From Strigops habroptila (taxonomy: Eukaryota; Chordata; Aves; Psittaciformes; Psittacidae), in the NCBI RefSeq assembly GCF_004027225.2, contig NC_044283.2:12232992-12296991 (forward strand): DNA of 64,000 nucleotides, read 5' to 3'. The position numbers were made by a program, and so were the translations under genes. Each line of letters opens with the position of its first letter. Within the stretch, counting starts at the first letter, position 1. Below the pieces are notes generated by a model. That model did not search any database, had not been told where the DNA came from, and was given only the letters and a program-made list of their open reading frames with translations. Positions 1 through 64,000 of this stretch are shown in pieces.

Positions 1-2441
1 CCTGTGGTTTCAAACACTTACTCAGTGACTGCAGAGGTTTGACCATTGAAAATATTAACAATATAATACACTTTTCTTGCATAAAATAACTGAAATTATT
101 CGTTATCAAAGTCAGGACTTAGTATACACTCATGTTTTAAAGGGTTTTTTTAAAGATGTAGTTTCAAAAGAAAATACGTTTCATTTCAATTTAAAAAATA
201 ATTTTAAACAACCTGTTTTTTATTCTACTTTATCATTACAAGCAAGTTTGATAAATAACTCAGAATTGTTTGTTCATTGCCATACAGGCCAAAAAAGAGG
301 AGGAAAAGAAGCTAAGTCTTAATTATGCCTACTCACCTAAAATACACATCTAGTTCACGTGCTAACATTAAGGTTGGTGCTGCTCTCACAGTTTGTCTTC
401 ATTAGAATGAAGTTGAACTTAGGGGTAAAATATTAAGGGAGACAGAAAATTTTGTAGTTTTCTCGTGTAACAGAAGATCAAGATAAACCCTTGGCTTGAA
501 ACAAACCCAGCCTGCCCTTGTCCTTATTTTCATGGGGAGAAGGTAGGATCCTTCACGTTGCCGTGCAGACGTCTGCTTACCTAAAATGACAACACTAACT
601 CTGACACAGAGGACTGCTGATACTGGCCACAGCAGAGAGCAGGTAAAACAGATGTCCCTCAATGTTGACAGTTTTTTCCCAGGAGTCATGTGTGGGATTC
701 ACCTTTCCCTGGAGTGGCATTAGAGGCTGAGTTCTCCTTCAGGATTCCTGCATGATGATCCCAGGACTCAGGCATTCCAGTGGACGGCAGCCTCAGAGGT
801 GTGGTCCCACCTGCAAAGTTGTTCAGATACATCCACTGTGACTCCACAGAAGTGTAGTTATTGTTATGAAGACAACCTTCATCTTGCATGCTTTGTACAC
901 CACTGACTCCTAGGCCCCCTTACACCTAGAAGGTATCCTCAGGTTGGCAAGTTCTTTGTTCTGCTACTGGGTTATTCTACCACCAGACAAGTTTTCAGCT
1001 TTCTTACAGTATAAGATAATAAACACGATTATATTCCTGGGGCCACAGCATGTACCTTGATGGACCTTCTGGGAGGCTGAAGCAGCAAGACATTTCCACC
1101 TGGAAAGACCGCGGTGACTGGGCATAAATAGTAAGATAGGAAAAAGAGACAAATACCGTAAAAGAGATCAAGGTTCTGTTCAGCACTAGGTTCAGCAAAG
1201 ACAGACTGCAACCCAAGATAGTGCTTGTAAAGGAAGAAATGAATATTGAGGTAGGAGTTATCCCAGAAAACAAAAAAGGAGCAAATTTCAAGGTGGTCAA
1301 CAGCAGCAAACATCACAACATGCTTGCCATATGGGCCTTTATATAGCAGTAGAAACACTTTCTGGGTGCTGCACAAGCTCTCAAATGTCCAAAAGCCTTT
1401 TCTTGGTGTGCATTCAATCCATGTTGGAGAACTTCATGGTGCTGAGGGCACTTCATGGTTTCAGTCTTCATTATTAGGGATTGAGGCATATTTGGTACAT
1501 AACTGCATCTTCTGGTTTGCTATTCTCTAAAAGCAGTATCTCACCCAAACTGCAACTGCTCTGTGATGCAAAGAAATGCGCAGTAAGTGTTGACAACTGG
1601 GAGATCCGCTTCAGAAGAACTCTTCTGCTTCAAAGTGGTCTAACAAAGAACCCACCAAATGACACATCACTGAGCCTGGATCTGCCTTCTACCCACACCG
1701 TCATGCTGGTCCTGCCACATGGTAGGATGTCATGGCATGGGAGGAAGAGGAGGAACATTGCTTCGTGTACAACACCACGCAGAGGATTAACTCCCAGTTC
1801 CATACGCTGTGAGATGGGAGCCCTTCACATCAGGGCTGCATTTGCATGTGCCTCTTTTGGGACAGGCAACATTCATTCTGGCATTTCCTGAATGAATCTT
1901 TTGGAAGACATTCATAATATTTGTGTGTGTAATTAGACATATTTGCACAGTTCCACAGTAGCATGGGGATGCTAATCTAAAGAAAATACTCTTCTTACAT
2001 ACAGGCAGATGGGGGAATACGAGGAAGCAATAAGCCAATATTGATCTGTACAATAAGCAGCATGCTGCAGAGTGGAACCAAAGACACAAGATATGGGCTA
2101 CACTTATAATAAGGTTCCATTTATAAATATTTTATAAAGGTTAAATGACTATAATATGTTATAAAGATAGTATAGTTATAAGATCTACATATTACAGCTG
2201 ACAATACCATTAGAAGGTCTAATGGATAGTTAAAGGCAAGGATCATAAGCAACATATTGGACTGTAATTGTTGATTTGCGTTTTACTCAAACATCTATTA
2301 AATCTTTCATTAACCCTTTCTTACGATCCTCATGGTAAATTGTAATCATAATACGGATTTCTGTGGGTTTGGGTCCTAGCCACTTGATAATTTCCCTAGG
2401 TTAGAAACCCCATTTTATACAGTGCTTGTAAGTAGGTGTTA

Positions 2442-2482
2442 TCATAGAATAGTTTGAGTTTGAAGGGACCTTCCTTATCAAT
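2442..2482 (-). repeat. CR1 3'-end remnant
   Basis: The stretch begins with the reverse complement of a CR1 tail (TCATAGAATAGTTTGAG) followed by a diverged form of the usual GGTTGGAAGGGACC block. Similarity fades quickly, so this is an old, short fragment in reverse orientation. Confidence 0.6.
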
Positions 2483-3603
2483 ACGCTATGTTATGCCATT
2501 GGAAGAAAGCCTAAGTTTATTGCAGTTCTTCTCAATAGTTAAGCTCTTTGCCACTTGGCAGGACAACACTGCTCAGAGAAAGCATGTTTCAAGGCAGTTT
2601 AAAATTAGTTCCTTCTTTCTGCTATTATAGTTTACTGGCACTGTGTCCTTTCTCTTTTCCTTTCTCTATGTTCCCCTTGGGACAGATGGAGTGAGGAACA
2701 GTGAATAAAATGATACAATTAAATTAAATGCAGCAAGCTTCAGCAGGCACAACTCCTGATCCTGCAAGATACCACGTACTCTCAAGTCAAGATCAGGTAC
2801 TTAGAGCTCTACTGTGAATGAAACAAGCATAAAAGACTAAGTAGGAAACTCATTAATATGGAACAGGCACCAAAGAAGGGCACCTCTTCCCTTACCTACA
2901 GGACTACTACCAACTCACTTAAATGGTCAATTACCCAGGACATCGCTGCAATATCAATTTCCATTTCTGACTCCCATAGTCCTATGAAAATCAATGACTA
3001 TACCATTGGTGCATGTTGGCTTTCGTGTACTTTGACGCTCCCATTTCCCAAACCTGCTGAAGCCAGTAATTGATATTACAGTATGATCTTTATAGGATGC
3101 TTAATAACAAAATACGTTTTTAATGAGCCCAGTCATACCCCACTGTTTTATTTATTTTTTCATAAAGGCCAGTAATGATAAGGGAGTGACTGAGGATAAC
3201 TCCATGGGCCACATTCAGAGCAATGCCTGTTCTTCCTGGCATCGCTAAGGCACAGCCTTCCGGTTTTACAACACCATTCACAGGTGGATTTCAGAGCACT
3301 TGACAAACAGCAATAACACCTCCCATTAGTTATCAAACAATTAAAGGGAGACACAGGAATCACAAGCAAACACATGGAGTGAGGCACAGCAACTGAGTAA
3401 CAGCACACAGCTGAGCTATTCTATATCAAACCTTAGACAGTATTCCTGTCAAACTACCTAGAGAAGTGCACTGCACTATTTTAGAATCAATCTATCTAAA
3501 GTAAGTGCCCTAAACCCATCAAAAATTTCACTCTTGTGACAAGTTCCGCTGAAATTAATTAGACCGCTTGTAAAAAACAGGAGTAAGGAGCTATCCTTGT
3601 AGA

Positions 3604-3672
3604 GTATGAATATGTCAAGTGTGAATACATATGAATATGTGTGAATATGCATATATATATATGAATATATAA
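3604..3672. repeat. AT-rich simple repeat
   Basis: Imperfect repeats of a GAATATGT-like unit run into a pure (AT)n tract. This is low-complexity DNA, probably polymorphic. Confidence 0.8.
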
Positions 3673-4799
3673 GGTTAGTATCTGTTCTCAAAACCAACTT
3701 TCATCAACACAGATTTCAGTCAACTAGGAGAGGCATGGAAAGGTACCACAATCATAAGCTTAAGGAAAAAATTTTACTCAGCCTTTTCTATGCTACAAGT
3801 CAATCCATTAGCCCTATATGCTTTTAAGAAAACTACAAAATCCTTAAAAATACAGAAACTTTAAAGGCTTATTTAAAAATCATCACACCAAAGAAAATGC
3901 ATTCAGGAATCAGAATTCTCCACACTGCAGTTAAATGGATCTGTGACTCCTGCATACAGTCTGAGATCAGTATATTTCAACTTCTCTTTCTGGCTCTTTA
4001 TCATTTTAACTCCCTCTCTTTATCACATAAAAATACACTGCTCATAAAAGTCCAACTAGATTTTACAGAAGTTTGTGCACAGATATTTCTTTTCCAGCCA
4101 ACACAACAATAAGCTGGGTTATCACAACTGTGTTTCAACAGGAAAAGGAAAAATGATAGAATATGTTCTATAATAGTCTCTCTTTATCTCACTACCTCCC
4201 AGGTGTCACCATGCACAGCAGTTATCATAGCCTACAACACAATGAACCAAACAAAAAAAATCCTTAATCAATAGGAATGTTATCTCTGACAAAGACATCA
4301 GGTTCCTTCTGGCCATCTATTAATCTATTTTGTGTGCAGGAAGCTGGAGATCAATTTCCCCAGGATTACCACAGGTCAAGAATTTTCTGTCAGAAAATGC
4401 GCTACTGGAAGAGACCTCCTCTCAGTTATGTATTTAGTGAAGGTACTCGAATTATAGACTATTAATTTCAGAGGATTTAAGTTCCTCTTCTGAAGCTACA
4501 CTATAATACTGACCATCATAAACCCAGTTCTTTACTACAGACAGCAACATAGCTACAACATAAAGGCAGAAGCTGCATTCTGCCATATCTCTACTTAGAC
4601 TTCAGGCATTGTTGCTATTTTTCCTCCCTTGCGTGCACTTCAATCCAGTGTCCAAACAACAGGACTAAGAGCAGCAATGTTTTCACCAGAAACATGCTAC
4701 CTGGGTGAGCTCTATTTATCAGATCATTAACCTTCATGCAACAGTCTATGAAAAGTTTACCAAACCTGTATAAATATTGAGTCTCTGTTGTACTTGACA

Positions 4800-4930
4800 G
4801 GGCTTCTGAGCCCCCTTAAGCAGATAGGTACTGTGAGGCACCAAAATCCAGTGACTTGCTGGAGGCCACAAAGGTCATGAAGCTGAAAGAACCTACATCT
4901 CCTGCCATCAAGTCCTGTGGTTTATCTGCA
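4800..4930 (+). repeat. MIR-like SINE fragment (tentative)
   Basis: The middle contains GTGACTTGCTGGAGGCCACA, which resembles the conserved MIR core (GTGACTTGCCCAAGGTCACA) with flanking text of similar type. It is heavily diverged and recognised by eye only. Confidence 0.4.
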
Positions 4931-6545
4931 AGACCAGCATTACCTTTCTAGTTGCATATAATTACAAATTACTCATAGGTCACATCCTGGAACTTCATGA
5001 GGAATAAGGAGACAAGTAGGATCAAGCTTTCTGAGTCACCTGCTGTATGTTCATAGCAGCTCTATCAGAGCAAAACTGAGCAAAGGACAAGTTAATACAA
5101 ACCTAAGGCTAGTATTTATTTTAGAAATATAATCTCTAGAGTAATTTAAATCACAGCTTTATACTCTCAGTATGTAATTTTTTTTTAAGAGTGAAAAAAG
5201 GGGGGCTGTTCAGGCATTCAGCACTGCTGAAGCACCATGCCACGTCCCAGTGGTACCCACAGCTGCATGGCCCAGAAGAAAGTAATAACACAGCACCCTT
5301 GCACAAGTGAGTTAATCTGCCCCTGGCCGTGGAGTGGGCTTTATGGTTGCTCAATTGTCTCTTGGGTGGCAACACAACTACAACTGGGTCTCTGAACTCT
5401 TCATTTCCCCAGTCATTCCAGCAGTAAGAAGCCGCAGGGAACACGTGATCAGATATTTCCTTCCATTTTGGAAATGGAGAGGCAGGAAGCTGCAGCACTT
5501 TGCCAGAAACAATTTTAGTGGCAGCAAAGTTGGCTGCAAGAGAATCTCAAGAGCCTATGGCAGCAGTCCACATCAGTTATTTTTCTTAATTCTGGCTCAT
5601 AAATCCTGTGAGCACTTTACAGCAACATTAATTGGAAGTCAAGGGTTCACAGGACCCTCCAGGAACTGACACTACAGAATCAACCGAAAGTCTTCCACCA
5701 AGTCACATAAGGATTTCAGCCCCAAATAAAGCCCTGTGGGTTTATTTTTATTTTGGGAGGAGAGGAGAGAAGGGAGCCAAGGGACAAGCAGTGTCTTATG
5801 ATCAAATACAGATTTTTCTCCCCTGTCTTGCCCCATTAACTGTAACAAGACTCTTCAGCTTCTCTCCTCCAGATTACTCTGATTCAATCCCAGTCTCCAG
5901 TCACCATTGCTAACATCTCCATTTATAATACAAGTTCATTTCAGTCTCTCACTGGCAGCAATACAACACTGAGGACTTTCCTTTTCTCTCAGCGTTATGT
6001 GATAAAGTCTAAGAGAAATTCCACCTACGACACGTCGCATTTTCACAGCACTGTTCACCTCAGATGGTGTTTTACAATAAATAGCACTTACAGGCTTACC
6101 CAGTATGAGGTCCTGGCAGGCTGTATGCTGAACAGCTAATAAAAATGCACCTCCTGATCCAGAAAGTTTGCAGTCTAAATAGGGGAGAAATGGGAGGGGA
6201 AACCAAACTAGTCATTTGTATGTACATTATCAAGGCAGCAGCATGGTCAAGTCCAGAAGCCAGCTCAAGCTTGTGTCCTGCACACTGGACCATGCTGCTA
6301 TTCAGGCATTACCTGAGCTCTGTGATACTTCTAACTATTCTATGATTCTATGGTACACCCATGGGAATCAGGAGGAAAGCTGACCCAAGACTAACCTAAG
6401 AGCTAAAAAATCTTCCATGAAAATGCACAGAATAACTTCCTAACCTCACACTTCTTTCCCATCTCCCTGCTACATCTGTCCTACATTTCAGAAGGTTGTC
6501 ATGTCCAGAGGTGAAGACTTGTTATGGAATTGGGATAATTATAGT

Positions 6546-8025
6546 CAGGTTGGAAAACACCTCTGAAGATTGACAAGCCCAACCTCCTCCTCAAAACATG
6601 GTGAGTTCCAAAGTGCTCAGGGACTTAACAAGTTACAGTATTTTCAAGGTTGGAGACTCCACAACCTACCTGGACAACTTGTTCCAGTACTTAAGCACCC
6701 TCCCTGTGAAATAAAACTACCTAATAGCTAATAAACCTTCCTAATGCCTTTAAATTTTCTATGTAGCCACTTCTATCCACTGCATCTTCTCCTTTTGCTG
6801 TGCACTTCTAGTTCTCCCCTCTCTATATCCCTCCATGAGGTAGTGGAAGACTGCAGTTAGATCCTCCCTTAGCCTTGTCCAGGGTAAATAAGCACAGAAC
6901 TCTCAACTTTTCCTCGCGCTGCCTTAACTTTCCTAATTTTCCTATGCTTGCAGCTCCCCAACCATTTTACTCCCTGCTAGACTTGTTCCAGTTTATTCAG
7001 CTCTCTCTTGCACAGGAGGTCAAAACTGAACACACTTCTCTAGATGGGGTCTTGTAAGTAATGAATAGAGGGGAATAACCACACGACCTGCTGGCTACAG
7101 TCTTGACAAGGCAGCCCAATATGCAATTGGCTTTCATTGCTGTGTGTTCCCGCTGACTCATGGTCACCTTGTTGCCCACCAGGAGCCCCCAGGTCTGTCT
7201 GCAGAGCTGCTTTCTAGCCACTTGGCCCCCAGCCTGTACTAATCTGTCTTGGCAGAACAGCGTGCTTGCATTGTGAACATCACAAGGCTTCTACCAGCCC
7301 ATTCCTCCCACTTGTTGGGGACCCTCTGTATGGAAGCTCTGCACTGCTCTAAGATATCAACTGCTCCCGTCCCACACACACAGTTAGTCATCATTCATAA
7401 ACTTGCAAAGGGTGCATGTTGCCCCTTCATGCTGATGCATTGGAACAGGCTGTTCAGGGAAGATGGTGGTTTAAATACCATCATCCCTGGAGGTATTTAA
7501 AAGCCAAGTAGGTGTGGGCTTAGGAACATGGTTTAGTGGTGGACTTTGCAGTGCTAGTTAATCGTTAGACTTGATGATCTTAAGGGTCTTTTCCAACCTG
7601 AACAATTCTGATTCTATGAAGCTGTTCAACAGTATCAGCCCCAGTACTGACCACTGAGAAAGATCACTTTCAGTTGCCTGCCAATTTTATTTCAAACCAT
7701 TGATGACTCCTCTTCAAGCCCACAGTCTGATTTTTCATCCACTACCTGACCCATGTCTCACCAGTTTGGCTACAAGGAGACCATGCTGGAAGCCTTGTCA
7801 AGGTAAACAACATCTACAGCTATTCCTTCAACCACAGAGCACTCATTTCATTCTAGAAGGTAATGAATTTGTCAGGCATAATATGTCCCAGCAAATATGT
7901 GCTGTTCTCAATCATTTTCTTGCTCTTTAAACATCTGGGAAGTAGCTTCCAACGTGACTTGCTCCATAACCTCTTCAGGAACTGAGGTGGCACTACCACA
8001 CCTGCAGGTCACACAGTCCTCCTCC
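6546..8025 (-). repeat. Old CR1 LINE copy, interrupted by a younger CR1
   Basis: Read on the minus strand, this is a CR1 non-LTR retrotransposon. From 6546 it starts with the 3' tail (complement of GGTTGGAAAACACCTCTGAAG), continues through the 3' part and reaches the reverse-transcriptase region near 7690-8020, where phrases such as CTTGTCAAGGTAAACAACAT and CTTCAGGAACTGAGGTGGCAC match the usual antisense CR1 ORF2. Continuity is broken from about 7440 to 7617 by a CR1 in the opposite orientation. Many substitutions and indels are visible and no long frame survives. It is a dead, 5'-truncated copy. Confidence 0.8.
7440..7617 (+). repeat. Younger CR1 3' end nested in an older CR1
   Basis: It begins near TGGAACAGGCTGTTCAGGGA, runs through GGAGGTATTTAAAAG and ends with GATTCTATGA, a typical severely 5'-truncated CR1 3' end in plus orientation. 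The text on both sides belongs to one older minus-strand CR1, so this copy inserted later. Confidence 0.8.
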
Positions 8026-10409
8026 TTGCATTTCCGTGGAAACTCATTCATTTAAGAAACTTGTGGAAGGCTGGATGGGAGGTAAAACAGGAGTAATGAG
8101 AATGAAAAACAGCACAGTGGAACATGAAACCACAAAATCCTTAGAACGTTTCCTGTGCCTGATTCAGTAGCAGAGGGAGGAAGAACTCTGAGTACCCTGA
8201 GCTGACACCTGCTGTGCCAATTTTCCACATGGAATGCTATTTAAAGCCAAAGTACACAGCTTTCAAAATGGAGTTATTAACTGCTAGATCTGTTCTGTGG
8301 TGTCATACAAGAGAACGCTATAATCAAGCATATATGTGGTTAGAACAGAAACAAGACAAAATATTTCTGCTTCTTCAACTCCTGTTGCAGACTTCAAGAT
8401 GGTTCTCTAAAGTCTCTCTCATGTTCACAAAAAAGTCAGGAAAGGTGCTTAAAATTGTAGAAAGGAAACTGGATGTCAGATTCCGATCTCAGAGAATGAT
8501 GTTTTTATTTGAGAAGTCCAGCTCCTATTAATCAATAGAATACCTCCTGCTGCTTTCAGTATGTGTTATACTGAGCCACTGACTGCACTGAGTGCAAGAC
8601 TAAATTGAAGGAAGAGCAGACCAGCACATACACAGTCTGATGTTGTTTGTGCTGACAGAACCAGACAAACAACTTTCCCCTAGAAAACAACCTGAATTCA
8701 AAGTTAATGTCTATTTGACAATCAAAACCATCCGAGTTACTCTGAGGACACTGAAGCAGAGTTTAGAGAGAGGAAAAACTGGAAAACACTCGAGTATTCA
8801 GCTCAGTAAATTTAAGATGTTTATTTTACCTTAAGTACAACTTCAGTGAAATATTCCCTAGAAAACTGTAAGTACCCATGAAACCCTCTTTCAGATGTGA
8901 ACTACACTTAAGAGCTGCAAGTGTCTCTGCCTCTGTAGGTAACATTCCTGTCTCAGAATTCACACAGCATTTGACACCTTTGGTTTCTTTGCCATAGGTC
9001 TTTACTAGACATTTGGCTCACCTTTAGTTTATGAGCCATTCTTTCTCTTAGACCCCTTGCAGTGCTATCAATATTTAAAGAATTGAAAAACCAGCAATGG
9101 ATGGCGAGGGAGCGACTGCTCCTTTCACAGGCATTAGTTTAATCTAGATCATTTCCCAAGAAGATTCAGTAACATGTACATGATGAGTCACTACTTAGTA
9201 CAGAGCATGACATTTAGAATAACATGGGTTACCCAGGAGCCAGGTCTTATTGACTTTCCATGACATTTATTCTTCCCAATGCCGGAGCTGATTTACACAG
9301 TGGGGCTTAGTAATTTTTGTAATGTAGTACCCTTTCTTTCCCCCAAATCTCTCTGTGTCTTGCATGGGCTTAATGAAGGATATTTTAAAGTATTATGCAT
9401 GAATATTATGACATTCTTGCATAATGTCTAATCTGGCTTACACATATGCAGTTTGCATCTGCTTCTTTGAGTTTTAATCTATATTTTTATGGTTCAAACC
9501 TAACAAATATAAACTAGGTTTCTAGCATCTGCCTGGGGCAGATACTGCCCTAACACTGCCTCAGGCAGTATCACTGCCCTAAAACTGCATGTTGCCATCT
9601 CTCAGCTGGAAGTTACTCCCCTTGCATCAGAGCCAAGAAGCCAGAATGTGTGAGACCTCATTCCTTCAGGGCAAAGTCAAAGCTGACTTTAAACCATGCC
9701 AGTCACAGCTGGAGCTACGCTGGCTGATTTTGCACCACGTTGCACATTTACCTATCTGATGCTCTGCATCAGGTGTGGTAACCTCTAGCTGAGAGTCTAA
9801 CTGTCCCTTTAGCCACCTTCTGCATAGCTGGTCCACCCACATTTCAGCAGCATCTGTACAGACTAGCACTGATTCAAATACTAGTTCAATAGTGCCCTTT
9901 TTAAGTCAAACCAAAAGCGACAAATCAGGTAGACTGGTTCTATTGCAGAAGCTAACATTTCAAAAATTATAATTACTTGTAAATGCTACCTTGAAAACAG
10001 ACAAAATTATGTCTGCTATAGAAAAACAGGCTATGTAGATACACCTAATTATAAGGTTTTTGACCTGTTTGTTATCACGTAGTTAGCACAAGTGCCTTTA
10101 CCTACTGTGGAAAGACCCCAAAGCCACAGAGTTGATAGCTCTGCATCATTTCCAGCAATTTAAAGTAAGGCAGAAAAGTTCAGTGTTATTAACTCCTAAT
10201 AAAAGAGTTTTGCATTCACATTACACAGGTACAGACAACTTGCATCACAACCTATATGGTAAAGTTACAGAAAAAACAAGCATATTTGTAATGCTAGAAG
10301 TTGTTCTTCTATTCCAAAATAAGACTAACATAAGACATTGAACAAGTGAAATAGAAGTTCAGGTCACGATTCACATTCATGTTGCAAGGAAGCATGTATC
10401 GGCTATCAA
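8026..10409. other. Intergenic DNA
   Basis: No gene seen. The 105-codon frame at 8214-8531 resembles no family I know and has no flanking splice or codon evidence. The one structured spot is the hairpin and direct repeat at 9527-9588. Confidence 0.55.
9527..9588. repeat. Compact hairpins with a 29-bp direct repeat
   Basis: ATCTGCC (9527-9533) pairs with GGCAGAT (9537-9543). GATACTGCC (9541-9549) pairs perfectly with GGCAGTATC (9564-9572). ACTGCC (9555-9560) pairs with GGCAGT (9564-9569). In addition ACTGCCCTAA occurs at 9544-9553 and again at 9573-9582. The arms are mutually exclusive, so alternative hairpins can form. Function unknown. Confidence 0.75.
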
Positions 10410-10757
10410 TCATAGAGTCATAGAATGGTTTGGGTTGGAAAGGACCTTAAGATCATCTAGTTCCAACCCCCCGGCCGTGGGCAGGGACACCTCACACTAG
10501 ACCATGTTGCCCAAGGTTCTGTCCAACCTGGCCTTCAACACTGCCAGGGATGGAGCATTCACAACTTCTTTGGGCAACCTGTTCCAGTGCCTCACCACCC
10601 TCACTGTAAAGAACTTCTTCCTTATATTCAACCTGAAAATTTCCCCTGTTTCAGTTTGAACCCATTACCCCTTGTCCTGTCACTACAGTCGCTGATGAAG
10701 AGTCCCTCTCTGGCATCCTTGTAGGCCCCCTTCAGATGTTGGAAGGCTGCTATCAGT
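10410..10757 (-). repeat. CR1 LINE 3' end
   Basis: Reverse-oriented CR1. It starts with the tail (TCATAGAGTCATAGAATGG), then GGTTTGGGTTGGAAAGGACC, and extends about 350 bp through the conserved 3' region. It is 5'-truncated and relatively well preserved, suggesting a younger copy than the one at 6.5-8.0 kb. Confidence 0.9.
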
Positions 10758-13700
10758 AATTTACAGTGGCTTGTCACCATCCCTTGCCTTAGGCTCCTGC
10801 CCCCAAACCTTTGCTAGGAGAAGAAAGAAGTAAATGCTTCTTCTTTCCTTGAGTGCGAAGCTGGGTGTCTCCGCTGACTTTGCCAGGAAATGGTTTGAGA
10901 GCACCTGCACAATTCAGAGCATAGGACACAGTGCTGCCATTTCCAGAGGCTTTAGTGATGACTTTAATGGATGCAGCAGAACCCAGATGACCATGCCTAT
11001 CTAGCAATAGCACTACATTCTTTTTGTCTCTGCTACATCTGCCCTAAGAATAAACACAGAATTTTGCCTACAAGGTTGCCAACTTTTCTAATACTAATTT
11101 CATTAAGTAAAGATTCATAAATGAAATATGGTGACTAAAATTCTTGTGGAGAAAGAAAGCCTGTAAAACATTTCAAATGACAACAAAGCTATTAAAGCAA
11201 TTTCACATTAGAACTCAAGTTAAATGAAAGAAATAATAAGCTGACTAAGCCGTACTCTTCTTCGTAATGTCTGAATTGCTTTCAAGTGAACTCTTCATGA
11301 CAGCATTTGACATAATTAGGAAGTTCCACATTTTACTGCAACATTCAGGGCTTGGAGAAAAAAATATCCAAAGGTGTCTATCTATTTATTTAATGTAATT
11401 GCTAGAATTTAAATGAAAGTGGTAGAATACCAATTTAAGTCCCAGCTTGGTTACTGTAAAAGCGCTGAGAGACTGCTGCAATTTTACACTCGAGGAGTAA
11501 TTCCACATGGAGATAGTGACAGTGAGCACAATCCTGGTTTTGGATTTGTTGCTGTTGTTGTTACACAATACACTAGGTGGGACCTCCATTTTCATTAAGT
11601 GGGCAGCAATTGTGCTCACTGAAATGTTTCCATTCCATTTCCAAGACAGAACCCTTACAGTGTAATTTATACATAAAAATAAACATTGTCACAGGACTTC
11701 ACAAATTGCATGCTGCTTTGTAATTCCTTTATTTAGAAATAGGAGGGAGAGAGAAGTTTGACAGTGACCTTTGCCTGTATCTATAATTAATGTTTTTAGA
11801 GTTTAGTTTTTTAAGTGCATTTATCGATTTGTGGACTACAAAGAGCACACCATGAGTGGGTCACAAAGAACATTCTTCCTTTGTAAGATATCACTGGAAC
11901 CATTAATGAAATCACTTAACACAAAGCCACATCAGAACCTTGTGAAAAACTGAGTGGGGGTCTGGTAGAAGCTGAGGCACTTTAGGATATAATTTTTGTG
12001 TACTGACAAAAGAAGAATGGGAAATGTTGTTGCTCCTTGTGAAATTAATTCCAGAGATATCAAAGAAACTTAGTGGTTTTGTGAAATATTTCAAGACAAG
12101 AAATCAACCAGAGTCACGTAGCCAAAACAGACTTTAGTTCCGGATACACAGTAAGTCAGAACACATCAAAAGTGAGTCTGCAAAACTAACCATCTCAGCT
12201 GGGAGCGCTCAGGAAGACCTGTGCTTTTAGGAAACACCTCAAAGGCACAGGACACTAACAGTAAAGGTTATACTTCAACAGGTTACAAACTGGCAAAATC
12301 CAAGTGGCTTTTCAGGAGCAGCAGCAGAAAGGAACCCTTCTTGCCTTTGAAATCACTACTGACATGTGGCAAGCAGAAAAGCAGTGGACAGAGCACGGAG
12401 GAGAGAGCTGCACCTAACCCCAGCTTTTCTGCATCCCATTCTTGTGAGTGGGTTACAAGATTTCAGTCCACAAAGAATGTGAGGGACTGTGCTATTTAAC
12501 ATCGCAGCTGAAACCAGCAGAGACACTGAAATGTTTGCACTGTTTATCTGTATTAAAAAAGAAAAAAGAAAAAATGATTCAAAGCAACATGATTCAAATT
12601 AACAATCTGAAAGTGTCACATCTAATGCTGCAATCACTGTGTACTGAATAGCAACACTGGTGACACATTCGGAGTCTTAAGAGTGTCCAAGGTGAAACAG
12701 AGTTGAGAGTGCTTTTATTTTCACAAAATAATGTAGTTACTAAATTCTGTTTCCTTTTAATATAAGGAACTTTCATCCTTTACGTAGAAGGGATCAGAAA
12801 GTGTTCCTTGAAAGTAAGGAAAGGCTTTAGTAAGTAAAAGAAGCTTTACCAGTCTCCTGTCATTCTGCTGGCAGCACTGCTCTAGCAAAGGGTGAATAGA
12901 GCTGTTAAATCAGTGTATATATACATGTGACCTTCAGTATGGAGTGTTTTTTTCCAGCGACCATGAAGTGTCTACAATGGTGACAAGTTATTTTCTGAGT
13001 AATCTTGTGTGTATATATATCACAAGATGATAGAAGATTTCATGTAGTAATCTTACTTTGCTCAGTGGAGTTAGCGTGACATATGCTGCTTTGTGATATA
13101 GAACGGAGTAAAATTGAGTTTTATAATTTAAGTCCTGACAAAAATGGTAAGTGAAATAGCAGTAGTGCAATGAAGACAGGGCAAACAGAGCCACCATTAT
13201 GGGCTTCGTAATATCTCAGACACAGTCCTTGATTTTTAGAAGTAATTTCATTGGGAAATGGAATGTCTGACAAGACACAGAGGTGATTTTTAAGAGGGGC
13301 ATTGACAGAAGCGACCTCAATTTAACATATCAGCTGAAAGATAGCACCTCTCATCATGCAGCTTCTTCTAAAATCGCTCTTCAGTGACAGCATCAAATAT
13401 GAGTCAAAGTCCTAGGGCAAGACAACAACCAAGCTCGTAACTTTCTGCTCCAAAAGTGAATCCACAATGAAAAATTATCACTCTGTCATAACACCAGGGA
13501 CTTCATGGATGAACAGAAATCCACCAGGAATCACAGGTTGTGCAAAAAATAAATCCATTGGACAAAACCACCACCTATCCCAAAATCCTTCTGTTTCTTC
13601 ATCTCCCAAGAAAGCAAGCCGCATGGGCCTCATTTCACAATCAGTATAACAGAGCCTAAAGGACATGAGTTTTAGGGATGGGATATGTCTAGAAAGATGA

Positions 13701-16700
13701 ATTTTCAAGAACTTCCTGGCAGGTAACTCCCCAGTGAGCTACAGGAAATTTGGGTAACAGGGAGTCTTCAAAAATCTGCCTAAAATCACATGTTTAGCAC
13801 AGCAAATGAGATGTAAAGTCATGAATGAAACTTCGGGAGGCCCCTCCATGGCTTGGAGCTGACCGCGTCTTTTCACACTCTCTTTTTCATACTGGATTCA
13901 GCTGAGCCAATTGGTCGTACTCTGATGCAAAGAACTGGCTGCAAATGGTGCAGAAATTTAAGGAAGGAGTTTAAAACTTGAACCTTGGTTCCATGTCTTC
14001 TCTAGTATTAACTTTCAGCAGCTTATGTCTGACCTATTGCCTTTGCTTCATGAATACCCTACATTTCCGTGCCCTCAGGCTGCTGTACTATCACTTCAGG
14101 ACCTCCTTCCCAAGACATGTTGTTTTTCACATTTTTAACCTCGTACATCATTTCTGTCACCTCAGGAGCAGGAAAATCCCCAAAGCGGTCTTAAAATCTC
14201 AGTTACCATGTTTTAAATTAATATTTACAATGCTAATAAAAAATTCATATTTACCATGGCAACCTGCATCACACATATGCTCCTGATGAGAGGGAGAGAA
14301 GCTATTAAAAATAAATAAAAATAAGCAGGCACAGAAATGAAACATACACATTTCTGGACACATATTTCCAATGGAATAAATGAATCAGCTCTATTAAAAC
14401 CCCAGATTTCCACATCAGTACAAGGAACATGAAATGTTCAGAGTGAAATATGAATCTTTAGTTTACAGAGAACTTGCTCAATTTGGGTCTGAACAGCCTA
14501 ATGGGGAGAAAATGAATAATCTTAAAATAGAAACTGGATGTCAAATCTTGTTTGGTCCAACTTCTGTTTCATCCTTATATTCCTTTCTGTGTAAACCTTA
14601 TATTTCTTTACTCCTTTCTGACACATTTATTTCACTAAAATAGAAGCTTTGGGAAAACTCCCATCAGCCTGTTTTCTTTTGTATCACTTGTTGGGGGTAT
14701 TTTATAACCAGAAAATGTTGTGATACAACAGCAGAAACTTCTTAATTAAAGAAAATCAGAGCCCCCTCCCTTGATTTCTGGATACTCTAGAAAACACCAA
14801 GCCTGAACATGTCCCGAGTACTAACCCCAATCTGTTTCTAAAGAAGGCTTCTGCCTAACCAGGAATATGGTGAAGCATTTCCAATGAAGTACGTTATACG
14901 TAACAGCATCCTTCCTCACAAATGACAAAAGCTTATCTCATCTACCTGAAAGATTCAAGTTACTGTGCTCTTCTACCTGTGCTGGCTATAATCACACAAG
15001 CAGTTGCAGAGGTAAACACAATCTAGGTGTATGCATGTATGCAGCTGAAGGGAAGAAACTCTGCTGGAGCGTAGTCTCTCCTGGCACAGCAATACAATCA
15101 GAGCAGGTCATTCTCATGCACAGCAGAAGTAACTCTGCTGATTTCACAAAAATTATAGCAAGAATAAATTTAGCCGTGCACAATAAAAGTGAGAACTTTA
15201 CTACAGCTGAACAATTGTCTGTACCCCATCTTCTCTGAGTAGACATAAAACATCAGAGGGCGAATAGTCAGTATTGCTTATAATTCTTTTTATTGTTATT
15301 TTTGATGCCAGTTGCTGTCAAAAACTAGAAATATTTTCATAGCAGTAAACCCCAATCACTCCTATACTGCCTGTTTTTTTTTTTTAACTAGGGAGGGAAA
15401 GATATTAAACCCTCATGAATTACCATTTTTAATATAGGATGTTTATATGCAATGATTTTTTCCCAAACATTAATAAATGATGGTAAAAGGCTTTCCCTCC
15501 TTGCAAAGCTTAGCATATATTAGGTACAATTTGGTTTTAATTGATTTCCAGAGGCATTTACACAACACAAAGTACAGTATAAGAAGAATATGTTACTTAA
15601 ATATTTTCACAGGCATCTTCTTTTCACTTCAGAAAAATAACAGAAGATCTTTCCCATCTGCTGCATGCTGCCTGCCACTCCTGTGTGGCAAACGCAGCAG
15701 CATCTCCTGTTAAATACAACGGGCTTTATTTGCAGTGTGGTCCAAGCACCAGGTAAGTATTTAGGGTTAAATCATATAAATCAACATTCCCTTTTTTTTA
15801 GCAAGTAGGAACAAATGCACCAACTTTGACCTGACTGGAAAGAGATTTCTAGAATGCCATTACTAACACTACATGCTTTCTGAACAAGGAAACAAATGTG
15901 TTCAGCTCAGCCTGGGATAGGCTCCTAAGACAGACACGGCAGTATCCTGACATGATGTTAACCTGACCATGACACACATTTCTGTGTGTACCATATATAC
16001 ACTTCATCTCTGGCATCTCTGTATGTTAGAGAGCCCAAGAAACATCCAGGATAAGCCACAAGCATTTGGCTCATCATAAATCTTTCTGAAGAAAGAAGAT
16101 CAGATAGATAGGGAAATAGCAAACCCAACCTTTGCTAAGGTTTATGAAGTCCTTCCTGAGGTTAAACTACTTTTTCACTTATGCCAAACATTCGATCTTC
16201 CTTCCTATTCAGAAGGAGGCTCTTAAAGAGCATCCTGGGCCTTCTTAGGCTAATGATTAGGTTTAAAAGCTGTCTCCTGAGGTTGTCTTAGAGTTAAAAG
16301 CACAATTATGCTGGTAAATAGCTAAGAAATCAACATGAGACAAAGGAATGCACTCAGATGACTAAACTCAAGGTTATGGTGACCCTCATGTTTCTGGCCA
16401 GTTCACAAAACAGAGAACAAATGCACAAGTCGAAATTCAGGATATCTCCTGAAATAGCTGAGTGAGCCACTTTCAAGAGTCATAAGAAATACTGAGTGAA
16501 GCAGATGAGAGCAGAGACAGAGAAAAGAGACGGAAGATCAGAAAGCTAAACAAAGGCCTCAGGGTGATTTTGGCAGGCAGACTGGAAAAGGCATAAATAA
16601 TTTTGCCAAGAGCCAAAGAGACACACAAACACAGGCATACCAGCCCCAGTGATGCAGAGCTGCTTACTGACTCAACATAGAGAGCAACTTGCTGGTCTTT

Positions 16701-17849
16701 AAATACCTTTGAGAGGCTCTTCTGACATGCACAGAGGAGGTTGCACAGGAGCTGCAATGGTACAGCTGATATATTAGGTGTAGATCTGTGGCTTACAGGA
16801 TTTTTGCAGACATATTTGCTAGACCTGATGTTTGAAGAGCGATTCAAGTGCCTAAAAATAGCTATCTAAAAACCTGCTAAATGAGACATCAGTATGGGGC
16901 TGGTAGAAACAAACCAAGACTTACTAAGGCTTGTGCACATCTGGCACAGCTGCTGGAGGGCAGGATATGTGGGGTGTCCACAATGGGACTGCACACGGTT
17001 AGCACCTCAATTGCTTGCTTTGTAACTTACATGTGGAAAAACCAGAGAACTCTGCTGCCAGCCCAAACTACAGGTACAAAAATGACACAGTGGCATCACT
17101 GGCTCAACAAAATGAAGCTTGATGCTAAACTTATCCCTTGACCCCTTTGTAGGTCAAAACACTGCTTGTTTTTAATAAAGTATTACTGTTTCCAGCCTAA
17201 TACTGCCTCCATCTCACACTACATCTCATCAGCTCCTCTGCTCCAAGTGATCATCCATTCCAGAAATACATGTAACAAATTTCACATAAAACCAGGAGTT
17301 CAAGTAAAGTAGGAGCACTTACAGGGCAAAGGGAGGAACGCTGGAAATGGCATTCCAGAAAGTCCCTCAACAGAGTGAGGTTTCACCACAGAGCACAGAC
17401 TTTTCTAGAAGAAAACAGAGACAGCTCTAGAGAAACAAGTTACTCTAAACCAGAGGTTTATATTTATCTAGGTTAGAGATTTATCTAAACTGGAATTTCA
17501 CCTAAATATACCATGAAAATCTATCACAAAATGATGAATATATAACCCTTGTAAGATGAAGACTACTACAAATTTTCTGGAACTGCAAGTAAAGAATATG
17601 TCTGAAGAGCAAAATATTTATGTGTATAAATAGAGACCAGATGCACATTTTCAGCCATTCCATTTGCAAATTTCCTTATAGCTTTCATAACATTTATTGA
17701 GAGTTTCAGATACTGGTACTTTTCTATGTCAACAGGATATATGTCATTAACATGAACCAAGGAAAATAAGAAGAGAAGATACAAATGCAGCCAAGTTGTA
17801 TCTATAGTAAGCATAGTGTTTATCCCACTGTAGGGTCAGTGGGATATCT
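10758..17849. other. Intergenic DNA
   Basis: No gene is supported. Frames are short and unrecognised. An inverted repeat with 13-bp arms lies at 11520-11621. The rest is AT-rich unique-looking sequence with short poly-T and poly-A runs (for example near 15375). Confidence 0.55.
11520..11621. repeat. Inverted repeat, 13-bp perfect arms
   Basis: CAGTGAGCACAAT at 11520-11532 is the exact reverse complement of ATTGTGCTCACTG at 11609-11621, with a 76-bp spacer containing a short GTT-rich run. This could be a remnant of a small DNA transposon, a transcribed stem-loop, or chance. No target-site duplication was established. Confidence 0.7.
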
Positions 17850-18052
17850 ATAGAATCATAGAATAGAACCATAGAATGGTTTGGGTTGGAAAGGACCTTA
17901 AGATCATCTAGTTCCAACCCCTCTGCCATGGGCAGGGACACCTTGCACTAAACCATGTGGTCCAAGGCTCTGTCCAACCTGGCCTTGAACACTGCCAGGG
18001 ATGGAGCATTCACAACTTCCTTGGGCAGCCCATGCCAGTGCCTCACCACATC
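17850..18052 (-). repeat. CR1 LINE 3' end
   Basis: The tail has a partly duplicated repeat (ATAGAATCATAGAATAGAACC then ATAGAATGG), followed by the GGTTTGGGTTGGAAAGGACC block and about 150 bp of typical CR1 3' sequence in reverse orientation, ending abruptly near CCTCACCACATC. It closely resembles the copies at 10.4, 38.3 and 63.6 kb. Confidence 0.9.
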
Positions 18053-18061
18053 TATTATTTT

Positions 18062-18235
18062 ACGTACTTGCTCTGGCTGGGATGGAGTTAATTTCCCCCC
18101 CTGCTGTGGGGGGACTGAAGGTGGATGGGGTCAACCCATCCCATTGTGCCAACAGAGGAAGATGGATGTATCCCGTCTCTCCCATTCAGTGGCTGCCTGA
18201 AAAGCTGAGACCGCCTGAAGTCACCACCTAACTTT
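18062..18235. repeat. Possible LTR-derived fragment (fossil)
   Basis: GGCTGGGATGGAGTTAATTT is a phrase I associate with avian ERV-type long terminal repeats. It sits directly after the truncated CR1 and is followed by a G-rich stretch. Only a short piece is present, with no coding part or paired end, so family and age cannot be fixed. Confidence 0.25.
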
Positions 18236-21200
18236 ATCAGCATTTTGCACACACTCAGGGATCTGCAGAGCCCTTACAAAGGCAGGGAATATCTGAAAAG
18301 TAAAAAGCTGGGTAAATTTACTTGCTGCCTCAGAATTGCCCCCAACTGGGAATTTATTCCTTGCAAACCATGAGCTGTAACAAGGAAATTGCCATTAATG
18401 CATAAATATTTCCTGTGCTTTGCTCTTGCTTGACCTTGTTTGTAGCTGTGCTTGCCAAGTGCAGACACAAACTACATAGTTGAGCTGGAGTTTACTGAAA
18501 AGCTGGCTCTGAAACAGTTATTTGCAATGTGGAGAGAACGGTAAGAACAGATCCTCTGAGTCTGTCATGCTGCCTTCTGGCAGAAGAGCACAGAATTTAC
18601 TTTACAGCTCTCAGAGTTATCTGTGAAGCCTCAACTTCTTGTTTGTACATCTTTTATTCACTTGGTGTCGTACCAAGGTGTTAACAGTTGTTCTTGAAAA
18701 ACAACAACCAGCAGCCCAAACCAGCTCCTTCTGTCCTAAGAAACAGAAAAGCTGCCACATCCATGTGTAGACAGTCACTAATTGTCTCAGAGCAGTATAG
18801 AGCTGTATGAGACACAGGCAGCCTCCGGTACTGGTTGCCTTCCAGCAGCACAGCCAGCTCGGAGCTATTTAGCATGACAATGTACCGTGACAGGCAGGTA
18901 CACAGAGCACACAGAGAATTCTTTGGCACTTCCAGGTTACTGTCAGCACTCAGCTGCTACAAAGTTAGCCTGCTGGATCTGTCCTACAGAGCAAACGCCA
19001 CTGTGGTAACAGTACAGATACACTGCTTAGTTTATGTGCCCAATGTAGAATTAGGAAGATCAACACATTAGCAGTTTGCAACCACAAAAATATTACATTT
19101 TTCCTATGTATTTATTGCATTTTACTTAAAATAACCCCAAAATAAATATATTCCCCATTTCCCTCAGCTTCCTCAAACTTGCACGTCTCATTCCAAGGCG
19201 GGAGTGGATTTTTACAGCTATAACATGACAGTAATTTTATTCATTAAGACGTTGCCAGCCAAGGCACTTGGGGACTCATAGAAAAGTAAGAAACACATAT
19301 TTTAAAAGACACAATAGAAAAATAATTTTAAAAATAGACTTAGAGTACTAATTAAGCAAGCAGGCAAATAAACAACCACAGCACTGGTCATAAAAAAGCT
19401 GTAAGCTCTTTGAAATGGAAGAGTCTGCTTTGTTCAGTTGTAAAGATGAATTGAAGAGCAGCCACAGCGGGGCTGGGACCCTCCACCTTAATGCTTTACC
19501 GCAGCAAAAGCAGAATTATTAATCAACACTAATATCCTAAGGCAGAGCAAGGGGTACCACTCACACCATCTCTAGAAATGAACACAGTGCTGTTGAAGCC
19601 ATGTTTAATATCGCAAAGGTGAAGGTGTTCTTGGTCACAAATCATGATGAGAACTTAAGCAAGGATATAGCTTCACAAAACCTGAGAAAGAGTGAGGAAG
19701 CAGAGATGGGAGCAGTGTGCCAAAGAGGTGCTTTCACTCTAAACAGAGCAGACATGGTGATGGAAAGTGCAGAGCAGAAGATGAAAGAGGAAGAAGGAGA
19801 AAGGACAGCATAAGCCTGGGCAAAATCCAAGGACCATTAATGGCTTGTGAAGACAATGAGAAGCAGCTTGACCAGTCAGATCAGAGAGCAGTGTAAGAGC
19901 CCAGGAGCTGGTGATGGAGTCAGAGGGAATGACTATATGGTTTCAGCCACAGCAGCAGAATTCCTATTTAACATGTATCACAGAAGTGCAGAATCCCTTC
20001 CTGGTATTTTATGTCATAAGCATCTAGCACAAGAGCATTCATAGTGCTGAACCTGTAATTTTCAACCAGTTTCTGATTGATTAATAACACATTAACCTGA
20101 TCTAATGCATAAATCTGAGGTGACCTTTAAAACAGTAGGGAAAGTACTTTGGGCGACAACTCTTAGAAAACTTGAAGCAGCCACGCTGTTGCTTTCTGAA
20201 CAAGGTGCAAGTACAGTGGATGTAAAACAAGGGCTTTCATTCGGTTCTGCCTGTACCTGCTTGGCACGTGTTTTACATTCAAATAAACTCCCAAAACTGG
20301 AGTTATACCATAGACATCAGTAACTGAACCCAACAGATTTTGAGGAAAATCTGTTAAAACCACACATCCCCCTTAACTTCACCAGCTCCTATAACAGGGT
20401 TGACGTTGTGCCTTCACAGATGCTTGTGGAAAGGGAACAAAGTGTGAAGCACTCATTTTAGGGGCAGGTCTAAGTCCTGGTTCAGAGACTGTGACCTCCA
20501 CACAAAGCACCAGCAATGTGTTAGGTAGATTTTGTTTATGTAGCAATCAGATTTTCAGAAGCTTTTCTGCCCTCCCACTCCAGCTACTTTTAGCTGAACT
20601 CTTTGTCCCCTTCTAACCAGACTCACCTAGCCAGCTTAGGATTGAATGGAGCACAGCACTGGTCTCACAGGAGTGTTCACCCACTCATCAATTACAAAGA
20701 GCAACACAATGGCAAGTTCTTGCAGATTTCTAGAGTTGAATAAAAGCATCAGATAACCTTTTTAAATCTTGCTGTATGCTTTTTCCATTCTTCGCTTTTC
20801 AATACCCTTGTACAGCGTCAGCAGAACAAGCAGCCCTGCTCTGTCAGCCAGCTGGGTGCCCAAAGAGCAGCCTACCTATGAGACTGAACTGTGAATCAGA
20901 GCACTAAACCATCACGCCTAAAAAGAGCTCTCTGCGCTGCCCGACCAACCACACAGTTCAACATCCTGTCAGTCATCAGGAAAAGTATGTAAAAAGCAAG
21001 GGAGAAACATTTGCACAAGTCACACTTGAGCAGTAAATAGCCAGGCCTCAGGCTCTCACAGCACTACTGGCAGCCTGTTTGCCCAGCACCTGGCTTGGCA
21101 GTCCCTCAGCAAACAACATTCCCTCTGACTAGTACAAATCACTGGTACACAAGGGCAGCAGAAGTGGGCCCACAGCAACTAATTCATCAAATCTTAAAGA

Positions 21201-24200
21201 AAAATTAAGAAAGAAAGAAAAATGTAGATCCCAATGTCAAAATAGCATTCCAATAATAGCACTTCCATTGTTAGCCCGCGTACAGGAACAGGTACCAACA
21301 ACTGCTGTCTGCTTGGCAAACGTGAACGTGACAGAAGAGAGCTGACCTACCCTTCTATCAATTTGTTCTGGTTAAGTTGAAAGGCAACAATTTCTTTTTA
21401 TGAAAAACATTAAGAAAATCCATGACACCACACAAAGAGAATCACAATTGATATGAAAACTCTTCTCTCGAAGCTCAATGGATTTGTCTCAAGGTGGAAA
21501 GCCACATCAGCATGATAGAAGATTGTTTCTGTGCATTTGAACAGCTTTGTTCTGAGTGGTAACTAGGCTAAAGTAAGATAGACAACACTTGATTGACAGG
21601 TTTTCCATTTTTATATCTCCAGGAATGTTACAAGACATGCACGAGTGCCCCTGATAACATAAGGGCTGAGAGAACAAACCATCATAGATAGCCGGATTTG
21701 TAAATCCTTGGGATACCAGATGACTTATGCAGGAATATTACAATAAATTGCCTCTGAAATTGTGGCATGCTGCTTTGGGGAAGGATCTCTTCAGTGTCCT
21801 CCCAGGAACAGAACTTTTGTTGTTCTAAATTGCTATAATTAGCTCTCTTCAGAGCCCTGTGGCTATAGCTATTCCATTTCCAACGCAGTAACACTCTCCA
21901 GGCAACAAGATGGTTACAAAATGTACCTTTCAAACCAGTTAGCAAAAAGCTACGGGAACTCAAAAGAGGACTCTTTATAATCAGAGCAGGATGTATGATT
22001 CAGTATTTTCAGCCTAAGGAGAAAGTAGGCAGAAAGTAGGTATTACACATTCCCTCTGGGGAGAGAGATCTTACAATGTTTGCATTAAAACCTGTAAATT
22101 CTGAACATACAGATTAACCGTTTTAGTGCTGCCTCTAATGAAAAGAAAGCCAGGTTATCTCCGCCCCTACACCCCGACCTGCATTCCAGGATTTAAAGTT
22201 TCTGGAATCAAGTAATGATTTCATCTTTATTGTCCTATGTAGGAAATGGAGCCAGGGTGGAGCTGATCCTCAGTCTTAATAATCCTTATGGACGAGAATT
22301 TTTTACCACTTTATACACCAGGATCAGTCCGTTAGTTTTACACCAGACATCTCCCCACAACAGGCTATGGCTCAGTGGTCCTGTCTGCAACCTTTTCTAA
22401 AGGGCATGGGTATGAATAACAGGTTTGTCTTCACTGCCGTATGGTTCAGTAACAGCCTTACAGCTAAATTAACATTATTTTTAATTTGAGGTAGGTATTT
22501 CCTGGTAAGTGCCCTGAAAGGTCACTGCTGGAATATATACAGGGATTTTTGGTAATTTTTTTTCTACTTGCTCCCACCACAGCTCAATGTTTGGCTCAGA
22601 TCAGGATGACATATAACCTATCTGTTCAGCAAAGATACAATGCCCTTTCACTTGTACCCTCAAAACATTAATAACACAGTTCATATTTGAAACACGAATG
22701 TAATGGCATTCTGTTTGCTGGTTGAATAGCAATAGGCTATATCTTAGCATTAGGAGACAGAAGTAGGTTGGGTTGGGGTTTTTTTGAGAAACAGAAATGC
22801 CTTAATTTTTCATTGAACTTTTCAAGCACAAATCTTGCATTTATGGCATTTTTCATCTCGAAGGATTATAAGTCTCTTCACTACAAGTGCAATATTAATA
22901 ATAAAAAAGAGACATAATTCAGCTGACATTTTGAGTTTTCAAAGTATCACAGAAATTCCCCCGTGCTCTCTAAACAACTTTCTTGTAAGGTACTGAAAAA
23001 TTACTGCCTTTAATTTGTAGTTGTAGAGATGTGGAAATGAGGTTAAGTAACTGCACAAGACCACAAAGTGAACCACTAGAGAAACCAAGGGATTATATCC
23101 AGACTACTTGATTCTATCACTAGATTCTATCCACAGAAATCAGAGGTCAAAGTCACTTTTAACCACATCAAGTTGAAAAGTAGCAGCTGGTTAATGTTAT
23201 GGAATTCAGGACAAGCATTACTTATCATCACATCATATTCAAACCCGGTATTTAAGTGAAGAGCAAAAGACCACCTGATACGGAAAGGACTGCTCGGGAA
23301 CAAAACTGTGCTTGTTACTGAACATCTGTGATTGCCACCCAGGTGCTGAATACTCAGTAAAAACCCCAACACGTTAGGTTGGGTTTACAATTAAAACAGA
23401 ACAGACAGCAATAGTGTAAGAATAAAGCATTAAAATTTGGGGGGTTTTGGTCAAAGTGGGACAGTACTCACAGCCAACATCAGTCAGGATGCAACCAAGC
23501 TCCACGTAAGCTTCCATGCTCTTCTTTCGTGCTGTACATGCTGTTTAGTCTTGACCCATCAGGAGCTGTGCTAGCTGCAGGGTTTTCTTGACAGCTGTTT
23601 GAGTTAAGAAAATCACAACAAAACTCATTTTTACTGTGGAGCATCTTGAAAACTTTCTTGCAAAAGGCCTGTGATCTACCATTTGGGGTAACTGGTCCTA
23701 ATAAAGAAGGAACTTGTTTCAGAAATCTTGAACTGACTATATTTTAGTCAGTTATTAACTAGCCATGCTGGCAATGGGCTTTTCTCAACCTTTTGTTATC
23801 GATTCTGTGATTTTGTGATCAATCATTAATCAAGCACAACTTCCAAAGATGATAGGCAGAAGAGAATGAAGAAAGGCTGAAATAGGAAGCTAGATGCTAA
23901 GGGTGTCGAGGAGAAATGACAGCCAAGAATGATGAGACAGGCAGACTGCTTGTCTCGGCTTTGTGAGAAACCAATAATCTTTCCAGGAAACATTTTGAAA
24001 ACATCAGACCTGAAGATCCACTTACCTTTCCTGTCTCGTTTCTTCATGGCTTTCTGTGGGTATCACCCTTTATGGCTATTCCTATTTCTCTCCTTGCTCT
24101 TTCTGATTCTTCCTCAGCATTATCAGTGTCTTTAACAGATTTCCTCAACTACTTCTTTCACTGTTTCTGAGGATGAAGCTTGGAATTTGTGGCTTATGTA

Positions 24201-25300
24201 CTTTCCAGAAGGCAGATACTGACAGCGCTACCTCCACTGCACGTATGAACACCACATGGTGTCACTCTTTTTCTTTGCTGTGTTGTGTATGTGCAAGCCA
24301 TTGGATTGTACCAGTGTCACATCACAAAACAGTGACAACCAAAATATAAAAACCACAGACTGCAAAACCATTTGGTTCTTATCTTAGAGCTGTTGCCTGT
24401 TGTCACCCAAGAGTATTTATCGGTATGCTTCTAGCTCTTCCAAATCTTCTCACAGGAGGAGAAATCCACATCCATGTAACTGTAAGAGGCAGTGAGACTC
24501 CTTGGGATCTAACAGCTGTCATGGTATAAGGCCACTGGCTTCATTATACCATTTATCCTGCATTCTGCAGAGCCATGAGGCAACACATCATACACAGACA
24601 AGCAACCTGCCAAATAAAAGCCATGCTGAAAACTTAATGCACTCTGCCAGAGTTTGATGGAACTTCGCACTAAGTCTCAACTTCTGCAGGATTCTCATGC
24701 AGCAAGCTAGGAATGTCTTCTGCAGCTTCATTTTTAGTAATACTTTAATTATACACTTGAATATAACATTTATTGAATTTGTGTTGTGGAATCTGCATCT
24801 TCTCTGTCAGTTTACATTAGGGAAGCGCATGCAAAAATCAGGTTAACAGCTGGTGTTTAGGCATCTGTGAATAATCCAAGACTCATTTTAGGACTGTACG
24901 GTAAATGTGTGACCCTGATATTGGTTTTTTTCCCCCCATTTTAACAGCCTAACACCTAACTTGACACTGCCAAAGGTAAGGAGTCATCCAAGTACCACTG
25001 AGCAGGGCTTCCACAGCCTCCAGTTACCATTGCACAAACAGGCTGCACAAGCAGGTGGCCAAATTTGGGAACAGTGGATTAACAACATTATCCCTTGTAA
25101 TTAAAGCTCAAGATTTGAGATGATGATTATCCAGCAAGCGTGTAGATAGCATCTGTATAGTGAGCCTGCATACACACACCATGAAAACCTCTCTGTGGGA
25201 GTTTGCACACCGACCACCGACAGACGCTACAAGGCATTACTGATAAACAGTTCGGCAGTTAAAAACAAAGAAAATGAGCTGCCATCTTCAAACTTTTCCA
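18236..25300. other. Intergenic DNA upstream of GRPEL1
   Basis: No gene is supported. A MIR-like SINE lies near 23020-23110, a possible CR1 tail (GATTCTGTGATTTTGTGAT) near 23801, and a G/T-rich run near 22765. A 70-codon charged frame at 19601-19813 starts with ATG but matches nothing I know. The density of unique sequence leaves room for enhancers of GRPEL1 or SORCS2, but none can be pointed to. Confidence 0.5.
23020..23110 (+). repeat. MIR SINE remnant
   Basis: The run GAGATGTGGAAATGAGGTTA, then AGTAACTGCACAAGACCACA and a following GGGATTATATCCAG, parallels the MIR consensus (GAGATGGGGAAATGAGG, AAGTGACTTGCCCAAGGTCACA, GGATTCGAACCCAG) in order and spacing. MIRs predate amniote divergence, so this is a very old insertion. 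Confidence 0.65.
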
Positions 25301-25319
25301 GTCACAACCCGCACAGGAC

Positions 25320-26235
25320 ACACTGGAGCGCCTGCAGCCACCACGCTGCCTCAGCTCGCCTAGACCAGGTCTGACAGGAAAACACGGACGCCTCACGGCG
25401 GCCAGTGTCCCGCTGCCTCCCGCGGGCTCCCGTTCCCGACGGGAGGCTGTAACTGCCCGAGGAGGGGCGGCAGTACCCGGCGAGACCCGGCGGAACCCCC
25501 GCCCGCCACCGCCCTCACACGGGGACGGGCCCTCACGCACAAGCCCCGCCCCGCGCGTCCCCTTCCGCCCCGAGGGGGCCGCGGGGAGCGCTCCTCTCCG
25601 CCGCGCTCCGGAAGCGCTGCAGGCTCCACCCCCCCACCCCGCCTGTTTGGTCCGAGCCGTGCACCCGCCGTGTGGATTGGCTGTCGTTCTCGTCGCTCTT
25701 AGGCTGCCCGCTCGCTGATTGGCTCCGGCAGCGCGGAGGCCCGGCGGGGCGGGCCGCGGCGGTCGGTGGGCAGGAAGGTGCTATGGCGGCGGTGGCACAG
25801 TGCGTGCGGGGCGCGCTGCGCCCGCGGTACCCGCTGCTGAGCTTCGCGCTGAGGTGAGGGTCGCGCCGCGCTGTGCCGCCTGGCCCGGGTCGGGTGCGGG
25901 GGACAGATCGGGTCCGGGTCTGCACTCACCGCCTTACCACCGCCGGCCCAGGCCGAGAGCGGGGCCCAGCCCCGCCGCGCTGGGCTGCTTCACCCTCCGG
26001 CGCTGCGCTGGGGAGCCCCTTGGGACAGCCGGTGCCGGCCCCCATCTCCCTTAGCTTCCGCCGCGAGAGCGTCCCGACCGAGCGTTGCGGGGCCCGAGTG
26101 GCCCGGCCTGAAGGCCTCCGGGCCTGAAGTGCTGGTGCGGCGTGCGGGGCGCCGGGCCTGCTGGATTGCGGCACGGAGCCACCCGCCTCGCCCGCCAACC
26201 GGTTCGCTCGTCTGCTTCAGCCTGAGAGACGTTAG
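25320..26235 (+). promoter_or_regulatory. GRPEL1 CpG-island promoter
   Basis: A sharp rise in G+C and CpG surrounds the first exon. Upstream of the start codon lie two inverted CCAAT boxes (ATTGG at 25676-25680 and 25718-25722), an ETS-type CCGGAAG at 25608-25614, and no TATA box. That is the normal layout of a broadly expressed nuclear gene for a mitochondrial protein; ETS (NRF-2/GABP) sites are common in this class. The exact transcription start is not visible but should fall between the CCAAT boxes and 25783. Confidence 0.75.
25783..25853 (+). CDS. GRPEL1: GRPEL1 exon 1 (coding part)
   Basis: Encodes the first 23 residues and two bases of an arginine codon, and ends at AG|GTGAGG. It is almost entirely targeting peptide. 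Without splicing the frame stops at once (TGA inside the donor). Confidence 0.95.
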
Positions 26236-29200
26236 GAAGCGGTAAATGCTCATCTTTATGGAGGCTGGACCGCGCTTGACATGGTATTTGCGGTACACCA
26301 GTGAGACGGAGCAGGGACACACAGGCGCTTTTCCGTTGCTCTGCAGCGATCAGCGGCAAACCGCGGTTCTTGTCGGTGTTGCGGGTGATTGCATCATGTA
26401 AACTGGGTCTGTGTCCTGACAGAGCACCGTGCTGAAAACCAGCTCATGCTGCCCTTAAAAGCGCTGCTGCTTTATAAGCTGGATATAATGGGCACTTACA
26501 AGCTGCTGCCCAGTGGGTTTTATTTTTTGCAGCAGTTTAAGTGGCCTTAGTTCAGTTACTGCTCATGAGAGGTTCTGCAGGTAGTTTTCACAGACCTGGA
26601 ACTGTTGTATTAATTTGTTCTTCAGTGCGAGGATTTTGTAGACATTGATATGTGAAGTGTCCAGGATGTCCAGAAGATGCTAATACCTTACAAAGTAGGC
26701 AACTGATTAATACTGACCACGTTTTTGCCTTAGGACTTCTCCACGACTGCTTTGCGCAGCAACACAACAGAAAAATACTGGCCAGAACTTGGAAGAGGAC
26801 CAGAGTCAGAGCCAAAATGAGCACAAGGTTGAACCCAGCTCCGCTGAAAAGATGTTAACTGAAGAAAAGGCCAAACTGGAAGAACAGCTGAAAGAAGTTA
26901 CCGTAAGTGTCTCTTGGCTATCGGGTTGCACACCCTGCAAACCGCATACCCAAGAGTGTTCATTGTGGGTTCTCGGTGCCCAGTCTGGATGCAGTTGTGT
27001 GACTGCTGTGTAGTGGTTGAATAAAAACCTGCACTTTGATAATCGCTTAAAAACTTCAAAGTAGATGTACAACAGGACCTGAGATGCATCCCTGGTACAA
27101 GACTTAAGATTTTGGATAATTTGGTTTTGATTTCTGGCAGGAATTGGACCTTTTCCAGCCTGAATATCTGTTACTGAGTTTTGGGGACTTCAGTTCACTT
27201 GGGTTTTGCTCAGTGGAGAGGTAATTTTTGGAAGTTTATGGAAGAGTTTGAGGTTGTCTTTGATGTGTGCATCTGTGTGCACTAGGAGTAGGCTTTCTGA
27301 AAAGAGCTGCTGGCTTTTCAAAGGTCAGGGTTAATGGTGCTTAGCTTTTACTTAATAGTCTACTTATTACATACCCTATTCAAACCTCTATTGGAGAGCC
27401 TTTAAACACAAGGCTGAAGCATCACAATCCCTCTGGCCTATCTTGCATTCTCTCTTCAGCAGAGGATGAAGGATTAAACAAAGGTGTTGCTTTTCTGGAT
27501 GAGTGCTTTATATAAAACATATTTCTAGAGCATTTGAGACTTTGAGAGGTAGCCCAGAACTTTCTATAGAAACAGCACCTATGGATCATAATTGGATTGA
27601 GTTTCCTTCCTGTTGGCCTTCCCAAAGCACTGAAGGACAAAGCAGAGATGTTATTTAACATCTCTGTTGACAGCTTTTGCTATTGGCTGCCTAACATGGC
27701 TCTTCAGTCAACTCATTGACTATTTTTATTTCATTGTGGGATTCTTCACAAGCACATTCAGAGTGGAAGCCCAGCGTGGTGTGAGGTAGTGAAGCACTCA
27801 TCCTGAAGTGCCTGGGTTTAATGAATTCCATTCTTAGTACATCTGCAGCTAGATGGTGATATTGATAGGAATAGCCACAGGAATAGACCAGAACTGAACC
27901 TGGACAACAGAGGAGTTAAACTTCATAGTTTGTAAAAAACTTGCTGTGTTGAATCTCATTTGCCACAGTGTCAGAATCCCTTAGGACTGCTGAAGGCTTT
28001 CTGTGAACACACATCAGCAAAAGCAGAAACCTTTGATTCATAAAACTTGATGTATCTGTAGAGCTAATCTGTCGACAACTACTGAGAGTCTGGAAATCCA
28101 TCTTGCTTTCTTTCCCTCACTTCTGTCTGCACTAAAGCGAAGCAAACATCTACCTTGGTAGATGCCGTGCTAATTGGAGTGTTGTCTTTAGACTGGTCTT
28201 TAGATGGTGGGCTTAGGCCATGTAACTGTTTAAAATGCTGTTTCATACTGAATATGCTGTTTTGAATTATTGTCAACTACCCAAGCACCAGGAATGAAAT
28301 CTCTTGTTACTGGTTTCTCTTCTTTAGGACAAGTACAAGCGTGCCTTGGCAGACGCAGAAAACATAAGGCAAAGAAGCCAGAAACTGGTAGAAGAGGCAA
28401 AGTTATACGGTCAGTGGGGGCTCATTTTGTCTGTGCTCCTAAGACCCAGAAAATGCAAAGCCTGGAAAACTGAGCTGACTGGCCCAAAGTTGTGACACAT
28501 TGTACTTCCCGAGTCACTCTGACTCCTTGGTGGAAAAATGCATTTGAGGCAGAGAAGTTTTTAACAGTTCCTCACTTTGCATCAGAATTACACTAGACAA
28601 GGGCAAGGCTCATGCAGCTGACTTGAAGTCTTCTGTCAACTTGGTATCTGATTTCCTACAACATGTCCTGCACTGGTAGATTCTGCAGTAAGATTTGCAG
28701 CCTCAAGTTTGCCATTTTCACATGCTTTGGTCTCAGAACTGACTGCAGAATACTGACATGGAATACCAGCTTTTCCTTCTGGTTCTTGGTGTTTGTTTTG
28801 GGTTTGGTTCTTTTTGGGGTTTTTTTGGGGGGTTGATTTTGTTTGGGGTGGAGTTTTTTTAGCCTTTTATATTTGGATAAGTTTTCTGTTCTGCTGAAGG
28901 CCACAGCTTTCAAATAGAAGTAATACATTTAGATGGGTGGATTCTTTTCAGTGGCAGGAATGTAAACTCACTGGCTACGAGGAATGGTAGAAACACATCT
29001 TTCTTCAAGAGCCAGGCTACCAACATCTGATTCCATGTCAGATGTACACAAACACTGCAGCAGCAGAGTGCTGATCATCTTAGTGTTCAACTCACTCTGG
29101 CTTGAAAAACAAGTTGACCTTTTTTTGCCACACACTGTACATAGCTCTAGAGTTTAATTCCGAATACAGAAGTTTTAGATTTCTGAATACAGGGTCTTCA

Positions 29201-30721
29201 GTTAGTGTGAGCTGTAAGAAAAAGCATTTCTCAGTTACTGAGTGTTCTTGCACTGTTTTCAAGTATTCAAACTGGGTGTTTGAATACTTCGTCCTGACGT
29301 TCATTTTCAGTGAGCATTGTTTCACTGATAGGCTGCTTAGTGCAGAAGGACTTTGAGTCATGTCTGAGCTCAGAGATGTTAAAATAGAAATAAATAGTCA
29401 AATAACATCTCTCATGAATACCAAATTACAGATAATCTGTACGATTTTAAGTTTTATCATTCATAGATGACTGTTCTTTCTGTTGAAGGAAGAGATGTGC
29501 AGTTGTTAGTGACCCTTTCTTGAGAACTACCTGATCCCTATAGATTTTGCCAGGTGCTTTGGTAGGGTTTTTTCCGTTTAAACCAAAGACTTGTGCTCTG
29601 GTAATGCTCATACTGCTGCTTGGTAAGCAAAAACCTACCAAAATGCAGAGCACTTTGTCACTGGTTCACCTCTGCATAGAAATGTGTTATTTTACTGAAT
29701 TATTTCGGTTTTTCATGATTTCTAGAAATGGTTTGCCTTCAGTGAGATGAGGCCGGATTCTGTTAGTGTGAGCCACAGACCAGCTTCAGGACAGGGGCTG
29801 TCGTTACTTAGGAATTGCTCAGTGTTCCCAAGGCACAGCTTCTGGCTCTGTACAAGTGGTTTGTAGTGGCGGGGAGAGGTGTGAGTTCTCACACTGAATC
29901 ACAGGAGTCCCTGTTCACCTCCCAGGCTCCTCATCAGTCTGACTACATGGTTTTTCCTCTGAAAAGATTTTTGGCACATGAGATTAAAGGGTAGGAATAG
30001 GGCAACATAATGCTTTGAACTTCAATCCCAGGATGAGAGAGACATGAGGAAATGATGTTAATCTGAAGCTTTTGGTAACTTTGGTTAGAATTTTAACTGT
30101 TAATGTCAGGTCATCAGCTTTAGCTCTTTTAAATTGAAATAATTTCTTTCCATAGAACTAGAGGAGGAGATGTGGATTTCAAGGTACCTGGAATAGTTCT
30201 GTATTATCAAGTAAAACTGGAAAGGACATTTTAGCCCAAATGTTGAATGATGTATCTTGTTAGAAATCTACAAAGAGTACAGATCATTGCTGTGGGGTTT
30301 GGGGTTGTGGTTGTTGGGCTGCCTGTTTCCCTCAATGGGCTAATCCCAATCCCTTCTCTTTTATTTCTTCTTAGGGATTCAGAGCTTCTGTAAGGACTTA
30401 CTAGAAGTTGCAGACATCCTGGAGAAAGCAACTGAAAGTGTTCCAAAAGAAGAAATTAAGGATGAAAACCCTCACTTGAAAAGCTTATACGAAGGTCTCG
30501 TTATGACAGAAGTACAGATTCAGAAAGTGTTTAAAAAGCATGGCCTGCTCAGACTGAATCCTGTTGGAGCCAAGTTCGATCCCTATGAACACGAAGCGTT
30601 GTTCCATGCTCCCATGGAAGGGAAGGAGCCTGGCACTATTGCATTAGTATCCAAGATTGGCTATAAGCTGCACGGGCGTACGCTGCGGCCCGCCTTGGTG
30701 GGTGTTGTGAAAGACGCTTAG
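25783..30721 (+). CDS. GRPEL1: GrpE-like 1, mitochondrial co-chaperone (4 exons)
   Basis: GRPEL1 is the nucleotide exchange factor for matrix Hsp70 (HSPA9/mortalin). It releases ADP and substrate so that the import motor and folding cycle can turn over. The coding sequence joins 25783-25853, 26734-26902, 28328-28409 and 30375-30721 (669 nt, 222 residues; human has 217). Residues 1-30 are basic, lack acids and suit a matrix targeting peptide. Residues about 62-115 form the long GrpE dimerisation helix (KLEEQLKEV, KYKRALAD, RQRSQKLVEEAKLYG). From residue 175, FDPYEHEALFHAP opens the C-terminal beta domain that carries the GrpE signature and contacts the Hsp70 ATPase lobe. All introns are GT-AG and the frame is intact. 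The start fits MAAxxQCVR of the family. The gene is tail-to-tail with TADA2B, as in other vertebrates. Confidence 0.97.
25854..26733 (+). other. GRPEL1 intron 1
   Basis: The first 370 bp continue the CpG island. The remainder is ordinary sequence ending in a T-rich acceptor (TTTTTGCCTTAG). No other exon is seen. Confidence 0.85.
26734..26902 (+). CDS. GRPEL1: GRPEL1 exon 2
   Basis: It completes the split arginine and reads TSPRLLCAATQQKNTG, the end of the presequence, then an acidic linker and the start of the long helix (EEKAKLEEQLKEV). The donor is ACC|GTAAGT. The exon ends exactly on a codon boundary. Confidence 0.95.
26903..28327 (+). other. GRPEL1 intron 2
   Basis: 1.4 kb without recognisable exons or repeats. 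The acceptor is TTTCTCTTCTTTAG. Confidence 0.85.
28328..28409 (+). CDS. GRPEL1: GRPEL1 exon 3
   Basis: Encodes DKYKRALADAENIRQRSQ and the rest of the dimerisation helix to KLYG. It ends with one base of a glycine codon before GTCAGT, a weaker donor than the others. Confidence 0.95.
28410..30374 (+). other. GRPEL1 intron 3
   Basis: 2 kb. It holds a G/T-rich low-complexity run at 28786-28860. No additional exon is seen. The acceptor is TTATTTCTTCTTAG. Confidence 0.85.
28786..28860 (+). repeat. G/T-rich tract with four G-runs
   Basis: Runs of three to six G separated by T-rich spacers lie on the coding strand of GRPEL1 intron 3. G-quadruplex formation is possible, although two loops are over ten bases and would make it weak. 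Confidence 0.6.
30375..30721 (+). CDS. GRPEL1: GRPEL1 exon 4 (coding part)
   Basis: Encodes the last 115 residues: FCKDLLEVADILEKA, NPHLKSLYEGLVMTE and the beta domain ending in RPALVGVVKDA, then TAG at 30719-30721. Near-identical to the mammalian protein. Confidence 0.97.
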
Positions 30722-31290
30722 CTGCTTAACCCGCGAAGGTAAAATGCCATACAACTATTAAACAGCTGGATGGTTTTCCTCTCACACCGTGCTTTCCTCC
30801 TTCCTCTGCCCCCTGAGAGGTCTAAATGAATTGTTCGAGGTCTCCCAGTGAAAATGAAGCAAGCAATGAAATTCTCCTGCTTAGTGGCCATCAACATCAC
30901 TGTTCCATAAGCTCTCTTCTCAAGTGTGAAAGACAAGAGCCATTAAGCTCCCTCATGCTGTAGATTAGATAACGTTTTTTACAACTATTGCTCCCAAAGG
31001 TGCATTAAATCGAAAGGAACAAAATGCTCACCCGAATTTTGCATTATGTTTATCATTGTTTAGAGATCAAAATCCAAATAGTGGCTCAAACACTTCCTTT
31101 GGTTTTGTAGAATCCAGCACTGCAGAAGTGGGAGAAGTACAAACAACCCATCTTCTGCAAGCACCCATCAGCTTTTATACACTGATGTGATAAATGCCCT
31201 TTTTGTCTAGTCAGAAATAATCTGGGCAGCTGACATAGAAACCTTTGTGAGCTCTGACCTGTAAATAAAAGGCAATGGAGAGCAGAAATC
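30722..31290 (+). terminator. GRPEL1 3' UTR and probable poly(A) site
   Basis: AATAAA at 31264-31269 is followed by a T- and GT-rich stretch (near 31300-31320), as expected for cleavage around 31285. The resulting 3' UTR of about 560 bp is reasonable. No transcript was available to confirm it. Confidence 0.6.
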
Positions 31291-32884
31291 TTCTGTAATT
31301 GTTCAACCCTTTTTGTTCTGTGCTAACGTTGACTCGAGAAAACCATCTAATACTTGTATGGCATTGAAGAACCAATGGAATTTATCCTATCTGGATTTTT
31401 AATTTAAGATTGTATAAATTGGTTTAAACAATTTTGATAGTCTTGTATCTTCCTAGCTTTACACTCGGTTTGTTATGCAAACTGTAGTTCCACAACCCTG
31501 CTGAAAGCCAGAATGCCCAAATAAGTGAGTAGCTGAGAGTTTGGTACATACTGTCTTTTCGAATTACATAAATAATTGCATGTAAGTGGCTCAAACAGAA
31601 ACCTGAACACAGTTTCATCTCCATTTCTTGCATTTACTCAGCTTGGATCTTAAGTTGGAACAGAACTTTTCCCATGCACAGCTCTTGCCATGTCTCACTC
31701 CACCTGCCACTCCCAATCCTGCAGAATCAGGCTAAAATACAATCCTTGAGTAACTCAATGCTTTGTCCTACATTTGTCTGGTCACCTGGATAGGAGTGGA
31801 TGGAAACTGGCACATTACACAACCAGCAAAGCCTCTTGCATCCTCAAAGCCCATACATTCAACACACAGGACAGAAACCTCAAATTTATGCATGTTCTTA
31901 GGACGTGGTAAATAGTAAGTACTGCTGAATTTTTCACCCTGGTTTCTGGTTATCTTGCATCAAGGACCTTCTTGCCTTAAGGTCAAGTACTGATTATTTT
32001 TTTGGGTTCAGAGGCAGAGTTGCCAGCAGTTTACTGAACACAAGACCATGGGAAAAGATGATTACTTCTCCTTCAAGACTTACTTCCCTGTGCTGGTTTG
32101 CCTCATGGGAATCAGCTTACTAGGAACAACCTAAGTGCATCCTACTGCTGGGGGTAGAGTCATGTTTAAGGATTCATTCATTCATTCACAACTCTTAAGA
32201 AAGAAAATGAGCCTCTTGACTGGGCAGGGAGGGAGCATAATTTTTGGTACATGAAGAATTGAATTGGAAAGCAACTTCCACCTGCGTTCCAGCATGCTGG
32301 AGCTGTGTTCAGCCCCTTCCCAACCCCTCTGAATCTAAACTAAATCTAATAACTTCATTAGCAGGGAAGTTTTGCAGTAGGGCAATTAAAACAAAGGGAC
32401 AGCTTCTTCTCTAGCAGGTTAAGCTTTTGTTAATGGGCTTCCTAGGACCTCACACAAACTGTCTGTTTTGGACTGTATTACTGCATTCAGGGTGTTCTTA
32501 AACAAAAGTTCCCGTTAAATGTTCAGCACAAGACTCAAACTAGTAGTTTTAAAATCTCATTTAAGTGGTTCCCTTTCCTTGGCCTGCCCTTTCTGAGAGG
32601 CTTTCAGCATGGAGAGCGTCAGTCTTCACTGAGAGCTCAAACCACAGGTGCACTTTGCCATATAACAGTAAGAAGCACTGAAGAAATTGAAGAACAGAGG
32701 GAGGTGGTTCTGAAATTCGAGCATAAGAGCAGCCAACAAAGCTACCACCAGTACCTCTGCTTTAGCTCTTTCATAAAGACCACTTCACCCATCACCACTT
32801 GGCTGAACTGCATCTCCATTTGTTACTGCAAAGACTTAAGCCATGTTCTTCATAACACAAGCTACGTTGCCATTAAATCAATAG
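31291..32884. other. Interval between convergent genes
   Basis: Separates the 3' ends of GRPEL1 and TADA2B. No gene, recognisable repeat or long frame is seen. Alternative distal poly(A) sites of either gene could extend into it. Confidence 0.5.
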
Positions 32885-35800
32885 TGGAAAGAAACTTTAA
32901 TACAAGTTTATTTACCAATATACAATGCAAAAACCTAGTAAAATGCTGAGTGTGCACAACATCAGTTAGGTTTTACATGACTTCAGCACAGGCATTTGCG
33001 TGTCTGGCACAGCTACACCAAGACACCATTCAAATGAGTGCAACATTCCCTTTAAGGAAGCAGCTGACGAGTGGAACGTGCTCACCAGGTACCTTCCTTC
33101 ACAGTATTTAATGTGTTATCACTTAAGAGCAACTGGGGCACATGCAAAAACATTTTGCAAGAAGAGAGTAAACTGAAAGGCCAACAAAGTCCATTACAGT
33201 TGCAAAGAAACTCGATGCAGCCACCACACAAGAGAATAATGGCAGAGTGCTTAGTCTGTGTGACTGACAAGGCAGTTCATGGTCAAAGACTCGTGCAAAC
33301 CTACTGATGCTGTTCTTAATGCTTGCTGGGACAGCAACAAAACATAAGGCAGGAGGGTCTGTATCCAGAATACTCTGTAACAAACCCTTCTGCACTGGCA
33401 GAGTGGAGATTAATGCTCCCTTGTTACCTGGTAAGCAAATATTACTGTAAAACGTCGCTGCGACTGGACTGATCGAAGTAAACATACAGCATTAGAACAG
33501 ACATTGCTGCCTCTGTCAGGAGCAGAAGATCAGTATTTTGAACAGCTTATGGAGTGTCAGTTTTTCATAGGCTTACATCAATGCTGTTAGGACAGATGCT
33601 ATCATTAGTAATATCTTCAATTAGAAAAGTCAAGAGCATAAGCATATAAAACACCTTTTCATTAGCAACATGAAGGCTAGGTTACTTGTACAGTACAGGA
33701 AGCACTTTCCAGATCAACACAAGATACGAGTTGAGCTCTTTGCCATGTGTTTGCTCAGCCCCTTCGCCACAGAAGAGAAGCAGAGTAGCTCTAGTTAACT
33801 GCAGGATTACCATAACTGCATCTCAACTTAACAAACAAACAAACAAAAAACCAGCAGCTCATAACAAAGGAATGCTTCGACTAAACCAGTTCCATGGGGA
33901 AACACGGAACAGCAGCATCCTCTAGTGCAAGTCACCTTAAAAATTAAAAGCACAGCTGACAGTGAGACATTGCTTCTAGGGAAGCCCTTTCCAAGGGACT
34001 AGTATTTGCTAAAGCAAACATTTACCACCTTGAATTTGCTTGCAAGTATAAAATAAATATTGATATCCATATTTCATACATTAAAAATACTTTATTTTTA
34101 CATTCATTTGGATGTTCAATAAGTTACGTCTAGCACCAAAGAAACATTTTGGAGGGGCTGAGGAATTAAGAAACTACAAAGTGTAACTGCAGAATTCACT
34201 TCAACATTTAAATGACTCATTGGTGCCTAGGTATCAGCTTGGTTTAAGTTATTGTTCAGATGGGCTTTAGACTATTGCTTCAGTTCGACTTGGATGTGCC
34301 ACAACAGTGGAGGAATATAAAAATCACAGAGCTGAGGAAAATTAATAGTCATAAAAAAAATAGCTTTTAAACTCCCAGCTACATGCAGAGTTGAGGCTCC
34401 AGAACACCAGCAGTAATGGGATGTTACGGCAGTTCAGGAACAAGGTACAGGAAGAACCAAATTGCATAACTAGAATGCCAGAAAGGCTGAGCTTCCCTTC
34501 TGCAGGGCTAGCACAGAAAATAACCGAGGGTTTAGACCTTATGAACTTGCGTGCTGTTTGTACACGTGTACGGGCTTGAAATGGTTCTTAAAGCTACTCA
34601 GCACATCGCAGTTAGTTCCACTGCTGCCAAGGAGAGACAGTTTTGTGGCAAGTATTCCACAACGAGCCACTTACAGGTAAGCCAAAGTGTTAGATCCAAG
34701 AGGACATGGCCCTGACCTTTTCTGAAGGGACAGAACATCAAACATCACAAGATCAAAAGAAAAAGGCACTAGAGTTTTGGTTTTCTCTTCCTTAGAAATG
34801 CTGGCTTTGTAATTGTACCCCTTTTATTCTAACCTCTCCGGTAACACTATTTTGGTAATGCTGGATATGACAACTAAACCCCAGTTCCCATCAGTACACC
34901 TCTGCCAGGCTGCAGAATTAATACTGGCTTAAGATTTTGTGGTATCCTCACTGACTACAGCCCAAAGCATCAAAGCAAGATGACATTTCCAGTGCTCACA
35001 CTTGTTCTGGAGCCAGTCAAATTCCATGTTTTGGCACACCTGCCCTCCAGAAGACCTGCTCAACTGGCCTCCGGTCCCAGCTTCCTGCTCTGGACACGAC
35101 CAGCAGAGAGGCTTAGGCACAAGTACCACTGTGCTGGCTTCCACGTGGCAACTCCCGTGTTTATTCATTTGGTTAAATACCAGCACGGGAATTTAAGGTT
35201 GAAATTACTATAAAAACCCTTTTCTAGTCCTCCTTCACCATCTTCCCTCTGATTTAGTAGATCCTACTAACCCGGTGCTGTGGATCTGCTGTGTTTGTTG
35301 CGTGTGGTGTTCGACCTGGCCAGCGGGCGCCTGTCGGGAGCGCCTGGTTCAGAGTGTAGTGTTAGAGTTGTGAGGAGCCACCTCTCCTGGCGCTCTGCTC
35401 TCACCACAGCGGGCTGCACCCACACTTCTCCTGCCACGTCAGTAACTTCAACGTGTTCAGCCCGGTACGTTTCAAGGTATGTGCAATTAGAACCCTGTGA
35501 TGGCTTCATTTACAGCTCTGCGCTTCGGGAGCACGTGAGCTGTGTGCTTTCACTTCATCCATACCACTTCTCTCTTCTGGTTTTAAAACCCAATCTCAGT
35601 GATAACTCTTCTTTTGAGAGTCTCACTCCCTTTCCCTGTCCCTCCCAAAGTTCAGGAGGAGGCAGCTACACCTCCTCAGCCCACACAAGCTCAGAAGTTA
35701 CAGGCACCGAAGCAGGAGGAGCAGGCTCCTCCAACAAGGAGAAACAGTGATTTTGCTGCCTGAGGCTCCCAACTGCTGCCAGACAACTCCCTGCCTTGTC

Positions 35801-36656
35801 TTTCCAAACCCTATTTTTGGCCCAAATCAGCCACTTTACAGTGGTGCTGACCCCACACAGCACCACAGCTGCCCTGTACTCCTGCAACTTTGCTATTCAT
35901 TAGTTAACATCGAAGCTCCAGTGGGGTCTGTTTCATCCAAACCTCCTGTCAAACCTCTGTCTGGATCAGCTGGGTGTGAAGGCAGCCCTTCAAGAACCCC
36001 TTCCACAGCACAAGTACCTGAAGGCATCTCACCTACCGCATTTCTTCCCTTCCACTCCCTGCCATGGCTCATCCCTGCGGCATTCCCGACAGAAACTCTC
36101 CCCTGCTGTCCCAGCCTTGGCTGTAGTTACTAAGGAGAATGTTCTGAAAGCTTAGCACTGGTCACAAAAGTCCCCTCTCACCATGCTCCTGAGCTCAGGA
36201 CGTTTGGAAGCTTCACTTTCCTGCCAGCATTACGCCAAAAAATAAAGAGACAACAAAGGGAGAAGAAAGTTTCCAGCAAATGAAACTATCTCCCACCTTC
36301 AAAGAAAAGCAGGGATTACACCGATACTCATTTATCCAGGAGTAAGGAGTAAGTAACTACTCTGAGACTTCTGGAATTGAGTAAGTTCACATGGAAGAAA
36401 TCTGTTTGAATAATGTACCAAAAGCAGTGAAATCCAATGCAGAAGTTTCACAATTAAGTGTTTTCCATGATCCAAAGCAAAAGTCCATTTGAACCATGGA
36501 TCACGAATATTGAGGGGGTTTATGGGTTTGCTTTTTTGTCGTCGTCGTTAATTTTAAGTGACATGATTTCTGTATCTTTGGGGAGGGAAGGAAAAACTAA
36601 CGGAGTCCTTGAGGCTCTAATGTGCCTCTGCTGTGTACTTTCAGATCTGCTGAGTT
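32885..36656 (-). other. Probable TADA2B 3' UTR with two poly(A) candidates
   Basis: On the minus strand AATAAA occurs at 34096-34091 and at 32912-32907. The distal one sits in a typical 3'-end context (AATAAACTTGTATTAAAG). No exon of another gene intervenes between the stop codon and these signals. A UTR of 2.5-3.8 kb would be long but in keeping with my recollection of the mammalian gene. The 156-codon plus-strand frame at 35280-35750 lies inside it and is not convincing as a gene. Confidence 0.45.
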
Positions 36657-37649
36657 TCAGGAAGCATCCCTGGATATCCAACCACTTTCTGTTAGAAAGT
36701 TTAAAATCCTTTTCTTCAGTACCTTGTCTAAGTAACTGGGAAGGCGACTCTTGGAAGGAATTCCTTGTCTTTTTTGGAGATGGTCTTTAATGATTATAGT
36801 TTTTACAGTCACGTAACGCGCAGGACTCAGGTTTAGAGAGCTGCAGAGCACCTTTTCCCTGTCCGATAAGAGTTCAAAGCCAGGCAGGTTTTCAATGGCA
36901 GCGAATTCACCTTCTTTCCCATCTTCCTTCCCTCTCTTGGAGCTCGCTATGTTTTTGTTCTCCTTCCTCTTTTCCCGTTTATGCCTGGCTGCCTCATATT
37001 CCGCTGACTCTTCCATTTTGGTGATCCCATTCCGACGGTACCGCTGCAGCTCCCGAATCTTTGCTCGGAGTATCCTCTCCTTATGCATGTTCTCAAAGAA
37101 GTCTTCAAACTCCTTACAAGACATGAACTGGTAGAGGGGCCTCAGTTTGAGCCTCAGCTCCTTCTCCTCTTTAGTGATCTTCCGTTTGGGAGCTTTCTCC
37201 TTGTCCTTTTTATCCTTCCCCAGAAAGGCCGGTACCAGGTTATAGTCTCGTGCGATGTTCTTCCGCCGCTGCCTCTCCTTGAGCTTCCTCACGTACATGT
37301 CCACGTGAGCTCTTTTCAACTCTATCTCCACATCGTCGTCGTCGTAGTTCACCGAGAGGCCGCTGATGAGGGTCTCCGCGTCCTGATCGTATTCGATCTC
37401 GTAGTCGTCCCGCAGCGGCATGTACCCGAGCTGCTGCTGCTCCGCCACCGATATGTCCAGCGGCGGCAGCGGTGTGGTGAGGCTGGGGGACAGTGGCCCG
37501 CCGCTGGGGCACGTGTGATCCGTCACTCGGTTCGGGATCGTGTCAGGGATGCAGGCTTTCCCCAGGTTGCCGTGAATGTACATGCTCACATAGTGCTCCA
37601 TCACCTCCTGGGGCGTGCGGGATGCTCCCACGTGAGCAGCCATGTCCTC
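36657..37649 (-). CDS. TADA2B: TADA2B exon 2 (coding part)
   Basis: A single 331-codon exon that starts GAG GAC ATG after a CCGTTTAG acceptor and runs to TGA. It encodes the second half of SANT ([20 protein letters not shown]), the linker, and SWIRM. A start at the internal ATG would lose the ZZ finger and break SANT. Confidence 0.97.
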   Translation of the reverse strand, partial: EDMAAHVGASRTPQEVMEHYVSMYIHGNLGKACIPDTIPNRVTDHTCPSGGPLSPSLTTPLPPLDISVAEQQQLGYMPLRDDYEIEYDQDAETLISGLSVNYDDDDVEIELKRAHVDMYVRKLKERQRRKNIARDYNLVPAFLGKDKKDKEKAPKRKITKEEKELRLKLRPLYQFMSCKEFEDFFENMHKERILRAKIRELQRYRRNGITKMEESAEYEAARHKREKRKENKNIASSKRGKEDGKEGEFAAIENLPGFELLSDREKVLCSSLNLSPARYVTVKTIIIKDHLQKRQGIPSKSRLPSYLDKVLKKRILNFLTESGWISRDAS

Positions 37650-39040
37650 CTAAACGGAACATAAGGAGGAGTGATCAAACGATTCCCATCACAGCTCCAG
37701 CATAACACGCACTCAGGGAAGAGCCTGACTACTTCTTCCCTGCTCCTCAAAAAGCCAACTCGCAGTACTTAAACTTTCCTAGCGATGCTGAAATTAGCCA
37801 ATTTGCCATCAGATCTGCGTTTTCAGGTCCAGACAAGGATTTACAGGTGCACAGGGGCACATCAGCCACAAAAGCAGCACAGAGGCAAGCTGCACTGGAT
37901 CCTCAGGCTACAGAATACCACCGAGACACTGGAGCCACACGGTGATTCCTGAGCATCCATCACTCTCTCAGCTGTCCAGCTCACCAGCACTAGGAAGCTT
38001 TCTGAGTCCCAAACCAGCACCGAGATCACTGCATCGTTTGGATTGTGCTCATTTATACGGCATCGCTGAAGTACTTTTATACCCATACAGAAATACAGCA
38101 CTTACAGCAAGAAAGATGGCATTTACTCTCTTCTAGTTGGTTATTTAAGAACTAAACCAAGCTACAATGATCATAACCTTTAAGATTTTGAAAAAGTCTT
38201 TGTGTTTAATAAGACAAACCATAATCAATGAACAATTAATGAATCAAACTATGCTATTCTTTAAAAATGACCATGTACTGACAGAGAAGGCAAGCAGCGA
38301 GCTCACAGCTGGGACACAGAATGGTTTGGGTTGGAAAGCACCTTAAGATCATCTTTTTCCAACCCCCTGCCATGGGCAGGGACGGCTCACACTAAACCAT
38401 GTCACCCAAGGCTCTGTCCAGCCTGGCCTTGAACACTGCCAGAGATGGAGCATTCACAACTTCCTTGGGCAACCCATTCCAGTGCCTCACCACCCTCATA
38501 GTGAAGCACGTACCGACAGAACACAGCGAACGCTGACAAGCAGCAGGTGTGCGCTGTAACACACGGGCTGGGGGGCCCGTGCCGGAGCTCAGGGCACCCA
38601 CAGCTCCGCGAACCCCGGCGGGTCTCACCCGGGGGCCGCGCAGCCGCCCGGGCCCGGCGGCTCCCCTCACCCGCGGCGCCGCGGGGGCCCCCCGCAGCCT
38701 GTCCCCAGACCCGGCGGGGGCCGCCCGCTCGCTGCCAGGCGGACGTGCCCCCGCGGCCCTCGGCCCTTACCCAGTTGCCGAAGCCGAACTGCTCGATGGC
38801 GTCCAGCAGCAGCTGCTCCTCCCGGCTGCTCCAGCTGCCCTCGGCCTCGGCGCCCCAGAGGGTGAAGCGGCCGCCGTCGACGAGCTGGTAGCCGTGCCAT
38901 CGGCGGTGCGGGCCGATCTCGGCGCCCGCCGAGAAGCAGTCGGGGCAGAGCTCGATGTCGGCGCACTCGGTGCAGCGGAAGCGCAGCGGGCTCACCTCAG
39001 CCAGGCAGTACACGCAGTACTTCTTCCCCAGTTCCGCCAT
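36657..39040 (-). CDS. TADA2B: Transcriptional adaptor 2-beta, SAGA HAT-module subunit (2 exons)
   Basis: TADA2B (ADA2b) tethers and stimulates GCN5/PCAF in the histone acetyltransferase module of nuclear SAGA. The coding sequence joins 39040-38771 and 37649-36657 (1263 nt, 420 residues, exactly the human length). Residues 9-49 form a ZZ zinc finger with ligands C9, C12, C23, C26, C32, C35, H45 and H49. A SANT domain (about 66-118) contains W70 and W90 and is cut by the intron right after W90. The middle carries acidic [10 protein letters not shown] and basic [12 protein letters not shown] segments. Residues about 332-420 ([14 protein letters not shown] to SGWISRDAS) are the SWIRM domain, which in this family binds nucleosomal DNA. 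The frame is intact and very close to mammals. The start codon lies in a promoter shared with CCDC96. Confidence 0.97.
37650..38770 (-). other. TADA2B intron
   Basis: 1.1 kb with a GTAAGG donor. Its 5' half (38510-38770) is part of the CpG island and its 3' half carries a reverse-strand CR1 at 38314-38507. No exon is seen. Confidence 0.9.
38314..38507 (-). repeat. CR1 LINE 3' end in the TADA2B intron
   Basis: Starts at CACAGAATGG and GGTTTGGGTTGGAAAGCACC and continues with the same 190-bp text as the CR1 copies at 10.4, 17.9 and 63.6 kb. It lies in the sense orientation of TADA2B. 5'-truncated, well preserved and therefore fairly young. Confidence 0.9.
38771..39040 (-). CDS. TADA2B: TADA2B exon 1 (coding part)
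   Basis: 90 codons, from ATG at 39040 to TGG at 38773-38771, ending on a codon boundary before GTAAGG. It holds the whole ZZ finger and the first SANT helix ([14 protein letters not shown]). The start is fixed by [12 protein letters not shown], the family N-terminus. Confidence 0.97.
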
Positions 39041-39043
39041 CTT
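39032..39043 (-). promoter_or_regulatory. YY1-type motif over the TADA2B start codon
   Basis: AAGATGGCGGAA on the minus strand overlaps codons Met-Ala-Glu. YY1 motifs at this position and orientation are a known feature of many TATA-less housekeeping promoters. Because the bases are also coding, conservation alone would not prove binding. Confidence 0.55.
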
Positions 39044-39450
39044 ACCCCGCCCGCCGACACCCCGCGCGCACGCGCCGGCACGCCCCAGCGCCGGCCTCGC
39101 CAATGGCAGCGCGCCCGACGGGTGGAGACCAGCAAGAAACCACCAATGGGAAAGGAGGGCTCGGCCCTCCTCTAGGCATCCCGGCCAATGGCGACAACGC
39201 GCCTGGGCGCGGGGGGTATTAAAATGAATAAAAGGCGAGGATTGGCCCACAGGGATCCGGCTGCCTTTCTCGCCACCAATCGGAGAGGAGACCCCGAGCA
39301 ACCCCGCCGCTGAATGGTTAGTCCCGGCTAGGGGGCGCGGCCGAGCCGGCGCCATGGGGAGAGGGGCGGGGTCGCGCCGGCCGCGGAGCCGAGTGCCGTT
39401 GCCCGGGTAACGGGGAAGCGGCGGAGGGGCCGGCCCGGGCCTCGCAGCGC
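39041..39450. promoter_or_regulatory. Shared CpG-island promoter of TADA2B and CCDC96
   Basis: About 400 bp of CpG-rich DNA separates the TADA2B start from the CCDC96 side. Five CCAAT/ATTGG boxes (39100, 39143, 39185, 39241 and 39276) suggest NF-Y. The YY1-type AAGATGGCGGAA covers the TADA2B start codon (39043-39032). A CTCF-like CTAGGGGGCGC lies at 39328-39338 and an RFX X-box at 39398-39411. There is no TATA box. The head-to-head arrangement of the two genes is the same in mammals. Confidence 0.8.
39398..39411 (+). promoter_or_regulatory. RFX X-box on the CCDC96 side
   Basis: GTTGCCCGGGTAAC satisfies both halves of the X-box pattern (GTNRCC, two-base spacer, RGYAAC). RFX2/RFX3 use such sites, usually close upstream of ciliary genes. 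It lies between the CCAAT cluster and the CCDC96-like sequence. Confidence 0.65.
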
Positions 39451-40052
39451 GGTCACCGCGGAGCCGGCGGGGCCGAACGGGCTGAAGAGGCCCCGGTCTC
39501 CCCGCTACCGGCTGCCCCCGACGGGGCCAAGGCTCCGGAGGTCGCGGGGGAGCGGACGGCGCTGGCGACAGGGAGCGGCGGCGGCGGGACAGCGCCTCCC
39601 GCAGCTACAGCGGGTCGGGTGGCGGCGGGCGGAGCCGGCGCCGGGTGAAGCTCCGCTGTACGTCCAGCGGCTGCGGGCCCAGCCCGAGCGTTCCCCCTCC
39701 CAGCGCCGCGAGAAGGCGGCGGCGCTCTCCGTCCTCCACCGGCGAACAGGGCCAGGAGCAGCGAGTGTGGCGGTGCGGCCCCGGCCCCCGCTGGCGCGGC
39801 GGCTGCAGCCTCACGGAGCTCATCTCTGCCCGTCTTCTCTTGGCAGAAGGGGCCTAAAAAGAACAAACTTTTCCTCTTTTTACAGACACTTCTTGCCCCT
39901 AACGTCTACCCCTCGGGAATTAAACACCAATAGCTTTTCTCCCCTTGAAGCTTTATTATTGTCGTGACCTATTTTAAACAGAAGCACTTCCTTGCTGGTA
40001 AGACAAGGATTAAAGAAATAAGAGTAATTTTTCTTTATTTCTACTCCTCTAG
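39412..40052 (+). other. Presumed CCDC96 5' region, coding content uncertain
   Basis: 39412-39850 is GC-rich. One open frame (39460-39645) reads alanine-, glycine- and glutamate-rich sequence such as AERAEEAPVSPL, which suits the low-complexity acidic N-terminus of CCDC96. A second frame contains PLYVQRLRAQPERS. Neither starts with ATG and they cannot be aligned with confidence. The central coiled coil known from mammals was not found. 39860-40030 is AT-rich. Just before 40053 there is a good acceptor-like stretch (TTCTTTATTTCTACTCCTCTAG). Confidence 0.4.
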
Positions 40053-40631
40053 GCCCACAAAGAGAAGCTGAAGCATGAAATCCAAAACCTTGAAACCACC
40101 TTGAAGGCTCAGGGAGAACGGGCAGAGGGTCAATGCATTATGGACTTTGAGTACAGGAAGAAGAGAGAATCATAAACTCGGGGAAAAGATTGGCAACCTC
40201 AGTGAGAAAAGCCTGAGGAAGGTATCGAACACAGTGCATGTTCTCTGTTCTCAGCCAGTCCAGGGAAAAAAACCTGGAGTTCGTGGAAGCTGAAAATCAA
40301 GGCAGAAACACCAAACTGATGGACATTAAGACTGCCCTGTCACAGAATAGAGACATTCTGACCAAAATTAAACAGACCAAAGACACTGTGGAGAAAGAGT
40401 TTGAAGTTGCAGGAGAAATGGGGGTTGCTTGGGGATGAGGTACTGCTTCAGGACTGTGAGGAAAAGGTGGCTGTGGTTGAACTGCTGAGTCGGCAGTTGG
40501 GAACACTGGAACATCCCCATGCTGGGCTGCTCCTTACTTACAGGGGAATTCAGAAAACAAAAGCCAAAGAAGCTAATTCCTCTTTTGTTGCTGAGGATGA
40601 CCAAAGAGAAGCAAGTGTGGAGAAGAAGTAA
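40053..40631 (+). pseudogene. CCDC96: CCDC96 remnant (frame broken three times)
   Basis: CCDC96 is an axonemal coiled-coil protein that works with CCDC113 in motile cilia. Three frames together match the last 190 or so residues of mammalian CCDC96. The first (40053-40175) reads HEIQNLETTLKAQ and MDFEYRKK and stops at TAA. The second starts around 40167 (ENHKLGEKIGNLSE). The third starts around 40245 (EKNLEFVEAENQG, NRDILTKIKQTKD). A further shift near 40420 leads to GLLGDEVLLQDCEEKV, ending at TAA 40629-40631. The breaks fall near AAGAAGAGAGA, A7 and G5 runs, so assembly error is a real alternative. The mammalian protein is about 555 residues and one exon. Position and strand between TADA2B and TBC1D14 confirm identity. 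I favour a decayed gene because the central part is also missing. Confidence 0.75.
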
Positions 40632-41849
40632 GGGAGATTTCTGTAATTCTAACTTTTAACATGCTGCTTTTTGGTAAGTTTTGGGGAATACATTGCACAG
40701 GTACTCCTGAAAAAGCCTTTTCTAAGTGATGTGTCAGTATTATGCATTCAGTGATTACAGTAGCTACTCATTTTGAATGAAACGATATACATGTCCCTGT
40801 CTTAAAAAAAGCCTCAGTGAAAATTCCAGAGTTAGAAAACCATGTTTAGCATTCAGCCCTTGTAGGCCATGGCAACACTGTGTCAATAGAGCACTCACCC
40901 TAACTCAAATCCTGATCCTGCCTCCGTGTGGATTTCATAACTTGGAGTCGACTTCACCTGCGCACTAAATGCACCTGCCTCTGGGCACAGCTGAAGGGGA
41001 AGTTTTCACAGATGTGGCTGGGAACTGGGAAGAAGCTTTTCTTCAAATAGACTGGAATTAGTATTGGGAAAACAGGTAAGGAAAAGGAACTACAGTTTTG
41101 AGCAATTTTGTGCAACTCTTCTAATATACACAGTATAAAGCTCTGTCAGCATCAAATTGGTATAGGCTTTATGAGGCAATTCTGATTTTACATTTTAATC
41201 CAGCAAATCAAACAGTAAAATCCTTCAGGAAAACGGAGACGCACATTTACTGGAGGAACTAGAACTGTGGCAGCCAAGTCTCTGTGTTCCCTGTGTAGTC
41301 TTGTTGCACAGGTACTGTCTTCTCTCCCCTGCTTTCATCTATCTTCTACTTGGTGCTTTAACCTCTGCAGTTAAGCAACAGGAAGCTTCTCCACTTTAAT
41401 CTCTGAAGTTATGCCTATGTAAGTATTAAAAAAAATACTGCCTTGAGCACAAAAATGCCACGTGATTATGAAACCTGCAATAACCCAAGATTTCTCCTTT
41501 TAAAACAAAGGAGAAGGTATTTGCGCATTTCTGAGTTCTGTGCATGTCACACAGATGTATTTACATCTGGTTTTCATAATCTATCAGATCTCAGACTAAC
41601 TTCAGAGAAAAGCAAACAAAATGGATGAAACCATGGGCACTGTAAGTACCAAATCTTCTAAATGTCACATGCAATATAACAGGTATTTTAACATGAGAAC
41701 GTGGAAAGCATCACCAAAAAATCCTCCACCTGCAATACTCGAATGTCCCAAAGTCCTGATTTTGGACAGACCCAAACTGCTAACGCAGCCTGTGAAAAAA
41801 GAGACAGGTACTTGAATTTTTAATGTCTGAATCCCACCAACCACAGGTG
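40632..41849. other. Interval between CCDC96 remnant and TBC1D14 3' end
   Basis: No gene or recognisable repeat seen. Frames are at most about 65 codons. Confidence 0.5.
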
Positions 41850-44800
41850 AGTAAGATAACTTTACATGACTTTATTTAACAAAACCATCTATTTACAGTT
41901 GAAAAAAGTTCCAGTTTGACACATTTATCTAACCGAAACAAACTTGATTAACTACATAAAACCAATTTAAATATGATGTACAGGAGATGTATCAACAGTT
42001 CTCTACATGTCGTTCTAGTTCTCAAAACATTCAAAAATAAGCTGACAGAAGGTACCTTTTTGTAAAAAAGGAAATTCTTTAGTCAATGAAGTAATGTCAA
42101 TGATTGCTGACAGAAGTTGCAGAACGGCTTGATTATAAAGTGCAGGTCGGACACAATTGCAAACCTGGTTGAAGTTTTCTGCTTTCTCTGATCTGCTGCA
42201 GGTACTTGCAGGTATTTGCAGACTCCTGATGTATTGCAGCATTTTTAGTTTTCCTCAAACCCATGAAGACAAGAAAGTTTGCTTGATGGGGACACTTAAT
42301 GAAGAAAAATCTCATGCATCTTGTTACAGATACCCTCAAGCACCTGAACAATAAAATTGTTGATTTTTTTAATGCAATCCCTGAATTTATTACAGAATTC
42401 TTCCTTAATAGCTAATGAAGAGATTTGGTATGCTGCAAGAAACTGGAAAAGCTCAGTGGTAAGTCTATGCCCTTACTACTCATCTCTGGTTTTATCAAAA
42501 TTCAAGCGTTACCTTCAAATCAAGTTGCTGAGAAGTTGCAACAACGGCATCTTTAGGCAGGTGATTGCTTTTTCAAATGTATTGAGTTTGAAAACAAACT
42601 GTGCAAAGCTCCTTATTGCATTGCTTTTCTTCATTAAAGAACATACCTTATATACACAAAGAAATCATTTAGAAAATATATACATCTTCTAAGAACAGAA
42701 AGACCAAATCACAAACCAAAATAATTACATTAGCAAGTAACAAACAGTGCACAAGTGTTACAGCAGGCCTTTTTCCCCACAGCTATGCCCATTTTCACTG
42801 TTACATTCAACATCTTTTTGAGAAGAGAAAAAGGAGAACAGGTTGTTGATGGCTGCAAAGATACCTAGGAGCTAAAGACTGCATATTAACTGGACAAATG
42901 AGCCACACCTGTAGACTTGGTTTAAAAGGAAATACAAATCTAGTTGCAATGGAGACTTAAATCACAAAGCCAGTTACAGTACCACCTAAAAATGTACACT
43001 GAGGAGAAAGTTGTGTCTGTGTTTAGGAAACCATTTACAAGCATAGTGCAAATGTTTTGGGTGGTAGGCCTCTCATATCCTTCATGGAAAGGCATTATTT
43101 GTTGTAGTAATAGAAAAAGTAACATTAAAAAACACACACTGGCCGTCCAGCTTTCTTATTGCACTTTGGAGCAACGTAGCATACAAGTACTGGCCACTGA
43201 AGGACCAAAGCTATACAAATTCTGGGAGAATTAACGTGTGCTTCGTATCAACACCTTGATGTCTATTTTAGGTAAGCGATGACCTAAGAGAAGTCTTATG
43301 GAGGAATTAAGATGGCCAACAAAACCCCACATCCATTACGCCAGGTACACAAAGTGGACAGTAAAAGAGGCCAGTGAGGTATCAGACTGTTGAGCTGCAT
43401 TTGCATTACACATTGTCCAAAGTGATTAGGAGCTCTCACTTACCAGGGAATCTTGCTCTCCCTCTGTTTCATATTACTATCAGGCTACCCCTCGCAGAAA
43501 CAATGTTTATACTGAAGGACAGTACTTTCTTTATGTCCCACAGCCCTTTACGTGACGAGCAGTGTGCAACTATTATTCTGTTTTCATTCAGACAATGCCA
43601 AAATAATGGGAGTAAAACAGACTGAAGAGCACTGAGAAACTGCTGCCCGTACAGCTAGAGGAGTTAGTAACGCCTGTTTACAGTTAACACAAATATTGCT
43701 CCAGTTAGTTTCCCTTTTCAATGATCATCATTAATTATAAACCAGATTTTTCACTATACAATAAACATTCTTGTAAATCAGAGGCACTCATGATTTACAG
43801 TCCGGCATCCACCTGAATGCAGAGGGGAGCTAAGCTGTGCAACAGAATTACGCAGTTTGCCGCCTCTGTAACTTGCTCCCATGTCTGAGAGGCTGGATAA
43901 AATGCCAGGAAGTGACAGCTTGTACTTATCCTGATGGTATCTGTCTGGCACATCCCCCAATAAACTTCTTTTACTTGTCACTACATACAGAGCAGCTCCA
44001 CATAACGCTTTCTCACTGTGGCGGTAGCAGCAGCTTCAGGAGATCCTACAGAGCCTTTTCTTTGCAGCAGCAACGCTGGCTTACACAACTTCTCCCTTAC
44101 ACCCTTCCTCCTCACAGTTTTGCCAGTGAGCAGAGCTGGGTTTAGAGTAACTATAAAACTTACTTTTAACCATTTCTCAGTTCATCTGCTCCGCCCACTG
44201 TTTTATCAGCATGATTGGAGAGACGGCACAGGAGTAGGCAAGAACACCCTGAAACAGCACTGCCCCAGAAGAGAGAGACATGGAAACATACGCTTAGTAG
44301 TATGTGACCCTGGCTTTAAACAGAGGGAAGGAGTACGATTGGGAAATGATGCCAGCTTAATACTTGAAGCCCCCCAGGGAGTTTGGAATCTAGTCTGATT
44401 AACAGATATGCATCCAGACTGGAAACATACGTTTCTGAGACATCTTGAAGAATAGTTATCTTTGCACTGCTAGCATGACTTCTCTTCCAAGTTTACTTTC
44501 TACTTAACGTTTTCTTACTAAAGAATGGAATGTAGTTCTATGTCTACATGATTTCTTTGGTAAATGGGACCCAGAGCCTATAAAACAAGAAGCATTTCTA
44601 AACAAATGGTCCTTACATCATTTAACTATAAATTCCAGCACCAGTTATTTAAAATCCAGATTCAGCTACTGTTACAGGTATGGGAGATACAGAAATATAT
44701 CTTGCCTAAGAATGAAACTGGGGAATAGCATTCAAAGCAACCAGCATTGCTGAATGCCTGGTCTTTTACAACATCAAAGAAAAAAATAATCATAAAATGA

Positions 44801-45088
44801 TATTGTTTAAGCTTCACTGCCCTCATCAGAAGATCAGAATGTACAGTGCTGTCCACAGCAAATGCTCATTCCACTAAAAGTTTAAGGCTAATCCTAGGTT
44901 TAATTTATAAGGTTTTTATCCCTTGATTCCCTTCCCTCCCCCCTTCTCTTGTTTCCTCTCTTCTCTTTAAGGCTATTCTACTACTAAACAAAACGCTGAA
45001 ATAACACTTCAGTTTGCAGGCTCATGTACGTCAGACAGTATCAATACTTCTGCCACTGTAGCTCCTTTCAGTGGGGACAGCCACGCTT
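41850..45088 (-). other. Probable TBC1D14 3' UTR and poly(A) site
   Basis: On the minus strand AATAAA lies at 41876-41871, in the context AATAAAGTCATGTAAAG, with a Pumilio-type TGTAAATA just upstream (41897-41890). No other gene is seen between the stop codon and this signal. The 3.2-kb length is plausible for this gene, but no transcript evidence is available. Confidence 0.5.
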
Positions 45089-45154
45089 TTAACGTTTGAG
45101 TGAAGGACTTCCTTTCTCCATTTCCCGGTTATCTTTCTGCAGAGCAGCCAGGAT
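45089..45154 (-). CDS. TBC1D14: TBC1D14 last coding exon
   Basis: [18 protein letters not shown] followed by LKR and TAA (45091-45089), after a TCTCATTCTAG acceptor. Human ends SLRH, so only the last residues differ. It starts on a codon boundary. Confidence 0.95.
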   Translation of the reverse strand: MLAALQKDNREMEKGSPSLKR

Positions 45155-48100
45155 CTAGAATGAGAGAGAAGAAAGTATTAGATTGTAAAAGTGACTCAGT
45201 AAATCATTGTCTGAAGAGTTTCCAATTTAATTTTCTCTGAGCAATACTATTTTAACTATTAAACGTAATCAAATTTGGAGAAGCTCTGCATTGACAGAGA
45301 CCTCTCCTGTAAGCCCTTGTGGCACAGTAGATACAAATGGATTTAACAAGGGTTTAAACTCAATCTCCCCCCCAGCGCACACTTTTGAACTGGAGATGAG
45401 ATTCTTGCCCAGATTACACAAGTCTAGCTCTATTGAAGGATGCTGCCTCAGGGGAAGTTATCATTCTCAAGATAAATGGAATACCTAAAAAAAGATCAAG
45501 TCATCAGCCAGAGCCACAGAGCATTATCTGAGAGGTTGGGACAGAACTACCTTAGTGCTGCCTGGTGCTTGTCTAGAGCACATCACCTTCTCCAGATCTG
45601 CTTCCATCTTTTTTGGAAGCAAAAAGTCCACATTCACATTGAAAACGTGGATTTCCCAGTATCTGATGCACAATTTTGTTTTGTTAGTCCTTGTGTACAG
45701 CAGACAGTAATAGCCCGTTTCTCACACTGCTTAACACGCTCCATGCCCTAGAGTTAGTCTCTGTTGAAGAAGTCCATCAGCATCCTCACGAATCAGCCTG
45801 GAACTGAGGACATTTCATCTCAAAGATCTGCAGCTATGAATAAGGAACCTTCTTTTCCCCTTCTGCCCGACTTCAACCTGCGCCCCATCAGAATTAACAG
45901 GAGGCGGGGCCCAATCGCTCCCGTGCCAATCACCCCCCAGCACCTACACTTCAGTGCAAAAGCACCCATAGCTGTTGCAACGGAAGAGTTCAACACGGGT
46001 CTGAGCAGAGCCACAGCTGGCTGGCTGCCCAGCGGTTTCTAGAACTGGAGAGGGATTTCACTGAGATCCTCTTCATAGAGATGCAGGGTAAATCAGCAGC
46101 TACCCAATCATACGGGCTCAAGAGTTTCAAGTGCCATACTAACAATGTCCTTGGTAGTAAAGAGTTAGCCCTTTTTAAGAGGCACAAGAATGACACCAAA
46201 ATACTGATCCGGAGAAGAAGAACACACACCGAGCTTAAGCGAACTAACAGAGCTCAGATTCTCTGGCTACTTGGAAAACCTTATGGAGCTAAGATTTGAA
46301 GCATGCATGTCACAGAAATGCTAAGACAACAGTCTAGCATGTTCTACCATCTCTATTCCTCTGTTGTTGATGACAAAGCAGCGGTTGTAACAACATCCGC
46401 TCCCATTTCAGGCTGCGGCTCTATTGGCACAAGGCCTTGGAGTTCTTTGTAGGTAATTCCAGAACAAAAACAGAGCTTGTAGGTTTCCTACTGATAACCA
46501 GAGCCCTTGTCACTAGAAGTGGTGTGTTCATGATCTACTAGGACTCCTTGTCTTTAGTTTCCTGATCACATTGTCAGTGGCCAAGGGAAAACGGAGTGAG
46601 ATGGAAAACACAGACCAGCCCGTCTGACGAGGGAACCAGGACTGTGAAAACCAGCTTCATAAGCAGCCCACAGCATTTTAGATAAGGTCCCACATACATC
46701 ATCTCTACGCAACATCAGCTCAGAATGCGACCCACGGGATAACAGGACTGTAATTACCATGGTACAGGAAGGTGAAAGGTTCTCTAAGTGGGTGTTCTGA
46801 GTGCCAAGTACACCTACTGCTGAGATGTGCAGCTAAATTTGACTTCTGAGTTTTACAGTCGAATATACTCCTACAAAGAAATAATACCTCAAACTCTGCT
46901 GCTTGCTTATACAGTATAGCTACTGTTCCCAGATGAGATGATGCTAAAGATGAGAACACAAAGCCCACTTTTCTAAGATCAAGAGCATTCTGCATCCTCT
47001 GGGAACTGGCGCACCTGGTCAGTCAGTGCACTCAAGAGTTTATCTTGGAAGTGGTGCATCACTCCATCACTCCTGACATTCATTCTGCTAATTTGAAAAG
47101 GTACTTCTCTGCAGAAAATGCCTCCGACTTCTACAGCAATAGTAACAGTCAGAAAATTATATAGCTAGGAAGCATCTAAGTAATAGAAAACAAAATCCCA
47201 TACCCTCTTTGTCTTGTTAATGTTCCTAGGTCAGACCCACTTGTGGTACCTTAGCAACTGAGCAGTCCCAGTAAGTGCATGACATGAGCAAACTCATAGC
47301 TCCTACACACTTCTGGCTTGGAAAATGATGGCAAGCTAGAGAGCAAGCAGGCTTTCCTAATGGAAACTTACTCAGCAATGGAACTTCCCCGTCAAGAAAG
47401 CCAGCTGGTGCAGAAGTCAAGCTAGGCAAGAGGTCAGCCAACACCAACCCTACACCACGCTCACTCTGTCAGAGATCTGTTTGCACCACGGTTCAGCAAC
47501 ATTTTCTCTTCAGTTTGCCCCAACAAGCAAAAACCATCTGGAAAATACCAGCACTGTCAGAATGAGGCTGACCAGGAGACTGAGGAAGACTGCTTGGGCG
47601 AGGTTACTCTGAAGTCCTTTTCCTCTTGTGATCATCACCACTAAAACCATCATGTGTCACATACTGAAAACCACTGGCTAAGAAAGCCTGTTACTTGGGA
47701 TACTTGACAGAACAGGATCCCCATCTCTCCTTCTCTGCAATGCAAGCAGTAGTAGGCGAGAACTTATTTGGTATGTGACCCTCATCCACACGACACGTTC
47801 AAAGAAAGTAAAACCATCTAAACGAGGAACAAGACTGGGAGGTTACTTGTAGAGACATTACTGGCTGAAAAATGTTCTTGAGAATAGAAACAAAGTTGGA
47901 TCTGTACTAGCAACTTATGAGCAAGACCAAAAGGGAAATGCAAACAAAGCTGTGAGGAAAGCTGTGTCAGGGAGGAAATGCTGGCAGTGTACTGCTCTCA
48001 GCTGGGCCGCACAAGTTGTGCTTCCCCTTAAATACAAGGCAAGGTTCAGAGGCTACAATCTCCTCCTGCTGTGAAGGTTAGAAGTTCTCATCTCAAATAG

Positions 48101-51100
48101 CAAGCTGGCAGTCCCCAGCATCTAGAGGCAGGCTGTCACTTCCAGGGAAGAACCATAAACTCCCATTTGCAACTTAACTGCCATAACCACTACGTTTAAC
48201 ATCACCTTAGTTTCACTGCAAAGAAGAATTCAGATATAATCGGCAGAGCTCTACTACAGCAGGACTCATGAAGCAGGTTGTGCTACTGCTTCCAAGAAAC
48301 TGAAAAGGGAAAAAGTATAGTAAGAAAAGAAGTTTCCACTCCAAACGCTCTGGAGTACATTTGACCTGACCCTCCAGCATGAATGGCTGTTACAGCCACT
48401 TAACAATTTCCATGTTCAGATGACACCCTTCCATCTTTTTTCTTTAAACTGGAGTTTAGTTGAAATGACAGTGACACAATGTCTGAAATAAAGGCTTCTG
48501 TGCTGAATTCCAGTAAAGAAGTCAGAGATGCAATCACTTCTGTGCAGCCTAGATCCTCAAGAATATAAAGATGATGACTGTATGATAATGTGTTCTGACA
48601 AATTGTCATCTTCTCCCAAAGAGCAAATTTCTACTTTTAAATATCAACTTGTAATTTTGCCAGCAGCCTTTGTAATTAATGAATTGAAAAAGCTGTATGA
48701 TAATGTACTTCATCAACTCCACTCAACAGTTCAATTTTGAATGTTGACTGAGCTCTCCCTTTCCAGAGGAGAGTAAGCTCAGGGAACCCACTCACCTGGA
48801 TGTGCACTAAAAGCATGGAGTGAGCTACACAGTCCTACCTACCTGTAAAATCAAGCCCTAGCTCTGCTAAAGCATTCCTCCAGGTATTGCCAAACCCCTG
48901 TTTTCCCGAGTACAGTACAATCATCCGTTAACAACGATTAACATCCCCTTTACCTGAGCCCACTTTTTGTTTCTACTTTGCATCTGAATGGCAGCAATAG
49001 ACGTGAAGAATTCTTCTGAAGGCAAGTCCTCTGGTAGCTTTGTTAAAAACTGCGCTATGTGAATGAAGTCCATTTTGGTCAAAATATCTTCAAAAAGTTT
49101 TAATATTCCCAGGGCTGTACGGAATAAGAACTCTTCTCCATCACGGCAGAACACGTCCCAGACACGACATGCCAGGTCTAGCGGCAAAGATTTGCTGTAC
49201 AATGTGAAGATCCTGAAAAACAGAACAAAACTTTCGGTGTTAATGGACGAGAAGAATATCCTGGACACCCACAGAAGCACACAGCCCCATCATCAGTAGG
49301 TTTGAGGCTTCTCAAACATTTATAACTGAATATTCATTTTTTTTAATTCCAAAATTCCTTCTATTAGTTGCAGCATACCAATACAGGAAACAATATAACA
49401 GCTATTAAGGCCTCTTGCTATCAGTCTGGGTCTCCAAGTTCAATTTTCTTGGATCACACCAGAAGAAACAATCAATATATATGGGATTATGATGGACATG
49501 CTCTGGCCACAGGCATTATTTAACTATCCCTTCAGAGTTGAGGACTGATGCAGTTTTAGCTGCAAGGAAACAAAAAGCTGAACCTTAAGACATACTGCAA
49601 AGGGAAATTTGTGCACCAGATGAAGGAGATGTGTAAATATAACTCTGTGTTCCAGGCTTGACTGACTGGCAAAGTAATGACAGCATGAGTTTTGGAGGAA
49701 AGATCCGTGTAAACTCTAGCAAGTTGAGAGAAACAGGCACGACGTCCAGAGAGAATATGCAGACAGCTGTGACAAGTTGCTGGCTCAGTGTGCTTGAATG
49801 GATGCGATCCCCAAACGGAAAAGGTAACAGTGGAAGCAAGAACCTCCTCCCTGTTGCTAAAACCGTATTTCCACTAACTGCCAAGAGCACGTCTTGCTTC
49901 ATCAAAACGCCGACAGCTTCCAGCCAGGAACCCAAAGATGCTCCCCACTCCCTCCTCTAGCCAACATTTCACTACAGGCACAGCGAGTTTTCTCTGCCAC
50001 TAGCAATGTCACTACAAGAAGCGAAGAGAACTAAGTTCCCTGGAATCCCGTTACAGTATGTCAGGGAAAAGAGTTACCGTTGGGTTTTTCCTACAGGTTT
50101 TAGAGAGAACCTCTCTCCACAGAAGCGCTGCATAACATCTCCATAAACTGCAAACAATTCTGTCTCCGGCAGAGGTCAGCAAAGCCTCAAACTGAAACAA
50201 AACCTTTCCCACATCTTGTAACACGAAATTCATGAACAGCAATTCTCTTGTGTTTAAGACTCCCTCCTAAGATCCCCAATTTCTTATTTAGGAAATTCGG
50301 GTTTACATTAAATAATACAATGGAACAGATTTACACAACCACACACTTGTGTGTGTGTATATATATAATCTCTATATAGGTATCAAATACGAGGTTATTT
50401 GAACGATGTGTTATCGACGCTTCCATGTCAATCAGGACACTTCAGGAAAATGAGAAAATATATTCACTTTACAAGCACCAAGACGGAACCAAACCATGTG
50501 CACAAATTCAGGTGCAAGTAAATTGCAAGTTTAGGATCCTCAGGGTTTTACCTTTTTTCTACCATTACATGCCATTGCAATGCTTTCTATAAAAAGTGGA
50601 AATCATTTAAATACTGTTCTCCAAAAAGCTAAATCAGAAGTATAAAAATAAGCAAAGCAGAGGTGGAGTCTGGGGGAAAAAACCCCACTATTGTTCCTGT
50701 ATGCATTTTACATACATACATGGATGTACAAGAACAGCACAAAACAAAGGTCCTTCTTTGGGTTACTGCTCATCGTGTTTTGGAGACTTTGCCTACTCTT
50801 TCAACATTTCTGTTCAGTGAAACACCATATAAACACATCTCGCTACAGAATACCTACACAGCAGAACTCACACCTTTTGTCTATACACACACACATGCAC
50901 AGGAAGCAGCAACAGCTTTTCCATTTAAAAAGACCAGTGTAATAGGAAGCAATTCGACCGAGTCCTTTCCTGGTCACCAAGTAGCAGGGAAACACTCAGC
51001 CAGGAACTAGTCCTGGTATAGATAAGTAACAATGGCTGCTTTTTTTGGATCTGGTTTTATTCACAAAAGCTATTATTCAGGTCTAACCTAAATAGCCCAT

Positions 51101-54100
51101 GTGTATTACAGCCGCAACTGTGCAGAAAATTAACTGTCAGAAGAAACAGTCAGAACTATTTATTAGAACGCTACTTATTGTAAGAAAAGATTTACTCATC
51201 AAAAAAGCTGTCACATCAAATAAGGTAGTTGACATTGATCTCTTCACAATCTGGAAGGAAGTGCAATTTGCAGGAAATTCGCAAGGCAATTCACTTCCAT
51301 TAATACCAGCATGGAATTAAATGCATCAAGCCCCGAGAATGGAGACTGGGCCCCCTAGAAAAAGCACTGAAACAACAGTAGGAATCATCATTACTGCAAA
51401 GAACAGAAACAGCATTTGCTCCCTTCCAGCATTTCCTACTGAAAGACATTTTCTATTAGACATCTGAGCTACTGATGTGAAACCCAGCTGAAATTTATTA
51501 TAGCAATAAAGCAGCTGCTGGACTAACACAGCTACAGCAGCTCTCAGCAGCACGAGCACCCTACTCGTGCGTGATCTGCTCGCACTGTACTGCGGGATGA
51601 TGTTCTGTCTGCAGCTCTCTTACTGTGAGTCCCAGGTGCAGACAGCGCAGCTCATCAGCACAGAGATGTCCACTGCCAGAGTAACGTGAATGCAGGCTAC
51701 CGGCTGCTTTCTGTTTGGAAGAGGGGAAAAAATAAACGAAGTGCCAGATGCTCCTGTTCCTCCCAGTCCTGCTTACGATCAAAGTGTGCTTTGAGGTAGA
51801 TGCATGAAATCCTGGCTGGTTTGCTACTCACAGGGAGAGTGTATGATCATAATGTTACACGAAAACAAACCACTGTTACCATGATAATCACAAGCTCTGT
51901 GTTTTCTTTCCTTTGTTCCTTTTGTCCCCCCTTTTTATCCTCTTTTCTTTCTTTTTTAATTAAAAAGTCTTCATAAGCTATTGTTAGCAACAGCAATGAA
52001 CACAGCTATGCCAGATTTTGGACTGACAACTCATACTGCATATCTGATCTTATATATTCTTTTCCCATGTCTGTAACTGTACAAAAATATTTCTGCAACT
52101 TCTGAGTTAAGTTGTGGGAACTGATGAACTAATTCAGGACCTTCTGGATCCTCCCTCCTTCATCCTGGTATGAGTTTTTAGTTGTTACATTTTGTATTGT
52201 TACATCTGTTTTGAGACAAAGACTGCATCTTTCTATGTGCTCATGCATTGCTTTATTGTAGAGTGCCATCTCTGTTCCCATTAGCACCTTCAGAGTTATT
52301 GCAGTAGGCTTGTTGGTAACAGTTTATTTAGTACAATTTTAGAATCATTACAGTTGAAAAGTGGAAGCATTTACTTTGTTCCTTATTAGGAAAACGAAAA
52401 CTGAAATACTATGTACTATAGAATACTGACTGCAACAGAGCAACTTCTTAGCACTCAGCAAACCTGACTGCATTGTAAAATGTATCAATAGAATACAAAT
52501 ACTGTGTGAGCTTCTGAGCAATTTCCAGTCAGAAGCACCCAAAAGCCCTGCTCTCTCACCCAGGACTATGTGGCAGTGCAGCATTTCACTTGGTTCCACC
52601 TGCAGTGACATAAGGATGAGCACACTGTAAATTGGGCTGAAGGCCAGTAAGAACTCCAGTCAAAAAAATCAGGATGTCACCAGAAACCTCTGGACAGAAT
52701 TACAGTCCAGTTTGGTTTGAAAAGGAGGCATGCATCTAAAACATCACCTTAAACTTCTTTTTTTGGGGGGTGGAGAGTTACTGGCATGACATGGGACTAT
52801 GTTTCTCTTGATGTAACAGAGAGCAAGCTTATGAATACTTCACTAGTAAGTGCCTACTACAAACATCCACGTAGAGTGGCTTGGACCTTTATCATAACAA
52901 GCAAATGGTGTCAATGGAAAGTTAATATTCACGGAGCACAATCACAGTCAATGTGATACTGAAGAACCACTGATCGATCCATCAGTACAAACAAAGCCCT
53001 TGGCTATAATTATTGCCCAAATCATTTTTCTGAGTAGGGATAAAGAGGTGTTTGTATAGTAGCAGCGGGCCATAAATAGACAGCATGTGGCCTTTGCAAC
53101 GCCACATTGTGCTCTGCTCACAAGAGCCTGCGCTACCTCAGCTGACAGAGCCGCGAGGCCAAAGCTGGGCTATGCAGACACACCATTTCCCCTCTACTCT
53201 CTGTGAACCTGGCTGCACGTTGTCTTCACATCTCTCACAACTGATTCCCTTTATATTCTCCAAAAAAAGTAACAACCTGTGTACCTTTTGAATTCTTTCC
53301 GTGCGATTGATCAGTTGAAGTTTGGGCTTGAAGCACATGGGTCTTTTTTAAGAGATGCCTTACATCTGGCAGGGACCCACTGATGATCATGCCACTGTAC
53401 CTTTTAATTAAGTCCTTAAGTCCTTGGCATTTTCCTATCACAGAAGCAGTGGTGGAACAGAACTGATGGGGGGCTCCCCTTCCCAAATCCTCTGCCAGCC
53501 CCAAGAAACCCCAGAGCAGCACTGCATCACCTGCATAGCTGGGCCCATCTGTATGCACAGCATTTCTTCTTCTTGGAACGTATCTCTTCACAAATGATTT
53601 AAGCATTCCGATTTTACTGCTGTTCCCTGCGGCACAGCTTACAGGAAGCAGCACAAAGGAGCCTAGTTGATACCACTGGAATTACTGCAGGAGCAGGAGG
53701 GTTTCCCAGCAACTGGTCTGTGCAGCACTGGCTACTGGAGCCCTCCCAGAGCTGGCACCAACTGAGATTTACTGCACACATGCCTGCACAGTAACCATGC
53801 CAGCCAGCGGGATAGCAGCAGGCATCCCTTTGTTGCTCAGAACAAACGTGCATTTAAATAAAAGTAATGTTGTTAGAGCAAGGCTGTTTGAGAGAGATTT
53901 CTACCTACAACCAAAAGGTCTGTCTATTCAGAGAGACACTGTACTATATTCTTCCCTGACTTCAAACACACTGAAACCACATTCTTATCTTTCGGGAAGC
54001 AGTTCTGTTTTTAAGGGAGCAGTATCTGTACTACAGCAAATTCACTGTCAGCCATGAGCCACAGACAACCTTGGAAACAACATTTTCCAAAGTCCTTAGC

Positions 54101-57100
54101 ACTCACTTGCTAGAACACAGACCCACATGATTTTTCCTTCCATCTTTTCTTTATTACATCCTGGAAGTAATGGAAGGACAGCACATATAAAGCCCAATTT
54201 GCTAAGTTACCAGTGCCTGTTAAAAAGAAAATAAATCTGCTTCCTACAGGAAAAAAGTATTTTAAAGTAGAAAGTATATATATATAAAAAAAATATATGT
54301 ATATATAAAGTATATACACACATACATATATACACATGCACATACATATTTAAATGATACCCAAATCTTACACAGTTAAATACATCTCCACTGTCTAACA
54401 AAACTGAAGAGAGTGGGACAAGCTGTCTAACTGGAGATGTGTTAAAAAAGTTGAATATAGGATTGGGCAGGACCACCTCAGCTAGCCTACCTTCCCGTGC
54501 ACATTCTGGTGTGGTGACTCTCTAGGGATGGGGAAGAACACAGCAAATTGTCCCTGGGATTAAAATAAACAGCTTTAGTATAGATGTGGGCAGTCAGCGA
54601 GAAATGCTGAGGGTTGTCAGTCCATCGGTACAAAGCCCTTGAGAAGCTCCATCCACAACCACTCCTGACAAGTTTCCTTCAAGTGCTCTTGACGATACCC
54701 ACAAAGGAGCGCAAGGGGGGCCCGATGTGCCCCCCACACTCAGACTTCAACACTTCAGTGCTTTGCTCATAAGTCAGCTACTGTCTGCCTTTTTTTTTGT
54801 AACCTACAAATGTGCTCGAAGAGAACAACTGGCCACATAAATGTTTACTCAAGAAAATACAGTAAAGACTAGTCTGTCAAAGCAAAACTCCTGAGGGGAA
54901 TGTAAACCTTCAACCTGTTGTCAGAACAGTCTTTTTCTAAACCTCCAAGTTCTGGTGTTGTTCCTCAGGATTTCTTCTTTACAATGTAAGCTCAAAGTTA
55001 TACAATGCATTGCTATTACTGTGCCTGCACCATGAAGACACTTGGTTTTAGTCTCTCCTACATAAAAAACCCACCTTAGTTGCACCAGCATCATATTAAA
55101 CTAGTAATTAATTAAAAAGATTATAACCTGGTGATTTTAATGTTGTCTATCTAGTTACTCTCCAGCACATTTATAGTCTTCCTATTCTGATATCCCTTTT
55201 ATTCAATTGCTTCCTCCACACACAGGCTTTTCACAACATTGTCTGAGGCAATGTAATTTCAACATCTTTCCTGTTATCATTGAACATACCAGCCTCTGCT
55301 CCCTTCCATCCTATTCCAGGATTTTTTCTAGCATCTTCCTGCTCTATGTATAGATCTAATTCAGTTTAATATTCTCAACCTTCAGTCATAAAAATCCTTC
55401 CAATGCGATTTCTCCCATCACATACTGGGAGAAATGAGCCTATCCATTACACACACTCTCATTCTCCTACTCATCTTGCATTAAAATTTAATCCCAGTGT
55501 AAAAGCCAAGTCAAACACAGCCCAAGTTATACTATCCTCTGTGTAAGAGGCATACAGAAAACAAGGAACTCAAGCAAAGGCAGCAGGAGGCCCGTCTGGA
55601 TGAAGAAGAACCTCCTGACAACACTCAAATATAAAAAGGAAGCACACAAGATGCTGAAGGAGGGGCAGATGACCCTGAAAAATGTAGACATTGCCTGAGT
55701 ATGCAGAGAAGGGGCTAGGAAATCCAAAGCCCATCTGGAGTTGAGCCTGGCAATGGATGTTAAGGACAATGAGAAGGGCTTTCCCTACGTCAGCAGAAAA
55801 AAAGACTCAGGAAAATATGAGCCCGTTGCTGAATAGGGCAAGGAACCTGGTGACGAAGCACATGCAGAACTGCCTTCTGCACCTCAGCCTTAATGAGAAC
55901 ACTTGCCTTCAGGAATCCCTGGTCCTCCAGAGCAGTGGGAAAACCTAGTGCAAGGAAGCCCTACCCCTAGGTGGAGGAAGAGCACTTTAAGGAACATGCA
56001 AACAAACTGGGCATATACAAGTGCATGGGACTGTCTGCTGTCATTGTGAAGCCACTCTCAATTATCTTTGAAAGACCCCAGTGATCAGGGGAGGTTCCTG
56101 ACGACTTGAAGAAAACAAATGGGTTTTCTATCTTCAAGAAGTAGGATCCAAGTAACTACAGGCTGGTCAGTCTCACCTCCATCCCAAAAGTAATAGAAGA
56201 AAAATTCCTGGTTATCACTTCAAAACATAGGATGGCAAAAAAGGTGATTGGGAGAAGTCAGCATGGATTTATGAAAGCAAAATCATACCTGATCAACCTG
56301 ACAGCCTTCTACAATATGAGATGACTGGCTTGGTGGATGAGGGGACACCAGTGGATGTTTATCTTGATGTCAGCAAGGTTTTCAACACTGTATCCCATAA
56401 AATCCTTGTTGATGAACTGATGAAGAATAGACTAGACAAATGGACAGTGAGGTGGACTGAAAAGTGGCTGGAACTGCCAAGTTCAGAAAGTTGCCATTAG
56501 TGGTATGAAGTACAGCTTCAAGCCACTCCACTGGCAGAGTACTCCAGCGTTGATACTCATCCAGCCTTGTAAATACCTCCATTAAGGACCTAGATGATGG
56601 ATCAGACTGTACCCTCAGTGAGTTTGCAGGGGATACAAAGCCGGGAGGAGTGGTTGATACACCACTCCACAGGGACCCTGCGACACTGGAGAAATGAACC
56701 AACATGAGTCTCATGAAGTTCAACAAAGGGAAATGCCAAGTCCTGCACCCGGGAAGGAAATAAGGCCAGGCACCAGTACATGTGGGAAGCCAACAGACTG
56801 CAATGCAGCAGCTTTGCAGAAAAGGAACAGAGGTCCTGGTGAACAACATGTTAAATGTAAGCCAGCACTGTGCTTTTGCAGCAAAGAACATCCACAAACT
56901 CCCGGGCTGCATTAAGAACAGCACTGCCAGCAGGCTAAGGCAGGTCATCCATCTACTCAGCACTGGTGAACCAGCTCTGGGCTTCCCAGAACAAGAAAAG
57001 ACAGATATACTGGAGCAAGTCCATCTTGCCATGAATATGATTAAAGGCTTGGAGCACCTGGTGCACAGGGAAAGCTGGTACTGTTTAACCTGATGAAGAG

Positions 57101-60100
57101 ACAGCTTGGACCTAAATGTGTAGAAACACTTGACAGGAGGGCTTAAGGAAAACAGAGACACACTCTTCTTGTATCCAGTGAAAGGACAAGAGCCAACAGG
57201 CACAAACTGAAATACAGGAAATTCCATTTAAATGTAAGAAAATAAAAGCTTGTTCACTGCGAGGGTGGTTGAACACTGGAACAGAGTTGCCTGGAGAGGC
57301 TGTGGAGTCTCTTGCCTTGGACATACTCAAAACCCAAGCGGACGAAGTCCTGAGCAACCTGCTCTAGTTGACCCTGCTTTGAGCAGTGGGTTTAGACTAT
57401 ATGATCTCCAGAGGTCGCTTCCAACGGCCCCAGCAATTCTATGATCCTATGAAAACTCACATATTCAAACTTCAAGCTGTTGAATTGGACTGAATTATGC
57501 TAAACAGATTTCTGTCTAATGGATCAACAACATGTTCAGTGCCAACAAGTAGGTCTTAAAAATCAGGGTACCAAGAGTTCAGTTCAGGTGGAATTGCATT
57601 AACAAACAGCACAAATGTTCTCCAAAGTAATACCACATGAATCTCAGAAAAACACACAGTTACTACTGGGAATTTAATCTTTTACTGAAGGTATTTAGTC
57701 AGATACCCGAGGACAGGAGAAGTTGTCAACAACTTTAGGGCAAACCAAGTTTTCACAAAAGATTACATATCCTCCCACACCAGTCATGCTTGGTGAGAAG
57801 AAACGTTTTAGCTGCCCCAAACCAGCCTGATAGGCACAAATGCAAACACTCTGTTTGGAGTTCCTTATACTGCACTGAAATTTGGCAGGAGTGCAAATAA
57901 GATCATTGTCTTTTCTTCTCTCTCAGGAAAAACGTTCTAATTACACTGGAACTAAAAGGGAAGGTAGTTTCACCAAATAAAAAGATTGTAATTGCCTATT
58001 TGCTAAGGGGAATAGCTGCAGTAATTAAAAACATGCCCTTTAGCTATTCAACTGAGCTATGTCAATCAAGATCAGTTTTCAGACAACCCATACTGGGATC
58101 CTCTAAACGGGATCCGGGACCACCTAACATGAGTAACATACAGCCTAAGAGCCATAGTTCATCCTGCCAAAAGCCGAAGTGCTTGCTTTTCTGTAGCTTC
58201 TAGCTTTTTGTTGTACGGAGAAACGTCTTAACTCCTCTCCTGTTCTGTGCAGGCAGAAAACAATGCATTCTGAATGCCAGACTAGCAATACTTTCTGGAT
58301 ATATACCCCTGGGACACACCTGCACAGGGAATAGAAAAACAGATTTTTCTCAGAAGATCAATCTAAATATGCATTAAATATGGATAAGCACTGCTATACA
58401 GCTGTATTTCAAAACAGGCTTCAAACTCAACACAAGTACAACAATAGAGGTTAGGCAAACACTAAACATCACAGGTGTATGTGGGAATGATGTGGATTGA
58501 CAGCTCAAGTACTGAACAAAAGGTAAAGTCTTTAACTTAAAAGAACACTAAGACAGGTAAGAGCACTCCAGCTTCTGTCCTGAACACTGACACAGAGCTA
58601 TATGGTAGTATGCACATGAGTAATTACATTTTCAAAGCCTTACCAATCAATCAGATAGATGTCTGGTGTCAAGTTATTCTTTTTGAAGTGAGCAAATAAC
58701 TTTGGCAGGTTTTCTTCAAAGAATACCTCAAATGCGGCAAAGTAAGTCAACATCTGGGAAACAGAATGGGGAGAAAAACAAACAGCTGTATTATTAATAG
58801 GCTTAAATGCATTATCCGTTGTTCAGTTAATGCTCTTCAAAAATAGGATCCTATGAATTCCATGATACCATGAAGAGCTAAACGTTTACATAAAGGACAG
58901 CATCTGCAAGCACAAAGAGTTTAAGATCCACTCGATATACCATTCTCATACTGAACAATATAATTACTGGTTTGGGTCTTGGCCAGCTTCCTTTGGAAAG
59001 AAAAACACCAGCAGGAGAGAAGTTATTTGCTGATTTCTCAGAATAATTATAACAGAATGGTGCTTTATGCCTGTGGCAGTAATTTAATATTCTACTGAAT
59101 GAAATCCAAGGCCCAATGGATTATAAAATGAAATATGAAACTAAAATAATTTAATAGTCCACAGCAAGAGTGAAAAGTCCACTTGGGTCCAGTTATAAAC
59201 CATATTACAATAGCAAAGATTCTTTTATACCATACATTTTAAAATTAGGTAATCACAGAATCAGACATTTCCATTGCAAAGAAGAAGAGTTGAAGTTCAC
59301 GCCAAGAGGGAGAGATGAAGTTCACACAGAAAAGCCAAAGATCGGGACAAAACACCAATGCAAGAGAAACAGACTGTAACTCCCACCTGATACCGTAACC
59401 CCTAAAGCTGTATTGTTTTTAACACTAACGCTTTCATGTTTTAGAATTTGAATATTTAGGTTAAATTTCATAACAGAGGGCATGGAAAATCTTCCAATCC
59501 AACTAAGAGTTAAAAACAAAAGGCTTTTTAGCTCCCTCACCCTTCTTCTTAATAATATAGGGAGGAAAGTTAAGCAAAGTCCTTGAATGATTCAGTAATT
59601 TTAACATCCCAGTGAAAGCAATAAAGAATGGCTGTGATTCTTGTTCTTCAGTTTTATCAGCATGATTCTCCCCAAACCACCACGACAGTAAAAGAGGAGC
59701 TTTCTGGAGCCTTTTGTCTGAAATCCTTTGAAAGGATGACAGATTTGTTTCCCAGCATCTTAATGTCCTTACAGATTTGTCTCCTGTTTCATCTGAACGA
59801 GGTGGCAGATGGTGGAAGACCTTCACTCACAGTGGCAAATAAAAAATTGAGCCTGGCACTCAGTAGGTGTTTAAGGCTTAAAAGCCAACCAGAGATGGGT
59901 GCATGCTACAAGAACAGTACAAAGTACTGTAAAACCTCTGAACCATCAGGTACTGAGAAACAGCTTCATGGCAAATGTGACACCAGAAATCTAGAAACCC
60001 ACTTTTACAGAACTGTACAACTGAAACAGCTTCCCAACATGGATCTTTAAAAGCATGAGGTCCAATCATTGCATCAGATCTGTGAGTGTACAACAGAAGG

Positions 60101-63100
60101 AAGCAGGTAATGCAATGGACATCTCCAAAGGGATCTTACGTGCTAGCACCACAGTAAGAGAGTTCTACAAAGGCATTTCGGAAGTGCTTTAGAGAAGGGA
60201 CCTTAAACCTAACTGCTCTAATCACATCTATTGATAGCAATGCAGGCAGCTCTATTACAAATGCAGCAGCAGTTCAGGTATTTCTCTTGATCAAATCAAC
60301 ATTCAATAAGACATTTATTCAGCAGTAATTAAAAAAGAATAATCCAGTTTAATGATACTGTACCCAACAAAAGAAGTAAGGATAAATCAGTATAAATTAC
60401 TGTCATTTCCACAACTAACTTATCTGGTCTTAGTTTTTTCATTAGCTCTTAAGACAAATGAGCACAAAACAATGAGGGTAGGCAGCAGATCAGTACATTA
60501 ACCACAGGAAGCCAGAACTGTCTCACTCTGTGTCACTTCTCTGTTTGAAATACTAGGTACAAAGTTTTCCTTGCGGTGTTAATCACGGCTTTGTAATTTC
60601 ACAGTGTGTTAATATTATTATTTGTATCACCATCTCTACTCTCCTGTAAGCATCCATTTACCATGTAGCCTCTACTTAGCCAGGCTAATAGAATTAAAAC
60701 GTCACTATCCAGAAGCATACAAAACCCCACTGTTTTAGCCAAACACACCGCCCCCCCAAAAAAAATCTTATTCTAGCAAATTTAATTCCAAAATCATCTT
60801 CACAAGAACCATCTTTACACACTGAATGCACAAACATGTCCTCCTTTTCCAAGTACAGTAACGGAGATGAATGATACTGCTTCTAGCAATGCTGTCTGTG
60901 CTGTGCTCTATCTCCCCACGGGCGTTTACAACTGATGAGATTCAGGGGCTGCAACAGGGAATGGCACACTGCTTTTCCAGCAGGAAGTACCGACAGGATC
61001 CCTAGTGTCTTACTGTTTAAGCAGCAAAAGAGATTGTTGTTAATGTCATTCATTCCCTTGCTTCACTCCTCCCATGTGAACTCCTGAGAAGCAGATCCTA
61101 TTTTCATAGTGTTAAAATGTAAATAATGGAGAAAAACAATGCCATGTATTTTACAAAAGAACACTTTAAAGGTAAATAAAAACAAATTTCAGCAGATATG
61201 TCTTATTTTGCTAGGGTACACAGGTAGTCCAGCGTACATGCTAGCAAGGAATTTGAGAGACTACAGAAAGAATCAGGCAACCAGCTGCCACTGAAAATCA
61301 GGGGGTTCTGCCCATCCGATTCCCCCAGGCTCCTCTTCAAATGCAACTGCTACAATAAGAGATGGGAAACCTGGTTCTCCCTGCAGCAGTCTATTTTTAG
61401 CAAGCTATTAGTTAGGATAAAAGCACCTTCAAGGCACTCGGAATATTAAGGTGTTTTCAGCTTTCAACTACAGTGCTCAATTTTAAAACACCTACAATAA
61501 TGTTCTCATCACTATTCTTTGAGGATCATAAAATAGCAGCTGAACAGTTTCATTTACCTGCCTGTTCAAAAAGGTTCTTGGGGTGGGTTTTGGTTTGGGG
61601 TTTTTTGAGGGGGTGTGAGTGTGTGTGTTGTTGGGTTTTTTGTTTATCAAGCTTTAAAATGATTTAAAATAAATCCTGATCTCTCCAAGCTACTGAGCCC
61701 ATTGGTTTTTACCTTTACTTAAACTCTCCCTATACATACCCACAGCATGTTGATAACAGTTTTCTTGCATACTTACAAGGCCATGGTCCACACGGAAAAA
61801 TGCCATCTGACAGGGTTTATTTAAAAGGTTAGAAAAAGCAATGAAGGCATCTGCAGTATCCAAGTTCAAGATCAATACTGCTGCTATGAACGACATGCCC
61901 TGTACCTGAAGAAAGGAGAAGTGTTACCATTCAGCAATAACTGTATTCTTCCAAGAATGCTGCCTCATTTTCTCCTTGTAATCACTAGTGTTAAATGCAC
62001 TCTTGCTGCTGCTGAAGTCTGTGAAATGTTCAGAAAGGCAGGATTTTTTAACCCACTTGACCCTTTGGTATTGCATTTCAGAGCATGGAAGTCCCCACAT
62101 TGCCTCCTCTCAAGGAGTAAAGGCACCTCTAAGTAAAACTCCTAAGACAGGCTAGGCTGACAGCACTTTTGAATATGCAGAAGAAAGATGTTTTTACAGA
62201 ATAAGCTGTTTATAAGTAATTCCTCTTCTCCCAAAGACAGGTCATCTATGCCCTTATTTGTGGAAAGCTGTCCTAGGACATTAGAGACAAAGCCTGCTCT
62301 TTCCTTTTTCAATCAATTACCAGCAGTTACAGACAACTGCAGTGACTCATTCAACAAGCAGCACCATTACAAGATTAAGCTCTTGTTCCATTTACAATGA
62401 GATCATGATGTTGTTGCATTTTTCTACAGAGTATGCTATGGAATCAGTGCTGAATCCAGGCAAAGCTCGCTCGCTCACTCAGGCTGTGGTGCTGCCACTG
62501 CAGAGTCACACGGACCAAGGTGTGACAGTCTGTCCTGCAAACCTGAGGAACAAGTTCCTTCCCAACACAACAGGTTCCATGCCAAATGAAGCACACCACC
62601 TGGCCCGTGCTGCTTCTGGCTTCCCTGCAGTCATGTTCAGCAGCTTTTTCCCAAGCATCACATGCTACTCTCAGAATAGGAACACTACCTTTCTACATCT
62701 GCCATCTCGAAAACAACTGCTCCCAAATAAAGAATAAGCTCATATATATATATATATGTGTATATATATCCCTGCCCTGGGAAAAAAAATCTAAATGAAT
62801 TATCTGAAATCTACTCAGTCCTCTCATAATCACTACTTCAAATGCTTTAAGGAAGCTCACATAGCCTTCATGGGCATTGCTCTGAAGACAGTTCCAGAAG
62901 CTCACAGTGCTAAGACACAGAAATACGTGCCAAAAGGAGTAAAATACCCAACAGAAGAGTCTCAGTGAGACTGCCATTAGGAACAGTATGTACTTCAAAG
63001 GACCAAGTTTAACTACATCTTCTCTTTTGACTCTAAGTATGTACTTTTGAGTACAAATATGTACTTCTGAGTTTTCCAATTAACCTGTTAAGAAGTTTAA

Positions 63101-63353
63101 AACTAGCAACAGAACTGTTATACACACTTCTCGAGCATGTACTGGAATAGAAGCAAACACACAGAAACCTCACAAGTTTTCACAAAATCATTTAATACTG
63201 GTCTACAAAGGACCAAGTAACTCAACCCTCCCTCCCCCATTTCTCCCTCCCCACCCCTGGAAAAATGAATTCTTCACTTACATAGCCTACATCAGGTCTA
63301 TAGCAAGTATAGGCTCCTAAAATACTGTGCAACGTGTCATGGTAAGGACCACC
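45089..63353 (-). CDS. TBC1D14: TBC1 domain family member 14, C-terminal part (last 5 coding exons)
   Basis: TBC1D14 is a TBC-domain protein of RAB11-positive recycling endosomes and the Golgi. It binds ULK1 and TRAPPIII and restrains autophagosome formation. The window holds coding exons 63353-63282, 61905-61777, 58753-58644, 49212-48954 and 45154-45089 (636 nt, 211 residues plus stop). That matches roughly residues 483-693 of the 693-residue human protein. They cover the second half of the TBC domain: RPDVGYVQGMSF contains the YxQ glutamine finger, then [37 protein letters not shown], and [19 protein letters not shown]. The tail ends in [10 protein letters not shown]. The arginine-finger motif (IxxDxxR) and the N-terminal region lie beyond the right edge. 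All splice sites are GT-AG and all frames agree. Confidence 0.97.
45155..48953 (-). other. TBC1D14 last intron
   Basis: 3.8 kb with no extra exon or clear transposon seen. The exon 5' of it reads on into the donor as [10 protein letters not shown] and then stops, so retention would replace the last 21 residues. Confidence 0.8.
48954..49212 (-). CDS. TBC1D14: TBC1D14 exon, C-terminal TBC helices
   Basis: 259 nt. Completes a split tryptophan codon (TG|G) and encodes [20 protein letters not shown], then [20 protein letters not shown] and the stretch ending NKKWAQ. Donor CAG|GTAAAG, acceptor GTTTTTCAG. It carries the last helices of the TBC fold, nearly identical to human. Confidence 0.97.
50347..50368. 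repeat. (TG)n(TA)n microsatellite
   Basis: Short TG run passing directly into a TA run. Confidence 0.85.
54274..54349. repeat. AT/AC-rich microsatellite
   Basis: Compound TA and CA dinucleotide repeat interrupted by an A-run. On the minus strand it produces the tyrosine/isoleucine-rich frame at 54110-54343, which is an artefact of the repeat. Confidence 0.85.
55578..57452 (+). repeat. CR1 LINE, 5'-truncated, with ORF2 remains
   Basis: About 1.9 kb of CR1 in plus orientation, antisense to TBC1D14. It enters ORF2 upstream of the reverse transcriptase and runs through text typical of the RT domain (TGGTTATCACTTCAAAACAT, GTCAGCATGGATTTATGAAA, GATGTCAGCAAGGTTTTCAA). It passes the catalytic box at 56623-56634, reading FAGD where FADD is expected, and continues to the 3' end (CAATTCTATGATCCTATGA near 57437). 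ORF1 and the endonuclease are absent. Numerous indels and stops interrupt the frame and a block near 56500-56570 is shortened. A dead, moderately old insertion. Confidence 0.92.
58644..58753 (-). CDS. TBC1D14: TBC1D14 exon, mid TBC domain
   Basis: Begins [20 protein letters not shown] after a TTCTGTTTCCCAG acceptor and ends in YLIDW, with the tryptophan codon split before GTAAGG. 110 nt, so it changes phase; skipping it would frameshift the transcript. Confidence 0.96.
58754..61776 (-). other. TBC1D14 intron
   Basis: 3 kb. It contains a G/T-rich tract at 61574-61645. The 140-codon plus-strand frame at 59628-60050 has no recognisable content. Confidence 0.8.
61574..61645 (+). repeat. G/T-rich tract, possible G-quadruplex
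   Basis: Four G-runs of three to five lie within about 35 bases (from 61579), with spacers of 1, 9 and 8 bases, followed by a short GT repeat and more T/G. It is on the template strand of TBC1D14, about 130 bases 3' of an exon end. Confidence 0.6.
61777..61905 (-). CDS. TBC1D14: TBC1D14 exon, TBC domain with glutamine finger
   Basis: 43 codons: [20 protein letters not shown], then [20 protein letters not shown] and HGL. The preceding exon ends in Tyr, so the YxQ catalytic motif (Tyr-Val-Gln) is assembled across the splice junction. Acceptor CTTTCTTCAG, donor CTT|GTAAGT. Confidence 0.97.
61906..63281 (-). other. TBC1D14 intron
   Basis: 1.4 kb with an AT microsatellite at 62741-62769. The 131-codon plus-strand frame at 62342-62737 shows no known domain. 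Confidence 0.8.
62741..62769. repeat. (AT)n microsatellite
   Basis: TA dinucleotide run with one GTG interruption. Confidence 0.85.
63282..63353 (-). CDS. TBC1D14: TBC1D14 first exon in window
   Basis: 24 codons: [19 protein letters not shown] then PDVGY, after an ATTATAG acceptor and before GTAAGT. Human has Met where this has Thr after GGPYHD. The preceding exons are outside the window. Confidence 0.96.
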
Positions 63354-64000
63354 CTATAATTAAACAAAAACAAGACAATACATCTGAGGATACAACAAAC
63401 ATGTCAAAAACTGTTCAGTGCTACAGATATAACGTACCTACTATCTATAATCTTTCCCCATGCAGCTTTAAACAGTCCTGAGTCTTTCAAAATGATTTTG
63501 GCTTTAAAAGCATGACACAGCCCTCCATACCACACTTATTCCAAATGCATACAGTTCATCTGATAGATTGATTACATATTAAGTGGTGAATGCTCCATCC
63601 CTGGCAGTGTTCAAGGCCAGGTTGGACAGAGCCTTGGGCGACATGGTCTAGTGTGAGGTGTCCCTGTCCATGGCAGGGGGTTGGAACTAGATGATCTTAA
63701 GGTCCTTTCCAACCCAAACCATTCTGTGATTCTATGATATTAAATCCTCACACAAGAGGAATACAAACCTAAGAGATTTCTTATAGCTTAGCAGCACTTT
63801 GACAATAGTGCCAAGAAAGCAGAACGCTAATAAAGACTAACTTGTCTATTAAACTAGAGGCAGAAGTCAAGCATGAAGAAAACAGTCAGAACAACAATAT
63901 GCCATAACATACAATCAGCATATCAAAAATAACATGTATAGTTAAACAATTTCACATTGCTGACTATTAACAGCTGCCATATTTTACACTGAGTACTGTA
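63354..64000 (-). other. TBC1D14 intron, runs off the window
   Basis: No exon found up to the right edge. It contains the CR1 at 63582-63739. Confidence 0.75.
63582..63739 (+). repeat. CR1 LINE 3' end
   Basis: Begins GTGGTGAATGCTCCATCCCT and ends with the tail TTCTGTGATTCTATGATAT. It is the reverse complement of the text in the 10.4-, 17.9- and 38.3-kb copies, so the same subfamily in opposite orientation. Well preserved. Confidence 0.92.

Follow-up and report, generated by a model that had tools for sequence, protein, structure and literature searches.

In Tetrahymena, Ccdc96 and Ccdc113 are reported to link radial spoke 3, dynein g and the N-DRC, and cilia of the CCDC113 knockout are without Ccdc96 (PMC7987202). 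Deleting Ccdc96 or Ccdc113 lowers swimming speed, and the C-terminal part of Ccdc96 suffices for ciliary localisation (PMC7987202). The same study describes Cfap299 as reduced or missing in both mutants, and in the experiments it sets out, Cfap299 neither co-purified with Ccdc113 nor was biotinylated near it (PMC7987202). In the sperm of mammals, the CCDC96/113 coiled coil carries WDR64, which interacts at that place with CFAP299, CFAP57 and CFAP58; the contact described for CFAP299 is the one with WDR64, not one with CCDC96/113 itself (PMC11779644). Disruption of CCDC113 in mouse is reported to give disorganised sperm flagella, faulty head-tail coupling and male infertility (PMC11643634).

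Conservation of the axonemal sub-complex of CCDC96, CCDC113 and CFAP299 extends from algae to mammals, and its CCDC113 part is needed for mouse male fertility. The linker is considered necessary for ciliary and sperm beating, and our results suggest that it has been lost in a bird. We analysed a stretch of 64,000 nucleotides of the Strigops habroptila genome, which we call the window. Its CCDC96 locus is very probably a unitary pseudogene, whose 5' coding part has gone by deletion or replacement, while frameshifts and substitutions are eroding its last exon-like block.

The locus and its neighbours

In human, CCDC96 is a single-exon gene between TADA2B and TBC1D14. A sequence-only reading of the window had put a broken CCDC96 in the same place, and the exons of both neighbours were indeed found on the minus strand, on either side. 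The remnant lies between the divergent TADA2B (36657-39040, minus strand) and an exon of TBC1D14 (48921-49289, minus strand). The neighbouring features are:

30344..30721, plus strand: ORF of a GrpE-domain exon (PF01025, E 1.3e-31), presumably GRPEL1 by synteny
36657..37649, minus strand: ORF of the second TADA2B exon, 330 aa
38773..39040 (approximate ends), minus strand: first coding exon of TADA2B, open, with ZZ_ADA2 and Myb matches, ORF 38402-39604
48921..49289, minus strand: ORF of the TBC-domain exon of TBC1D14 (2qq8_A, E 1.7e-51)

The window also holds copies of an interspersed repeat that are 88-93% alike (38380-38560, 10485-10614, 17946-18049 and 63581-63663), one of them in the TADA2B intron; they look like CR1 3' ends. 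At 56382-57227 on the minus strand there is a 281-aa stop-to-stop ORF starting with ATG, with no Pfam match at E<=0.01, which may be a repeat read in an antisense frame.

The C-terminal remnant of CCDC96

What survives of CCDC96 at this locus is only the last ~170 codons, in three frames:

40053..40631, plus strand: C-terminal remnant of CCDC96, human residues ~376-551, in frames 0-1-2-0, with the original end lost
40160..40165, plus strand: frameshift 1, net +1, within a short repeat rich in purines, after which frame 0 runs into a stop at 40173-40175
40219..40247, plus strand: frameshift 2, net -2, in the simplest alignment one 2-base loss
40385..40398, plus strand: frameshift 3, net -2, which amounts to +1

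Homology identifies the remnant as the orthologue of CCDC96, since the top chains for two of its ORFs are CCDC96 and not CCDC113. With phmmer against PDB chains, the best chains for ORF 40217-40438 were 9fqr_Ks (1.4e-5) and human 8j07_i1 (0.0022), and ORF 40362-40631 matched the same two at 8e-11 and 5.9e-9. Of the PDB entries 8glv, 8tek, 9e5c and 9fqr, we take the first to be algal and the last to be mammalian. In tblastn against the window, the human and 9fqr CCDC96 queries both matched 40247-40384 (frame 2) and 40398-40580 (frame 3), and the algal 8glv query added earlier pieces at 40068-40160 (frame 3) and 40165-40245 (frame 1). All of these pieces are collinear and C-terminal.

A frameshift-tolerant alignment over 40053-40660 paired 40065-40580 with human residues 381-551, with 65/168 identities to human and 69/168 to 9fqr; human and 9fqr agree with each other at 143/171 positions over this part. 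The scores of 240 (human) and 276 (9fqr) at penalty 15 compare with 48 and 46 for the best of 100 dinucleotide shuffles per query. The alignment has three shifts at all penalties between 9 and 40, and a penalty of 6 gives five. The overall length is nearly conserved (516 bases for 171 codons), and the ORFs that compose the remnant have 40, 62, 73 and 89 codons, every one ended by a stop. When the shifted frames are followed there is no in-frame stop in 168 codons.

The phmmer, tblastn and frameshift results bear out what had been read from the letters, namely that only the C-terminal coiled coil is left and that it is split over three frames in under 600 bases. The range first given to the locus, 39412..40631, needs to be divided: 40053-40631 has CCDC96 homology, and 39412-40052 has none that we could detect. 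The Pfam family of the CCDC96 coiled coil, PF13870, did not match any of 8 single-frame pieces at E<=1, nor the assembly at E<=0.001 (12 candidates scored).

The substitutions in the remnant bear on whether the decay is real. In a core of 56 residues, 31 columns are invariant in five distant orthologues; the remnant, whose row in this alignment was placed by hand, keeps 17 of them, has 12 substituted and has the other two at a lesion or gap. Its core identity to human is 23/56, against 41/56 for the algal protein. With 17 of the 31 invariant residues left, the conserved IDFEQLKIEN...NEKIEERNE core of functional CCDC96 has not been kept.

Upstream of the remnant

The start, the N-terminus and the central coiled coil would be expected in the stretch just upstream, next to the promoter:

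39398..39411, palindromic, no strand assigned: X-box-like palindrome GTTGCCCGGGTAAC, intact, in the divergent TADA2B/CCDC96 promoter
39412..40052, plus strand: stretch in which these parts of the gene would be expected, with no recognisable CCDC96
40028..40052, plus strand: acceptor-like pyrimidine tract and CTAG, abutting the start of CCDC96 homology

The central part of CCDC96 (human 196-378), aligned with frameshifts to 39300-40052, did not score above shuffles. The human score was reached by 39/100 shuffles at penalty 9 and by 28/100 at penalty 15; the corresponding counts were 5/100 and 26/100 for 9fqr, and 73/100 and 41/100 for the algal query. When the human query was aligned over 39301-40760 it chained upstream to 39330 with 12 shifts, for a score of 276 vs 258 for the C-terminal part alone. 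We take this chain to be chance because shuffles match the scores of the central part. We had considered 39412-39830 as a surviving piece of the central helix, and dropped it with its scores within the range of the shuffles. There is no ATG on the plus strand from 39354 to 40075, and we did not find an open frame with a start codon and central coiled coil for CCDC96 at the locus.

The promoter, which had been described as having an intact X-box, does carry an X-box-like palindrome of RFX type: GTTGCCCGGGTAAC is the only site of the X-box pattern in the window, the minus-strand match being the same palindrome. The sequence TTTTTCTTTATTTCTACTCCTCTAG is acceptor-like and ends at 40052, and 21 of 1748 tested YAG sites are at least as pyrimidine-rich. 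This site may be an old exon boundary, although CCDC96 has a single exon in human.

Genome-wide search and controls

We searched the assembly (1,148,577,936 bases in 89 contigs) for other copies. A human CCDC96 query of 351 residues (205 to the end) gave two matches genome-wide at E<=10, both in the remnant. The central coiled coil, reported missing when the window was first read, was absent from the searches of the window and of the 1.15 Gb assembly alike. CCDC96 is disabled at its ancestral locus with no intact copy elsewhere within the sensitivity of the search, as would be expected of a unitary pseudogene. Scans of viral contigs for relatives of TADA2B and of CCDC96 gave none.

The controls show what this search can detect. 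Exons of CSNK2A2 were found at 75-97%, and exons of its paralogues down to ~65% over 35 residues. MC1R residues 33-317 are open at 63%. The control axonemal gene RSPH9 was recovered as five collinear exons at 52-80%, with no stops and all but residues 128-131. Human GAS8, whose query matches 8j07_0 along its full length, had no match genome-wide at E<=0.01, and the GAS family gave two weak matches below the cut-off. In human gene order GAS8 (DRC4) lies near MC1R, and here ~53 of 60 kb on one side of MC1R is N. The assembly as searched therefore has holes. The N beside MC1R comprises all of C26:2180001-2230000 and 3297 positions in C26:2230001-2240000; it may stand for a gap, for masking or for a further loss, and we base no conclusion on GAS8.

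CCDC113, the heterodimer partner

A genome-wide search with the human CCDC113 query, which we verified to be identical to 8j07_i2, scored 5 candidates and gave no match at E<=10. In human, CCDC113 and CSNK2A2 are arranged head to head, and GINS3 comes next. We examined 120 kb around CSNK2A2 (C26:21120001-21200000 and 40 kb of C25). Exon 1 of CSNK2A2 is on the minus strand at 2021-1917 of piece L007, in which positions 2836-8621 are C26:21122836-21128621, and plus-strand exons of GINS3 (56, 74 and 81% identical) are in L011. Between the two genes, in L007, tblastn gave weak CCDC113 pieces with E values of 0.002, 0.022, 0.022 and 0.37. With the frameshift-tolerant alignment they resolve into three collinear C-terminal exon remnants spread over C26:21124897-21127559:

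L007 4897-5014: CCDC113 remnant, human 260-299, score 73
L007 5934-6161 (~5977-6110 convincing): CCDC113 remnant, human 292-363, score 82
L007 7509-7559: CCDC113 remnant, human 347-363, score 53

The maximum of 30 shuffles was 47. By the human alignment there are shifts near L007 4987, 5976 and 6056, with frame changes inside the first two remnants; by the 9fqr query there is one shift (6056), not three. Several splice-like sites are intact. Residues 1-259 were not found. We sought the core (186-262) on both strands of L007-L010 and L015, and rejected a weak core-like match in L008 (44 vs a shuffle maximum of 42) that was not collinear.

Contig C25 holds a gametolog-like, partly rearranged copy of the CSNK2A2-GINS3 interval that is without L007 ~2836-8621 (~5.8 kb), so the CCDC113 stretch is gone from C25. 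Where C26:21122836-21128621 is compared with C25 (L015 8327-8631), the flank towards CSNK2A2 aligns at 82% and the opposite one at ~89-90%. Part of L011 aligns to the C25 copy in rearranged order, and 30 kb of C25 past the gametolog-like interval reads N. Judged from its sequence, CCDC113 is disabled in the same genome as CCDC96.

CFAP299

CFAP299 was first picked as a neighbour and control. It gave three matches at E<=10, two of them exons on C3 (56-57%) and one a weak match elsewhere (E 0.80). The two exons, both diverged, are:

C3:85313658-85313813 (L021): CFAP299 exon
C3:85287663-85287809 (L022): CFAP299 exon

In one of them, four codons from its beginning, a stop stands in frame in place of an invariant tryptophan. 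Over the two exons, 34 of the 48 columns that are invariant in four orthologues are kept. Over 91 residues, the matches to human are 54 for the bird, 61 for the alga and 53 for the most distant orthologue used, so the bird does no worse than the last of these. Judged on two of its exons, CFAP299 is probably broken too.

Estimated age of the proposed losses

CSNK2A2 and MC1R, which are chromosome 11 genes in chicken, are on C26 (101.9 Mb), and a second copy of CSNK2A2 exons 1-2 is on C25 (37.4 Mb). We made a clock from the aligned C25/C26 flanks, which have 441 differences in 5469 sites and 44 gaps not divisible by three; one promoter block of 1322 sites was left out beforehand. These alignments differ at 8.1% of sites, gaps excluded, and the published Z-W similarity for the stratum is ~86%. 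On this clock, six frameshifts in ~789 remnant bases (three per gene, by the human alignments) correspond to 0.076 substitutions per site (0.028-0.166). The frame loss would then be 1.8 times (0.66-3.9) as old as the Z-W separation, on the doubtful assumption of equal rates for Z, W and autosomes.

The stop-free path of 168 codons through CCDC96 is compatible with 0.05-0.1 substitutions per site and fits poorly at 0.2 or more; neutral decay without a stop is unlikely above ~0.2 substitutions per site (simulated probability of none, 0.032). By our own rough estimate, the loss of invariant residues suggests ~0.2 substitutions per site or more. Part of the divergence of CCDC96 may be older than the loss of frame, and relaxed selection before that loss would reconcile the missing stops with the lost invariant residues.

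Alternative explanations

The remnant could in principle be an intact CCDC96 that was split by assembly or base-calling errors, with a GC-rich central part that dropped out. The shifts do sit in purine-rich or short-repeat sequence, the upstream half of the locus is ~67-78% GC, which is a known weak spot of assemblies, and the followed frames have no stop. The concern had been raised that the shifts lie near homopolymers or short repeats, and for the purine-rich and short-repeat setting this is so; frameshift 2, however, can also be read as a 9-base in-frame loss with a 7-base tandem duplication (GTTCTCT/GTTCTC). Assembly error fits CCDC96 poorly because indel errors cannot substitute invariant residues. 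The window is also without a single N, and the ORFs of four exons nearby (two from TADA2B, one GrpE and one from TBC1D14) are open, although their selection from an ORF list makes them a weak control. The true loss that had been proposed for CCDC96 is favoured over assembly error because of the substituted residues, the central coil that is unmatched genome-wide, the lesion readable as a tandem duplication, and the partner that is broken at a distant, independent locus. We consider such errors a most improbable account of the locus.

Other readings accept the lesions and keep a working gene. The lineage might have a fast-evolving short CCDC96, made of the C-terminal block and a new 5' exon, with CCDC113 diverged alongside. 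The acceptor-like site that coincides with the beginning of homology, the intact X-box, the nearly kept length and the lack of in-frame stops all suit it, and in Tetrahymena the C-terminal part alone is reported to reach cilia (PMC7987202). The stop at the end of each of the four ORFs and the substituted invariant core stand against it, as do the frame changes of CCDC113 itself and its missing residues 1-259, and we find a short protein very unlikely. An intact CCDC96 or CCDC113 might instead lie in unassembled or N-masked DNA, the visible loci being decayed duplicates. Runs of N do exist (L016-L018 and L025-L029 are all N), and the conserved axonemal gene GAS8 went unmatched as well. Both remnants, however, occupy the ancestral syntenic position, at which human gene order leads one to expect the original gene and not a copy, and a W-linked copy could not serve males, so a hidden copy is to our minds quite unlikely.

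The intact X-box and splice-like sites, the stop-free path through CCDC96 and the single shift of CCDC113 with 9fqr remain points against reading CCDC96 as a unitary pseudogene, the reading that we prefer. Further points against the wider reading are that CFAP299 is no further from human than the most distant orthologue used, that Cfap299 neither co-purified with Ccdc113 nor was biotinylated near it in Tetrahymena, and that GAS8 and the N beside MC1R reveal holes in the assembly; the lack of any PF13870 match counts on the same side.

Proposed loss of the linker as a unit

The CCDC96/CCDC113 heterodimer was probably co-lost, perhaps together with CFAP299, and we read this as loss of an axonemal linker, probably in a parrot lineage. 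We lean slightly towards the view that the whole sub-complex of CCDC96, CCDC113 and CFAP299 was lost together in the ancestry of this bird, probably no later than the common ancestor of parrots. Joint decay of CCDC96 and CCDC113 would be expected because the partners appear to be mutually dependent: loss or dispensability of one could have freed the other from selection, as the missing Ccdc96 of the Tetrahymena CCDC113 knockout would lead one to think. CFAP299 may have decayed after the two. From the remnants we infer the order and age of the losses, the absence of a product and the effect on beating.

If the linker is truly gone, cilia and sperm of this bird would beat without the link from radial spoke 3 to dynein g. 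A fertile vertebrate that lacks the complex would then be a natural knockout, and the linker would be dispensable in some axonemes or have been replaced. Cryo-ET of sperm or tracheal cilia from birds would then be predicted to show that a specific density is missing.

Comparison with known systems

In the open-licence literature we found no title on loss of CCDC96 or CCDC113 in birds, which may stand in the supplements of missing-gene surveys. The main text of one such survey, of genes missing in birds, has no mention of CCDC, and its gene lists are in the supplements (PMC4290089). The main text of the study of WDR93 and CFAP46 has no mention of CCDC either (PMC10445033).

That study reports a loss in birds that resembles the one proposed here, in that two axonemal genes of one structure were pseudogenised or deleted in the same lineages (PMC10445033). 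The structure affected there is the C1d central-pair projection, whereas ours is the linker of radial spoke 3, dynein g and the N-DRC; if our reading is true, the linker would be a second axonemal module beside that joint loss. STK33, described as a unitary pseudogene of neognath birds, likewise survives in remains that carry exon deletions, indels and stop codons, and is a possible spermatogenesis gene (PMC4509753). It is a single kinase, for which many birds and expression were surveyed, whereas we have one genome and its sequence alone. The Tetrahymena Ccdc113/Ccdc96 complex is orthologous to the one considered here, and its experimental loss is reported to lower swimming speed and beat amplitude (PMC7987202). 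That loss was an engineered knockout in a ciliate, whereas the loss proposed here would be a natural one in a vertebrate.
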